The notes under the pieces are model-generated. The model did no database searches. It was not told the DNA's origin and was given only the letters and a program-made list of their open reading frames with translations. The translations under genes were made by a program, and so were the position numbers. Of a DNA stretch of 64,000 bases, positions 1 through 64,000 are shown in pieces. This stretch comes from Neofusicoccum parvum (Eukaryota > Ascomycota > Dothideomycetes > Botryosphaeriales > Botryosphaeriaceae), in the NCBI GenBank assembly GCA_020912385.1, contig CP087215.1, positions 2,170,001 to 2,234,000 on the forward strand, given 5' to 3'. Each line of letters starts with the position of its first letter. The stretch's first letter is position 1.

Positions 1-1251
1 CGTTCGACGTGGCCTTCTCCAAAGAACTTGCAGAGAGTTGTGGACTGCTGTCGTACAGAGTAAGCCTATTGAGGCGGATGCCGAGGACTATATTTCCTGG
101 CTAACTTTAAGGAAAGGGGAGTTGGTTTCGGGATTTTATCTACTGGCTTCGAAATCATTGCTTTCGGAACGCGAGAGCGTCAGCACTGTCGGGTTCGACA
201 ATAGCGGATCCAAGCGACCTCGAACCACCGACTCATGCCAGCTGGCACAGAAGACGGAGGACTGATTCTTGAAGCGTAAGCTGCAACCACAATATTCTTA
301 AATGAGGGCAAGACTGCAACGGTGTCTTCATTCGAGTGAATAGTACATAGTTTGGCTGTCAACGGGATGCATACACCAGAACTGCCCGACGCCATGGTCT
401 TTGAGTTTTCTTTGTAAGTCCAGCAAATCGATTGTATATTACGAGTCATTCAAGATGGTGAATATAAAAGGCTTGAAGTTCACGATTAACATGTCATTTC
501 AACCCAACTGATGTAAATTGCCGTTGGATCTTCCCCACCAAATCGCTCTCTGTAGGTGCGACGAACGGCTACTTTGCCCTAGATGCTTATATCCTTATTA
601 CGCCTGGTGTATCATGAAGCGCACAGTACTTTGCATGGCGGCAAAGTGATGCTAACATTATGCTGATGCCCTCACAAGCGTCAGTTGCATTTCGCTTCCT
701 CGCTACATCATAGTCTCCTACTTGTTAAGTCGTTGCCTCTATTGCTTTTGTTTTTTTGAGAAACCAACATTGGCCGCATGGAGTTGCTTTTGGTCGATTC
801 AGAGGGCCTTTCCACACAAGAAAGCTAAAAGTAAATAAACGGTAGCGGGGTAGACTTCTGATATGGCACCATCGTTAGACAACCCCGCCTACGGCATGTG
901 GCAATCATTGATTGGACTTGCGCGACCTTTACTAGTATCGAGCTGTATTCGTACGAATTCTCTAAGATATACGATCTATTCTAGGCAGCCTTGACCTACT
1001 TTTCAGGATTCGGAAAATGTCTATGAGCTTTTGAACCTGAAACAACATTGTGAGCACGAACGACAACAGCCATCAAACCGGCCACGTATAAACCAGCCAT
1101 TCACAACCCGCGCACGTACTTAGATTTACCGAAATCTAGTTTCTACCATCTAAAATCCATCAAAGAACGATTTAGTTCTACGGAGTTCTACATTATGTTA
1201 AGATATATTTATTTATTGGTCGAAGCCATAGTACCTACAGGGCTCTTAAAC
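1..1251. other. Intergenic, no gene recognised
   Basis: Only short overlapping reading frames occur on both strands, none with a recognisable domain, signal peptide or convincing splice structure. A plus frame at 38-265 and a minus frame at 180-449 overlap each other and look like chance. Composition is more AT-rich than the coding blocks further right. A relic of a decayed gene cannot be excluded in the first 450 bases. Confidence 0.6.
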
Positions 1252-1461
1252 TTACCTTGTTAGGGCAACCGTGATCAAGAAGGAGGTTTGCCTATCAGGC
1301 TGCCCTGCATTGCACAGCGTGGTGGTGGCCCGGTATGAATCTTCTTCGGGGGCCTTATTGGCGCAATTTTTGATGGCTTTCATTTCATGGACATCCTTTT
1401 CGTTGATGCCTTTGCCTTGCGCGGGGTTTCGAGGAAGAGATGTCCGTGGTACGGGCAACAT
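1252..1461 (-). CDS. Possible small gene, first exon only (weak)
   Basis: A minus-strand frame starts at 1461 and runs 69 codons. Just before its stop, the bases after codon 68 read AG followed by GTAAGTTT, an excellent fungal 5' splice site (about 1250). A branch-like CTTAAC lies near 1200, with several TAG acceptors soon after, so a short second exon near 1140-1190 is possible. The protein is hydrophilic, has two cysteines, no signal peptide and no family I recognise. I treat this as a candidate because of the splice donor only. Confidence 0.25.
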   Translation of the reverse strand: MLPVPRTSLPRNPAQGKGINEKDVHEMKAIKNCANKAPEEDSYRATTTLCNAGQPDRQTSFLITVALTR

Positions 1462-2387
1462 ATCGGATCGGTGTGAGTGCTGAGTTTCAAAAATATCTGA
1501 GAAATTTGTATGGGTGAGAACTCGATGATTCTGTTCGACGGCTCAGCGTGTTGTTGCTGCTTTCGTTAACGGGTGTTGTTTTTGACTCGGGTAACGTGTG
1601 TTATATGCAAAATTGCGACGTGTGCAACGTCCCACCAACGTCGATGCGTGGAAAGCGGCTGTAGCTGATTTTATATCCAATATTTTGTGTTGCTGTAGTC
1701 GAGGTTAGAGGCTTAATTTGCGCCAGCTAGTCGGATGTCAACACCCGCGATTACAAGTATAACGCTAGGCGCGTCGCACGCCGTCTTCTATCCGTTAGCC
1801 ACTCAGCCGGCTTTCTGTGAACTGCAATCGGTCGCCCACTTGTAAGATAGCCTGACTTCACGGGAGTCGAGACGGTGAATCGACAATTGGTGAAAATGAG
1901 GACCATGAGGGAACTCCCAGGCCAGGTCAAGGCAATTTGCGACTTCGTTTCAAGGACCCGGAGCCTCGTAGGGCAGGAAACCGGTTCTGGACGCTGCCGA
2001 TATCAAAGTCAACTTTCTATCTTATTAGCGGGGCTCTGCTGTTCAAATTTAATTTAATTGTGAAATTCCATCTTTACATTCTAGTAAGGTAACAAGAATA
2101 TTTAGATTTCGTACAATCACCTCGCCAGTCCAGACCCCTTAGTCAAAGATCCTTTCTACTATCAGTTGGTATTATAGGAAAAACACTAATATATCGACTA
2201 AGGATGAGAAGGAATTGTTCTATTTGTCTTTCTGAATCCCAGAAGTATGTAACCATTTCGTGAGCAATCGAAGCACAATCACACATAAGCAGTATTTGCT
2301 TCCAAACATTAATCAAAACCGCTACTTCGCCGCTAAAAGCACCGGAATACTAATTTAAAACTTCTTTCGAACATGCTGGGGCACTAG
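1462..2387. other. Intergenic, no gene recognised
   Basis: No supported coding region. A 60-codon plus frame at 1875-2057 has no recognisable content. The last 300 bases are AT-rich and are likely the 3' flank of the GH39 gene that ends at 2388. Confidence 0.6.
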
Positions 2388-4219
2388 CTACACTGAAAAT
2401 GGAACGACGATTAAGGATAGCGCCCGGATGGGCAGAGAGAATGAGATGTTGGAGCTCCCATTGACATCTGTGACAATTTTGCTTGATGGCTCTAGCATCG
2501 CAAGCTTCCCTGCTGCTATTAGACGGCCGTACTCCTCCTCAGTTGGTTCCATCGGAGAGCCCATGGCCAACCACGCAGCATACGAATTGCTGTGTTCCTC
2601 ATCAACGCGAAAATGGCCTAAGGTTGCTGATGTCCTAGACGCCAGTCCTTGTATGTTGAGCTCAACCTGGGCATCTTCAAAACTCGTGTCGTTGTCATGG
2701 TAGTGCCAGACCAGGATGTAAACCCGTTCCTCATCCCCACTGGCCAATACACCAACATCGGTCTGACCTCTAATACCGCCATCGAGGACATCATCCAACA
2801 GTACTTGTCCATCGGACTCCGCTTCAACCCGCTCTCCCGTCATCATCCCCAGCATCCGATGTGCGTTAAGTACCGGCTTGTTAACCCCCTGCGTAGCCAG
2901 CACGCGAAAGCCATCAAAATACGTCGTCTCGTCAAATAGTTCCGTCTCCTCATACTCAAACGCCCACGTCAGCGCACCTTGGAGATTGACGCCCCGCCTA
3001 TCCGCAAGATCCAAGGCACGCACAAACGTCGCAACCGTATACGACGGATACAGCAGCCCATTCCGGTACCCATACTGCGGCGTCTGGCACGCCGCACAGC
3101 CATCTGGGTCGAACTCACCCATGATAATGGGTATCTCGCGTAGCTCCGGGTACCCTGCAACAACACCGAACGCGTCGTCGATCTGGCGCAGCTGGGTGGA
3201 CAGGTTCATCTGGACGTAGCCGTCGGTGCCGGTTGTGTTGATCCAGAGGGGCGCGCCCTTGGCGTGGAAGGAGACGAAGTCGAGCGGCGTGCCGGCTGCG
3301 CCGGTGGCGTGGTTCTGGCCACGGAGGCTGTGGTCCAGGAAGGCGGCGAGGTAGCCTTCTGCGGCGCCGCCGGCCACTTCGCAGCCGCCGACGCGGGCGG
3401 TCGGGAGGGCGCGGCGGACGCCGGCGATGGCGTGGTCGTGGAGGGCGAGGAATTCGGCGCGCGTGCCGTTCCAGTCTGTGAGACTCGTGAGTTGGGGGTT
3501 TTGTCTATTGGAGGGCAGACTGTCTGTACAGTTGATGTTTGGTTCGTCTGTTTGGCAGGTTAGCGGGGGGACTTGGTGCGCTGATGATGAGGATGCTACA
3601 TACTCCAGACTTCCCAGTACCAGGACTCTACTTCGGCCTGTCCGTATTTTTCAACGCTGTGTTTGGTCCATTGGTACACTAGCTCTTCCCATTTCTCGTA
3701 ACTGGTTGGTGTGCTAGACCAGCCAGTGTAAATAACATCGTAGGGTGAGGTTGGTGTAAAATTGAAGAAGTATGGATGTGGGTGAGACGACAGTACCAGC
3801 GGCATGAAGCCGACCTGCACGTACGGCTTGACGCTTGCTGAGAGGTAGGAATCAAATATACGGTCCACAATTGTCCAATTGTAGACTGGGTTGCCGTCTG
3901 CATCTTCGGTGTAGGCATTGGTGCTTCCCCACTTCAATGCGGGCACGCCGACAGTACTTCCATTGCCGGTGGTCAAGAGGTTGTGTGTGCGGAAATACGT
4001 CTGGGCCGGGCCAAGGCTCCCAAGCTCGGAAAGCAGTGCGTGTCCGTCCGGATAGTAGGCGAAATTCGGCTCATCGCAGCCAAAGAAACGATTGATTGCT
4101 GTCAACGCGCCGAGCCTCTTTGTGGTGTTGACGGATACGTGGACAATCTTGTGCGCAAAGGCGGTGAGAAGCCAAGGCTGGACTAGCAGGATCAGCCATC
4201 CGATCGTTCGTGGCTGCAT
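2388..4219 (-). CDS. Secreted GH39-family glycoside hydrolase (beta-xylosidase-like)
   Basis: Three exons on the minus strand: 4219-3604, 3547-3530 and 3475-2388. The two introns are 56 and 54 nt and the phases agree, giving 573 residues. The first 22 residues form a signal peptide ending near TAFA. Splicing restores EVWNEPNINYW, the GH39 acid/base motif, with Glu207 as acid/base. The nucleophile is probably Glu332 in MGEFDPDGC, the form seen in fungal GH39 proteins. The fold is a TIM barrel followed by a beta-rich tail rich in N-glycosylation sites. GH39 enzymes act on beta-xylosides or related glycosides outside the cell; the exact substrate cannot be read from sequence. The tiny 18-nt middle exon carries the catalytic motif and is easily missed. 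Confidence 0.88.
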
Positions 4220-5147
4220 GATCTGGAGTTGGTGCTGCTGCCTGGGATTGCCAACAGCGAGCTAGAAAACAGCAACATCAATTCCCAAAAACTGCCTGCC
4301 GCGAAGACCAACAAAAGCTTCAGAGCGGAACGGCACACGGCCAGGGCTTCATCCCGCAGTCTGCGAATGCACATGAGCCAATCAAGAAGGCACGGCAAGG
4401 TGAGTTTCACCTTACCCCGCACACGTGCTTGGCGCCATTGCTGGTGTTGGTTTCCCAGAGCATGTGGCGCAGCATCAGCTGAAGATCTGCCCTGCAACTG
4501 TGCAACCGGGGCCACAGTACCTTCTGGCATGTTCACAAGGCTACTCTCATTCACCCCTTGACAGCTTTTAGTCCGGCGTTCACGCTTTACCTACACTTTC
4601 ACTCCGCCCACATCATGCTTCCAGGACAACCCGACGTTATTCACAGCTACCCAACACCTGAGAATCCGCCACGGGGTCGTCATGAGCCGCTCAAGTTCGA
4701 CGAAAATTATTACTGCATAGGGAGAAAACTTCTGACGGATGCTATTTACTGGCTCATCGGCATGCATCAGGATAGTAGGTAGAACATTGACTCAGATTGA
4801 TGACTTTAGCAGAAGGCTATCTTTCATCAATGTAGAGCATTTCCTTTACCCCTCAGATGTGTTGTTCTTGGTCCAACTCTATTACGTAAACCAGTCGTCG
4901 CTTTTGTGATGTACAAGATCGGTTCGGATAGTATTGCAACACTTGCCTTTTACACATGGGCAGTTGAAGCATTCGTCCGGACGCAAATGTGCAGTGAGAG
5001 GAATGTCAACCCCGTCCGCATGAATGCTGAAAGAAATGCTTGATTCTACAAAATAAGAAATTCGAGCTACTCGTTGTAACTGAGAAGCGAAACCATACTT
5101 TCTTATGGAAGCAATAACAGCACAGATGCCGGGCGTAATGGCTTACA
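4220..5147. other. Intergenic between GH39 and MBL-fold genes
   Basis: This holds the GH39 promoter and the 3' flank of the next gene. Overlapping short frames at 4192-4554 (minus) and 4229-4561 (plus) have no family features and overlap the GH39 start. One copy of a degenerate dispersed repeat sits at 4924-4975. A TGACTCA heptamer is present at 4788-4794, but with no obvious target gene. Confidence 0.6.
4924..4975. repeat. Dispersed degenerate repeat, copy 1
   Basis: These 52 bases align to 16197-16247 with 17 of 19 matches at the left end and 19 of 21 at the right end; the middle is poorly conserved. The tail AGTTGAAGCATTCGTC (4962-4977) recurs exactly at 11868-11883. A partial inverted match (AATGCTT) follows at 5035-5041, giving a terminal-inverted-repeat look over about 80 bases. 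It may be a relic of a small transposon or solo element. Confidence 0.5.
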
Positions 5148-6433
5148 CTAGAGCTTCTGAGACGCCTCAGAGGTTTTCACCACTCCCGCAAAATCTTCCA
5201 GAAACCTCCATAACCCCAGGCCCTTCCACCCCTTCTCCCTCCACGCATTCGCCGTTTTTGGAAAGAACTCCACAACGTCCGTCAGTTTCCCGTCATGCGC
5301 AACGACCACCAAGACATCATCGTCACCGTCGAACTCTCCCAGCTGCTCCACCGTCTTCTGAGCCGTCTCGAGATCGTGATCCGGCATACCCGTTGGCGCC
5401 AGCTTATAGAATGGTGTCGTTTTTGAATGCTGTGGGTGCACTTGTGCCTCAATCAAGGCGCCAGGACAGAAGGTTCCGAGCTGGAAGGGCGGGTTGGAGA
5501 AAGGAGAAGGGGTGAGCTTGTCCGGAAGGGGAAGGAACGGTGAGGGTCGTAGCTCGCCGCTGTGGTGGGCTGCATCACCGCCAGTGAGGATGAAGCTGTT
5601 GGGGGTTGTGCGAGCAAGGCCGCACATGTGACCGATTGCGTGCTATATGGGGCTTATGAGTACATGAAAGAGAAGGGCGGAGAGGCAGCACTTACGCCGG
5701 GCGTGTTAAGGAGGTAAAAGCTTCCGTCGCCGAAGAAGTCGACAGCATCGAAGGGGCCGAGCTGGAGGCGGTTGGGGTGCGTTGAGAAGTCAATTTCGCG
5801 GACTTCCCGGCCACTGATTAAACAAGGACTCAGCTAAAGTAGTAAACATGAGGGATCAATAGAATGCAGACGTACTTGTAGTCTGATTCTAAAAACAGAC
5901 TGTTCGGGTTCACCGGATACGCCGGGGTGAGCGTTTGCAAGAAGCCTGCACCAACGACAAGCTCGGTCGAGCTGGGGAAGCGGGATGTATCTCCAACATG
6001 GTCGCAGTGCCAGTGACTATTGAGATTGAACTTTAGCTTCTTTTCTTTGATACGGAATGTTTCTCTTTCACCTCCAAATCATGGACTTGATTTCCGTGGC
6101 TTGAATTCCATTCTCCTCCAAAACATCACGCACATCTCTCTCCACCTCGATAACGAAGAGCGGATCGGTCTCCTTCAGAGTCTTCACTTGGTTCACCATC
6201 AGCGGCGCAAGGCTCTCCCAGTCCTTGCGCAAAGACAAGTCAAAGAGAGTTTTGCCGAACTGAGGGTGCTCAATAAGAAAGGAGTAAGCTGGGAGGTCCA
6301 AATGAGTATGGCCATCGATTTCCGGTTGCATGAAGCCTTGCACAGGCAACCGGAGCCTGGCTCCAGTATTGATGATGCTCACCCGGACGGTAGCATCAGA
6401 GGCTGGAATTCTCAGGTTTGTCTTTGCAGCCAT
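5148..6433 (-). CDS. Metallo-beta-lactamase-fold hydrolase (lactonase-like)
   Basis: Four exons on the minus strand: 6433-6072, 6016-5876, 5813-5696 and 5642-5148. The introns are 55, 62 and 53 nt, all phases agree, and the product has 371 residues. The first splice creates the metal-binding HWHCDH (His122, His124, Asp126, His127). Further ligands are visible in TPGHAIGH (around 208-212), GGD (Asp230) and VVAHD (His323). This is the complete two-metal set of the family, in the AHL-lactonase-like order. There is no signal peptide, so it is probably cytosolic. Members open lactones or hydrolyse esters; the substrate here is unknown. Many fungal homologues lie near secondary-metabolite genes, but none is evident here. 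Confidence 0.85.
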
Positions 6434-7225
6434 GGCGTGGAAAGTCTGTTGTCAATGTGCTATATGGTCGTGTTGGTACTGAATCACTAGTCGGGGTTTT
6501 GTGGTCTGACGTTAGTGCGTAAGTTGTCCGAGACCGGCATGCGCTTACACAACCTGTAGGATTCAGAGGTAAGAAGCGGGGTAAGAGCAAAAGCCAATGG
6601 GAGCTCAGCATGGCCCCATTGTGGTTTCGAAAGTCCTCGACATTAATAATCAAATTCATGAAGATAACGGCGGAAACACCACTTTTGGTCCATATCCGGC
6701 CGGTCGTAGATTTAGTAATGGCCGCGCAGGCAAAAAATCACCTGAGCACTGCCATTGTCAAACTGATCAGGGCGATAAATTCACGAAAGTCGTCCTAGCT
6801 GCTTAGCTTCTTTATAAAATCAGCTTACACCGCTGTGAGATGGTGCGCGACCGGCAACTTCTTCCCGAGCCGAAATCCTACACGCAGCGGTCAAGTGGGG
6901 CGGGGGCCACGACAAGACAGCTCTAGACATAACACCGCGTATTCACATGAGATTTCCCATATCTATGTTATCAAGTTCTCTCTTATGATAAGGAAAGAAT
7001 AAGACTCGTTGGATGCTTATAATAAAAGAGGTAGGCTGACATATAGAATGGAACCTCATAAATGTGCTGATACAAGTACCTGTCATCATCCCTGTAGCCT
7101 TGCAAATCCAGTATCGCTCTAAATACACTTAGTCCCAGGTAAAAGCGCATTTGAAAACATACTCAGTGCATAGGTGATTATCAATTCACATCTGTACGTC
7201 ATCAAGTCTACCAGAAGCGCCGAAT
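6434..7225. other. Intergenic, no gene recognised
   Basis: This contains the promoter and 5' leader of the MBL-fold gene and the 3' flank of the DUF3433 gene. Short frames at 6396-6659 (minus) and 6597-6806 (plus) carry no recognisable features. Confidence 0.6.
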
Positions 7226-10200
7226 TCATCCCTCCTTCTCCTTATCTGCCTGACCAATGTCAATAACAAATCTCCTTTCCCCCGGCTCTCCCCACCAACC
7301 CATCGACAACACCAGACCCTCCATCACCTCCTTCTCCAACTCCTGGTCCGTCACATCCCCACGCCCCCGCGCCTTCTCCACCCGCTCCCGGACGATCCTC
7401 AACCACTCCGAATCGGCCACCAAACTCGTAAAAGCCGCAATACTACACGGACTCTTGGGCAACACCCTCCCCGCATCCGTGAGCGCATACGCCGCAACCG
7501 TGAACAGCGCAATCGCCGCGAGCAGCGTCTCGAGCACACGCGTCGAGATCTCGTCCTGCTGAAGGCGCAGGCGTGTGGGGTTGACGAGCTTGCCGGTCAG
7601 GGGCACCGCGTCCGCCAGCGTCTCCCGCTGCGTGTTCAGGATCTGCGCCATGTACATGCCGTAGGTGCGGTCGATGGCGTCGATCAACGTGTCCACGTTG
7701 TCCGCGCCCACGAGCTCGCGCATGGGCGTGCCGCCGAGGCCGTAGATGGTGAGGGCGGTGAACTCGCTGAGGTCGGTGAACGAGGACGTGGCTGCTTTCA
7801 TGAAGCTGTCGGGGATGTTGAACGAGTCGACGTCTTTGAGCTCCGTGTACGAGGCGTTGGAGAAGACGGTCTGGGTGGATGGGTCGGCGCGTGGGGGGAA
7901 GGTGGGGTCGAGGTCGAAGCCTGGGAGGAGGAATTGGGCTTCTGTGTTGACCTGGGCGATGTATGGCTTGCAGTAGAGCGCGGTTACGCTGGCTGTGATG
8001 TTGCTGCGTACTTCGCCAAAAACTGCTAACGCACGTGGGAAGTCGCTGGGGAGTGGACTATCGTGAGGCGACCAAGACCCGCTGGGGTGTATAGTGATTT
8101 CATCGAATACCAGCTGATCCGCGAACCAGTAGCCAAAGTAGCCGTCACCGGATGTGTTATTCTCCCAGGGATTGGAATTTGGGAATTTAGGACTGGTTTC
8201 CTTCGACGTTGGATAAGGTAGGGGAAAAGGCTTCGTTACATTAGGAACAAACCATTGTCGTAAAGTCTCCAGCCTGGTGTGGTTGCTTGTAACGGAATCA
8301 TCGATGACTTCGGGCAACAACGAACAGTTGGCAACTGCGCGAATTGCTGGTACCGTCACTCTTAGTCTTTTTCCCGTCTGGTTCAAAAGGGGCGAACCAT
8401 CTACATCTGCCGTGGAACTTAATCCAACGTGAGGGAAGGCGAAGACATCGTGAGTCCATCTGGGATAGCTCAAGTTAGCAGTCATAACAAACATGGCCGT
8501 AGTCATCCCATTCGCAGGATCTCCCATCGTGCTAGCAGTGATGTATCCGGGGTAAGCCGACACAACCTTTGCAGTGGAGAAGGAGTCTGAAAGCCCCAGA
8601 TCTGTATCAACGTAAAGAGGAACCTGAAATGGCGAGAAGACGCCAGCGACAATGATCGTTAAGTAGGGAGCCAGGAGGGCGGCGATAGAAGCCACTACAA
8701 TAGCTGGTTGGCGACGTTTTCCCGCTGTGATGGCCGCGTGCAGTGAAGTCTTGGCCAGGAAGTCCTCCGAAGTGGCCAGTTGAGCGGAGACAGGATGACG
8801 GTGAAGTGTGTAATAAGGGCTTAAGAGCTTGACGGAGAAGTCCAAGGCAGTGGAAGCCAATCCAATGCCAGCCATAATCACAGCAGGGATATAGTACCAT
8901 GCGAAATGGACTGATTGATCCTGGCTGACGTCGGCGATGCCGTCGTTGGCGCGAGAGTATTGCAGCGTAGCTTCCAAGCCCGCGAGAACACCTAAGGGGA
9001 TGGCGATAAGGAGTACTCGAGACGTCCACGTGAACACGAACGGACGGTACCAAGAAGGGAGGTCCTCGTTACTCCTGGTTTCATTTTCGGGCCATATTTC
9101 GGATTTCGTGCCCGGTTGCTGCAAAATTGAACGTTCTGAAACATGGAAAAAGAACTTCCGATCTGCCAGTAGTGACCGGATTCCACTTAACCATAGTGCA
9201 CCAGTCCCAGACAAAGGATGAGTTAACGACGAGTTTGTAGAGAGTGCCATGGCCAGACAGTTGATAGAGCTTGAGTGAACTGGTGAGCTGAGCGAGTGCG
9301 GCTGGAATATCAGGAAAAGAGACAGTGCCAGGCAAAGTATAAGTATGGACTCAACTGGCCAGAAAGCAGTATCCCTCAGCAGGAGGCGTGGAATTACCGA
9401 TGTTGTATTTCCTCTGAGCTCTTGCTCTGTTGTAGCCATGAAATATCTTTTAGCAACTTGAGCTGAGACAAGCGTGTGAGCTTTTAGAAAGGCTGCTTCA
9501 ACTGTGGAAGTTTCGAAGTCTCCAGGGTTTCGCAATCTTGTCCAATTTGTATCTGGTGAAGTTGCTGGAAAAATGGAGAAGAGGTCAACAGCTGTTATCC
9601 CTTGCGGTAGAAGTGTAGTCGTAGCATTGCTGAGTGAAGAGTAAACAGCTTGGCCGAAATTCTCGATCGATATTCTGGAGTCAATTTGGGACCGCGTATC
9701 GTTCGTGCTTACCACGATTGTCTGAGGTTCATTGCGATTAAGGGAGTCCGGAGTGAAAGAAACAATTCCCTCTCCGAGATTGTACTGCGGCTTGCAGACG
9801 AGGTTGAATGAACTGCTAATGTTGGCAGAATAATTTGTCCAGACATAGTCGGTAATGACGACGAAAAACCGCCACTCGGGATCTGCAGAGGTATTATTTT
9901 CGCACCGGGCGAAGAACGAAGTCGAGGAGGAGCCGGAGTCCGGTTCTGAACCACCGGACATGACAAATCCGCTAGCTCCGTTGTAAAAGGAAGTGTTGCA
10001 AGACGGTGTTGTCAGATCGAAGGCCAAATGCTCCCCAAGCGCACGTGCCGTCATATTAGCTGTTTCGCATTCGAGGTCTGAGTAAAAGACATCGATGCTT
10101 CCAGCAAAAGATGAATAGTGAGCATCTTCAGGTGTCAGTATGGTTGTGGACCTCAAGAAAGGAGACACTTACCACTAGTTGCTTTGAAAACTGGATAAGC

Positions 10201-11255
10201 GTACTCCTGAGTTGTGCCCAACGGAAGCAGAGAGTTGTATGTGAACAGATTATGCACAATGATCGCTGCCCGGTCGTCCACAGCATCTAGGCCGGTGCCG
10301 TTTGGGATGAACTGGTCAAGAGCTAATAGAGTGGCATTTGTATCCTCTATTGGAACGTTCGCAGCGACAAAGAGTCCAGTGGAAAGGATCGTCATAACCT
10401 TGATGAGAATAGTTCCGGCCACCACACTACTAACTAAGAAGTGAGAGGCTTTTATTGAAGCGAAAAGTGTATAGTGCTCGGGAGGGGAGATATAATCCAT
10501 GAGGACGCTCTCATCTGAGTGGCATGGTCGATTTGTCATTTGCCTCCATGGCATGATCTACACGCTTGTCAAAATAACTCGGGTAGTTGACAACCCCCAG
10601 AAATACTCACACGTTTGATTTGGTACTCAACCTGTCCCCAGTAGATAGCGAACACGGTGAATATTGCAGTCGGTCCATACTTCCAGGCGTAGTACGTGGT
10701 ACTGGTGCGCCGGGTTCCCGATTCATCATCTCCCAGCGACGAGAAGTAGTACCTGTTATCCAAAGTTGCAATTCCTTTGTCGCGATGCGAGACGCCGAAA
10801 AGAGCGGCAAGCGCCACTATGACAACGGTGCAGCAGAGAATATATATTGTCAAGGTAATCCGACGGAGAACAAACGGAACCTGGAAGGACCGTTGCGCCT
10901 TAGCAGCGGTGGCGGTGGCAGCATCGTTGCTGTGGACCGGATCGCGCTCGAATTTGACTGGAGATCGTGGGTATTTCTGATCCTCACCGGTACTCCTGTC
11001 CAACGCAGTTTCTTGTGACGATCGTCGCGATTGATCGCTCCGGGAGTATTCAGTATCGTGATTGTAAGGCGATGGAGGCAACAAGGACCGCCTTTCCTCT
11101 AATCGAGAAACGTGCGCTTGAAAATGGGACTGACTTTCAGCTTCGAAGCTCCGCAGTCCTGAGTAGTCTCCGTCAAGTGCAGAGACTTCAGATGAGGCGC
11201 GCTGCAACTTCTTCTGCTCCGGTCCTGACCGCGAAGAACCCGTGCTTGGTGCCAT
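7226..11255 (-). CDS. Large multi-pass membrane protein of the DUF3433 family
   Basis: Three exons on the minus strand: 11255-10611, 10557-10173 and 10125-7226, with introns of 53 and 47 nt and matching phases, giving 1,309 residues. The N-terminal 125 residues are polar, Ser/Arg-rich and probably cytosolic. Hydrophobic segments follow at about 128-156 and 195-210, then more in exon 2 and at several places in exon 3, with large N-glycosylated loops between them. The arrangement of paired duplicated halves, DYISP near the second block, and LPKSPCSIA near the C-terminus match the fungal DUF3433 family. Its biochemical role is not known. It could be a plasma-membrane or secretory-pathway protein. 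Confidence 0.82.
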
Positions 11256-12143
11256 GCTGGTGACTGGGTCAAGCTGACGACTCAGCGAGAGAAAACCGAA
11301 CCTTTCATTTAGATCGAGGGATGCAGGAAAGTGGAAATCTTGCGAGCGGCGCTCCTGTGTATTGGCAGATCGCTACGGGCAGATATCTTCTATTATTAGC
11401 GAACAACAGCGCTACGGAATGAGCCGAGTGACGTCTCTGGTTGGGAAACAAGGAAAATGACCTGCACAGCTTTATAGGCTACTAATCTTAAAATGAAAGG
11501 ATCGGCCAGTTTGTGCTACAACGAAGGATCAGACACCACTAGGCAACAACCCCGATCGGCGGATGGGGGCCACGATGACCACAGCTCCCAGATAGTATGT
11601 ACAACTGGACACTTTTCGATGCATGCCGGAGGAAGACCTAGTAGATTCATGACTTTTTCTGAGTGCCCAGTTTTCCTGTTATCACCTCTGGAATCGCTGT
11701 CAGTTAGAACGGGGCGACTGTTGAAGGCAAGTATACAGCAAGGCTGAGCCGCTGGCTCATTAAGCCGGATGTTGGCCCCCATGCGGGAGAGCAAGGAAGT
11801 ACAGGGGGGTGATACTGCAGCCACCAGCTAGCGCCTGATTCGTGTTCACGCTAACTACTGGCTGGAGAGTTGAAGCATTCGTCTAGATGAAAAAGCAACT
11901 TAAAATGTGTGCCAAGGCTGTCTGGGCAAATGCTTCGACTTCACACAGCCACACAATGCGCAGATTCAGAGGAAGATAATGAAATCAGTTACCTAGCTTT
12001 ATTCAAGCTGCTCCGACACAGCCAACCAATCCATTTTATCTATCCTTGGACTCCAGGCTTCATTTCAGCCCCGCAAACGCAGAGGCCGGCCACATCAAAA
12101 AGTCACACTCCGGCTTTCACCGGACCGCCGTGTCCCACACATT
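11256..12143. other. Intergenic with repeat copy, no gene recognised
   Basis: This is the upstream region of the DUF3433 gene and the downstream region of the N-acetylglutamate synthase gene. Frames at 11493-11824 and 11909-12325 overlap on opposite strands and show no family features. The third copy of the dispersed repeat tail lies here. Confidence 0.6.
11868..11940. repeat. Dispersed degenerate repeat, copy 3, with inverted ends
   Basis: The left end AGTTGAAGCATTCGTC is identical to 4962-4977. The right end AATGCTTCGAC (11929-11939) is an inverted match to the left end (10 of 11 bases), giving a 73-base element with terminal inverted repeats. No coding content. It resembles a small non-autonomous element relic. 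Confidence 0.45.
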
Positions 12144-14379
12144 TTAATCCGGCGGTTTCTTATCCATCCAACTCGCCACGATCCCCTGGCACACCTTTTG
12201 GTAATCCTTCCACAAGCCCTCGTCCCTCTCCACATCCTCCGTCGTCCAGAACATCGTCCACTTACTCCCGTCCCACGCATCAAGTTTCAGCGTCCCCGTA
12301 CTGCGCTCGAAATACCACTTGTTGACCGGATTGTCTCGCCGACTGCGCCACACAACGCCATCCGGGAAACATGTTCGCACCATGGCCTTGAAGACGACGT
12401 CCGCGACGCCACCAGAGCCCTGTGAACGCTTGAGGACGGCGAATTTATCCAGGTAGGGCACGGGCGGGCGGGGAATGCGTTCCCCGTTCGGGCCGATGTC
12501 GTCGGGTGGATACTCCCAGGTAAGGATGGCACCGCCCTCGTACTCGCCGGCGATGATGACTCCGGCCAGCTTGTTCTTGATGCGGTTGAGGTAGTGCTCG
12601 ACGTCGAGCTTGCGGCCGAACGAGTCCTCGATGAGGTTGAGGAGGCGAGGGAAGTCGATGCGGGGGTCGCTGAGGTCGAACGTGGACTCTCCCGGTTGCG
12701 GCGGTCTCCAGGGCTCAAGGTTCGGGTTGGGAATCATTGTTACAGGCATGCCGCGCTTGACAAATGTGGCTGGCATGATGGAGGGAATTTCGGCCAGGGG
12801 GGAGTCTGGATGGGAGGAGGATACCATGGGCTTGTCCGTGAGTAGATTATGGATGAGCGGATTCTTTTGCCGTCGAGTGCGGACACCAGGAGTTGAGGGA
12901 TCTGAGGATATGGCAGAGATAGCCGCTTCTGCTGGAGTGAGGATTAACGCCGAGGAGGCCGGTGGCAGCAGCGTTAATGTGCGATGAACCAAGTCCAAAT
13001 TCTTCAAGTGACGGAGCGGCTTGTCCGGAGAACCCAAAATGCGGGGATTTACTGGTGGCAAAGCAGCAAGCTCACGCTTTGTGAATCTGGCAAGCCATCC
13101 AAGTCTCTTTTTGTCCTCCTCAGAGCGGGATACTGCAATTTGAGCTTCTTGGAGATCCTTTCTGATATCATCATATTCCTGCTCCAGATTGATGAAAACA
13201 TGGGCTCGATCATCGCGGTTGGGGAATGGAATGCCCCCGAGTGGGTCAAGTACGATGACCCTCTCCAAGGTGATACCATCACGAGAGAGAGGAATATCCT
13301 TCCGGTTGGCAACGTTCCTGATGCCCGAGAACTCGCGAGTCAGGGCCAACATGACATCATCCGGCCGGACCCTGTTGACCTTGAAGTCACCTTTTGTGAA
13401 TGCGATCGGTGGGATGACAGGTATCTTCCCACCCTGCAGCAGCGGAAGTAGCAGGTTGGGATATTCGACACCGACGCCTCCCCGCACGTCGACCTTGCTT
13501 GGAACCTCCTGCTCAAACTCCGAGATGGTGAGCGCATCATTGATGCGCACAGCGCCCTGCGGGGTTGTACGGCGCAGGGACTCGACTATGCGGTCAGCCT
13601 GGTCATTCGCCTTGTCCCGCCATTCTTTTGTAAGCTTTTCCGGCGCATCCGGAACTGCCTCCTCGTCGCAATCGACCACCACCGCTATGCTTAGACCGAG
13701 CCGCACGAGTTGGCCGAGAGTCAAGCTGACGCCGTACAGGGTAGCGGCATCCCACAGCTCGACGGCCCGGATCTTGACGAGCGCAACGTGCAGAGGTTGC
13801 ACAACTTCCTCCTCGGGGATCATCTCCTCGGGTAGCTCTTGATGTGTGAAAACGGGGCTCTCCAGCATTGCCTTGGACGGAGTGTACAGGCTGCCCAGGT
13901 TCACGCCGGTTTGCTTCAAGCGCCAGCCATTGTGCTTCTCGATGTCGGCGGCGGAGCTGCGCTCGACCTGCTCGTAGCGTTTCGCGATGCGCCGGGCTTG
14001 CTTCTTGCGGGATTGCGGCTGGTAGCGAGCGAGGTAGGCGCGAGCATCGCGCTTCGTTGCGGTGGTGCTGAGCACGTTGAGAATGAACTCGCGCTCGTGG
14101 TCGACATGGTCCGGGTCAATGGTGGTGTGGGATGTCTGGATGTCGTCGTCTCGGGGATCGGGGCGCACGCTGTTGCCGAAGCTCGCGACGGGTTGGCGGC
14201 AGCGCTGGACGGGTGCCGGGCGGTCAATTGCTGCGGAGGGCTGGTGAGGTTGGCAAATTAGCTCAGGGTCGCACGGCTGCGAAGTCGGAGTTAAGCTGGG
14301 GAGGGGAGGGACGAACGCGGCGGCGCAGGCTGCTAGTGGTGGACGCCCTGGCTGACAGGGCGCGGCGGAGGGCGCTCAT
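12144..14379 (-). CDS. ARG2: Mitochondrial N-acetylglutamate synthase (amino-acid acetyltransferase)
   Basis: Catalyses acetyl-CoA plus glutamate to N-acetylglutamate, the first step of arginine synthesis in the mitochondrial matrix. The long frame runs from about 14260 down to 12144. It has an N-terminal helical region with FILNVLSTTATKRDARAYL, a central amino-acid-kinase-like fold, and a C-terminal GNAT domain with YLDKFAVLKRSQGSGG (acetyl-CoA binding) and RDNPVNKWYF. The likely start is 14379. That first stretch is Arg/Ser-rich with almost no acidic residues, as expected for a mitochondrial presequence, and is joined by an intron removing an in-frame stop at about 14275. Splicing GTTCGT (about 14315) to CACCAG (about 14240) keeps frame, but the exact 5' junction is uncertain. 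Beginning of the gene faces a divergent dehydrogenase gene. Confidence 0.88.
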
Positions 14380-14463
14380 GTCTCATACCACGAAGAAGGC
14401 ACTGCCTCGGGCGAAGAGCGAGAGCAGCAGCTGGGGCATAGCTAGATTTTGGGAGGTGAGGGG

Positions 14464-14470
14464 TGAGTCA
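14464..14470. promoter_or_regulatory. Gcn4/CpcA-type site TGAGTCA
   Basis: The palindromic bZIP site TGAGTCA lies 85 bases upstream of the proposed start of the N-acetylglutamate synthase gene. General amino-acid control factors (Gcn4 in yeast, CpcA/CPC1 in moulds) bind TGA(C/G)TCA and activate arginine genes, so position and target fit. It lies in a divergent promoter and could also act on the dehydrogenase gene. Confidence 0.6.
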
Positions 14471-14627
14471 ATTGGGAGCGGCCGGGGATCGCAAAGCAAA
14501 AATGACGAGCGTATCGATAAGGAAACATCCCCAGACTGAATGTCGCCCGAGGCCGAGGTCGCTATTAATAAGAGAGCCCCGCCAGGCGGGACGTCATCCG
14601 TTCTATGCCCGCCGTGGGGCCCTGCGC

Positions 14628-14634
14628 TATATAG
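14628..14634 (+). promoter_or_regulatory. TATA box of dehydrogenase-like gene
   Basis: TATATAG lies about 111 bases before the ATG at 14745 in otherwise GC-rich DNA. A CRE-like GACGTCAT is just upstream (about 14590-14598). Confidence 0.5.
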
Positions 14635-14744
14635 AGGCCTCGCCGCGCCGCGTCACAGACTAACAATCCGCTCAACTGCGTGGTTTGCTGTGCTCGAGGC
14701 ATTTTCACCTCAATCAAAACCAATTCCCGCATTTCGCGCCCAAA

Positions 14745-15823
14745 ATGGCTCCGCAGCTGGCATGGATCGGCCTCGGCAACATGGGCAGAGTATGCAATGG
14801 ACCGGCCTGGCCTGGTTTTGCTTTTGGTGGCTGACTGTCTGCCGCCAGGGAATGTGCTCCAACTTGGTGGAGAAGGGCAACCTCGACAAGCCGCTCATCA
14901 TCTTTAACCGCACCCAGAAGCGCGCCGACGACCTCTCCGCCAAGCTTCCGGCGGGTAAATCCACCGTGGTCTCCACCGTCGAGGAAGCCGTCAAGAAGTC
15001 CGACATCATCTTCACCTGCGTTGGTGACGACAAGGCCATCAACGAAACCATCCATGCCGCCCTCGCCAACGATGTCACCGGCAAGCTCTTTGTCGACTGC
15101 TCTACCGTGCATCCCGAGACCACCGATGCTCTGGCAAAGAGGATCTCGGCAAAGGGTGCCGGCTTCGTCGCCAGCCCGGGTGCGTTGTCCTACCCTTCAT
15201 CAATAGTAACACGTGCTTACTCCTGTCAGTTTTCGGTGCTCCTGCGATGGCAGACGCTGGCCAGCTGATTTTTGTGCTGGCCGGTGATGCCGAGTGGATC
15301 GAGAAGGTCAAGCCCTACACTACTGGCGTCATGGGAAAGGCCATCATCGACTTCAGCGGCCAATCGCACGGCAAGGCTACGCTGCTGAAAGTCATCGGAA
15401 ACACGTTTATCTTCCAAATGATTGAGGCGTTGTCAGAGGGCCATGCGCTGGCCGAAAAGTCAGGCCTCGGCACCGACAACCTGCACAAGTTCATCGAGAC
15501 TATGTTCCCGGGTCCGTACACGGCCTACTCGAACAGGATGCGCTCGGGTGACTACCACAAACGTGAAGAGGTGAGCTGTCCTGCGTCTTCATGGCTCACG
15601 TTTTGCCGCTGACTCTTTGTAGCCTTTGTTCCAGGTGGACCTGGCTAGGAAGGACGCGCGACACGCACTGAGCTTAGCAGAATCGTCCGGGACGAAGATG
15701 CGGGCTGTCGAGGTGTGTGACTCTCACCTGGAAGGAGTGCAAAAGCACAAGGGCGCCAAGGGCGATGTTGCCGCCATCTACGGCGCTGTGAGACAGGAAA
15801 GTGGCCTTCCGTTTGAGAACTGA
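14745..15823 (+). CDS. 3-hydroxyisobutyrate dehydrogenase-like NAD(P)-dependent oxidoreductase
   Basis: Four exons: 14745-14789, 14849-15179, 15230-15570 and 15623-15823. The introns are 59, 50 and 52 nt, phases agree, and the product has 305 residues. The N-terminus WIGLGNMGRGM is a Rossmann dinucleotide-binding motif, completed only after the first intron is removed. DCSTVHPET and ASPVFGAPAMADAGQL match the substrate-binding segments of the beta-hydroxyacid dehydrogenase family. LLKVIGN carries the conserved catalytic lysine. The C-terminal all-helical domain is complete. It could oxidise 3-hydroxyisobutyrate (valine breakdown) or act as a succinic-semialdehyde/glyoxylate reductase relative. 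There is no clear mitochondrial presequence, so a cytosolic place is more likely. Confidence 0.86.
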
Positions 15824-16693
15824 GAGCCAGTATCAAGATTTATGAACAATGCGACGATGTAGATGAATAGTTATGGCGATTCATGCGCAGAATAAGATGT
15901 GAAGGGGAGTCGTGCTACAATCGATGACTGCACAAAACACACGTTCGACGCCAGGACCATACAGGGAGTGGGATATTCATCTATACTCCTTGGTACAGTC
16001 TTCAAAAAAAAAAAAAAAGCTTATGGTGAGAGTCTTGCGAGCAATGGTCATTCTAAAGAGCTCAACCTTTGCTGACTGCCAAGATTCGATGGCGCTTCCG
16101 TGACCAGGAATTACTTCTCTTTGGCATCGGTACGAGCAAAAGGCAGCAGCCATAGTGGCATCGTAGATGACTCAACCATGCGGGTACATGGCCGGGTCGG
16201 ATAGCATTGCAGCACGCGCAAACCATCATGGACAGGTGAAGCATTCGCAATGATACAGCTAGCATCTGCAAAAGCCATCGGCTTCAGCTCACCATGGAGG
16301 TGTGACGCTGTTGTCATGCTGTCTGGCCAGACACATTGATGGTGTAGGCGTTGACAGTGTGGAGGGGATGCAGATCGCCACCTTTTGATGACTCGCCGGA
16401 GTGACGCCAATGGATGATTCATGATGGGCCACGTTCGACGCCCTGGCGTGTCGCCGCGGCGGTGCGGCTCCCACTAGCGCCAAGTGCTCCTCTTATCTCC
16501 CGCGCGTCTCCCTCCCTCCATCCGTCCACCTTCGCGTCTCTGCCCACTGTCCGTCGCTTGCGCTGCTGAAAACGCGGTGCTCTCCTTGCGCCTCTCCGTT
16601 GTATCTCTCCCTGCCGGATCTCTTGTCGCCAGGCAGCCGCAACAGTCCGCGCATCCCCCCGCCACGTCGTCTTATCGCGCCCCTCGCTCCGCC
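15824..16693. other. Intergenic, poly-A tract and repeat copy 2
   Basis: The 3' flank of the dehydrogenase gene includes a run of about 14 A residues near 16004-16018. Copy 2 of the dispersed repeat is at 16197-16247. The 12-mer ACGTTCGACGCC occurs twice (about 15940 and 16433). The last 200 bases are pyrimidine-rich and form the promoter and leader of the R3H gene. Confidence 0.6.
16197..16247. repeat. Dispersed degenerate repeat, copy 2
   Basis: Fifty-one bases aligned to 4924-4975, well conserved at both ends and poor in the middle, with one length difference. Several differences are C/T or G/A changes. Confidence 0.5.
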
Positions 16694-17814
16694 ATGGCCG
16701 TGGACTCTACCTCCGCCGGCGCTCACCCGTCGCATCCCGCTGTCCCCGAGGAGCCCATTGACATTGAAGCCTGGACAGCGGACGCCGCGCAAGCTCTCGG
16801 CGCCATCCACATCACCCCGCCCGCAGCTCGCCCTGCAGCGCGCGGCGCAACCGTAACGCTGGACATCCCGCTCGATGACCATGTCATCCCGCGCGCCCAA
16901 AGCGGCGAGAACGGCGACACCACGGCTGCGCAAGCCGTGCGCTCTGGCTACACCCGCCGCCGCGAGCCCCTCCGCCGCGACAGCCTCAAGCGTCGCGAGG
17001 CCCTGCTGAAGGGCAAGGAGGGTAGCCGCCAGAGGCGCCGCTGGGAGAATGGTGCGTGATACACTTAGTACTCACGCATTGAAGTGCGCCCCAGTTGATT
17101 TTGTCTGAGCAGACCGTCTCTTGAACAATCCGCACGCGCAGCCGCCGCTCCCCAGCGACTGGGAGGTTCGCCCCCAGTACCAGTTCCACTACGTGCCGTA
17201 TTCTGTCGCCTCATACTGGGATAAGGAGCTGGCTGCCCGGAACGCTGCGCGCAACACCAAGGGAATGAAGCCCGCGGTGAGCAAGGAGGAGGAAGCCGCT
17301 GCAGATGCCCTCAAGGAGCTACGCGAGAGGTTGAAGAAGAAGCGCGCCGCCAGGAACATGTTGGAGGATATCGAGCGTGAAGTGCGCAAGTTCGTTGAGA
17401 AGTGGGAGGACAAGGTAAGGAAGGACGAGCAGGAGGGCGTAGTGGACCCCGACTCGGAGGACGAGCAGATCGTCTTCGTCGGGCGCAACGGCCAGATGAG
17501 CGATATGCGCACGGCTGAGGAAGAGCTTCGTAAGGACCTGATGGTCTTCGACAGCTTAGTCGGAGATCGCAGCGCTGCCTTTGGGTGAGTCCCTTTGAGA
17601 GCCGCCGTGTCCCCCTTGCGTGCTAACTGGATGCAGACGCTGGCTCGTTCACTCCATTGCTGCGTATTACGGCCTGGAAACCTGGTCCGTCACGACGGGC
17701 ACTCCCGCAAAGCGCGAAGCATACATTGGCATCAAGGAGAACAAGATGAAGACTGGCCACCGGAATGCGGCATCGCGCAAGCCCCTGCCACAGCCGCTGT
17801 GGAGCATTGTCTGA
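16694..17814 (+). CDS. R3H-associated N-terminal domain protein
   Basis: Three exons: 16694-17051, 17113-17584 and 17637-17814. The introns are 61 and 52 nt, the second with a perfect TGCTAAC branch site; the product has 335 residues. The segment KRREALLKGKEGSRQRRRWE followed by DRLLNNPHAQPPLPSDWEV is the signature of the fungal R3H-associated N-terminal domain. A charged coiled-coil-like helix follows (about 195-245), then a C-terminal R3H-like segment beginning RWLVHSIAAYYGL with a basic tail. R3H domains bind single-stranded nucleic acid; the cellular role of this family is not established. The start at 16694 was chosen because an upstream in-frame extension is low-complexity leader sequence. 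Confidence 0.8.
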
Positions 17815-18526
17815 GTTGGTTGTAGATCTGCCTTTTGGATGCATGTATTCTTTGTTCCGCTTTAGAATAACCGCTTAGAAGGTAGCGCGCTTTGCTGGCA
17901 CGGCTCGAAAGTTGCACAGGTGGACCCTGTAGCCTGTGACGAGCACGAAATTCTCTCGACCAGCAACGCAAAAGGACTGACAGTTGGAAGTGAAGCGTTT
18001 TCCCGGAGACCCTTCGCATGTACGAGAAGCATTTCTTCCGGATCAACGCTTCAACGCCCATAGCCAGGCTTGATTATCCTGTTGCAGGGCCGTGTTTTCT
18101 TCGCGCTAGCCATTGGCTGCATGTCCGGTTTGTAGAACCAACGCAGGACAATGAAACGGGTAACCTGCTAGTCGTCCTTAGCAGCGTCCATCATTTTGCT
18201 ACCGCCACGTGGGTGTGACCTTTCCCTGCCGAGCACGACAAAGCTTGATCCAACAGCAACCTGCAACTGTACTCTAGCACCAGAGCTTAGACTAGCTAGC
18301 GATACCTCTTTGTCGATGGTTACGGACTCTGCACGAAAATCGTAAGTTTCGCGCGTTGATCCAAACAGGTGATAATTCAACACAACCAGCGCATGCTCGC
18401 CCATATAAGCAAACTCAACGTGGTCCTCTGCTTCGCTTCTTCACCCAGTAACAGCATCCCAAAAACGCACACTTCTCGAAAGCCGCTCTGCAGAAGCCAC
18501 AGACCCGAAGTGACCACACATCAACC
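17815..18526. other. Intergenic; TATA box for next gene
   Basis: No supported gene. A TATAAG element at 18404-18409 lies about 120 bases before the ATG at 18527 and is followed by a C-rich leader, which supports the small gene downstream. Confidence 0.55.
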
Positions 18527-19000
18527 ATGTGCCAACTCTGCCGCGTCACCGACATCGCCGACCGCGACCGCTGGGTGCATGCTCCTTCCCTCAAACGCGC
18601 ACTCCCGAACCACCCGCTAACGCAGCCGCAGCCCAAGCCGCTCGAACCCACCCTCGCCGAGCTCCGCGACGTCGTCCGGCGCGCCCACCCCGACGTCGAA
18701 GCCTACAACAACGGGAACCAGCCGCCCAGCCCCGCCCGCGAGCGGCACCGCCAAGGCCTGGTCACGACGGCGCGCGTGGTGCTCGCGGCGCTGGCGCTGC
18801 TCGAGTCCGAGCGCGGCGAGTGGTGGGCGCGCAAGGGCGCGCAGCGGCGCGAGTGGGAGCGCGCGGCCGCGTGGCAGCGGCTCACGGCGCTGCAGAGCGT
18901 GAACAACAAGACGCAGGCGATGGTCAGGGAGATGGAGGCGAAGGTGGGGATGTTCGCGCGGTGGTCGTTGGGCGTCGAGGGGCTAGAGGCGGGGGAGTGA
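18527..19000 (+). CDS. Hypothetical 157-residue protein
   Basis: A single-exon frame in very GC-rich DNA. It begins MCQLCRVTD, is proline-rich to about residue 60, then has a long Arg/Glu/Ala-rich region (about 70-140) likely to form helices or a coiled coil. It has no signal peptide and no family I recognise. Support comes from the ATG context (CAACC before ATG), the TATA box at 18404-18409, and the amphipathic helix pattern. An overlapping plus frame (18529-19200) is longer but reads as Arg/Ala low complexity, and is a by-product of GC-rich codons. Confidence 0.5.
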   Translation: MCQLCRVTDIADRDRWVHAPSLKRALPNHPLTQPQPKPLEPTLAELRDVVRRAHPDVEAYNNGNQPPSPARERHRQGLVTTARVVLAALALLESERGEWWARKGAQRREWERAAAWQRLTALQSVNNKTQAMVREMEAKVGMFARWSLGVEGLEAGE

Positions 19001-22000
19001 GCGGACGGCGTGAGGGACTCGTCTGGCGGAGCGGGAGCGGGCGGTTCGAGGTGGCTGAGGCTGGTTGCGGGATGGTGCTGTGGCTTGCGGATTGGATTAC
19101 GGGGGTCGGCTGCGGAAACGCGCGCGGTGATGGAGTTGAGAGGTCCTCCTGGAGAAACTTTCACGGGTTTAGCTACATCATGGCGCTTCTTAATACTTGA
19201 ATACGGTGATTTGCCATACAGAGCGTTTGGATCTAAGCTAAGTGAATGTCAGGAGTTTCGTTAGAGTCATCGCCTTCTCTTTACAGCCAAGGCTGTTCTC
19301 TTCCTTCATCATTTAATGTAATATGCGGCTGCCCATACTATTCCCGGGCGCCGAATGTGCTACTCGGTGAAGCTGAGATACATGACTCGTGATGATTCGA
19401 AAATAACAACTAAAATTGTCTGAAGACACGCACCTCGTCACGACCTTTCAACTTTTCAGGTAGTAATCTACTGTGCATACGTAGAGAGTAGGAGCAAGTT
19501 CGAGGCTTTTCAAAGCTAGCAAATAATGGAGAGGCTGCGTGCAGCGTGAGGGCAAGCGTAGCGAGAGCAGTAGAGACCATAAGCAGGTGCGGAGAAAGAA
19601 AAGAAAATTCGTGTAGTAAAATTCTATTGCTACCGATAGTAAGCCTGATACTCTATATAAATGTTTATCAACACTTATACTCGTTCCGCAAGTTTTGTGG
19701 TTGTTGTGGAATAAATCTTTCGGCTGTAATGTCAATTTTAGTTCAAACTTTAGAGCGCTTGCTTTTGTAAAATCTTAAACCAAGATAATATAACTTCTAA
19801 CAACAGACGGCTATGACAGGCACCTTTATTATGACTATTCTATTTAATCTTCACGTTGAACAGCAGTTGGCGCTTATACGTGATTATTATTCCATCTCAT
19901 ACGGGAGCATGTTCATCTCGTACCAATTGCGCACTCCAACCACTATGGATACCATTGGCTGGGGCATCGGACAGCCTCACACTTGCTGTACAATACACTA
20001 TACACCGAAAAATGTCTAAATGAACCATATCATATCAAACACAACTTAGCACCACAATTGCAATATACATGAGTGATTAAGAGGAGGCGTGGTTATGAGC
20101 CTTAAGACTACTGCCTGACTTTTTAGAAGTTTCATCATATGTGACATGGATTATTTCGGTAGATCCGCAAAGCTTGTTTCCTGAATGTGTGACGTTCAAG
20201 TACCTAACACGCTACCACCCGCGGAAAGTCTGAGTTGATGCTGATTCAAGTGCGCAACGGTCTGGATTCGCGAATGGAAAAGCTGCTTCCCACGAACATA
20301 ATTGAGCCGCCAAAATTATCTCATGAAAGCTCATCATTGGTAAATTTGGCACTAAGGCGGTGGCGTTTGTATAATTTAATTGTAAGGCACGCGCGCAATG
20401 TCGGGAAAAAGGGCGCAAGGGGTGGCGCATTCTCTCCACTCCAAAAAGGAACGCTCACCGATTCTAAGAATGAGCACCTCCTTCACGCCCTTGCGCATAT
20501 TGGCCTACTTTGAATGTAGACTTCTCTGGCAATAGGGATATATCAGTGGCGAAGACCGCTCTCCGGAGAAGGGTTCCGTCACGCCAGTCAAGCTTTGACT
20601 TCCAAGAGATTCGCGCCTGTTCTCGATGCTTGTCTGGATCCCACTGAGCATTCCAGTATGTCAATTTAACTTTGCGGAACAAAATCGTCCGGGAACCCGG
20701 CAAGGCTAATGTGGCAAAGCACGGATCACGGTGAGGGCCAGGTTGGGGTCCGGCTGTTGGTCAGTAGAGTTGAATTCCTGCCCTGGCCACAACACCGGAG
20801 ATCTCCAGTGCGCTGGAAATAGCATTGGAAAAACCTGAGGACGATGAGGCTAGACGTACAGTACCCATGCGGCAGTGATGGGTTACAAGAAATCTTGATG
20901 GCTAGAGGTGAGGAGAATCACAATTCCGAACTTCATGATGGGAGCCGAAAGAGTAATAGTGTTTTCAGGAAGATTTAGCACGTGGTCAATCTCGGAAGGA
21001 TATAGACCATCACGGTAAAACAAGCCTAGGCCTGCGACATGTTGGAGGTATCGGATTCAAATAGCTAGACTACAAAAACAGCGTCCTTCGTTAGAGGGAT
21101 TACAGCGTGGCCGTAGGAAGTTGAGGCATCTGTATGGCCACGAAATAATCTTCAACTTTCTGTCAAAGACATGGACATGGGATTCCAATCTTGATATAAA
21201 ATCGTTCATCAACAGCTGTAGCGCAACGATGGCAGTGAGTTGAGAGCACGCGTGGGATGTCTTCACCATCTTTTTGGAAGTCGCTAAACTGCCGCTCGGC
21301 ACCTTTTCGAGTGGCGAGAACATACAATTGAGCATATGGTCATTCTGGGCAGCAAATTGTATAAGGTCCAGAGCAGGCCGCTCAGGGCGCTAGACCAAGG
21401 ACGGTAAGCGGGCCAGGCGGCGAAACAAGCATCGCCAAGGTCGGCGCGTCTTGACCTTGCCCACAACACCAACCGCACCTGTCCAAAACCCAACTGCACT
21501 CCCTCAACACTCCGTATTGAGTGATCTGCGATGGCGAAAGGCCCGGATTGTGTATGCCCACCCTCCCGGCGTCTTTCCGAGGCACGGATGGCCCGCGTTC
21601 CTGGACTGTCGAAGGAAACATTACGAGCACGTCTACGGAAAGAATCGAATCACGGGCGCTCCTTTGCGCAGCAATGTCTGGAGAGGGCCTCTTGCCTTCC
21701 ACGTTCTGCCGTAGCGCCATGTCCCTTGCCTTGCGGCGGCCGAGGCGCGCGAAGAAGCCAGGCCAGAATGTCCCTGTTTTGACGCTCATTCTTGCCGATT
21801 TCATTTCGCCCATTCTCAGGATCACATAATATCTAGAGCCGCCTCTCCGGCAACCTGCCATTTCAACATCCACACTGTCGCTTTGCCTCGTCCGTCGTTT
21901 TGTGCGTTGCTCGCTCATTTCTCGTTGATTCGCCGACCGCGGTCTTCGCCGGTGACTGCGACGAATTTCCACGACCCTGACTAACCGATTTTGACGATAA

Positions 22001-22041
22001 TCACGAAAATAGTAAGTAATACTGCCTGTGGATAGATTGAC
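19001..22041. other. 3 kb intergenic region, promoter of giant gene
   Basis: No supported gene in 3 kb. The part from 19200 to 20450 is AT-rich with many stops. A minus frame of 249 codons at 21382-22131 overlaps the first 90 bases of the giant gene and has no family features, so I take it as chance. The last 500 bases are probably promoter and leader of the giant gene. A GTAAGT at 22012 followed by CGCAG at 22055 imitates a 44-nt intron, but using it would remove the only in-frame ATG. Confidence 0.6.
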
Positions 22042-25000
22042 ATGTTTTTGCGCAGCCTCGGCTTGGTGGCCGGCCTCTTGCTGCCACCGGCTCAAGGTGG
22101 CATCTTGGGCCGCCGCCAAGTCCGTGTCCACGACCCCGACTGCGTGGTCGAGCTCGATGTTGGCGCCACCGTCCTCGAGCAGCCCGTCGCTGTGAGGACG
22201 TCCATCACCGACCCGACCATCATCACCGTTGGCCCCGGCGCGACCCTCGTCGTTAACAATGTACCCACATATGTTGATACCATTGTGACCGTCATCTCAA
22301 CCGTCATCGGGACTCGCACGCACACCTACACCATTAATAGATCCGGCTCCGGAATCACCTCTACCACCATCCGCACGAATAGACCTGGATTCCCTTCGTC
22401 GACTGTATATTCCTATGCGTCAATCACTCTTACGAGCAGCTCTTTCGGCCCTCCCGGGCCCACTTTTTCCCCGCCTAGTCCTTCCGAGAGCTTGGTTAGT
22501 CTTTGCTGCATCCATGTCCCGAGTCAACTGCTGACATCCCAGTTCCCGGGTCAATCATCCACTCCCAGCTATCCGGGACCCCGCTCGTCGCGCTCTCTTT
22601 CGACTCCCGGCCCGTTCTCGTCTAGTGTCGGCTACAGCTCCGAGTCCCCGAGCTTCTCTAGTTCTGGACCATCGTATAGCGTTCCTTCGTCCAGCGTTGG
22701 CTATAGCTCTGAGTCTTTGAGCTTTCCCAGCTCTGTGTCGACGTATGGCGGTCCTTCATCTAGCAGTGGCTTTAGCCCTGGACCTTCTGGATCCCCCAGC
22801 TCGCCACCAATTGGAGGTCCCTCCTCTAGCAGTGGCTTTGGCCCTGGACCTTCTGGGACCCCTAGCTCGTCTCCAGCTGAATTTCCCTCATCTAGCAGTG
22901 GATTTGGGCCTGAATCATCCGAATTTCCTGGGTCACCATCATTTGGAGGTCCCTCATCGAGCAGTGGCTTCGGCCCCGCGTCTTCCGGATTGCCTGAATC
23001 GTCATCATTCGGAGGACCACCGAGCCCATCTAGCCTTACACCTTTAAGTCCCACTATAGGCCTTCCTCAGACAGCTCTTGTAACACTTCCGTATCTGGGG
23101 CCATCTCCGACTGCGCTCATCATCACTTCGGGCTCATTTTCGCGGCCAGTTTTTCTCACTCCTGCTTCAGCGACTGCATTTTCGGGACCGACAGCGGCAG
23201 ACACGTATACGGCTGGATACGGTGGCTCCATCGTTACCACATTGACCATTCTTCCGACGGGAACAGCTACTGAAGCGACGCTCATCGTAGAAACCCCTAC
23301 ATTCACTCAGACCCTGGCACCCAATGATGTTGTGACACTCACATATCTCGGGCCTTCTCCGTCTGTCCTTATAGGCACGATTGGCACTAATACGCGGACC
23401 TTGTACCTGGTTCCTGCAACTGTGCCCTTCAACACTCGTTCTCTAGCATCGACGTTCACAATCTTTGCCGGCTATGGTGGGCCAACCCCCACCACTTTGA
23501 CTGTCCAGCCTGATGACGGCGTGGGAACCGAAATTGTGGAGACTCCCACACAGACTCCAGCACCTACTTTTACTGGGTCCTTCGGGTACAGCTCCTCAAG
23601 CGCTCCTGGCGGTGTTCCAACTCGCTCTGTTGTGGGCTTGCCGGCACCGACCTCTCTTCTTGCCACCGCAGGTACACTACAGCAGTCGTTGGTTCTTGTT
23701 CCGGCTTCCGAGACAGCGTACTTTGGCCCTCTGGAAACTGTGGCGCTGACTGCGGGATACGATGGACCAACCACGACGACACTGACCATTCTGCCTGGTC
23801 CAACCGATCTTGCAGGCACTCTCCTGGTTGAAACCCCTACAAGCCCCTTCGGACCTTCGAGTTCCTTTGGACCTTCAAGTTCCTTTGAGCCCACGCCCAC
23901 AAGTTCCTTTGGAATAAATCTGTCGGCATCAATTTCTGCTGGAGCATCCAGCGGCCTTCAGTTGACATACCCCTACATCACGGGAACTGTTGTGACCACC
24001 ATCACGTTGCCGTTCGACGGTGTTCCGTACACCGTCGTCTTGACCCCGACCGATGCTTTGTTTACGGGAAGCCTTGCTACTACGACTTACACGATCGGGT
24101 ACGACGGTCCGACACCAACAGCACTGACGTTGCTGACATCGTCGGGCTCGTTGCAAGAGGGTCTCGTTGTTATTGAAACGCCTACTGGATTCCAAAGCTC
24201 GCCGACTGGGGTTTCAAGCTCTCCGAGCTTCTCTTCCTCTGGTGTGACGTCTTCGGGACTTCCTGGCTTCATCAGCACTTTCCCTTATGTCGGCGCCACT
24301 ACAACGGAAACCCTGACTGCGACAGTGAGCGGTACACCGATCACCTTCGTCATCACCCCCAGCGCTGCGCTCTACTCTGGCGTGATTGATCCCTACAATA
24401 GCATAACAGCCGGATACACCGGCCTGACAACTCAGACATTGACCCTCTTGCCCGTTAGCGGAACAGTGGCCACCATCTTAGTTGAAACGCCGACCGGTTT
24501 ATCCTCGTCTACTGGGTTTGCGTCGCCTACTCCTTCAGTATCGGCTCCATTCTCTCAGTACTACATCGGAGGGACCTCGACTATTAATGCGATTGCCACC
24601 TATGAGGGAGGGCTGACAAGCTTGCTCTTGGGCCCCACAGACACCTTCTTCACTGGTGGTCTTGATCCGTTGACCACGTTCTACGCCGAATACCCGGGCT
24701 TCACCACGGAGAGCGTAACGCTTCTGCCGACAGGAACAAACTCGCTCGGAACTTTGCTCATAGAAACCCCGGTGGCGTTGATTACGTCGGCGCCGAGTGC
24801 CTTGCCTGCTCTCACTCAGGGATACTATGGAGGATCAACCACACAGACGCTGTACCCCACCATCAACGGCATTCCGAGGACGTTATACGTCATTCCATTG
24901 CCTTATCCGACGTCCTCTCTCGGCGTTGTTTCTTCCACGTTGACCGCTGGTTACCCTGGATCGACGCCCCGAACAATTACGCTTGCCCCCACAGTTTCGG

Positions 25001-28000
25001 GAGGTCTTGGTACCATCCTGGTCGAAACGCCCCAGGCTGCGCTTGTCTCATCGAGTGCTCTGGGCGGCATCACGCGTTCTTACGTCGGCGGTTCGGACAC
25101 GCAAGTCATCACTCCTGGAATAAGTGGTCTGCCAGGGAGTGAAGCTCTGACGCTCACCCCCGCAGCGACTATTTTCACTGGCCCTGTGGACCCATCGGTC
25201 ACTTACACCGCAAACTACCCGGGCTCGACAACGCAGACGATCACCGTTTTGCCTGGCCCGCTTGAGATCTATGGAACGGTTATCATTGAGATCCCTGCCA
25301 CGCTGCCCTCGGTCTCCGCGGGAGCCACTGGTCCCTCAGCGTCAGTGGGAGCCACTGTTGGACTAAGCCTTGGCCTTCCCTACGTTGGAGGCACTGCCAC
25401 GCAGACAATCTCTCCCTCGATCAGCGGGGTTCCCATTGGTGTCGGTCTCACATTGACTCCTGTGTTGACCACGTATTACACGGGCCCTGTAAGCCCCACC
25501 ACGTGGACGGTCGGCTTCGATGGCTCTGTCACTGTTACAATCACAATTTTGCCGGTTGGCAGCAACTTAGTTGGCACAGTGGTTGTGGAAACTCCCACGT
25601 CGATTCCAAGTGCATCAAGCGCTGGCATTCTGTCTCTTCCGTACATTGGCGCCACCGAGACGCAGACCATCACGCCCATTATTTCCGGCGTCCCGGTCAC
25701 GCTGGGCTTGGTTCCCACCTCGACTCTCTTCACTGGGCCTTTGTCGACGCCCCCGTTGACGGTTGGATACCCTGGGTCTACCACCCGTCTCATCACCATC
25801 GTTCCAGCTAGCGGCTCACCCGGTTTTGGCACAGTTGTTGTGCAAACCCCCACGTACAGCCTGCCCCCCTCGTCTGTTTCGGCGCTGCCTACTGGCCCTG
25901 TTACGAAGCCATATCTTGGTGGTCTCTTTCCCACCGTGATTACGCCTGTCATCGACGGTGTGCCAGTTACACTTGTCCTCAGCCCCACAACAGGATCGTA
26001 TGCCGGGCCGTATGCAACAAGTGCGCTTACTTTGGGGTACCCTGGATATACCACCGCCACAATCACAATTCTGCCGACGGGTTCTGAGACTCTTGCAACC
26101 CTTGTCGTCGAAACTCCTACCGGAAGTGCTTCTGGGCTCACCAGCGCGCCGTCGCCCAGTGAGACGGGTTTGAAGACGCAGGGATATCTGGGCGGCAACG
26201 GCCTCGTGACAATCACCCCGACAATCAACGGTCTGCCCGTTCCGGTCTACATCACTCCCACCGATGCTTCGTTTACCGGTCCTTATGAAACCTTTGTGCC
26301 CACGATTGGGTACGACGGCTCAACCACGGCTACCATAACGCTACTCCCGATAACTGCAGGTGGCAGCGGAACGCTGATTGTGGAAACCCCCACCAGCTCA
26401 TTTGGAAGCTCTGCCAGCGCAAGCTTCCCCATCATCGGCCTCCCGTCGCCTACCAACTTCGACAGGCCGTACGTCTATGGTACGACCACCACCTTTGTGT
26501 CCGCAACGCTTGGCGGCGCCACCTTCACGTTCACCCTGGTTCCCGCCTCAACTTCGTACTTTGGACCTGTAGACCCAAGCTTGACCTTCACAGTTGGGTA
26601 TCCAGGCGTTACAACACAGACGATTACACTTGTTCCCACAGGCACTGAAACCCAGGGAACGGTGCTTTTGGAGACCCCAACAAACTCTTTCTCCGGTCTT
26701 TCATCTAGTGCAACGCCTTCTGCTGCAGGAATCACCGTGCCGTATCTGACAGGTACCTCGACCGTGACGGTTCCAGCGACCGTGAGCGGCGTTCCCGTGG
26801 TCTACACGCTCACACCTGCTGTCGGACAGACTGCCTACACCGGCCTGGTCGATCCGTTCCTGACGTTCACAATTCCCTACGACGGCCCAACTGTGACTAC
26901 GCTGACGATTCTGCCTACCGATCCTCTGCAGCCCTTCGGAACGGCTGTCGTGGAAACTCCAAGATTCCCTTCTTCGTCAGCTTCCTCAGCATTGCCATAC
27001 TTCACGACTGTCACGATAGGGTACGGTGGATCTGTGGTTGCAACTTTCACGGTTCTGCCGTCGGGCACTAATATTGGCACTGTACTCGTGGAGACTCCTT
27101 TCGGTTTGCCATCCTCCTCTCCGACCTTTGGCCCATCGAGCGCCTCCATCACAGCCGCACCCACTGGCGTTCCCACATTGCAGTACGTCGGCGGCTCAAG
27201 CATCGCCACGTTAACTGTCTCTGCGGGTATCACGGGCGCTGCTTCAGTCGTTGTGATCACACCAGCTCCGATCCCGCTTTTCACTGGCCCGATTGACCCC
27301 CAGACGACGCTGACGGCTGGATATGATGGAACTGCTCAGATTACAGTCACGATTCTTCCAACTGGTTCTCAGACTGCGGGGACCTTGCTTGTGGAAACCC
27401 CAACACTGATCACTTCTGTGTCTGCTCTCACTTCTACGTCTGCTCTCACTTCTGCGTCTGCTCTGCCAACCGGCATCATCACACGTCCGTACGTTGGCGG
27501 CAGCTTGATTGGTCCAATCACCGCCTTGGTGGGAGGTAGCACAGGTACCCCTTCGGCAATTTTCATTACGCCTGCAACAGCCTTGTTCACCGGCCCCGTT
27601 AATTCGGAGACTCTTACAGCAGGCTACCCAGGCAATGTTATTGCTACAATTACTCTGCTGCCGCTTCCTGGAGAGACCGAAGGAACGGTCGTTGTGGAGA
27701 CTCCTACAGGGCTTGCAACGTCGGCTTCAAGCCTGGCCATCACTCGAGGATACATTGGTGGCGCAGATACTCAGACCATTACTCCATCGGTCACCGGCGC
27801 AGGCCTCCCTGGCTTTGTCATTACGCCGACCGTCGTTACTTCCACCCCGGCTGTGAATCCGACCTTGACTTTGACCGTTGGAGCCTCCGTTTCCGCGACA
27901 ATCACGCTTACGTTGCTGCCACTTGCCCCCGGCGACCTTGCCACGCTCCTGGTAGAAACACCTCTGACACCTCTGCCGACGGCTACTCCTACCTCCTCAC

Positions 28001-31000
28001 TGGTTGGTGCTGGTCAGCCTTACATCGGCGACACGACAAGTGGTCCTGTCACCGCATCTACTGGTCTTGGTCAGCTTCCTTCGGTACTCAACCTCTCGCC
28101 AACTACCGCGTTTTTCACTGGACCGTTTGAGAGCTTCACCTATGTCGCTCCATGGACCGGCACGACCACCAAGACACTAATTCTGCTACCAACCGCTTCT
28201 GGGATTGCAGGCACGATTCTCCTTGAGACTCCGGCCTCCACGTTGGCCACTGGCACTTCAACTTCGTTGCCCACTGCCCCCGCTGGCCAGCCTTACATCG
28301 GGGATACCACGAGTGGTCCAATCACTGCATCGACTGGGCTTGGCCAGCTGCCTTCAGTGTTGACTTTGATTCCGACGAGTGGCGTCTTCACGGGGCCATT
28401 TGAGTCATTCATCTACACAGCGCCATGGACTGGAACGACAACAAAGACGCTCGTCTTGCTCCCAACTGCCTCTGGCACGGCTGGCACGCTTCTCGTCGAG
28501 GTTCCGGCCTTTGGTACTTCTTCGCTGCTGCCCACCGCCACGGCAGGCAGGCCTTACATCGGAGACACAACAATTGGTGTCGTGACGGCCTCGGCAGGTC
28601 TGGGTGCTCTGGCCACCCCCATCTCGCTCACACCTGCTACTGATGCTTCTTTGACATACGCTATCGACCCCCTCACCACTCTGACGGCCGGCTACCCTGG
28701 GTTCACCCCGAAGACTATTACATTACTTCCCAACCCTGGAGCGACGCTTGCCACTCTCCTTGTGGAGACTCCTACGGGATTCTCTTCGACCCCGCTACCG
28801 ACTTCCAGCTTCGGACGACCCTACGTTGGAGATACGACAAGCGGTGTGCTTCTCGCATCGCCCGGCATTGGTGCTGCACCGACATCCTTCAACCTTGTGC
28901 CCGCTACGGTTCCCTTCACGGGCGCTCTGGATCCCGCGACCACTCTCACCGCGGAGCTACCTGCAGGCTCTACACCAAAGACGATCACCCTGCTGCCGAC
29001 TGACCCCTCAAACACGTATGGCACGCTGTTGATTGAAACACCTGCTGGCGCCTCCTCGTCGTTGCTGCCCACCGCTAGACCTTACCTTGGCGACACGACG
29101 AGCGGCGTGATCTCCGCATCTGCCAGCCTTGGCGCTGCGGCGACACCGTTCACTCTTGTCCCTGCCACTGTCCCATTCACAGCTCTCCTTGACCCGGCTA
29201 CAACACTCACGGCGCAGCTGCCCCCAGGCTCTACACCGAAGACGATTACACTGTTCCCGAACCCGGGCGAGACCTACGGGACTCTGTTGGTTGAAACACC
29301 CGCTGCTCTCACTCCCTCGTCAACGGCTGTGGAGAGTGGTAGGCAGTATGTGGGCGATGTTACCGCTGGACTTCTGACGGTGACGCCCGGTGCTACTGGC
29401 TTGCCCATTACTATTCCCATCTTCCCTGCAAGTGCCTTGTTCACCGGCCCGGTTGACCCCGCAACCACGCTTTTCGCTGGCTACCCAGGGACCACGCCGA
29501 AGACAATTACTTTGCTTCCTACTGCGGGAGGTACTCTTGGCACAGTGGTCGTGGAGACTCCCACGCAGTCGTCTACTGTACCCTCTGCGTCCTCTACGGC
29601 AACCGTTGGTAGGGAGTACATCGGCGATGTCACTACCGGCGTCATTACAGCCACGCCTGGCGGCACTGGCTTGCCTATCACTATCCCAATTTTCCCGGCG
29701 AGCGCATTGTTCACTGGTCCAATTGATCCCGCCACAACCCTTTACGTCGGGTACCCTGGCACCACGCCCAAGACACTGACCCTGCTGCCCACCCCGGGTG
29801 GTACTTTCGGCACTGTGGTTATTGAGACTCCGCAAACTTCTGCAGCTCCTACAACGTCCCCAGCGGTCAGCATCAGCCTCGGCAGGCCGTATGTCGGAGA
29901 TACGACCACGGGAGTCATTACTGCTACAGTTGGTGGTCTTCCTACCACGATCCCTGTTATTCCTGCAACGGAGATTTTCACTGGTCCAATTGATCCTGCC
30001 ACAACCCTTTTCGTCGGGTATCCTGGCACCACGCCCAAGACACTAACCCTACTGCCTACCTCGGGTGGTACTTTCGGCACCGTGGTTGTTGAGATTCCGC
30101 AAACGTCTACTACTCCTACAACGTCCCTAGCGGCTAGCCTCGGCAGGCCGTATGTTGGAGATACGACTTCGGGAGTCATTACTGCTACGGTTGGCGGTAT
30201 TCCTACTACGATCCCTGTTGTTCCTGCAACGGAGATTTTCACTGGTCCAGTTGATCCATCGACAACTTTGACAGCTGGATATCCTGGAACAACGACGCAG
30301 ACCATTACTCTTCTGCCGACGCTTGGAGGAACTCTTGGAACCGTCGTGGTAGAGACTCCGACACAGACCTCTGGTGCCCCCACCGCCTCCCCGACCGCAA
30401 CCCTCGGCAGACCGTATGTGGGAGATACAACAATAGGCATTCTTACTGCTGTTCCCGGAGTTAGTGGTCTTGCTACTACGATTCCTGTCTATCCAGCGAC
30501 ACAGCCCTTCTCTGGTCCTGTCGATCCAACAACGCTTACCGCTGGATACCCTGGAACGACTATAATGACCATTACTCTTTTGCCAACAGCTGGTGGTACT
30601 CTTGGAACTGTCGTGGTGGAGACTCCGACGCAGACCTCTGGTGCACCTACCGCCTCTCCCACCGCAGCCCTCGGCAGACCGTATGTGGGCGACACAACCA
30701 CGGGTATCCTTACTGCTGTTCCTGGAATTGGTGGTCTTGCTACCACGATTCCTGTCTATCCAGCAACGCAGCCCTTCTCTGGTCCCGTTGATCCACTGAC
30801 AACGCTTACCGCTGGATACCCTGGAACGACTACGATGACCATTACCCTTTTGCCAACAGCTGGTGGTACTCTCGGCACAGTGGTGGTTGAAACTCCTGCC
30901 GCAACGTCCTCGTCCCTTCCGACTGCCCGTCCGTACCTCGGAGATATCTCGAATCAGGTACTAACAGCTTCCGTTGGCAACGTTGCCATCACAACTCTCA

Positions 31001-34000
31001 CACTCACGCCTGCTACCGCGGCACTCACCAACCCCGTCAATCCTTCGATCACGTACACTGTTCCGTGGGCCGGAGCTTCGACGCAGACTCTCACGCTGTT
31101 GCCGACACAAGGCGAGACATTTGCGACGTATCTCATTGAGACTCCTGTCGGCGCGCCCACTTCCGCCACCTCGTCCCCTGGTCTGTCCACCTCAGGTAGG
31201 CAGTATTTCGGCGCCACCGTCACAGCTACAATCACCGCAACGCTTGGAGTCTCTGGTCTGCTGACAGGCCTTCCCACTGAACTCGCTCTCACACCTGCGA
31301 CAGCGTCGTACACAGGCCCTATTGACCCCGTGAATACACTTTACGCGCCGTACAGTGGAACGGCCACTCTCACCCTGACGGTCTTCCCAGGACCAGGCGA
31401 AACGTACGCGACCTACTTGATTGAGACTCCTGCAGCTCAGTCTTTGCCGAGCCTCTCTCCCAGTGCCACTGGTCTTCCCACAGGTGGGCGCCCGTACTTT
31501 GGCGACATTACCACAGGAACAGTGACAGCATCCACCGGCCCTGGCGCTATTCCCACTAGTCTTTTCTTGACGCCAACTGATGTGCCCTTCTCTGGATCTG
31601 TCGATCCTGCGGTCCAGTACACGGCTCCATGGGACGGGACTTCCACGAAGACCCTTACCCTGTACCCACTGACTAGTGGTGGTGCTGCAACGCTCCTGAT
31701 TGAGACTCCTTCTGCCGCTATCTCCAGTACCGGTCCTACGAACTCAGCTTCGATTACTCCCGCGCCTACGGGTCTTCCGCGAAGGCTCTACATCGGAGAT
31801 ACCACCACTGGCTTTGTTACTGTCTTGGGACCGAGTGGAGTGCCTACCACCTTCGAGGTTGAGCCATATACCGCTGGATCTTTCACTGGGCCAGTCGACT
31901 TCACCACATTGACTGCCCCCTACGATGGCACCACCGCGAAGCTGGTCACGCTTCTCCCGTCAACTTCGGGTGGCCTGGGCACAGTGATCCTGGAGCTTCC
32001 AAGATCTGCGCTTGCAACTGCAACTCCTGCGCCTTCGTCCTTGCCAGGCCTCCGTCCTTACTATGGTGATACCACCATTGCCACAGTGACTGTCTCCGCT
32101 GCTGCGCTCACTGCGCCGGTCGTTCTTACAATCACGCCAACTGACGCTGCATTCACTGGTTTGCTGGATCCTACAACTCTGACCACAGCGTACGCAGGAC
32201 CAACCACGAAGACCCTGACTCTTTACCCGTACGGGACCTTGAGCCTCGGAACTATCCTGCTGGAGACTCCCTCTGCCACTGCCTCGTCTTCGGCCTTCCC
32301 ATCTGCAAGTGAATCGCCATCTGGAAGTGCATCAGCATCCGGAAGTGCATCAGCATCTGAAAGTGTATCAGCATCTGGAAGTGCATCACCATCCTCTCTT
32401 GCCAGCGGCATATTGTATGACGGCGGCGACGGCACGATTGAAACGATTACGGCTACGCCAGTTGCCGGTGGCCAAACAGCTGGCCCTGGAATCACTTTGA
32501 CCATTACTCCTGCAACTGCTCCATGGACTGGATCCGTCAACCCTATTGGGGCTCTCACCGCGCCTTGGACCGGAAGCACGGTCCGCACTCTTACGTTGCA
32601 CCCTACTGGCACTGATACACTTGCTACGCTGTTGGTTGAGTATCCTGCCGCCACTTCGTCACCGGCAATTCCCACTTCTTCCGCTGCCGGCATACTGTAC
32701 AACGGCGACAGCACCGTTGCCACAATCACCGTTACTCCGCTGGCTGGCGGGCAGCTGACTGGGGCCGTTGCAACCTTGACAATTACTCCGGCTCCTTCGG
32801 CAGCGACATGGACGGGCGCCGTGAACCCTACCGCTGTCCTGACTACGACTTGGACTGGCAGCACCACAAAGACGTTGACGGTCTGGCCCACGGGATCTGA
32901 TTCAGTCGCTACTTTGGTTCTTGAACTTCCTGCGGCAACTCCGTCCGCGCCGTTCCCCTCATCTTCGCTCGCTCTTGCTGTGCCATATGATGGCGATACA
33001 ACTACTGGAGCCGTCACAGCTACACCGTTCGTGAGCGGTGTCTCTGCTGGCCTGCCCTCGACGTTGCTTATTACCCCGGCGGCTACTCCTTTCGCCGGTG
33101 GTGTTGATCCGGCGACCACCTTGTTCGATTCGTGGACTGGTCTCACAACCAAGACGCTCACTCTGCACCCGACTTCTGGAGCATCTCTTGGCACGATTCT
33201 CATTGAGACACCAGCAGCAACAGCGTCGCCTACTGCCCCTAGCCTTGGACGGCCCTACGATGGCGATTTCGTGACTGCTACGATCACGGCCACGGCTAGC
33301 ATTGGCGGTGTTCCATCCACCTTACTTCTTATTCCGGCCACATCACCCTTCGTTGGCCCCGTGGATCCATTGACAACTTTCACCGCCCCGTACACCGGCT
33401 CTACAACAAAGACGCTTACTTTGCATCCCACTTCTGGGCAGACTTTCGGCACGATTGTTATCGAGACGCCAGCAACGACGCCTTCCCCGTCCGCCCCTGT
33501 GCTTGGCAGGCCATATGTTGGAGATACCATCACCGACACTATTACCGCTACGCCTAGTGTTGGTGGCACCGCAGTCGGTGCTCCGTCTACTCTGCTGATC
33601 ACCCCGGCTGGAACTGTCTACACCGGAGCTATCGATCCCCTGACGACCTTGACGGCCCCATGGACTGGTGTGTCAACAAAGACTCTCACCTTGCTTCCCA
33701 CGAGCGGGCAGTCTCTCGCGACTCTGCTCATCGAAACCCCGGTAGCGACGGCCTCGCCGCCTGTATCTTCTGTAGAATCCCTAGCAGCGACGGCTCCGCC
33801 CTCCGCGTCTTCAGAAGTAACCGCTTCGCCATCAGCGTCTTCTCCAGGTGTTACAGCCTCACCCTCTGCATCTTCTCCCGTGCTCGGCAGACCGTACATC
33901 GGCGACACCACCTCTGGCACCATCACGGCAACTCCGGCCGCTCTTCTCCCAGGAGGCAGCCTTGGCCCTATCGGCAATGCGGTTCCGTCCACGTTTGCTA

Positions 34001-37000
34001 TTACCCCTGCTACAACTGCGTACAACGGCCTTGTCGACCCAGCAACTACGCTTTTGGCGCCTTGGACCGGCATCTCGACAAAGACGCTCACGTTGCTTCC
34101 CACAAGTGGAGAGTCTCTCGCGACCATCCTCCTCGAAACGCCTCTAGCAACCGCTTCGCCATCTGTGTCATCTGTTGCTCTTGGCCGGCCATACGATGGA
34201 GACACCACATCTGGACTTGTTACTGCAACGCCTGGTGGCAGTCTTGGCCCCCTCAGCAACGGAGTTCCATCAACCTTCGCTATTACGCCCGCGGCAACGC
34301 CCTACAGTGGATTGATCGACCCTGCCACTACCCTTACAGCCCCCTGGACGGGCAGCACCACCAAGACGTTGGTTCTGCACCCAATAGGACCGGAGTCATT
34401 GGGAACGTATCTGGTTGAGACCCCAGTGGTCACAGCCTCGCCGTCCCTATCTTCACCAGTTGTTGGCAGACCATACTTCGGTGATATCACGACTGATACA
34501 ATCGCGGCTACCCCATTCTCCTTGGGACAGGCAGGCCCGATTGCAGGCGCCCCATCCACGCTGATCATCACACCCGCCACAACTCCCTTCGCGGGTCCCC
34601 TGGATCCGCTCATTACATTCACCGCTCCGTACACCGGTTCTACTACCAGGACCCTCACTTTGTTCCCAACGAGCGGTCAGACCCTCGGAACGCTCCTGGT
34701 GGAGACTCCTGCGGCAGGTCCATCGTCGGCTGCGCCCTCGGCGTCTGCCTCTCTCACTACCGTCCCGTCTGCCGCACCATCCGTGCCCGCTTTCCTCTAC
34801 GATGGCGACACCATCACCGCGACCATCACAGCCACGGCGGGTGGAAGTCTTGGAGTCACTCCCGGCGCCGCGCCCTCAACCCTCCTTCTCACTCCCGCAC
34901 CAACGCCGTTCTCCGGCGCCATCGATCCTGCCACGACTCTGACGGCTCCGTGGGATGGTGCATCGACGAGAACTCTCACACTTCACCCCACTGCCTCCGG
35001 ACAGACGCTCGGAACGCTTCTGGTGGAAACCCCGACCGCCACCGTCTCGGCGTCGTCAACGGGTCTGTTGAGCTCGCTGAGCAGCTTGCTTTTCGGCACT
35101 ACTACATCCGAACCGGCGTCCTCACAGACCGTTGCGCCAGGTGCACCCACGGACTTGGGCCTGTCGGCATCGAACTCGCTCTCGGCGTCGTCGGTGCCAT
35201 CGGAATCATCGGCGCCTCCAGCGTCTTCGTTGCCCGCAGAATCTTCGGCCCCTTCGTCCTCCGTTCCTTCAGGCTCTGCTTCTTCGCCCTCGGCTCCTTC
35301 GTTGAGCAGCGAGTCTTCCGCCTCTGTGCCCTCGCAAAGCTCTGCTCCGCCGTCTAGTGTCTCCGCGCCTAGTGAGAGCCTCTCTAGTGGCCTCAGCGTA
35401 TCGACAGAGTCTAGCCTCTCAGGACCTAGCTCTAGCCTTCCGACGGGCTCAAGCGCCTCTGGCATTCCCAGTGGTGCTGCCACAGATCTTGGTCTGAGTG
35501 CCAGTCTTAGCGGGTCTGCAAGTCTTACCCCGTCTGGGTCGAGCGTCTCAACCGGAAGCGTTTCCGCATCAAGTCTCAACCCCGGTGAAGGCTCTGGCCT
35601 GCCCAGCAGCCTTTCCGCCTCTGTCAGCGAACCAAGCGTTGCGTCGTCTATTGCCTCTTCAGCTTTGTCAGAGCTCAGCAACTCTGTCTCTGCTCCTAGC
35701 GGCGTGACATCTGGCAGCGCTCCCACTGGCTCAGCTACGATCACGAACTCTGCGGAAGCATCGTCCCTGGCTTCTTCTCTCGCGTCCCAGCTCAGCAACC
35801 TGCCTTCCGGTGCTTCGTCTGAGGCTTCATCTCTGGTGTCGCAGCTCAGCGAACTGGCCTCAGCATCCAGCGGTGCGCCGACTGGAAGCGTCACGTCCCT
35901 CGATCCGGCTCTTGCCTCTTCTCTGGCGGCCTCGCTCTCTGGTGATCTAAGCACTTTGCCTTCATCCGCTGCTGGCTCGGTTCTCTCGCAGCTCTCGCAG
36001 CTCAGCAGCGACCTCGCCGCAGCCTCATCTGGTGTGCCAAGCGGTGCGTCCTCTGTTGTCCCGTCCGAGTCGGTTTCTGCCTCGGGTGCCTCATCGCTGG
36101 CACCATCTGGTCCTGCGGACTTGGGCTCGGGCTCCCAGAGCCTCCCCAGCACCAGCGCTGCGAGTGGAGTCAGTGCCTCTGCACAGCTCAGCGCATCTGT
36201 CACCGCCCCTACGGAGGCTAGTGTCTCGTCTTCTGGTCTGCCATCCGGTGCGAGTGCCCCGTCCGCCAGTGCGCCATCGGGTGCTTCTTCTTCATCCGGC
36301 CCGTCCTCAGAGGTGCCGAGCGGAGTTTCCTCAGCCAGCGCCCCTACAGCGGCCTCAAGCGTGCCTTCTGGAGCCAGCGCTCCGTCCGAGAGTCTGCCCT
36401 CTGGCGCCAGTGCTTCGTCTGGAATTCCCTCAAGTGTACCGGCTGAATCCAGTGCCTCATCCGGAGCCCCCTCAAGTGTGCCATCTGGTGTTAGTGCGCC
36501 AGCTTCCAACCTTGCTTCGGGCGCTAGCGCCCCGTCTGGCGTTTCTTCAGCTCTTACAGAGTCAGGTGCTCCGTCTGGGGTTCCATCAGAGAGCCTTGCA
36601 TCCGGTGCCAGTGGACCATCGACCAGTGCTCCCACTGGCGCCAGCGCTTCCTCTGGAGCGCCGTCGGCCAGTGCGCCTACTGAAATCAGCGCGCCCGCTT
36701 CGAGCATTGCTTCTGGCGCTAGCGCTTCATCTGGACCGGCCTCATCCAATGTGCCTACGGATATAAGTGCGGTGTCAAGCGGAGTGCCGTCTGGTGCTTC
36801 CGCGTCCAGCGGTCTTCCGTCTGGAGGTTCATCAGCCAGCGAACCCTCCGGTGTCAGTTCATCTGGCGCCTCAGTAAGCGTCTCGACAGAGCCCTCTGTC
36901 TCTGCACCATCCGCATCTAGCCAAGGAGGCGTCATTCCATCTGGAAACTCAGCTCTGAACTCGGCTTCGGGTGAGGCCTCTGTATCAGCTGCCTCATCGA

Positions 37001-40000
37001 TATCTGCTGCTAGCGCAGCGTACTCGTCGTACATCTCGAGTGCCCTCTCTGATCTCTCGCTTACCAACTCGGCTGATGTGTCTTCCGCTCTCTCGAGCTT
37101 GAACAACAACCTCCCTACGTCCTCCGCACCTGGGGTTTCCGCCTCAGTGAGCGCATCTGCGAGCGGACCTGGTCCCTCTGCACCCAGCGCATCTGAGCCT
37201 GGTGTTTCCGGATCAAGCGCTCCAGCAGGTTCAGTGTCAAGCGGAGTCTCTGCGTCTGCACCGGGCTCCTCCGCCCCGGAATCAGCAGCCGGCACTGGAG
37301 CTCCGTCCGTCAACCCGTCCGGCACATCAGGCGCCCCGGGCTCATCCGGATCCGCGGTGGTTCCATCAGGCCCAAGCAATCTTGCTTCGGGATCTGGCGC
37401 GACATCAGCCCTCCCCAGCGAATCCGCTGCCGGCAGCTCTGGCGCTCCGTCTGCCAACCCATCCAACCCGGCGTCAGGATCCGGAGCTCCGTCAGTCGGG
37501 CCCAGCGGTTCCGGCGCCAGCAACACCGTCGTTCCATCCGGCCCGAGCAATCTGGCTTCCGGATCTGCCAGCCCATCGCAGCCTACAGAGAGCGGCGCTA
37601 GCCTTTCCGGCGCGTCTGGTTCTCCCTCGGCGTCTGGTTCTCCTGCAGCGTCTGGTTCTCCCTCAGCGTCTGGTCTTCCCAGCGGCTCTGCTGCGCCTTC
37701 TGGCTCTGCCGGTTCTGAAAGCATTTCCGCCCCAAGCGGCGCATCAGCATCTCAACCCACCGAGCCTAGCGCCTCGTCTACCAATGCCGTGTCGAGTGGC
37801 CCTGCGGCTTCCAGCGCCCCTGGCCAGTCGTCTGCTCCATCTTCTCTCCCAAGCGGCTCCGTCTCAGGTAGCGGAGCGTCTGCCCAGCCAAGCGCTTCAG
37901 GACCAGGTCAATCCGCTGAGTCTGCTGGTTCTGGTGTCCCGACGAGCGGCGGCTCTGGTACTGTTCTGCCCAGCGGTGCGGCCACCAACTTGGGCCCTGG
38001 CGCCTCAGGCTCGCAATCAGCGTCGGGTGCGCCCACGGAAGCATCAGGCTCACAGCCAGCTTCTGGCCTGCCCAGTGGAGCTTCTTCCGGCTCGGCTGGA
38101 TCTGCTGAGCCTAGTGCTTCCGGCCCTAGTGCTTCTGGTCCTGGTGCATCTGGTGTCTCGAGCGGTTCCGTCCTCCCCAGCAGTGGCCAGCCAACGACCT
38201 CGGGCTCCGCCGCCTCTGGCTCGCAGCCAGCATCCGGACTACCCAGCGAATCCGCTTCGGGTGGATCGGCTCAGCCGAGTGGCTCCGCCACCGGTGGCTC
38301 CGCTCTTCCTAGCTCGGGCCAGCCGTCCAACGCGGGCTCTGCTGTCTCGGGATCGCAGCCGGCTTCCGGCCAGCCCAGTGGCTCTGCTTCTGCATCTCTT
38401 CAGCCAAGCGCCTCGGGTCCAGGCGAGTCTTCTCAGCCTGGTGCCTCTGCCTCAGGCTCCTCCGGCGCTCCGGGCAGTTCTGCTCTCGCCAGCGGAGCTG
38501 CGTCCAACCTGGCCCCCAGCGCTTCCGGCTCGCAACCAGCGTCCGGTGTGGCCAGCCAATCTGCGCCGTCCGGTGCCTCTGGCTCGGGCGCTTCGGGCTC
38601 GCAGCCAGCATCCGGTCTTCCCACCGAATCCGCACAGCCAAGTGCCTCTGTTACTGGAGGCTCTGGTCTCCCGAGCGGAGGCGTGACCAGCTCGGGCCCT
38701 GCTGCTTCAGGTTCTCAGCCAGGATCAAGCCTCGCTAGTGGATCTGCTCAGCCTAGCGCATCTGGTCCTGGCAGCTCCGGTGCTCCGAGCGGTACTGTTC
38801 TCCCCAGCGGAGGTGCGACCGACCTGGCTCCTGGTGCTTCAGGCTCCCCGTCAGCGTCTGGCCAGCCTAGTGGAAGTGCTTCAGGTCCTGCGGAATCCCT
38901 CTCAGGTTCTCAACCTACTGGCTCCGCATCTCTTCCTGGATCTGCCCAATCTGGCGCACCGACGGCTTCTGGCGTTCCTACTACTGGCGGAGCTGGCTCA
39001 TCTGCCCCTGGAGCCAGCGCGTCGATCTCCGGCGCCAATCCGTCCGGCAGCTCGCCAGCCTCAGGCATTTCAAGCAGCCAACCCGGCTCTCCATCTTCTG
39101 GTATTGATCTATCAGCCTCCATCAGCGTTGTCATTCCTGGAAATTCCAACCTCGGCTCAGGAGCCTCTCAACCAACTGGATCCGCGTCAGCCGGACCGTC
39201 TGGATCTCTTCCGGCAGGCTCGGTCAGCGGCACTTCGGGCCTTGAGCCTTCGTCATTGCTTCCGGCCGGCACGACTGCTGGTGTTTCATCTGGCTCCCCG
39301 TCGCTCCAAGGTTCGTCGGCTGGTGGTCCTTCAGCAAGCGGCGCTCCTTCAGCCGGAAGCCCATCCGCAAGCCTTCCAACAGATAATTCCGCCTCCCTTG
39401 CAGGACAGAGTTCCGGTTCTCTTACCGGCCGCCCTGACAACAGCCTTTCTGCCGGTGGTGCTTCTTCTGGCGCTCCCTCGTCTGGTGGCCTGTCTGCCAG
39501 CCAGCCGACTGATCTTTCCGCCTCCTCGCTTGGCGTCAGCGGCCCCGCTACGTCTGGCCCAGGATCAACTTCCCCCGGTGCCGTTCTGTCTGGTGCTAAC
39601 TCCAACCTAGGCCAGGGAGCATCTGCCTCTTCGGCCCAGTCTGGCTTGCCGTTGTCGCTGTCCGGTGTCTCAGAGTCCGGTAACCCATCCTCTGGTGTGC
39701 CTTCTGCAAGCGGTGTCACTAGTGGCGGCTCCTCTGCACCGTCAGCCTCCGTCCCTGGTGCCAGTGCTTCGTCGGATAGTGGTATCTCTGCAGGGCCTTC
39801 AGCATCCGGCCCATCTGCGTCCAGCGTGAACTCTGGCAGCCCCTCTTCGGCTGGTGGTTCGTCGGCCTCCTCTCCCGGCGCTGTTTCGGGCTCGCAGTCC
39901 CCATCCGCAGGCCTGTCTATTTCAATCGGTCTCTCTGCCGGTTCTCCCTCGAGTCAGGCTTCGTCTGGTATCCTCCCATCTGTAAACTCAGACTTGGGCT

Positions 40001-43000
40001 TGGGAGCCTCGTCACAGCAGAGCGGCTCCCCATCAAGTCTGTCGCTTACTGGCGCTTCGCAATCAGCTAACCCATCTGGCACTGTTCTTCCGTCAACCTC
40101 AGGTGCCGCATCCTCGCCCACTGCCGGCTCATCTTCGCCTGGCATTTCCGGTCCGAGCAACACTGCTAGCAGTCCCGGTGCCAGTGCACCTCTTTCGACG
40201 TTCACGCAGACTTCCGGTGCCCTTGCATTCACTTCCACTCGCACCCAGATCCTGGCAGGTGTACCCTACACCGATGTGGTTGTAAATGTCCCGGCGGCCG
40301 TCACTTCTGGTGGCCTCCAGACCTACACGCAAACTTCTGGTAACACTGGATTCACCACGACGCTTTCCCAGAGTTTCTTCGGTCTTCCCGCTACAACTTA
40401 CGTGGTTGTTAACGTGCCAACTTTCATTCCTCTGCAGACGGTCACGCAGACTTCCGGTGCACTTGGCTTCACTTCCACCCGTACCCAGAGCCTTCCTGGA
40501 ATCGGGCCTTACACCGATGTGGTCGTGAATGTACCACAGGGCTCTCCTTCGGCCAGCCTTCCGACGATTACGCAGACTTCTGGTAATGTCGCGTTTACAT
40601 CGACCGTTCCCACGTTAATCAACGGGGTTCCTGCTACGCTTGTGGTCGTGAATGTACCGCAGGGCTCTCCTTCGGCTACCCTTCCAACGATTACGCAAAC
40701 GTCCGGTACCGTTGGATTCACATCTACGGTTCCTACAATAGTCAATGGTGTTCCTGTTACGCTGGTAGTAGTCAATCTGCCGCAAAGCGTTACTCCGGCT
40801 CCCCTTTCGACGATTACCCAAACATCCGGTAACGTTGGATTCACGTCCACGTTTCCCACGGTAGTCAACGGTGTTCCTGTTACGCTTGTGGTTGTCAATG
40901 TTCCCTCATCAGCGTCGTCTCCCGGTGATGTTCCAAGTCAATCTTCAACCAGCCCGGGCCTTACCGGTAGCGCTCCTCTGTCGACCTTCACACAGACATT
41001 CGGCATTATTGCCTTCACATCTACTCGCACACAGCTGATCAACGGTTCTCCGTACATGGATATCGTGGTCAACATTCCACAGTCAACATTGTCCCCAAGT
41101 GCTCCAACTGCCACTTCCAACAGCGCACTTGGCTCAACTGGCGCGCAATCATCTGGTTCGCCTACATCCGGAGTTGGCAGCTCTTCAGGCGTCGTGTCCG
41201 GTGCGAATTCGAATCTTGGCATTCAGTCCACTCCGACAAATTTGCCTACAATCACCCAGACTTCGGGTTCGGTTCCGTTCACTAGCACTATTCTCACTTA
41301 TCTCAGTGGTACCACCAGTGCGGTTTCGGCCGTTCTTGTCAACGTCCCACAGACCAATGCCCCTGCAAGCCTCCCCACCATTACATCGGGCAGCATCACA
41401 TTCACTGGGTTGTACCAACCCTCTGGTTTCCCCCCTCCCCCTCCCATCACTGTTGTCTACGTGCCTACGCCCACGCCGGTTGCCCCGATCACAATCACCC
41501 AAACCTCCGGTCCCGTCGCCTTCACGTCTACTACTATTACATCAAATTCCGGTGTTAATAGCGGGCTCCCGTACACCGCAGTGATAGTGAATGTTCCCAC
41601 TCCCGTCGGAAACCTCGCCACCATCACGTCCACTTCAGGCAGCGTCGCATTCACCACAACGGCCGTTTTCCCGACGTATTTCAACAGTATCGGTTTACCG
41701 TTCTTTGCTTTTACCACGCAAGTCGTCGTCTACGTGCCTACACCCACATCATTTGTCCCGATATTCACGACCACTCAAACTTCGGGCCCAACAGCCTTTA
41801 CGTCTACTGGCCCTGCCGTCAATCCAACTATCAACGGTGGCCAGCCATACACCCAAGTGGTGGTCAATGTGCCGACGCCATTTGCTGTTACTACCACGCA
41901 AACCTCGGGTCCTCTCCCTTACACGTTGACGAATATCGCTATTGACCCGACCGTCAACGGCGGCAATCCTTACACCCAGGTGGTGGTGAATGTACCTACG
42001 CCATTCATTTTCACAACCACGCAAACTTCGGGAGCCTTGCCTTTTACATCAACTGGTCTTACCTCGAACGCCCTGGTTAACGGCGGCCTACCATACACGC
42101 AGGTGGTCGTGAATGTGCCTACGCCATTTGCTGTCACTACTACACGAACCTCAGGTGCCGTGCCTTTCACATCAACGGGTCTTGCCGTTGATCCTCTGGT
42201 CAATGGCGGCTTGCCGTACACCCAGGTGGTGGTGAACGTACCTACGCCGTTTGCTGTTACTACTACACAGACCTCAGGTGCCTTGGCTTTTACTTCCACT
42301 GGTCTTGCCGTCAATCCGTCAATCAATGGCGGAAATCCCTACACGCAGGTCGTGGTGAATGTTCCCACTCCCTTCGGGTTTACTACGACCCAGACCTCGG
42401 GCCCTGTCGCGTTCACCACGATCTTTGTCACGCAAAACCCGGCTATCAATGGTGGCTTGCCGTATACTGAGGTCCTCGTCAACGTCCCTACTCCATTTGG
42501 CCCCGTTACAACCACGCAAACCTCCGGTGCTTTCCCTTTCACGACTACCATCGTCACAGCCGATCCATTTGGTTCTGTTAACAGCGGCCAGCCTTACACG
42601 GCAGTCGTCGTCAATGTTCCTACTCCATTTGGGCCCGTTACAACAACGCAGACTTCTGGAGCTGTGCCATTTACCAGCACCGTGCTTACGTCTGATCCCT
42701 CCGGCATCGTTAATGGTGGTAGGCCTTACACTGCAGTCGTCGTTAATGTGCCCACACCATTCGCACCCGTTACAACAACACAGACGTCAGGAGCCGTGCC
42801 ATTCACCAGCACCGTTGTTACGTTCGATCCTTCCGGCATCATCAACGGTGGTAGGCCTTACACGGCAGTCGTTGTTAATGTACCTACACCATTCGGACCC
42901 ATCACGACCACACAGACTTCCGGTATTGCGTCTTTCGTAACCACGGTCTTGACATCCAATCCGTCTATCAACAACGGTCAACCTTTCACGGAGGTGATTT

Positions 43001-46000
43001 ACAATGTCCCAGCCCCTACTATCATCAACCCTGGCAACACCGCGCTTGGCGGTGCGCAGTCCACCCCCGGCCCTATTTTCACGACAACACAAACGTCTGG
43101 CTTAGTGCCCTTCACTACCACTTTGGCCACGATTGGGGCGGATGGCACTCTTACTACTGAGATTCTCGTCGTTGTCCCGACTTCAGCTGCCGCTTCGCCA
43201 ACCTCGTCCACCTCTGCAGTTGCCAGCTTCACCAGCAACATATGTTTGCCCTCTGCAGGCGCAGGAACGCCACAATGCGTGTCAGCGCTTCCCTCCGCAT
43301 GTCAACCGGTTACCGTTACCAACCCCTTTGGTAATCCCTTCGGCTTCGGCAACACGGTGTCTACAATTGACTACGTTAGTTGCCAGGCTGCCTTATCTGG
43401 GCTGGGTATCGCGGGTGCTGCTTCCTGCTTTGCGTCAAACTTCATCTCCAACATCGGCTCCGGTGATCCAACGCATGCGAACTTCCTCGGTTGTCTACAG
43501 AACAGCTTGCCGACGTGCTCACAATGCGTTGACAGCATTCCGCCAGCTTGCCAGGCTCTGTCGTCTCTCGGCGGTGGCTCTCTCTTGGGCTCTGCTTCTC
43601 TGTTGGCTTGCCAGACGGCGCTTGGTGTCTACAGCACAACTGTCGGCCTGTCTTGCTTCGCTAGCAACGTCATTAACAGTGCCACGGGGGCCAACATTCT
43701 TTCATGCATTAACCAGAACATCCCTGTCTGCAACACCAACGCCGCGACGCCTACTTCTCTTCTAGCTGCAACGACTTCGGTGCAGTGTGGTACTGCGGTG
43801 GCAACTTCCTGCGTCACTGCTCTGCCTTCAGCCTGCAATACTTTGACCTCACCCGGAGGGTCTGGGCCTCTCAGCAACTTCTTCGGCAGCGCGGTGAACG
43901 GCGCCAATTTCGCCGCTTGCCAGGCCGCGTTGGGCATCTTTGGCACCGTAAACGCAGCTTCCTGCTTCAGTTCCAATTGCGTATCATCCTTCACCGGCTC
44001 TGATCTCCAATCCTGCCTCCTCGCAAACGTTGGGACATGTTCCAACTGCGTCAACAGCATTCCAAGCGCATGCCAGGTGCTCGCCAACTACGGCTCTGGT
44101 TCCGCCCTCTCCGCCGGTCTCATCGGACTTTGCCAGACAGCCATCGGTCTTTTCGGCCAACTGGATGCCGTCTCCTGCTTCGACAGTACCCTTACACCGC
44201 AGATCGGAACGAGCATCCTCAGCTGTCTTACGCCCTTGGTTCCAACATGCTCCGGAGGCTCCAATTCTCCGTCACCTGCCTCGCCTGCGCCCAACGCTCT
44301 CTCGACCAGCTACCAGCAGTCTGGAAACGTTGCCTTCACAACTACCGTCACGACGAATCCACCTGGATTCGCCCCACCGACGACTTACGTTTTGGTCAAT
44401 TCGCCTGTTGTCCTCCCTACATCTTACCAACAGAGTGGAAATGTGGCATTCACGAGTACGGTCACAAGCAATCCGGTCTTCGGGTTCGGGCAGGGAACCA
44501 CTTACGTCTTGGTCAACACACCAGCGGTCTTCGCTCTCTCAACCACCACCCAGACCGGCGGGGCAGTTGGCTACACATCCACTGTAGTCACCGATCCACC
44601 TGGCTTTGCCCCGCCGACAACGATCGTTGTCGTCAACGTCGCGTTGACCGTGACGCGCACCTCTGGAAACGTGGCATTCACGGCTACAACCTTCAGCACT
44701 AATCTCGCTGGTGGTCCGGGGTCGTATGTCCTGGTGAACGTCCCGCAGAGTGGTGCCATCGCACCACCTGGCCAGAGCAATATCGCTCCGATGCAGACAC
44801 CCTACCCAACCATCACCCAGACTGGTGGCGCCGTCGCCTACACAAGTACCCTGTACACCGACCCTGCGGGTGCTCTTGGCCCTGGTACTTACGTCGTCGT
44901 CAACGTGCCCGCTGCCACTCCTGTCACTTACCCAAGGTATACGCAGACCAGTGGTCTCGTCGCCTACACAAGCACCCTATTCACCGATCCGCCTGGCGCT
45001 CTTGGTGCTGGAACTTATGTTGTCGTCAACGTGCCCGCCGCTACCCCGGCTGTTACTTACCCGAGGTACACGCAAACCAGTGGCCTTGTCCCCTACACAA
45101 CTACCGTGTTCACCGACCCGCCAGGCGCTCTTGGCGCCGGAACTTATGTCGTCGTCAACGTTCCGTCTCCAGCCTATCCGACAATCACCGTGACTGGCGG
45201 CGCAGTTCCATTCACAACAACTCTGTACACAGATCCGCTAGGCGCTCTTGCACCGGCTACCTACGTCGTGGTCCATGTCCCTACTCCGACCTATCCGACA
45301 ATCACCGTGACTGGCGGCGCCGTTGCATTTACAACAACTCTGTACACCGATCCGCCAGGCGCTCTTGGTCCGGCCACTTACGTCGTGGTCAACGTTCCGG
45401 CTCCGACCTATCCGACACTCACTGTGACTGGTGGCGCCGTTGCTTTCACAACTACTGCGGCCACTGATCCAGCGGGCGCTCTCCCCAGCGGTACCTACGT
45501 GATTGTCAATGTTCCTGCTCCAACCTATCCGACACTCACCGTAACTGGCGGCGCTGTTGCTTTCACGACTACTGCGGCTACCGATCCTGCGGGCGCACTC
45601 CCCAGCGGCACCTATGTGATTGTCAATGTGCCAGCGCAGTCGCACCCGACAATTACCCAGACCGGTGGCAATGTCGCCTACACGAGCACTTTGTTCACCG
45701 ACCCACCTGGCGCTCTTGGCGCAGGAACGTACGTGGTTGTCAACGTTCCAACTCCAGCCCTCACGGTGACTCGCACGTCTGGCAGCCAAACGTTCTACGC
45801 CACGAGCGTGAGCACCGCCGCAAACGGCGGGACTAGCAATGTTGCCGTCATCACCGTTCCCACCGCGGCTCCGTTCAAGATCGCTGTCTCTGACTTCTCG
45901 CACAACTTTTACGGATACTTGGACGTGCTCAACACCGCCTTCAGCGGCACAGCTCACTCGTGTTCCCCGGTATCCGATTACACCAGCGCGTCTTTGTTCT

Positions 46001-47562: not shown

Positions 47563-50009
47563 GGTGGATGTTATGGCCGGTTGTGGAGCGGAGTGTCGAG
47601 TGAATCAGTGGCAGGGGAAGTTGGATGAACGAATGACACCCGGTCTGCTCTTTATAGGAGCGGCTCTGCTGATACATGAGACGCTTGGCTGGTACGTGTA
47701 TATGAATACGAGTCTATAGTGGTTGATCAGCCCCCGAGTAGTGCTAATGTCTTGCCTGATTTAAGCGGTGCGCGTAAGCTGGTGGTTTGTGCGGGCTGTC
47801 AGGCCCCCGAGTTTTAACCTGTAGAAGGGAAATCGAAGCGCTTGAGGTCGCCTCGAATCCCAGCATTGCCTCTGATTTCTTTTCGAAGTTGTTTGAGTCA
47901 TGCGGGTGGCTTTTGGTGGCTGGTGACTTCGTACTCGGATATGCAAGATCGGAGAGCTAATCGGTTGGTCTAAGTTACTCGACGAAACCTTCATGAAGCT
48001 CTACCATCCGCAACGAATAATCTCCTCGATCGATAGATAACGCAGAATCTTTCCTTACATGCCCAACTACTAAAAGGGCTGAGCCAGAAGTGTGGCCGAG
48101 CCACGGCGGTGGTTTTGGTTGTATCAGTAATCAGTACAAGATAGCCGACAGGTTCTACTTCCAGCGCGCCGGAAATTCTTGCCTCAAAAAGCATGGACAC
48201 GTCTACATCACATCTCAGCCATCTTTTCGTCCACTCCAAATTGGAGTCATCCCAAGTCCGAGTGTGAAAACAACCTTTCAGGACATGGCCGAGGGCAGTC
48301 AGAGAGCTAATATGTCGTCCTTCCGAACCGCTCAGAGTAATCCAGCCAGCTCCCCCCCCATCGTATAACGTCCATTTAAGCTCACGGCAGCAATAGCCCG
48401 ATAGCGTGCTTCTCAGACAAGTTCATACGTAGCAATCTGGGGACCTACCCTTTGGAAGAGAATGGGGAAATCTTTTCCGCTGAAACTCGGAGGCTTCCGC
48501 TTTGCCTCGGACAGAAAGCGAGCCCGAATCCGACGGGATAAACCCACCCGAAAGCGTCCCACAACTTTATTTGGACCTCATGCTGTCGGTATCTGTTCCT
48601 TGTTGCTGCTGCGCCAATTGCACAGCTTTCCGATGCTCTCTGTCGACGTTGACGGCCAGCGGGCGTGTTTCCCGTGTTTGTTTAGTATCTGGAGAAGGCG
48701 GCCGGTGCCAAGACCTGCGAACAAAAAGGGCGAACAGCGTTCCTCGCCGAACAGCGACCTCCACGCTTGAGCCCTGTTCGTTTTGCGATTAATTCGCTCA
48801 AGCTACGCGAAGCATCAGACAAAAGCTTAGCCTTCAACCGAAAAGTCTTCTCACACGATGGTACCAACGCCAGCAGGAGGAAATCGCACGCCGAGAGTCA
48901 GTAAAAAAAAAAGCAAGGGAATCTCTATTTGAAGAAGAACGGGGGTGATTAAGCAGTGGGACACGCAGCTGATGCGAGTGGCTGTGTTCTGTCTGGGTCT
49001 TCTTCACTCACAGGCTTTCGCCAAAATGCTAGGGGTTGGACGACACAAGGAACAACGAGCAGCGTCCACTCAGATTTGGCTCCTGCATCCGCTGAGCAAA
49101 TTTGACCGTCCGAAAGAACGCCAACCTCAAGTTTCCGGCTGCGAAGACCGGGTAACGTCGCAGCTCTGGGGACTGTTTACTAAGATTTCGAGACCGGCAA
49201 ATCCACGTTCCCCGAAAACACCGAAGGATCCGACAGGCCCCAACGTCGCTGTCAGTGTGGAGACCCCCCCGATCTCAAACATCCGTACACGATCCTGGCG
49301 GACGGCAGCAGATCGGATACGAGAACTTCCCTCCAGGAAATGATTCGATGGCAAATGTTGATGGCTTTTCGCAGACCAGAGGCAGCGGCGTCCAACGAAT
49401 GCCGCTTTGCCTCCAAGGGTACGTACACTCAACGCAACCATCTCATGCCGGACCGTCTCTAACGCCTACGCATCAGGATTGACAGGCATCAGCAAGTGTC
49501 TTTGTGTCGATTGTATGCCTGCAGAGCAAGGCAGCCATGCCGCAGACGAGCGACAAGGCACATGGCAGCAAAAGCATCGAGTGGCAGGACCCACCCACGC
49601 CCAGTCTGCGGTCTTCTGCGCCATGCCCGTCCTGCAGCAGCAGCAGCATTCTTGCAGCCCCGGAGACGCCACAGGGTGCTGCCGCATTGTTGACTTTCGA
49701 TCGGCTAAACGCTTAGGCGGTCGCCTGCCGGCGTAGCCCCGTCTCAAATCCGGTCCGTTAGTGCGACTCAGGGTGCGAATCATCTGCGGTGACGCCGCTG
49801 AGGAGCCCAAACAGGGAACGGCGTCGCGAAAAGTGTCGGAAACCCGGATTTGCATCACGTGTGCTTCGCATGGTCCTCACTCAAGGGGGCTTAGCCCGGT
49901 CCGCACGTGACGGCCGCAAACCTTCACCCCGTGGCAGCACAGCGCGCGCAACTGCGTATACCGTACAACTCGGACAGGCCTGGGTTGCAGAGCCCGTCGC
50001 CCCAGGGCC
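47563..50009. other. 2.4 kb intergenic, no gene recognised
   Basis: Many overlapping short frames on both strands between 48,090 and 49,880, none with a domain, signal peptide or convincing introns. A short direct repeat CCCCCGAGT occurs twice (about 47731 and 47804). The region after 49,700 is GC-rich and is likely promoter of the zinc-cluster gene. Confidence 0.6.
47651..47656 (-). promoter_or_regulatory. TATA box of small secreted protein gene
   Basis: On the minus strand this reads TATAAA in the context CCTATAAAGAGC, about 90 bases before the ATG at 47562. Its clean match and spacing suggest a strongly regulated promoter. Confidence 0.6.
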
Positions 50010-51224
50010 ATGTCCACGCGGAAACCGCACACCAAGTCGCGGCGGGGGTGTGCCGAGTGCAAGCGGCGGCACAACAAGGTAAGCCAGCAGCATGGAGCCC
50101 CGTCGTCCAGCCCAATTGCTGATCTCACACGCCTCCCTCCGCAGTGTGACGAGGTTCATCCGACCTGCTCCAGCTGCAGGCGCCTCGGCGTGTCCTGCGT
50201 GTGGCCCGACGTCGTCCAGCCGGCGGGCTGCACGCACGCGAACCGCAGCGCCGCCGCCGCGCCGTCGAAGAAGCGGCGCGCATCGCAGTACCTGCAGGGC
50301 CTCGAGGACATCAACCGCAAGCTGCCGTGGCCGTGCCTGGACGACGCCGCCGGGCCGGCCTTCACGGCCGAGGACATGCAGCTGCTGCACCAGTACTCGA
50401 CCACGACCCACGCCACCTTCGACACCGCGCCGGCGCAGTTCCCGCTGTGGCAGCACGCCGTGGTGCGCATCGGCTTCGCGCACCGCTTCGTGCTGCGCGG
50501 CGTGCTGGCGCTGTCGGCGCTGCACCTGGCGGCCGCCGCCGACGCCAGCGAGCGCCGCCGCGCCTCCTGGATCGCCTCGTCGTCGGTCAACTTCAACGTC
50601 GCGCTGCAGGAGTTCCGCGGCGTGCTCGAGGCCGGCGTCACCGCCGCCAACTGCCCCGCCGTCTTCCTGTTCTCGACCACCGTCGCCGTGCACGCCATGG
50701 CCATCGGCCAGGTCCAGCACGCCGTCGACCCCGTCGCCGACATGGTCCAGTGCATGCAGATGAGCCGCGGCGTCACCACCATCGTGCGCCCCTTCTGGGA
50801 CGCCCTGCTGGCCTCCGACGTCGAGCCGCTGGTGTCCAACGCGCTGCCCAGCGGCGCCCGCGGCTGCGCAGACGACATACTGCGGCTGAAGGAGCTGGTG
50901 GCCGCCGGCGACTGGGCCGACGGCGAGGATACGGTGTACGGCGAGGTGATTGACCATCTAGTCCAGGTGGCCCGCGAGGCGAGAGGCCGCCCTTCCGGGT
51001 CGCCCGTGGCGTGCATGGTGTTCAGCTGGCCGGCCTTGATACCCGATGCGTTTTTGGGTTTTCTTAGCGAGAGGCGCCCGGTTGCCATGGTCATACTGTT
51101 GCACTTCACGGCTTTCATGCAGGAAAGCGCCGATTTGTGGTGGCTCTGTCGGTGGCACAAGCGCGTCAAGGAGTGCGTAGAGATCTCGTTACCCCCAGAT
51201 TTATTCAAGTGGATTCCAGAGTGA
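50010..51224 (+). CDS. Zn(II)2Cys6 transcription factor, UPC2-like
   Basis: Two exons: 50010-50078 and 50145-51224. The 66-nt intron (GTAAGC...CGCAG) is in frame and stop-free, so plain translation reads through it and splits the zinc cluster. Spliced, the protein has 382 residues. The cluster is RRGCAECKRRHNKCDEVHPTC with cysteines 14, 17, 24, 31, 34 and 41. A basic linker (SKKRRASQYL) follows. LLHQYSTTTHATF and HRFVLRGVLALSALHLA match the ligand-binding region of the sterol-uptake-control (UPC2) type family. The body is strongly GC-rich. It probably regulates transcription in the nucleus; target genes are unknown, and its cluster position gives no clear hint. Confidence 0.85.
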   Translation: MSTRKPHTKSRRGCAECKRRHNKVSQQHGAPSSSPIADLTRLPPQCDEVHPTCSSCRRLGVSCVWPDVVQPAGCTHANRSAAAAPSKKRRASQYLQGLEDINRKLPWPCLDDAAGPAFTAEDMQLLHQYSTTTHATFDTAPAQFPLWQHAVVRIGFAHRFVLRGVLALSALHLAAAADASERRRASWIASSSVNFNVALQEFRGVLEAGVTAANCPAVFLFSTTVAVHAMAIGQVQHAVDPVADMVQCMQMSRGVTTIVRPFWDALLASDVEPLVSNALPSGARGCADDILRLKELVAAGDWADGEDTVYGEVIDHLVQVAREARGRPSGSPVACMVFSWPALIPDAFLGFLSERRPVAMVILLHFTAFMQESADLWWLCRWHKRVKECVEISLPPDLFKWIPE

Positions 51225-51441
51225 GAGCATAGTCAACGCATATTCTGGCGGAATTCCCCATCTCAAAAGCCATGATCAACACGGCAAGAGTATTTCTAGT
51301 CCAGCTCTGCCCAGGGTCTTCATGAGAGACTTCTCTCGGATTTTGTGTGAGCACTCCAACTCAAACGGCTGCGGTCGCGTAGTGGGTGCTCGTGGGTCGT
51401 GCTTATGGTCCAACTGCCCACAAGCCAATTGGAGAGCTCAC

Positions 51442-51560
51442 ATTACGCGTAATACGCTATACGGGATACGGTGTACGCGAAGAGTGTCCACTTACGTAGC
51501 TCTCCGCTCTGTTGTATAATTCACGGTACCTTGTGCGCTGTACGCAATACGTTGTACGTT
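51442..51560. repeat. TACG-rich imperfect repeat block with palindrome
   Basis: Opens with the perfect 12-bp palindrome ATTACGCGTAAT (51442-51453), followed by scattered near-copies of ATACGCTATACG, ATACGGTGTACGC, GTACGCAATACG and GTTGTACG. No coding content. It could be a decayed short-unit repeat. Confidence 0.4.
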
Positions 51561-52339
51561 GAAGGTGACAGGGTGTGCAGAACACTGTCACTTAGAGCGC
51601 TTGTGGCATGCAAGGGACTTTGAGACGATTGCTACCGAGCTACTAGATAACCTTCATCTACCACTTTTCAGCCATTCTATCAAGTTCACAGGCTTGCTGT
51701 TCCATCTCCTATATGATTTTCACATGCTAGATTGCTTGGACACGTTGGCATGCTGTCTTCTTGTTGCATCTTACTGCTTATTCTTTTTCTAATGGTACGG
51801 TATCAGAAGCAGGGGGAAATCCGGATAGCTCATCCGTTTCAAGTGTACTCGTTCAATTAGTGTCAGCCGCTCAGCCTTGTCAAACGTATAACAGTTCTCG
51901 TAGGAAAAGAGATTTAGTCGGAGCGACGGGTAGACAGACGGCAGTGCGTTAAAGTATGGAACCATAATTGTGAACGTTTCATGCAGGGAAGGAGTGCGTA
52001 TCCCGTTTCAATGCCGGATTCTACCGCAGGAACATAGTTCCGGCAGAAAAGCCGCTTTGCCCAGCTTGAAGGGCCCACACGGAGTGTCAGAACAATGAAC
52101 ACACGGCATTGCTTCACACACTATACCTTTCTTGCGGTCCATTTTCTCTACTCTAAACAAATATTACTCTTTCTCACGATCCCGGTCCTTTGGCTCCCAC
52201 CTCCAACACAGTCACTACTCCTTGGCCTCAACCCCAAGGACACTTACCACCTCTTGGCAGGAGCATAGCAGTGGCAGATACGCCTTAGCCAGGACACCTT
52301 AGAGATGTCCTCCGGCCTATCTCAGCTCGTTCCCAATGG

Positions 52340-52346
52340 TATAAAA
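52340..52346 (+). promoter_or_regulatory. TATA box upstream of LPMO relic
   Basis: TATAAAA about 135 bases before the position of the lost start codon (52476). Its survival suggests that the gene decayed recently or that transcription persists. Confidence 0.45.
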
Positions 52347-52360
52347 GTACCGTTCACGAT

Positions 52361-52388
52361 GATGCTGATACCGATCATGATCAGCATC
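52361..52388. repeat. Inverted repeat near LPMO relic promoter
   Basis: GATGCTGAT (52361-52369) and ATCAGCATC (52380-52388) are perfect inverted copies of 9 bases separated by 10 bases. It could be a dimeric regulator site or chance. Confidence 0.4.
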
Positions 52389-52475
52389 GTTCATTCATCA
52401 GTCCTTCGCTTCGATCATTCCAACCAGCCGATCTCTTGACGCGAGCCTTCGATTCACACAAGCCCCCTTCCTAAA

Positions 52476-53105
52476 ACGAAGCCAGCCAACTCCATCCTCG
52501 CACTGGCGATCGCCGCCACGGCGCCCCTCACCAACGCCCACTACACCTTCTCCCAGCTAGTCGGCAACAGCGCCGCCGTCAGCACCGACCAGGAGCACAC
52601 CCGCGAGCACACGCGCACCTCCACGCCGACCAAAGGCACTGCCACGCTCTCCGCCGACCTCCGCCGCAACCGCAGCGCGGCCAGCGGCGCCCCGACGCCA
52701 GCACACACGATAAAAGCGGGCGACGCGGAGGCACGGGGACGCAGCAGATGCAGGCGTACACATCGCCAGCGGCGGGCGGCGACGCGGCCGCGCACGACGG
52801 GTCGAGGCGCGTGGCTCAAGGCGTTCGCGGGCCTGCTGTGCGGCGCCGGCCACGCCGCCTGGCGCACGCACGGCGCGGACCGCATCGCGTTCGCCGTGCC
52901 CGGCCGCTCGCCCGAGGGCCAGTACCGCGTGCGTGCGGCCGAGGCTGGGTTCTGCTGCGCGTGTGCGCGGGTCGAGGTCGAGGCGGATGTGTCTGCGTCG
53001 GCGGTCGGGATGCCGGGCGTGTGTGTACTGGATGGTGCGGCGGTCGGGTTTGGCGTCTGGGGCGGCGGAGACTGTGGCTGCTGTGAGGGCGTGATCAGGG
53101 GTTGA
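52476..53105 (+). pseudogene. Broken AA9 lytic polysaccharide monooxygenase
   Basis: Translation from 52476 gives a signal-peptide-like start (NSILALAIAATAPLTNA) then HYTFSQLVG, where His would be the copper-binding N-terminal residue of an AA9 enzyme. Further on, SADLRRN stands where AA9 has a DxRCN-type cysteine, and GAWLKAF and GRSPEGQYRVR match the C-terminal half. Damage is clear: the initiator position reads ACG, not ATG; the HPGP segment with the second copper histidine is missing after IKAGDA; the central part (QAYTSPAAGGDAAAHDGS) is in another frame (52748 on), so at least two frameshifts exist; and the axial Tyr region near the end is not recognisable. Reading frame +1 is free of stops despite this. 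Confidence 0.7.
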
Positions 53106-54190
53106 GTGGTGGCGCTGGAGCTACTTCAAGCTGGTGAAGTGTTTTTTTCAGATACTTGTGGATATGTCGGCTGTTTTTCATGAGCCTGGGACCCTCTTTC
53201 GCCTTTGACTAATTCTTCCTTTCTTGTGTGTTCTAGTCAGAGCAAGTCTCTGGGGAAATTTTCTGGCGTGGCAACGGCTAACCATTTTGATCCGAACAAC
53301 CAACTTCTTTAGGTGATTGGCATTGAATCGAGCGTATCAGACCTGTAAGGCTTTGCTTGAGGAACGAATCGATGAATCTACGAAAAGAAAGAATCCGCTG
53401 GAAGCGACTGGTTCGACCGCTGTTCCCTTGAGTGCGTGACTCAAATATCATAAGCTATTGGAACGATGCTAATTCGCTTGCAGGGCCGCGTAAGTGATCC
53501 GACACCTGAATGTGATGATGACTGGTATCTTCAGCCTCGCGACGACACATCTACGTCAACTGCCAAGTGGACTGGTTCTGTTGGGATGAATGATTGACAA
53601 TTGCCAAGAGAAGGCGACGAATAAATGCTCCTGTCAGAACTTGGTTGCGAGGAATGGCTATTGCTGGCGAAGGGCAAACATGCGCTTGTGAAGAGATTGC
53701 ATTGAAAAATCAAGCATAGTGACCCAATCCTTGAAAGGATGCAGAAATCATGTCTCACTACATCATTTGTAAGGATACAGAACATGTCGAATAAAGGCTT
53801 CCACTGCATGTTAACCTTGCCTTCATGTGAAATTCCGAGGGACTGCACGAGGGGGGCGCTCTTTGCTTACTGACCGAGACTCTGTTTCTTACGCCCGGTT
53901 TCCTAGAGCCGGCAGCCCGATCTGAGGCTGTAGCTCTCTTTGGTAGGTTGGGTCGCCCAATAGAGATGCTACATTACCTGATTGGACGCTTCCAATCTGC
54001 TGTCAGCTTATTGTGTTGCAGGCGGCAAGGTGATTTGCGCATATTCAGCCTCACGAAGACAGGGCTGTTTGCGCCCGAACATTGAAGGAATTTCTTTTTA
54101 TTATACAAGGAACAGTCGAGTCAGAATGAGTATTTGTTTTTCTCGCTTCAACATCAACCTACTACCACGAAACTGCACAGCGACATCAAG
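53106..54190. other. Intergenic, no gene recognised
   Basis: No supported gene in 1.1 kb. A minus frame of 105 codons at 53531-53848 lacks features. Sequence just before 54191 is promoter and leader of the next gene. Confidence 0.6.
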
Positions 54191-55037
54191 ATGCTCGCAC
54201 CCATCCTCCTTTTAGTTACTGAGGCTTTCTCTTCATGCTTCCTCCCGAACGGAACGGACCGCAATTCCATCTACAACTCCACCGACAACTCCACCGCGTA
54301 TCTGCCATGTCACACAGTTCCCGACGGCGAGGCTTCGATGTGCTGCCGCCTGGGCGACGCTGATCCGGACACGTGCCGCCACGACGGGCTGTGTCAAGGC
54401 GACGCCGGCTGGTATTGGCGCGAGTCCTGCACCGACAACACCTGGCAGGCAAAAGGTTGCGTGAAGCTGTGTATCGACGGAGCCATGGGGAACGACGACG
54501 TGAGACTCAAGCAATGCGACGATGGGAGCTGGTGCTGCGATCAGCACGGCGACGGCTTCGGCGATGAATGCTGCAGCAGGAACCAGGGCAAGTGGGTCAA
54601 TGAAGATGGAGAGGTGATGAACACGAAGCCGGCATCTTCGACTGTGGCAGCCAGAACGACGTCCGTGTCGTCTTCCGACATAGGTATGCCCGTCCGCAGC
54701 GTTACCCGGCATTGCTAATATACGTTAAGGAGCAGCGACGCTACAAGGATCAAATACACCTACTTCGCCATCTTCTTCAAGTCATACCAATACTGGCGCG
54801 ATTGTTGGTGGAGTGGTAGGTGGTGTTGGCGGAGCAGTGTTGATCATTGCCGCCGCAGGATTCTTTCTTTACAGATCACGCAGAGCTCGCGAGGATGCAC
54901 CACCGGTGGAGATGGAGCACCACCTGGTATCAGAACCAGTAGAAGATACCCCAGTCAGACGTTCTCGGACGGTGCGCCACGAGTTGCCAGGCCCGGGTAA
55001 CCGCGAGAGGACTCAGCGGCCAGGTGCAAGGTGGTAA
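54191..55037 (+). CDS. Cysteine-rich single-pass membrane protein, receptor-like
   Basis: Two exons: 54191-54683 and 54730-55037, with a 46-nt intron (branch TGCTAAT) and agreeing phases, giving 266 residues. Signal peptide at 1-15 (MLAPILLLVTEAFS). The ectodomain to about 150 has many cysteines with CCRLGDADPDTCRHDGLC, YWRESCTD and CDDGSWCC, a pattern common in fungal surface proteins of unknown function. A Ser/Thr-rich stalk (about 150-186) leads to one transmembrane helix with Gly-rich start (about 188-212), then an RSRR stop-transfer and a short acidic/basic cytosolic tail. The layout resembles wall-stress or mid2-like sensors, but I see no WSC domain. An ATG at 54134 is in frame, but the signal peptide favours 54191. 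Confidence 0.82.
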
Positions 55038-55171
55038 TCTAACTTGAGGGAAGGATGAGGATAGACACGGACTGGCGTTGGCCGTTCAAAGGTGGGAATC
55101 TATTCAACCGAGCACACATAGTTCTCTAGACGCCAGCAAACAAGCTTCCATCAGTTATTCCTTGGACAAAG

Positions 55172-56822
55172 TTATGGTATAGTTGAGTATGTAGCTGCGT
55201 CTTTGCTTATCGCCCAGATCTCAACCTGATCAATTCTGGGTAGCTGCGTCTCATAGGCCAGCTGATCTGCAACATGATGCGAGAGCCTCGCTCTCCGCAA
55301 TCCATCTTCCAGCTTTAAACTCGTCATCGTAGTCTCAGAAGTGAAGCTGACAGTCCACTCGCAATCCTCCCTCTCAACTTCGCAGTGGGACTTGGGTGAG
55401 CCGAATACGCTGTGGACAGGGGAGAGTTCAAAAACGCGGCCGAGACGTTCTCGCCCTTCCTCTGGCGCTATGACAACACCGACTACTATATCGTCTGAAG
55501 TATCCGATGCGGTCTTTAGGAGTAAGAGTCGCCGGCCCTCTAGGTCATCTGTGGCGAGGGCAAGAAAATCACCTTGCTGGGTCGCCGGGCCGGAATACAG
55601 CGTCGACAAATATTTGGATTCGAGCATAAAAGGAAGGAAGCTGGCAAGCTGGTGGATCAAAGGTAACGTCAAGATGTGACCAGGAGGTTGAACAAAAGGT
55701 GTGTTGGCATTCGCAGCTTGACAAAGGGAAGCGGGCTTCAGAAAGAGGTCATTTAGCGGGCTGAAGGCTCTGGCGTACACGGTGGGCTGTTGAAATTGAT
55801 CAGCTACTGATGGTTCCTTGGGGTCTTGATCTTCGACACATACCAGCTGTTCTGTAATCAAGGAGACAAAGTCATGGTATGCTACATGCGAATCGCCGAA
55901 TCGGGCCATGATGCAAGATACGACGCGATCCACGCCAGACTGACAAGCAACTAGGCCGGCGGGCCCGGTGCCGAGGATTTTCGGTTGCTGGATCACAAGC
56001 AGGAGGCGGATCAGAGGACGCAGTACCGCCTGGGGCACATGGCCGCCCACGCTGTCGGAACGAGGAGAGGGGAGGTGAGATGGATCGGGCAGAACGGAAC
56101 GAGGCTTGATGACTTTTGGATTCTCTAGATTGATAGCGTCATCATCTACACGAAAGGTGTCCAGCATAGTGATGACGTCTTCTCGTTCGTCCACCGACGA
56201 GTCTACGGCATCGGAAACATCGGGGCGGTCCCGCATGCACTGAAACAGCAGGCGAGTGTGTCTCTTTGTGACCTGGGCATACCTGTCGGCCTTAGTCTTG
56301 GCACGGATCAAAATCCATAAGGACCGCCGATAGAGGCCGGTGAGATGAGCGAGCCCGACAACGAAACAGTCGAAGGTCAGCATGTCTCCACAGGCCTGTT
56401 GGTGGTAGGGATAGCTGCCAAGGCGAAGCAGGAGACGGAAGAGAATTGGGCCAGCGTCAAGGAGCTCAGGAGGGGCGAGCAGAGAAAGCTGGTGCAAGAA
56501 GACGGACTCGGTCCAGTCTGGCGGAGTCAGTCGGCATGCATGCGCAAGGCTGGCGGCAGGCTTACAGGGATTTGCTGGGCCAGGGACGCAGTGGGCATCG
56601 AAGAGCGGGCGGAGGAAATGGTCGAAAGTGAAGACAGGGTTTGGAGGAAGGAAGACGGTGTAGCAGTTCTCGATGACCACGGCGGCATATCGGCGGAGAA
56701 GGGCGTCTGGCCAGGGTTAGCGCACGGGCGGCGAGCGAGGCGGAGGACTTGCCCAGGGGCGGAGGGGTCTCGGGGTCGGGGAGGGATTCGGCCTTGGCCA
56801 AGGCGGACTGCGAGGAGCCCAT
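55172..56822 (-). CDS. TLDc-domain protein, RTC5-like; 5' end unresolved
   Basis: The main frame runs from about 56713 down to 55172 (about 500 residues). It has an N-terminal helical region (DAGPILFRLLLRLGSYPYH, LTFDCFVVGLAHLTGLY) and a C-terminal TLDc-like region (LPLIHQLASFLPFML, GRVFELSPVHSVFG, final VEIWAIS). Order and lengths resemble fungal restriction-of-telomere-capping protein 5. No ATG exists at the start of that frame. An upstream ATG at 56822 gives MGSSQS, an N-myristoylation-like start, in another frame. A CTAAC...CCAG acceptor at about 56714 fits the join, but no donor of the right phase leaves an intron of normal length. A frameshift, an atypical donor or a sequencing error is possible. 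Family identity is moderately sure. Confidence 0.6.
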
Positions 56823-56877
56823 GGCGGAGGAGAGGGCGCGTGCAGCAGGCAATGAGAGGCTGGGGTGCAGTGGAGCT

Positions 56878-57348
56878 TTATTCGGGCTGCACGTCTACGC
56901 GGCGCAGGCGCTGCACGGCGCCCAGCAGGCAGCCGGCAGCGGCGCAGCGCACGGCCCACGCGGCGCAGGCGCGCAGCTGCGAGGCGGGCAGGAGCACCCC
57001 GGCCTGGCCCCAGCAGAGCACCACCACCACCCCCGCCAGCGCCTGCGCCTGCGTCCCCGCCGCGAGCGCCAGCCCCGCCACGAGCACCGCCATGACGCAG
57101 CCGCTGTGCCGCGCGGCTGCAGCGCGCTCCACTGGCACGTTGGCCTGCGCGAGATTGACCATGAGCGGCGCCGTGGGCAGGAACACGGCCAGCCAGCACG
57201 CGCCGTCGAGCACCCGCGTTGTCGGCGACGCGCCCACCAGCCCGCCCATCGGCGCCAGCCCGCGCAGCTGCCACAGCGCCGCCATGGCCGCGGGGACCAT
57301 CAGCAGCCGCAGCGAGAGGACGGCCTTGCTCAGCGTCGTGGGGATCAT
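56878..57348 (-). CDS. Small multi-pass membrane protein, unknown function
   Basis: A single-exon frame of 156 residues from ATG at 57348. Hydrophobic segments lie at about 9-28, 46-66, 82-98, 103-121 and 125-145, so four or five transmembrane helices fill most of the protein. Many are Ala/Leu/Val/Cys rich, with a short Arg/Val-rich C-terminus. A TATATA box lies 83 bases upstream. Its tail-to-tail neighbour begins near 56822 on the same strand. I cannot place it in a family. It is compact and could be a DUF4149-like or Pth11-unrelated membrane protein; no assignment is made. Confidence 0.6.
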   Translation of the reverse strand: MIPTTLSKAVLSLRLLMVPAAMAALWQLRGLAPMGGLVGASPTTRVLDGACWLAVFLPTAPLMVNLAQANVPVERAAAARHSGCVMAVLVAGLALAAGTQAQALAGVVVVLCWGQAGVLLPASQLRACAAWAVRCAAAGCLLGAVQRLRRVDVQPE

Positions 57349-57430
57349 GGCGAATGGAGCGTGGAGAGCGGAGAGTGGAGAGAACGGAGAAGAGGCGTGG
57401 TTGTCAGACAGTGAGCTACGTAATTGCGCA

Positions 57431-57436
57431 TATATA
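57431..57436 (-). promoter_or_regulatory. TATA box of multi-pass membrane protein gene
   Basis: TATATA on the minus strand (context GTATATATGCGC), 83 bases before the ATG at 57348. Confidence 0.5.
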
Positions 57437-57593
57437 CACCGTCCAACACCACCGTCGTCCACGCCGCCAACGCCGCAGTCCCGCATCGCCCCTCGCCGCA
57501 GTCCAACACCGCCAGCCTCCAGCCGCCCGCCGCCAGCGCGCCCCGCTTTCCAACGTGCCGACCCGCACGCCGACCTGCGCCGCTCCCGCCAGC

Positions 57594-58364
57594 CTAGAAC
57601 ACGTCAACCAGGCTGCCGTCACCGTCACCGCCGCCGAGCCCGCGCCGCGCCGCCGTGTTTGTCGGCGTGGGCACGGCGCCATCGAAGACGCAGTTGATCT
57701 GGTAGGCCCGGCTGCACGCGTACGTCCCCGCGGCGCCAAACGCGACGAGCACCATGGCCGCCACCGTCTCCTCGTCCGTCATCTCCGACAGCACCATCGA
57801 CGTCGGCAGCAGCGCCCCCGCCGCCGCCATTATCGTCTTTGCCGTCTTGCAGCACACGGCGCCCGGACTGACGCGCTTCTCCAGCGCCCCCGCCGCCGCG
57901 CCGCCGTCGTCGCCCAGCACCGTCCACCCGCGCAGCCCGCGCGGGTCCAGCGCGCGCAGCTGCTCCGTCGTCTCGACCGCGTCGTACGGCGGCTCGCGCA
58001 GCGCCAGCGCCCGCACGTCGAGCAGCCGCGGGTCGCGCCGGATCCTGTCCAGCTGCTCCGCGTCCGCCGCCCGCCTCACCCCCGCCCGGCCCTTCGCCAG
58101 CGCCGTGAGGCTGTCCCGCACGCACGTGTTGCGGCTGCCCGCGCACGTCGCCACACAGCACTTGTCGTCGCCCACCACCGTCGGGCACTCGTCCCGGCAG
58201 AAGCCCCGCTCGCTCGTGCCTGTGGTGAAGGCCTCGTTGCACGCCTGCAGGCATCCGCCGCGGACTCGGCCTAGATCGGCCCCGGCGCAGTTGCTGCAGC
58301 CGTACGCCGTGACGGCCCGTGCTGCCGCCAGCGTCGCGATGAGGCCCAGCTGCGTAATCTGCAT
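57594..58364 (-). CDS. Secreted cysteine-rich protein, 256 residues
   Basis: Single exon. The start at 58364 was chosen because it gives a signal peptide (MQITQLGLIATLAAARAVTA) directly before YGCSNC; an upstream in-frame extension adds leader-like sequence. Ten cysteines lie between 23 and 81, including CC at 69-70, then a charged Arg/Asp/Glu-rich, cysteine-free stretch to about 160. A dibasic EKR at 162-164 is followed by VSPGAVCC and a more hydrophobic part with cysteines 217 and 225. The layout suggests a pro-protein cut by a Kex2-type protease into two parts. No family recognised. A long plus-strand frame on the other strand is a GC-rich shadow. Confidence 0.68.
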   Translation of the reverse strand: MQITQLGLIATLAAARAVTAYGCSNCAGADLGRVRGGCLQACNEAFTTGTSERGFCRDECPTVVGDDKCCVATCAGSRNTCVRDSLTALAKGRAGVRRAADAEQLDRIRRDPRLLDVRALALREPPYDAVETTEQLRALDPRGLRGWTVLGDDGGAAAGALEKRVSPGAVCCKTAKTIMAAAGALLPTSMVLSEMTDEETVAAMVLVAFGAAGTYACSRAYQINCVFDGAVPTPTNTAARRGLGGGDGDGSLVDVF

Positions 58365-59327
58365 GGTCGGTTGGAGTGCTTTGATTGAGGATGGTGATTG
58401 GAAAGTTGATGGGGGGTTGTATTGGAAGGGTTCGCTGGATGGTGATGGAGGTTGATGCAGGATGTTTCTGGCCGTGACCACGAGCAACCAGACAGCCAGC
58501 TCAAATACTCCACACATCACGGCCACCTTGCATTTTCGCTCTCAACATCACCAACGCCAACAGTCCAACATTGCAGGATGAGCAGCGCCTCAGAAAACTC
58601 CACTTGCTTGATATACCCACGGAAGAAGCCATCCAGTATGTCAAAAAAGCTGAATCCAACAGTTGACATGAATCGGTGTGCTTTGCCGCATCTTCGGCGA
58701 ATTGGATCTGATCAAGCCGCCGCTGGTCCAAAATCACAGGGTGCTGAAACACAATGACTAACTGATCAGTTGGAAGTCTCACCGCTGTGTCGTGGCCTTC
58801 AGCTGAGATGGCAGCATCGACTCGAGTGCGGCGTGGAGCTCGTCTGTCCCACTCTGCGGCGAAGCCGAGCTTTGACATCAACCATTGTAAATTACCATGA
58901 TTATTTTTAGGCCTGGGTATGAAAATAGCGCATCTCAAAGGTAGCAGAAAGCCCGTCGAGACCGAAAATTACTCCAATTATATGCATCAGACTTCAGCGA
59001 CAATGGAGTGTCGTTCAGCATGGGGGCCCGTGCATCATGCTGCAGGACAGGGATCCCCCAGCTGTCAGCACTCAAAAAAGCTCTTGTATCAAACTGCTCT
59101 GGAAGCTCCAGAGGACTAATTTCTCGATTCACACCTGGCACTCATGCCGAATTAAGACCAAGAGGTAGCGTCAATGCTTTCTATTTGAACCAACTCCTCC
59201 ATGCTAAAACTAGCCAGCTAATCTGAATACTCCCAGGTTCCTGCGTAACGAGTGGACAGACCGAGGACATAAGGAACTGATCAACAGTTTTCATACCCAA
59301 TCCTTAAGGTCAACGGAAGAAGCTAGC
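58365..59327. other. Intergenic, no gene recognised
   Basis: Promoter and leader of the cysteine-rich gene, and the 3' flank of the next gene. A minus frame of 145 codons (58501-58938) has no recognisable feature and sits over the promoter. The rest is AT-rich without coding support. Confidence 0.55.
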
Positions 59328-60133
59328 TCAAGCTTTGCTACGGAGCCGTGGGTCAGTGGGGTTGCTCGACGGAGTTCGTGGAGAAGCAACTTACCTAACC
59401 GTGATGAAGGCATGGTAAGATATTTCGCTCTCACCGATCTGATAGGTACCTCCGCGTGTGACCTCAACGTTCGACTTGCCCATGACGCTTTTGACATCAC
59501 CACACTGAGTTGAGATTGCTTTGAAGAAAGCCTCACACTGCGTCTGGTTCGGGGTGTGAATTGAGTCGCCTTTGTTATTGATCTCATCTGCTGAAGTCAG
59601 TTTCCTCTCCTCGCGCAGCGATTTGAATACCTACACTGGATGTCGACCATGGTTCCTCCAATGGTCATGACTCTTCCCTCGGAGAAAGGTTGAGTTGATT
59701 GGAATTTGTCCTTCGGTCCGATGTGGGTCGGGTTGTCGTCCTCCGAGTGCGTGATGTGGTAGCAATAATCCTTGTACGACCTCTCCCACCCGTTCCACCA
59801 GGTCTTCGAATTATCAAACTTATCCTTCGTAAGCCACGAGTCTGTCTTGTACTTGTCCCCCTTGCAGCTAGACACGAAGTTTTTCTTTTTGTCGCGGACG
59901 GCGAGCCCTGAGTTGTCTGGCTCAGCGCCGCCGCTGATGTAGTGATCGACGAATCTGGCCTTCAGTGTCTCCGTGGGCGCAACGGTTTTCGCGTCTTCCA
60001 CGCCACTGCGAACTTCACGCTTCTGTCCGCTATCACCGCCGGTGATGTAGACATCTTTCCACTCGGCCACGGGATTCGGGGCTGCAGCGCTGGTAGCCGC
60101 GAGCAGGGCGATGGTGGGGATGGAGAAGTGCAT
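59328..60133 (-). CDS. Secreted 234-residue protein with Kex2-type site
   Basis: Three exons: 60133-59635, 59590-59395 and 59337-59328. The introns are 44 and 57 nt and phases agree; the last exon encodes only three residues and the stop. The signal peptide ends near SAAA (residue 18). A short pro-region carries YITGGDSGQKR, with KR at 38-39 as a probable Kex2 site. A related YISGGAEPDNSG follows some 35 residues later, an internal echo. Four cysteines and many aromatic and charged residues (TWWNGWERSYKDYCYHITH) fill the middle. TIGGTMVD, TPNQTQCEAFFKAIS and ISYHAFITV follow. No family recognised; a small secreted effector or enzyme-like protein is possible. An ATAAATAA element lies about 115 bases upstream. 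Confidence 0.75.
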
Positions 60134-60904
60134 TTCGATGACCTTGATGTGTAGAAGTTTGGAAGTTGGTATGGAAAAGTGTTGAGGTTGCGTTTGCTCT
60201 TGGAATGATGTGTAGTGATAAGTTGCAGAGGCTGCGATGAGCCGTTATTTATGCACTGGCGGAGTAGCCGATGCGGTACAGGAACAGTTCAACGTGTCAT
60301 TTTCAGCTTTGATAACGTACCAGCGTACTCTCCAGCCTGGCCGTATGCACTGAATGTATTTCTTCAGTACTTCATCCGATCGTGGAGCGTTCCAACAGCT
60401 GTGCCAAGCTTGAAAGCGGAGCCTTGCGTCTTGAAACACATCCTGCGTGGTTGGGGAAATATGGTGAAGCATGCGACTAACCTGCAAGCGCCATTCATAT
60501 TCGTTCAGGTACGAAATTCGAAGAGTTGGAAGAGGTTGTGGCTCCACAGGTTGGGATCGCCATGATCCCGTGTTGTAGTGTGGGTGTGGCACAATTCTGA
60601 GCACATGCTCCAAAGAAAGAACTCCAACACTTGGGACAAAGGTGGCACCAAAGATTGAAGGGGAGCACCTTGGACCTAAGAATAATGCCTGAGCGTGTTG
60701 GCAAAGGTTACTGATTAAGTATGCTATGAAACATAGTTCGACGTATATAAGACTTGCACCCAACGTTGCTATACTTGGTCTTCAGAAACCTCAACACATC
60801 CAGACATCCTCCGAACAACCAGCCTACTCTCTATTGCCTTCAAACTTTGCACACGCTTTCTGCATCACCTGCCGCGGACATTTCTTCCTCATTTCTTCGC
60901 AACC
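60134..60904. other. Divergent promoter region
   Basis: This lies between two divergent secreted-protein genes, with a TATATAA box at 60744-60750 facing right and an ATAAATAA element near 60245 facing left. A minus frame of 172 codons (60245-60763) fills the gap but has no recognisable domain. Confidence 0.55.
60744..60750 (+). promoter_or_regulatory. TATA box of secreted His/Cys protein gene
   Basis: TATATAA about 155 bases before the ATG at 60905, followed by a C/T-rich leader. Confidence 0.5.
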
Positions 60905-61510
60905 ATGAGGCTCCCCCTCCTTCTTTCCTTCTTTTTTACTTTGCTGGCCCTAGTCTATGCTGCAAGTGATTTGGAGAAGGCCCAGTTCGAAATTGCCCGA
61001 AAAGCATACGCAGAGGCTACGGGCGGAGATCTGCGAGACGAAGGAGAGCGCAAAATTGCTTTCGTTGAGAAATGGCACAACGGCAAATCGGCCATGGATT
61101 GCGCCGCTGGATTTACGCACTATCTCCTCATCGTCGCCGATATCAAAAAGGAGGGGGCGGGCACAAATATGGAATGGAGCTTGGATAATTCGTTGGCGGT
61201 CCACTTGGGCAAAGCTGACCCTGGAAAGATCTTCAATACCCCGGCCACTGTCATTGTCAGCAAATGGGTTACCGACATTATGCGAGGTAACACCTACCAG
61301 TGGAAGGGCTGGGTAAAGGACACTGCCAGTGAGGATTATCTCAAGGACCAAGGTAGGTCTTGAAATCGTCGAGGGATCCATGTTCAAATGCTAATCGTCA
61401 TGTGAACAGCCAAGGTGTACAAGCGAAAATATCCGACGTATAACATTGTTACGAACAATTGCATATTATTTGCGAACAGCATATACGCAGATATTCAAGG
61501 CTTGCACTAA
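60905..61510 (+). CDS. Secreted protein with possible permuted papain-like (His...NC) fold
   Basis: Two exons: 60905-61352 and 61410-61510, with a 57-nt intron (GTAGGT, branch GCTAATC) and agreeing phases, giving 182 residues. Signal peptide at 1-19 (MRLPLLLSFFFTLLALVYA). After a helix (about 21-56) come FTHYLLIV with His72 and, near the end, YNIVTNNCILFANSIY with Cys167. A His on an early strand and an NC-x2-FA motif on a late helix are the arrangement of permuted papain-like enzymes such as the LRAT and NlpC/P60 relatives (amidases, acyltransferases). This is inference from motif order only. Divergent from the 234-residue secreted-protein gene. Confidence 0.72.
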
Positions 61511-61996
61511 ATTATTTTTTCTGGCCATAAGCCAGTTCCTATCCGAGCCTGTATAGGGTGGTACTGAAAGGATATGGATTGATAGAGATAGGGGTTGTTT
61601 ACGGGATTCAACTTTTCTTGATCGGGTGCGGCGTGTCGGAGGTGTTTAGATCTGATTGTTCAGGTATTAGAGTGCTGCAAAGAATGAAGACACATATCTT
61701 GATCTATCTTTGGATGAAGAGTGCAATTCATTGTCTTTAGTATTGTTTCTATCCAGTCAGCTATGCACAGTCTACAGGTGCTCCCTATCCTTAAACATTG
61801 ATTGATCTCGTGCTCGGGGAAGTAACAGTATTCCAAATAGTGGGGCAATATGTGACGGTTTTTAAATTGGCTCTAGACACATATCATACTACCCCTTCAT
61901 CTGATAGTGATTTGATCGTAGACCATGAGTGCCGATTAGGATCCTTCGGCTATTGCAGTGTTCCCTATGACAGGATAGATTTTGCAATTCCATTCG
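61511..61996. other. 3' flanks of convergent genes
   Basis: An AT-rich stretch between convergent genes with only short frames. No gene is supported. Confidence 0.6.
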
Positions 61997-63987
61997 CTAC
62001 ACAAGATATATGCTAGACTCAGACGGCTGCTGGTCTACCCAACTATCTAATTCTCTGAGAAGACCAAAACCGACGCGAATGTAAGTGTCTGGAACATTTT
62101 CTAGCCGTCGAAGTAACAAGGCAGTATAGGACCAGTTCAGTAGGTTTGGGTGGAGTCTGACCAAAAGACAGTGAAATGGTCCCTGGGTATCCTGCGCAAT
62201 ATCTGGACCTACAACACCGGCAAACTCGTTTGAGTCAGAAAGAAGGATGCAGTCACACGGATCGGAGAGAGGGGAGCGCATCTCATCCGCCATAGGTTTT
62301 ACGTTGACGCGTAAAACCTTGCCTCTGGCCTTAATCCTCTTCCCCGAGATATCCGGCTCCAGCGACACGACCGTTTCCGCACCTGACGGGGGACCTGCAG
62401 ACTCTCGATCGAGAATATCAACGGGGCCACACGTGGAAGCCCAAGACCAGGATGGGATGTGCTGCAGCTCCGCAGGCCGGGAGAGACTGTCGGGTTGACC
62501 GCATCGGATCCAACTGAGGTCTTGAACTAAAGAGTCCGTCCAGCATCCGTACCAGCACTTTCCAGTCCTAGTATTTCCAAGTTCCGCGATGACTCCATCA
62601 AGTGCAATCAGCTTATCCTGCATGAAAGTAAGCTTTCGACGAGAGTATTCGCGGACGATGACACCCCAATCCATCGTCGCACGCCCGTACGACCACTCGA
62701 AGATTCCATCGTCCCACAGACCTGCCTCCGAAAATTTCCTGCACGTCCACACGATGGATTGAGAAGTGTAGTAAAGGAGACGACGTGCGAGAATGTACTC
62801 TTGTGTTGTCCAAGCTCTCTCATTGAGCTTGCTACCCGCGGGGTGGATTTCATGATCGAGTGGACGCATCTCCGCCCAGATATAGCCTCCCTGGTCTCCA
62901 GATCTGGTGTAATACGGAAGGCGGACGGGTTGGTACTTTTGATACTTGCGAAACATCCCTTCAGAAGCGCTTGCAGAGTCAGATGCAGCGATGACGACAC
63001 TTGCCGCCTTGTAGACGGCTCCCATTTTTGATGCCTCTCCTTTCCAATCGGCTGGGTCATCCTGCAATATGCAGAGGCAGTCAATCCAGAGGTACCGTAG
63101 GCCTAAGGATTTTGCCACCTGTACCGCATCCTGGAATGTCTTTGGAAGTTGGGACAATTCCATACCAGCAAGACGACTCTCTAAGTTTGCTCTCGTTGTC
63201 TTTGGCGGGTGCTGTTCTGGTGGGCCCCAGCAGTAGCTGAGGGCTGCATAATTTCCGCGCATTCCATCTGCACTGATCAGGAGGATCCTAGAATCTTCAT
63301 CTCCCATGTCAAGGACCCGACTGGGAAGGAATGGTTGCTGCTCTTCGTCTATCACGTCTCCAGCAATGGCTTTTCGACACTCGTCATGATGAGCGACGCA
63401 TCCAGAGTACCAGTTCCGAACAAGGTCTAATGCTTCACGCGATCCGGAATCAGAGATTTGGGGTTTGCAGTAGACCCTTCCTTCCCTGGCTGCTTCGCTG
63501 TCTGTTGAAAACTGTTAGAATATAATCACTTAAACCCGTTACAGAATGGTGAAGAGGAACCTGGCTCGGAAAAAAATCGTATGACCCTTCTCGGCCCGGA
63601 AAATATTCCTGGCTTCATCATAACTTCGTAGCTGACTTCTATAGAGGATATTCCAGGTCTGTCGTCCAGCTCGAAGTCCATGGGATTCTTCACTGCATGT
63701 CGCCGGAGGATATACTGAATTGCATGGCCTGGTAAGGCACTGTCGACCCCCGTTGGTATCTCCAAGTATTTTTCCCGGCCTCCATCATGGAACGCTTGAC
63801 TGACAAGGTTGCAAAGTATACAGACAGGAAATGTGGCGATGAATTCATCACGTGGATGGTTAAAGTAACGCATATTTGTCGTGGTGGTACTTATTGGGGA
63901 CTTGCTCTCGTCCAACTTTCCGGAAAGACTTTTTAAGAGTTCTGTACATCTCGTGCATATTTTGATGTCGGAACCCGATGCTGACAT
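61997..63987 (-). CDS. HET-domain (heterokaryon incompatibility) protein
   Basis: The main frame ends at 61997, and the first exon starts at ATG 63987, 13 bases from the window edge. The N-terminus has CTRCTELL and CILCNLV cysteine pairs. The HET core is clear: YAALSYCWG, LPKTFQDAVQVAKSLGLRYL, WIDCLCILQDDPADW, ASKMGAVYKAASVVIAA, then LNERAWTTQEYILARRLLYY. The tail IPSWSWASTCGPV is typical of the family. HET proteins trigger growth arrest or cell death when incompatible hyphae fuse. An intron lies near 63495-63540: the first exon frame stops just after FCNGF, and the second frame is open from about 63510. A GTGATT donor with branch TTCTAAC can be joined to a downstream CAG in frame, but the exact junction is not settled. 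Length is about 640 residues. Confidence 0.85.
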
Positions 63988-64000
63988 TGATGGAAAACGA

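What the first reader, a model, noticed from the sequence alone, without database searches (positions are those of the whole stretch)
22042..46989. A single 24.9 kb reading frame encodes a modular giant surface protein
Seen directly: 8,315 codons without a stop, a signal peptide at the start and a GLEYA/PA14-like domain at the end. Four different repeat classes and four cysteine modules lie between them. At about 8,300 residues (roughly 0.8 MDa before glycosylation) it would be among the largest fungal wall proteins. I know GLEYA/flocculin adhesins as a class, but this particular module order is new to me, so it may be undescribed.
Basis: partly seen in the sequence, partly recalled or inferred. 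Interest (0 to 1): 0.9.

Follow-up and report, generated by a model that had tools for sequence, protein, structure and literature searches.

The report
Giant fungal wall adhesin, C-terminal lectin
One fungal gene encodes a secreted protein of about 8,300 amino acids that looks like a very long, sugar-coated tether with a sugar-binding domain at its far end, an oversized version of a known type of fungal adhesion protein.

Summary
In detail: 22042-46989 (+) is one open frame of 8,315 codons, about 807 kDa before glycosylation. Sequence evidence supports translation as one protein. In the four repeat tracts tested, near-repeats are all in frame and their mismatches concentrate at codon position 3; repeat copies show pN/pS near 0.3; intron-like signals are half as frequent as in synonymous shuffles. 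Order: signal peptide, N-terminal domain, 42 full and one half ~90-aa beta units, a 1,717-residue low-complexity tract, about 22 units of ~41 aa, four six-Cys modules, 13 more units of the same ~41-aa family, a conserved region and a GLEYA domain (Pfam 1.2e-25) that keeps the Asp-Asp pair of Epa1. I see no GPI-type tail. Best reading: an adhesin without GPI anchor and with a C-terminal lectin, the plan described for fission yeast (passages of PMC6023273 and PMC13147542), here about 3.5 times the 2,362-residue Als2 listed there. Two further large secreted proteins of this genome share only its N-terminal domain, possibly the wall-attachment part. Function is inferred, not shown.

The parts
22042..46989 (+). 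single open frame, 8,315 aa, ATG to TGA
22042..22098 (+). probable signal peptide, aa 1-19
   Evidence: hydropathy; start aligns with two paralogues; no dedicated predictor run
22099..22425 (+). N-terminal domain, aa 20-128, shared with two other large secreted proteins of the genome
   Evidence: searches (36% and 35% identity, E 1.4e-10 and 2.1e-9; reverse search), alignment; no Pfam match
22426..23031 (+). Ser/Pro/Gly-rich linker, aa 129-330, with a 66-nt (22-aa) repeat
22495..22542 (+). possible 48-nt in-frame intron (GTTAGT...CTGAC...CAG)
   Evidence: motif only, unproven
23032..35034 (+). class A: 42 full ~90-aa units plus one half unit, aa 331-4331
   Evidence: pN/pS 0.325 in 38 of 861 pairs at 60% or more identity; predicted six-stranded beta units; ALS-like
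35035..40185 (+). Ser/Pro/Ala/Gly low-complexity tract, aa 4332-6048, 38.4% Ser+Thr
   Evidence: frame evidence
40186..43179 (+). class B: about 22 units of ~41 aa (consensus TxTQTSGxVAFTST...VVVNVP), aa 6049-7046
43237..43521 (+). cysteine module 1
43522..43740 (+). cysteine module 2
43777..44046 (+). cysteine module 3
44044..44268 (+). cysteine module 4
   Evidence: only copy of these modules found in the genome; no Pfam or PDB match
44275..45864 (+). class B', 13 units of the same family as class B, aa 7412-7941
45865..46611 (+). conserved region before GLEYA, aa 7942-8190, shared with P0002, P0003 and (first part) P0004; no family name
46645..46902 (+). GLEYA (PA14-fold) lectin domain, aa 8202-8287
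46711..46716 (+). Asp-Asp pair (aa 8224-8225) aligned with the Asp-Asp of Epa1 and Cea1

Best explanation
The gene encodes a giant secreted adhesin of the fungal wall without a GPI anchor. Proposed working: the signal peptide sends the chain into the secretory route; the Ser/Thr-rich chain (31.5% Ser+Thr, shown) is heavily O-mannosylated (inferred); 42 full and one half beta units plus a 1,717-residue Ser/Pro/Ala/Gly tract form a stalk that I estimate at several hundred nm (inferred); the N-terminal domain, shared with two otherwise different large secreted proteins, holds the protein in or on the wall (inferred); about 35 ~41-aa units rich in Val/Thr/Asn may add beta-aggregation or clustering (inferred), and four disulphide-rich modules may stiffen or cross-link the outer part (inferred); the C-terminal GLEYA lectin binds a glycan on another cell or a surface (domain shown by homology, binding inferred). 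The large number of repeats puts the lectin far beyond the wall.
For: One frame, translated throughout: near-repeat pairs in frame 106 of 106 (class A), 63 of 63 (class B), 33 of 33 (low complexity), 8 of 8 (linker), with 52-65% of mismatches at codon position 3; pN/pS 0.325, 0.317, 0.302 for class A, B, B' pairs at 60% or more identity (38 of 861, 74 of 190, 27 of 55 pairs), including two identical adjacent 39-aa copies that differ at 14 synonymous sites; 14 intron-like motifs against 28.1 +/- 5.4 in 200 synonymous shuffles, minimum 17. GLEYA 1.2e-25; profile of the C-terminal region against solved lectins: Epa1 1.4e-11, Cea1 1.6e-10, Epa6 6.6e-10, Flo5 1.8e-4, Flo1 2.7e-4, Asp-Asp aligned with Epa1. 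C-terminal end conserved in Diplodia seriata P0002 (54%) and metagenomic P0003 (37%), both carrying the ~41-aa repeats just before it. Class A is the only place in the genome with a Candida_ALS match at E 0.001 or better (26.8 bits, cut-off 25; 24 candidates scored). Shared N-terminal domain in two other large secreted frames. No hydrophobic tail at the C-terminus (best 15-residue mean 1.06 in the last 60 residues). Known precedent: fission-yeast adhesins with C-terminal GLEYA/DIPSY and no GPI signal (passages).
Confidence: 0.66

Rival explanations
1. A mucin-like structural coat or sheath protein: the repeats and low-complexity tract make a hydrated or beta-aggregated layer around hyphae or spores, and the lectin only links the coat to the fungus's own or neighbouring polysaccharides.
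For: 31.5% Ser+Thr, hardly any charge (24 Lys, 68 Arg), a long low-complexity tract, and paralogues that keep only the N-terminal domain with low-complexity bodies and no GLEYA.
Against: A lectin domain with a conserved C-terminal end in other fungi and purifying selection on the beta units suggest more than bulk.
Confidence: 0.2
2. Reversed orientation: the protein is secreted and its C-terminal lectin binds back to wall polysaccharide, as described for Blastomyces BAD1 with its chitin-binding C-terminus, so that the N-terminal part faces outwards.
For: No GPI-like tail; secretion and re-binding through a C-terminal carbohydrate-binding domain is a known fungal route (passage of PMC6023273).
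Against: GLEYA/PA14 lectins of yeast adhesins face outwards and bind partner glycans (passages); the shared N-terminal domain is a candidate for the wall side.
Confidence: 0.1
3. Not one protein: the frame is divided among several transcripts or interrupted by large introns or assembly errors.
For: Other frames are open over long stretches too, for example 913 aa antisense at 34983-37724; the Diplodia seriata relative is annotated as only 453 aa.
Against: Frame, substitution and intron-signal evidence. The Diplodia model starts inside the ~41-aa repeats, so it looks like a truncated prediction. Repeat copies are diverged (class A mean 42% identity), so collapse or false joining in assembly is less likely.
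Confidence: 0.04

Closest known systems
Fission-yeast non-GPI adhesins (Schizosaccharomyces family of Linder and Gustafsson 2008; Map4, Mam3 and relatives), known to me from passages in PMC6023273 and PMC13147542 and from citations only
   Same: Signal peptide, beta-rich Ser/Thr repeats, no GPI signal, GLEYA or DIPSY ligand domain at the C-terminus.
   Different: Much larger here, with ~90-aa and ~41-aa repeat families, cysteine modules between repeats and lectin, and an N-terminal domain shared with other large proteins. Repeat homology to the fission-yeast proteins was not tested.
PA14/GLEYA lectin adhesins of yeasts (Epa, Flo, Komagataella Cea1)
   Same: Homologous lectin domain with the Asp-Asp pair.
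   Different: Lectin N-terminal and GPI anchor C-terminal there; here the lectin is C-terminal, without GPI-like tail, and the Epa Trp-Arg signature was not found.
Candida Als proteins (PF05792 repeats)
   Same: One class A unit passes the PF05792 cut-off in the genome search (26.8 bits), others match weakly.
   Different: Units are ~90 aa rather than ~36 aa; no N-terminal Als binding domain, no GPI-like tail.
Diplodia seriata UCDDS831_g03855 (P0002, 453 aa)
   Same: 54% identity over 97% of the 385-aa C-terminal query; starts in ~41-aa repeats, then the conserved region and GLEYA.
   Different: Annotated as a short protein; whether a giant gene lies there could not be looked up here.
Blastomyces BAD1 (passage in PMC6023273)
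   Same: Secreted, highly repetitive, no GPI signal, carbohydrate-binding C-terminal domain.
   Different: Different repeats (24 aa, Cys/Trp-rich) and different C-terminal domain.

Membership tests
GLEYA domain proteins (PF10528) | match over the curated cut-off | tested here: met
   90.1 bits against 26.2; 92.4 bits in the genome search
PA14 domain proteins (PF07691) | match over the curated cut-off | tested here: not met
   14.7 bits against 24; place not among the six PA14 matches of the genome
Yeast Flo/Epa-type adhesins | N-terminal lectin domain | tested here: not met
   GLEYA at aa 8202-8287 of 8,315
Yeast Flo/Epa-type adhesins | C-terminal GPI signal | tested here: not met
   no hydrophobic tail: best 15-residue Kyte-Doolittle mean 1.06 in the last 60 residues; no dedicated GPI predictor was available
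Yeast Flo/Epa-type adhesins | DD-N and W-R binding-pocket signatures of Epa | tested here: inconclusive
   DD aligned; Asn and Arg of Epa1 fall into an insertion relative to the profile, Trp not aligned
Fission-yeast-type non-GPI adhesins | signal peptide, repeats, C-terminal GLEYA or DIPSY, no GPI signal | tested here: met
   the definition comes from passages
Fission-yeast-type non-GPI adhesins | repeat homology to the Schizosaccharomyces members | not tested
   no such sequences were compared
Candida_ALS repeat proteins (PF05792) | repeat match over the curated cut-off | tested here: inconclusive
   26.8 bits against 25 at window 31903-32001 in the genome search; below cut-off in hmmscan of pieces (best 24.6)
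Fungal adhesins in general | mediates adhesion | not testable with these tools
   needs a deletion strain and binding assays

The most novel reading that the evidence does not exclude
The N-terminal domain (aa 20-128), shared in this genome by three otherwise unrelated large proteins (8,315, 3,879 and at least 1,452 residues), is a so far unnamed wall-attachment domain of a family of giant non-GPI surface proteins in Dothideomycetes, on which stalks and heads are swapped; the protein in the window is the member that carries a lectin on an unusually long tether built in part from an orphan six-Cys module.
Probability: 0.3. Interest if true: 0.7.

Novelty: new variant of a known kind. Interest (0 to 1): 0.55.

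Why it matters
Well-studied fungal adhesins have 600-2500 residues and GPI anchors (passage of PMC6023273). A lectin on a non-GPI tether of 8,315 residues in a filamentous ascomycete would show how far the C-terminal-lectin plan extends beyond fission yeast, and raises a testable question of how such proteins are held in the wall. The shared N-terminal domain gives a concrete candidate. It also shows why such genes are likely to be missed: the one named relative is annotated as a 453-aa piece that starts inside the repeats.

Tried and rejected
Homology between the two halves of a class A unit: not supported (hhalign probability 1.5). Homology of class A and class B: not supported (probability 0.3). 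Fold of the class A pair in the PDB: no significant match. Structure of the C-terminal region from four sequences: failed, mean pLDDT 32.7, not used. Search for giant relatives (0.55 to 1.75 times the length) with residues 7040-8315: none of the 596 candidates scored passed E 0.001. Search for relatives of the N-terminal domain with the C7 paralogue: none of 217 candidates; only proteins of about 650-2060 aa could be found that way. Naming the organism by its 5.8S rRNA: none found, 39 of 1289 candidates scored; the host is therefore given only as a filamentous ascomycete whose best named relative at this locus is Diplodia seriata (Botryosphaeriaceae). Cys modules against Pfam and the PDB: no match. 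dN/dS of the Cys modules: no pair reached 60% identity (0 of 6). A start upstream of 22042 by way of a 44-nt intron: no in-frame ATG there. Rows dropped: one aberrant ~39-aa unit (aa 6437-6475) was left out of the class B alignment of 34 rows; the pN/pS count used 20 class B and 11 class B' units and the B against B' comparison 19 and 11; the half unit of class A was left out of 42-row counts; the two-unit alignment holds 37 of 41 adjacent pairs, those of suitable length.

Full report
Observation. The frame 22042..46989 (+) is open for 8,315 codons from ATG to TGA, with an in-frame stop at 22033 just before it and no earlier ATG. Random sequences of the same composition gave longest stop-free runs of 309 codons on average, 545 at most, in 100 runs. 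The window is G000:C10:2170001-2234000 of a 43.99-Mb genome in 18 contigs, and the contig is 2,365,821 bases long, so the gene ends about 149 kb from the contig end.

Is it one coding frame? Three independent tests say yes. First, similar 45-nt stretches within each tract were always offset by a multiple of three (class A 106 of 106, class B 63 of 63, Ser/Pro/Ala/Gly tract 33 of 33, N-terminal linker 8 of 8), and 59%, 65%, 54% and 52% of their mismatches fall at codon position 3. Second, repeat copies of at least 60% protein identity show pN/pS of 0.325 (38 of 861 class A pairs), 0.317 (74 of 190 class B pairs) and 0.302 (27 of 55 class B' pairs); two adjacent 39-aa copies are identical in protein but differ at 14 synonymous sites. 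Third, sequences with a donor, a branch-like site and an acceptor number 14 in the frame against 28.1 (sd 5.4, minimum 17) in 200 synonymous shuffles, as expected if splicing would harm the message. The best of the 14 is a 48-nt in-frame candidate at 22495-22542; a 44-nt one overlapping the ATG has no upstream in-frame ATG. Other long frames, such as 913 aa antisense at 34983-37724, follow partly from composition: the observed longest antisense run (922 codons) was reached in 1 of 200 synonymous shuffles, whose mean is 432, so it is somewhat longer than composition alone explains.

Modules. Signal peptide (aa 1-19, hydropathy only). N-terminal domain (aa 20-128). Ser/Pro/Gly linker with a 22-aa repeat (aa 129-330). 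Class A: 42 full ~90-aa units and one half unit (aa 331-4331), mean pairwise identity 42% (27-94%), adjacent units 52%, units 30 apart 37%, which suggests growth by local duplication. A 1,717-residue Ser/Pro/Ala/Gly tract (aa 4332-6048). Class B, about 22 units of ~41 aa (aa 6049-7046). Four six-Cys modules (aa 7068-7403; consensus). Class B', 13 units (aa 7412-7941), the same family as class B (hhalign probability 98.2; shuffled controls at most 2.3). A conserved region (aa 7942-8190). GLEYA (aa 8202-8287). Composition: Ser+Thr 2,622 of 8,315, 24 Lys, 68 Arg, about 807 kDa, pI 4.05, five N-glycosylation sequons.

What the parts are. GLEYA is certain by sequence. A profile of the C-terminal region with three relatives matches solved Epa1 (1.4e-11), Cea1 (1.6e-10), Epa6 (6.6e-10), Flo5 (1.8e-4) and Flo1 (2.7e-4), with the Asp-Asp pair aligned to that of Epa1; in yeast lectins this pair is part of the binding pocket (passage of PMC6308950). 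The Asn and the Trp-Arg signature could not be placed, so sugar specificity is open. Class A units are predicted as six-stranded beta domains joined by a flexible linker (mean pLDDT 84.4, pTM 0.48); no PDB neighbour was found. They resemble Candida_ALS repeats: one unit passes the Pfam cut-off in the genome search (26.8 against 25 bits), 19 of 37 unit pairs match at E up to 1, and in a random ten pairs 3 match against 0 of 10 after shuffling; within pieces none passed the cut-off. The Cys modules match nothing in Pfam or the PDB. The C-terminal prediction failed (pLDDT 32.7).

Relatives. The last 385 residues have four protein relatives in the large database: P0002 of Diplodia seriata (54%, E 9.6e-122), metagenomic P0003 (37%, two GLEYA domains), an unnamed 214-aa piece P0004 (66% over 30%), and a Trichoderma GLEYA protein P0005 (33% over 44%). 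P0002 and P0003 carry ~41-aa repeats directly before the conserved region, so this order (repeat, conserved region, GLEYA) is older than the window's species. In the own genome the class A query (17 places), the class B query (9 places), the Cys modules (1 place) and the C-terminal region (1 place) match inside this frame only; one further GLEYA gene exists on C9. The N-terminal domain, however, recurs at C7:1895113-1895448 (-) and C8:53913-54278 (+) (confirmed from the C7 side). Both begin secreted frames: 3,879 aa rich in Ser/Leu/Pro on C7 and a first exon of 1,452 aa on C8, after which further exons seem to follow. They share the signal-peptide region and about 75-100 residues with the window protein and no repeat or lectin found by the searches above.

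How it probably works. Shown: one long secreted-type frame, beta repeats under purifying selection, a lectin domain at the very C-terminus, no GPI-like tail, an N-terminal domain shared with other large secreted proteins. Inferred: O-mannosylation, a stalk of several hundred nanometres, wall attachment by the N-terminal domain, glycan binding by GLEYA, and possible clustering by the Val/Thr-rich ~41-aa units (24 copies of VxVNVP-type motifs). The nearest precedent is the fission-yeast family, whose members have secretion signals, Ser/Thr-rich repeats, no GPI signal and C-terminal lectin-like or DIPSY domains (passages). In nematophagous fungi GLEYA proteins are candidates for host adhesion (passages).

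Literature. I searched for GLEYA with adhesin, Pezizomycotina and Dothideomycetes, for giant wall proteins, for Botryosphaeriaceae adhesins and for the Diplodia protein and saw no title or abstract start describing this architecture or size; some searches listed only the first 15 of 750, 20 of 96 and 10 of 15 papers. I read passages, not whole papers; Linder and Gustafsson 2008 was seen only as a citation.

Verdict. Real, one protein, an outsized variant of a known kind of adhesin, with one orphan module and an unnamed N-terminal domain that links it to two other large proteins. Function remains to be tested.

Noticed in passing
own genome C7:1883902-1895538 (-), L030/L031: 3,879-aa secreted-type frame with the shared N-terminal domain followed by long Ser/Leu/Pro repeats of the type PSVSLPT; its antisense strand also has a 674-codon open run.
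   Followed up: partly
own genome C8:53862-58217 (+), L032: Second relative of the N-terminal domain: 1,452-aa first exon, probably continuing in further exons; it lies about 54 kb from the contig start.
   Followed up: partly
window 34983-37724 (-): 913-aa antisense frame inside the low-complexity part; the longest antisense run was matched by 1 of 200 synonymous shuffles, so it is at the edge of what composition explains. Nothing else speaks for a gene.
   Followed up: partly
own genome C9:2375191-2375463 (+), L002: The only other GLEYA gene found: a short multi-exon gene whose open frame at the domain is 240 aa.
   Followed up: no
window 2391-3377 (-), 12147-14168 (-), 62000-63355 (-): Neighbours: glycoside hydrolase family 39, N-acetylglutamate synthase type acetyltransferase, and a HET-domain protein.
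   Followed up: no
P0003: Metagenomic 659-aa protein with the same conserved region and two GLEYA domains in a row after ~41-aa repeats.
   Followed up: no
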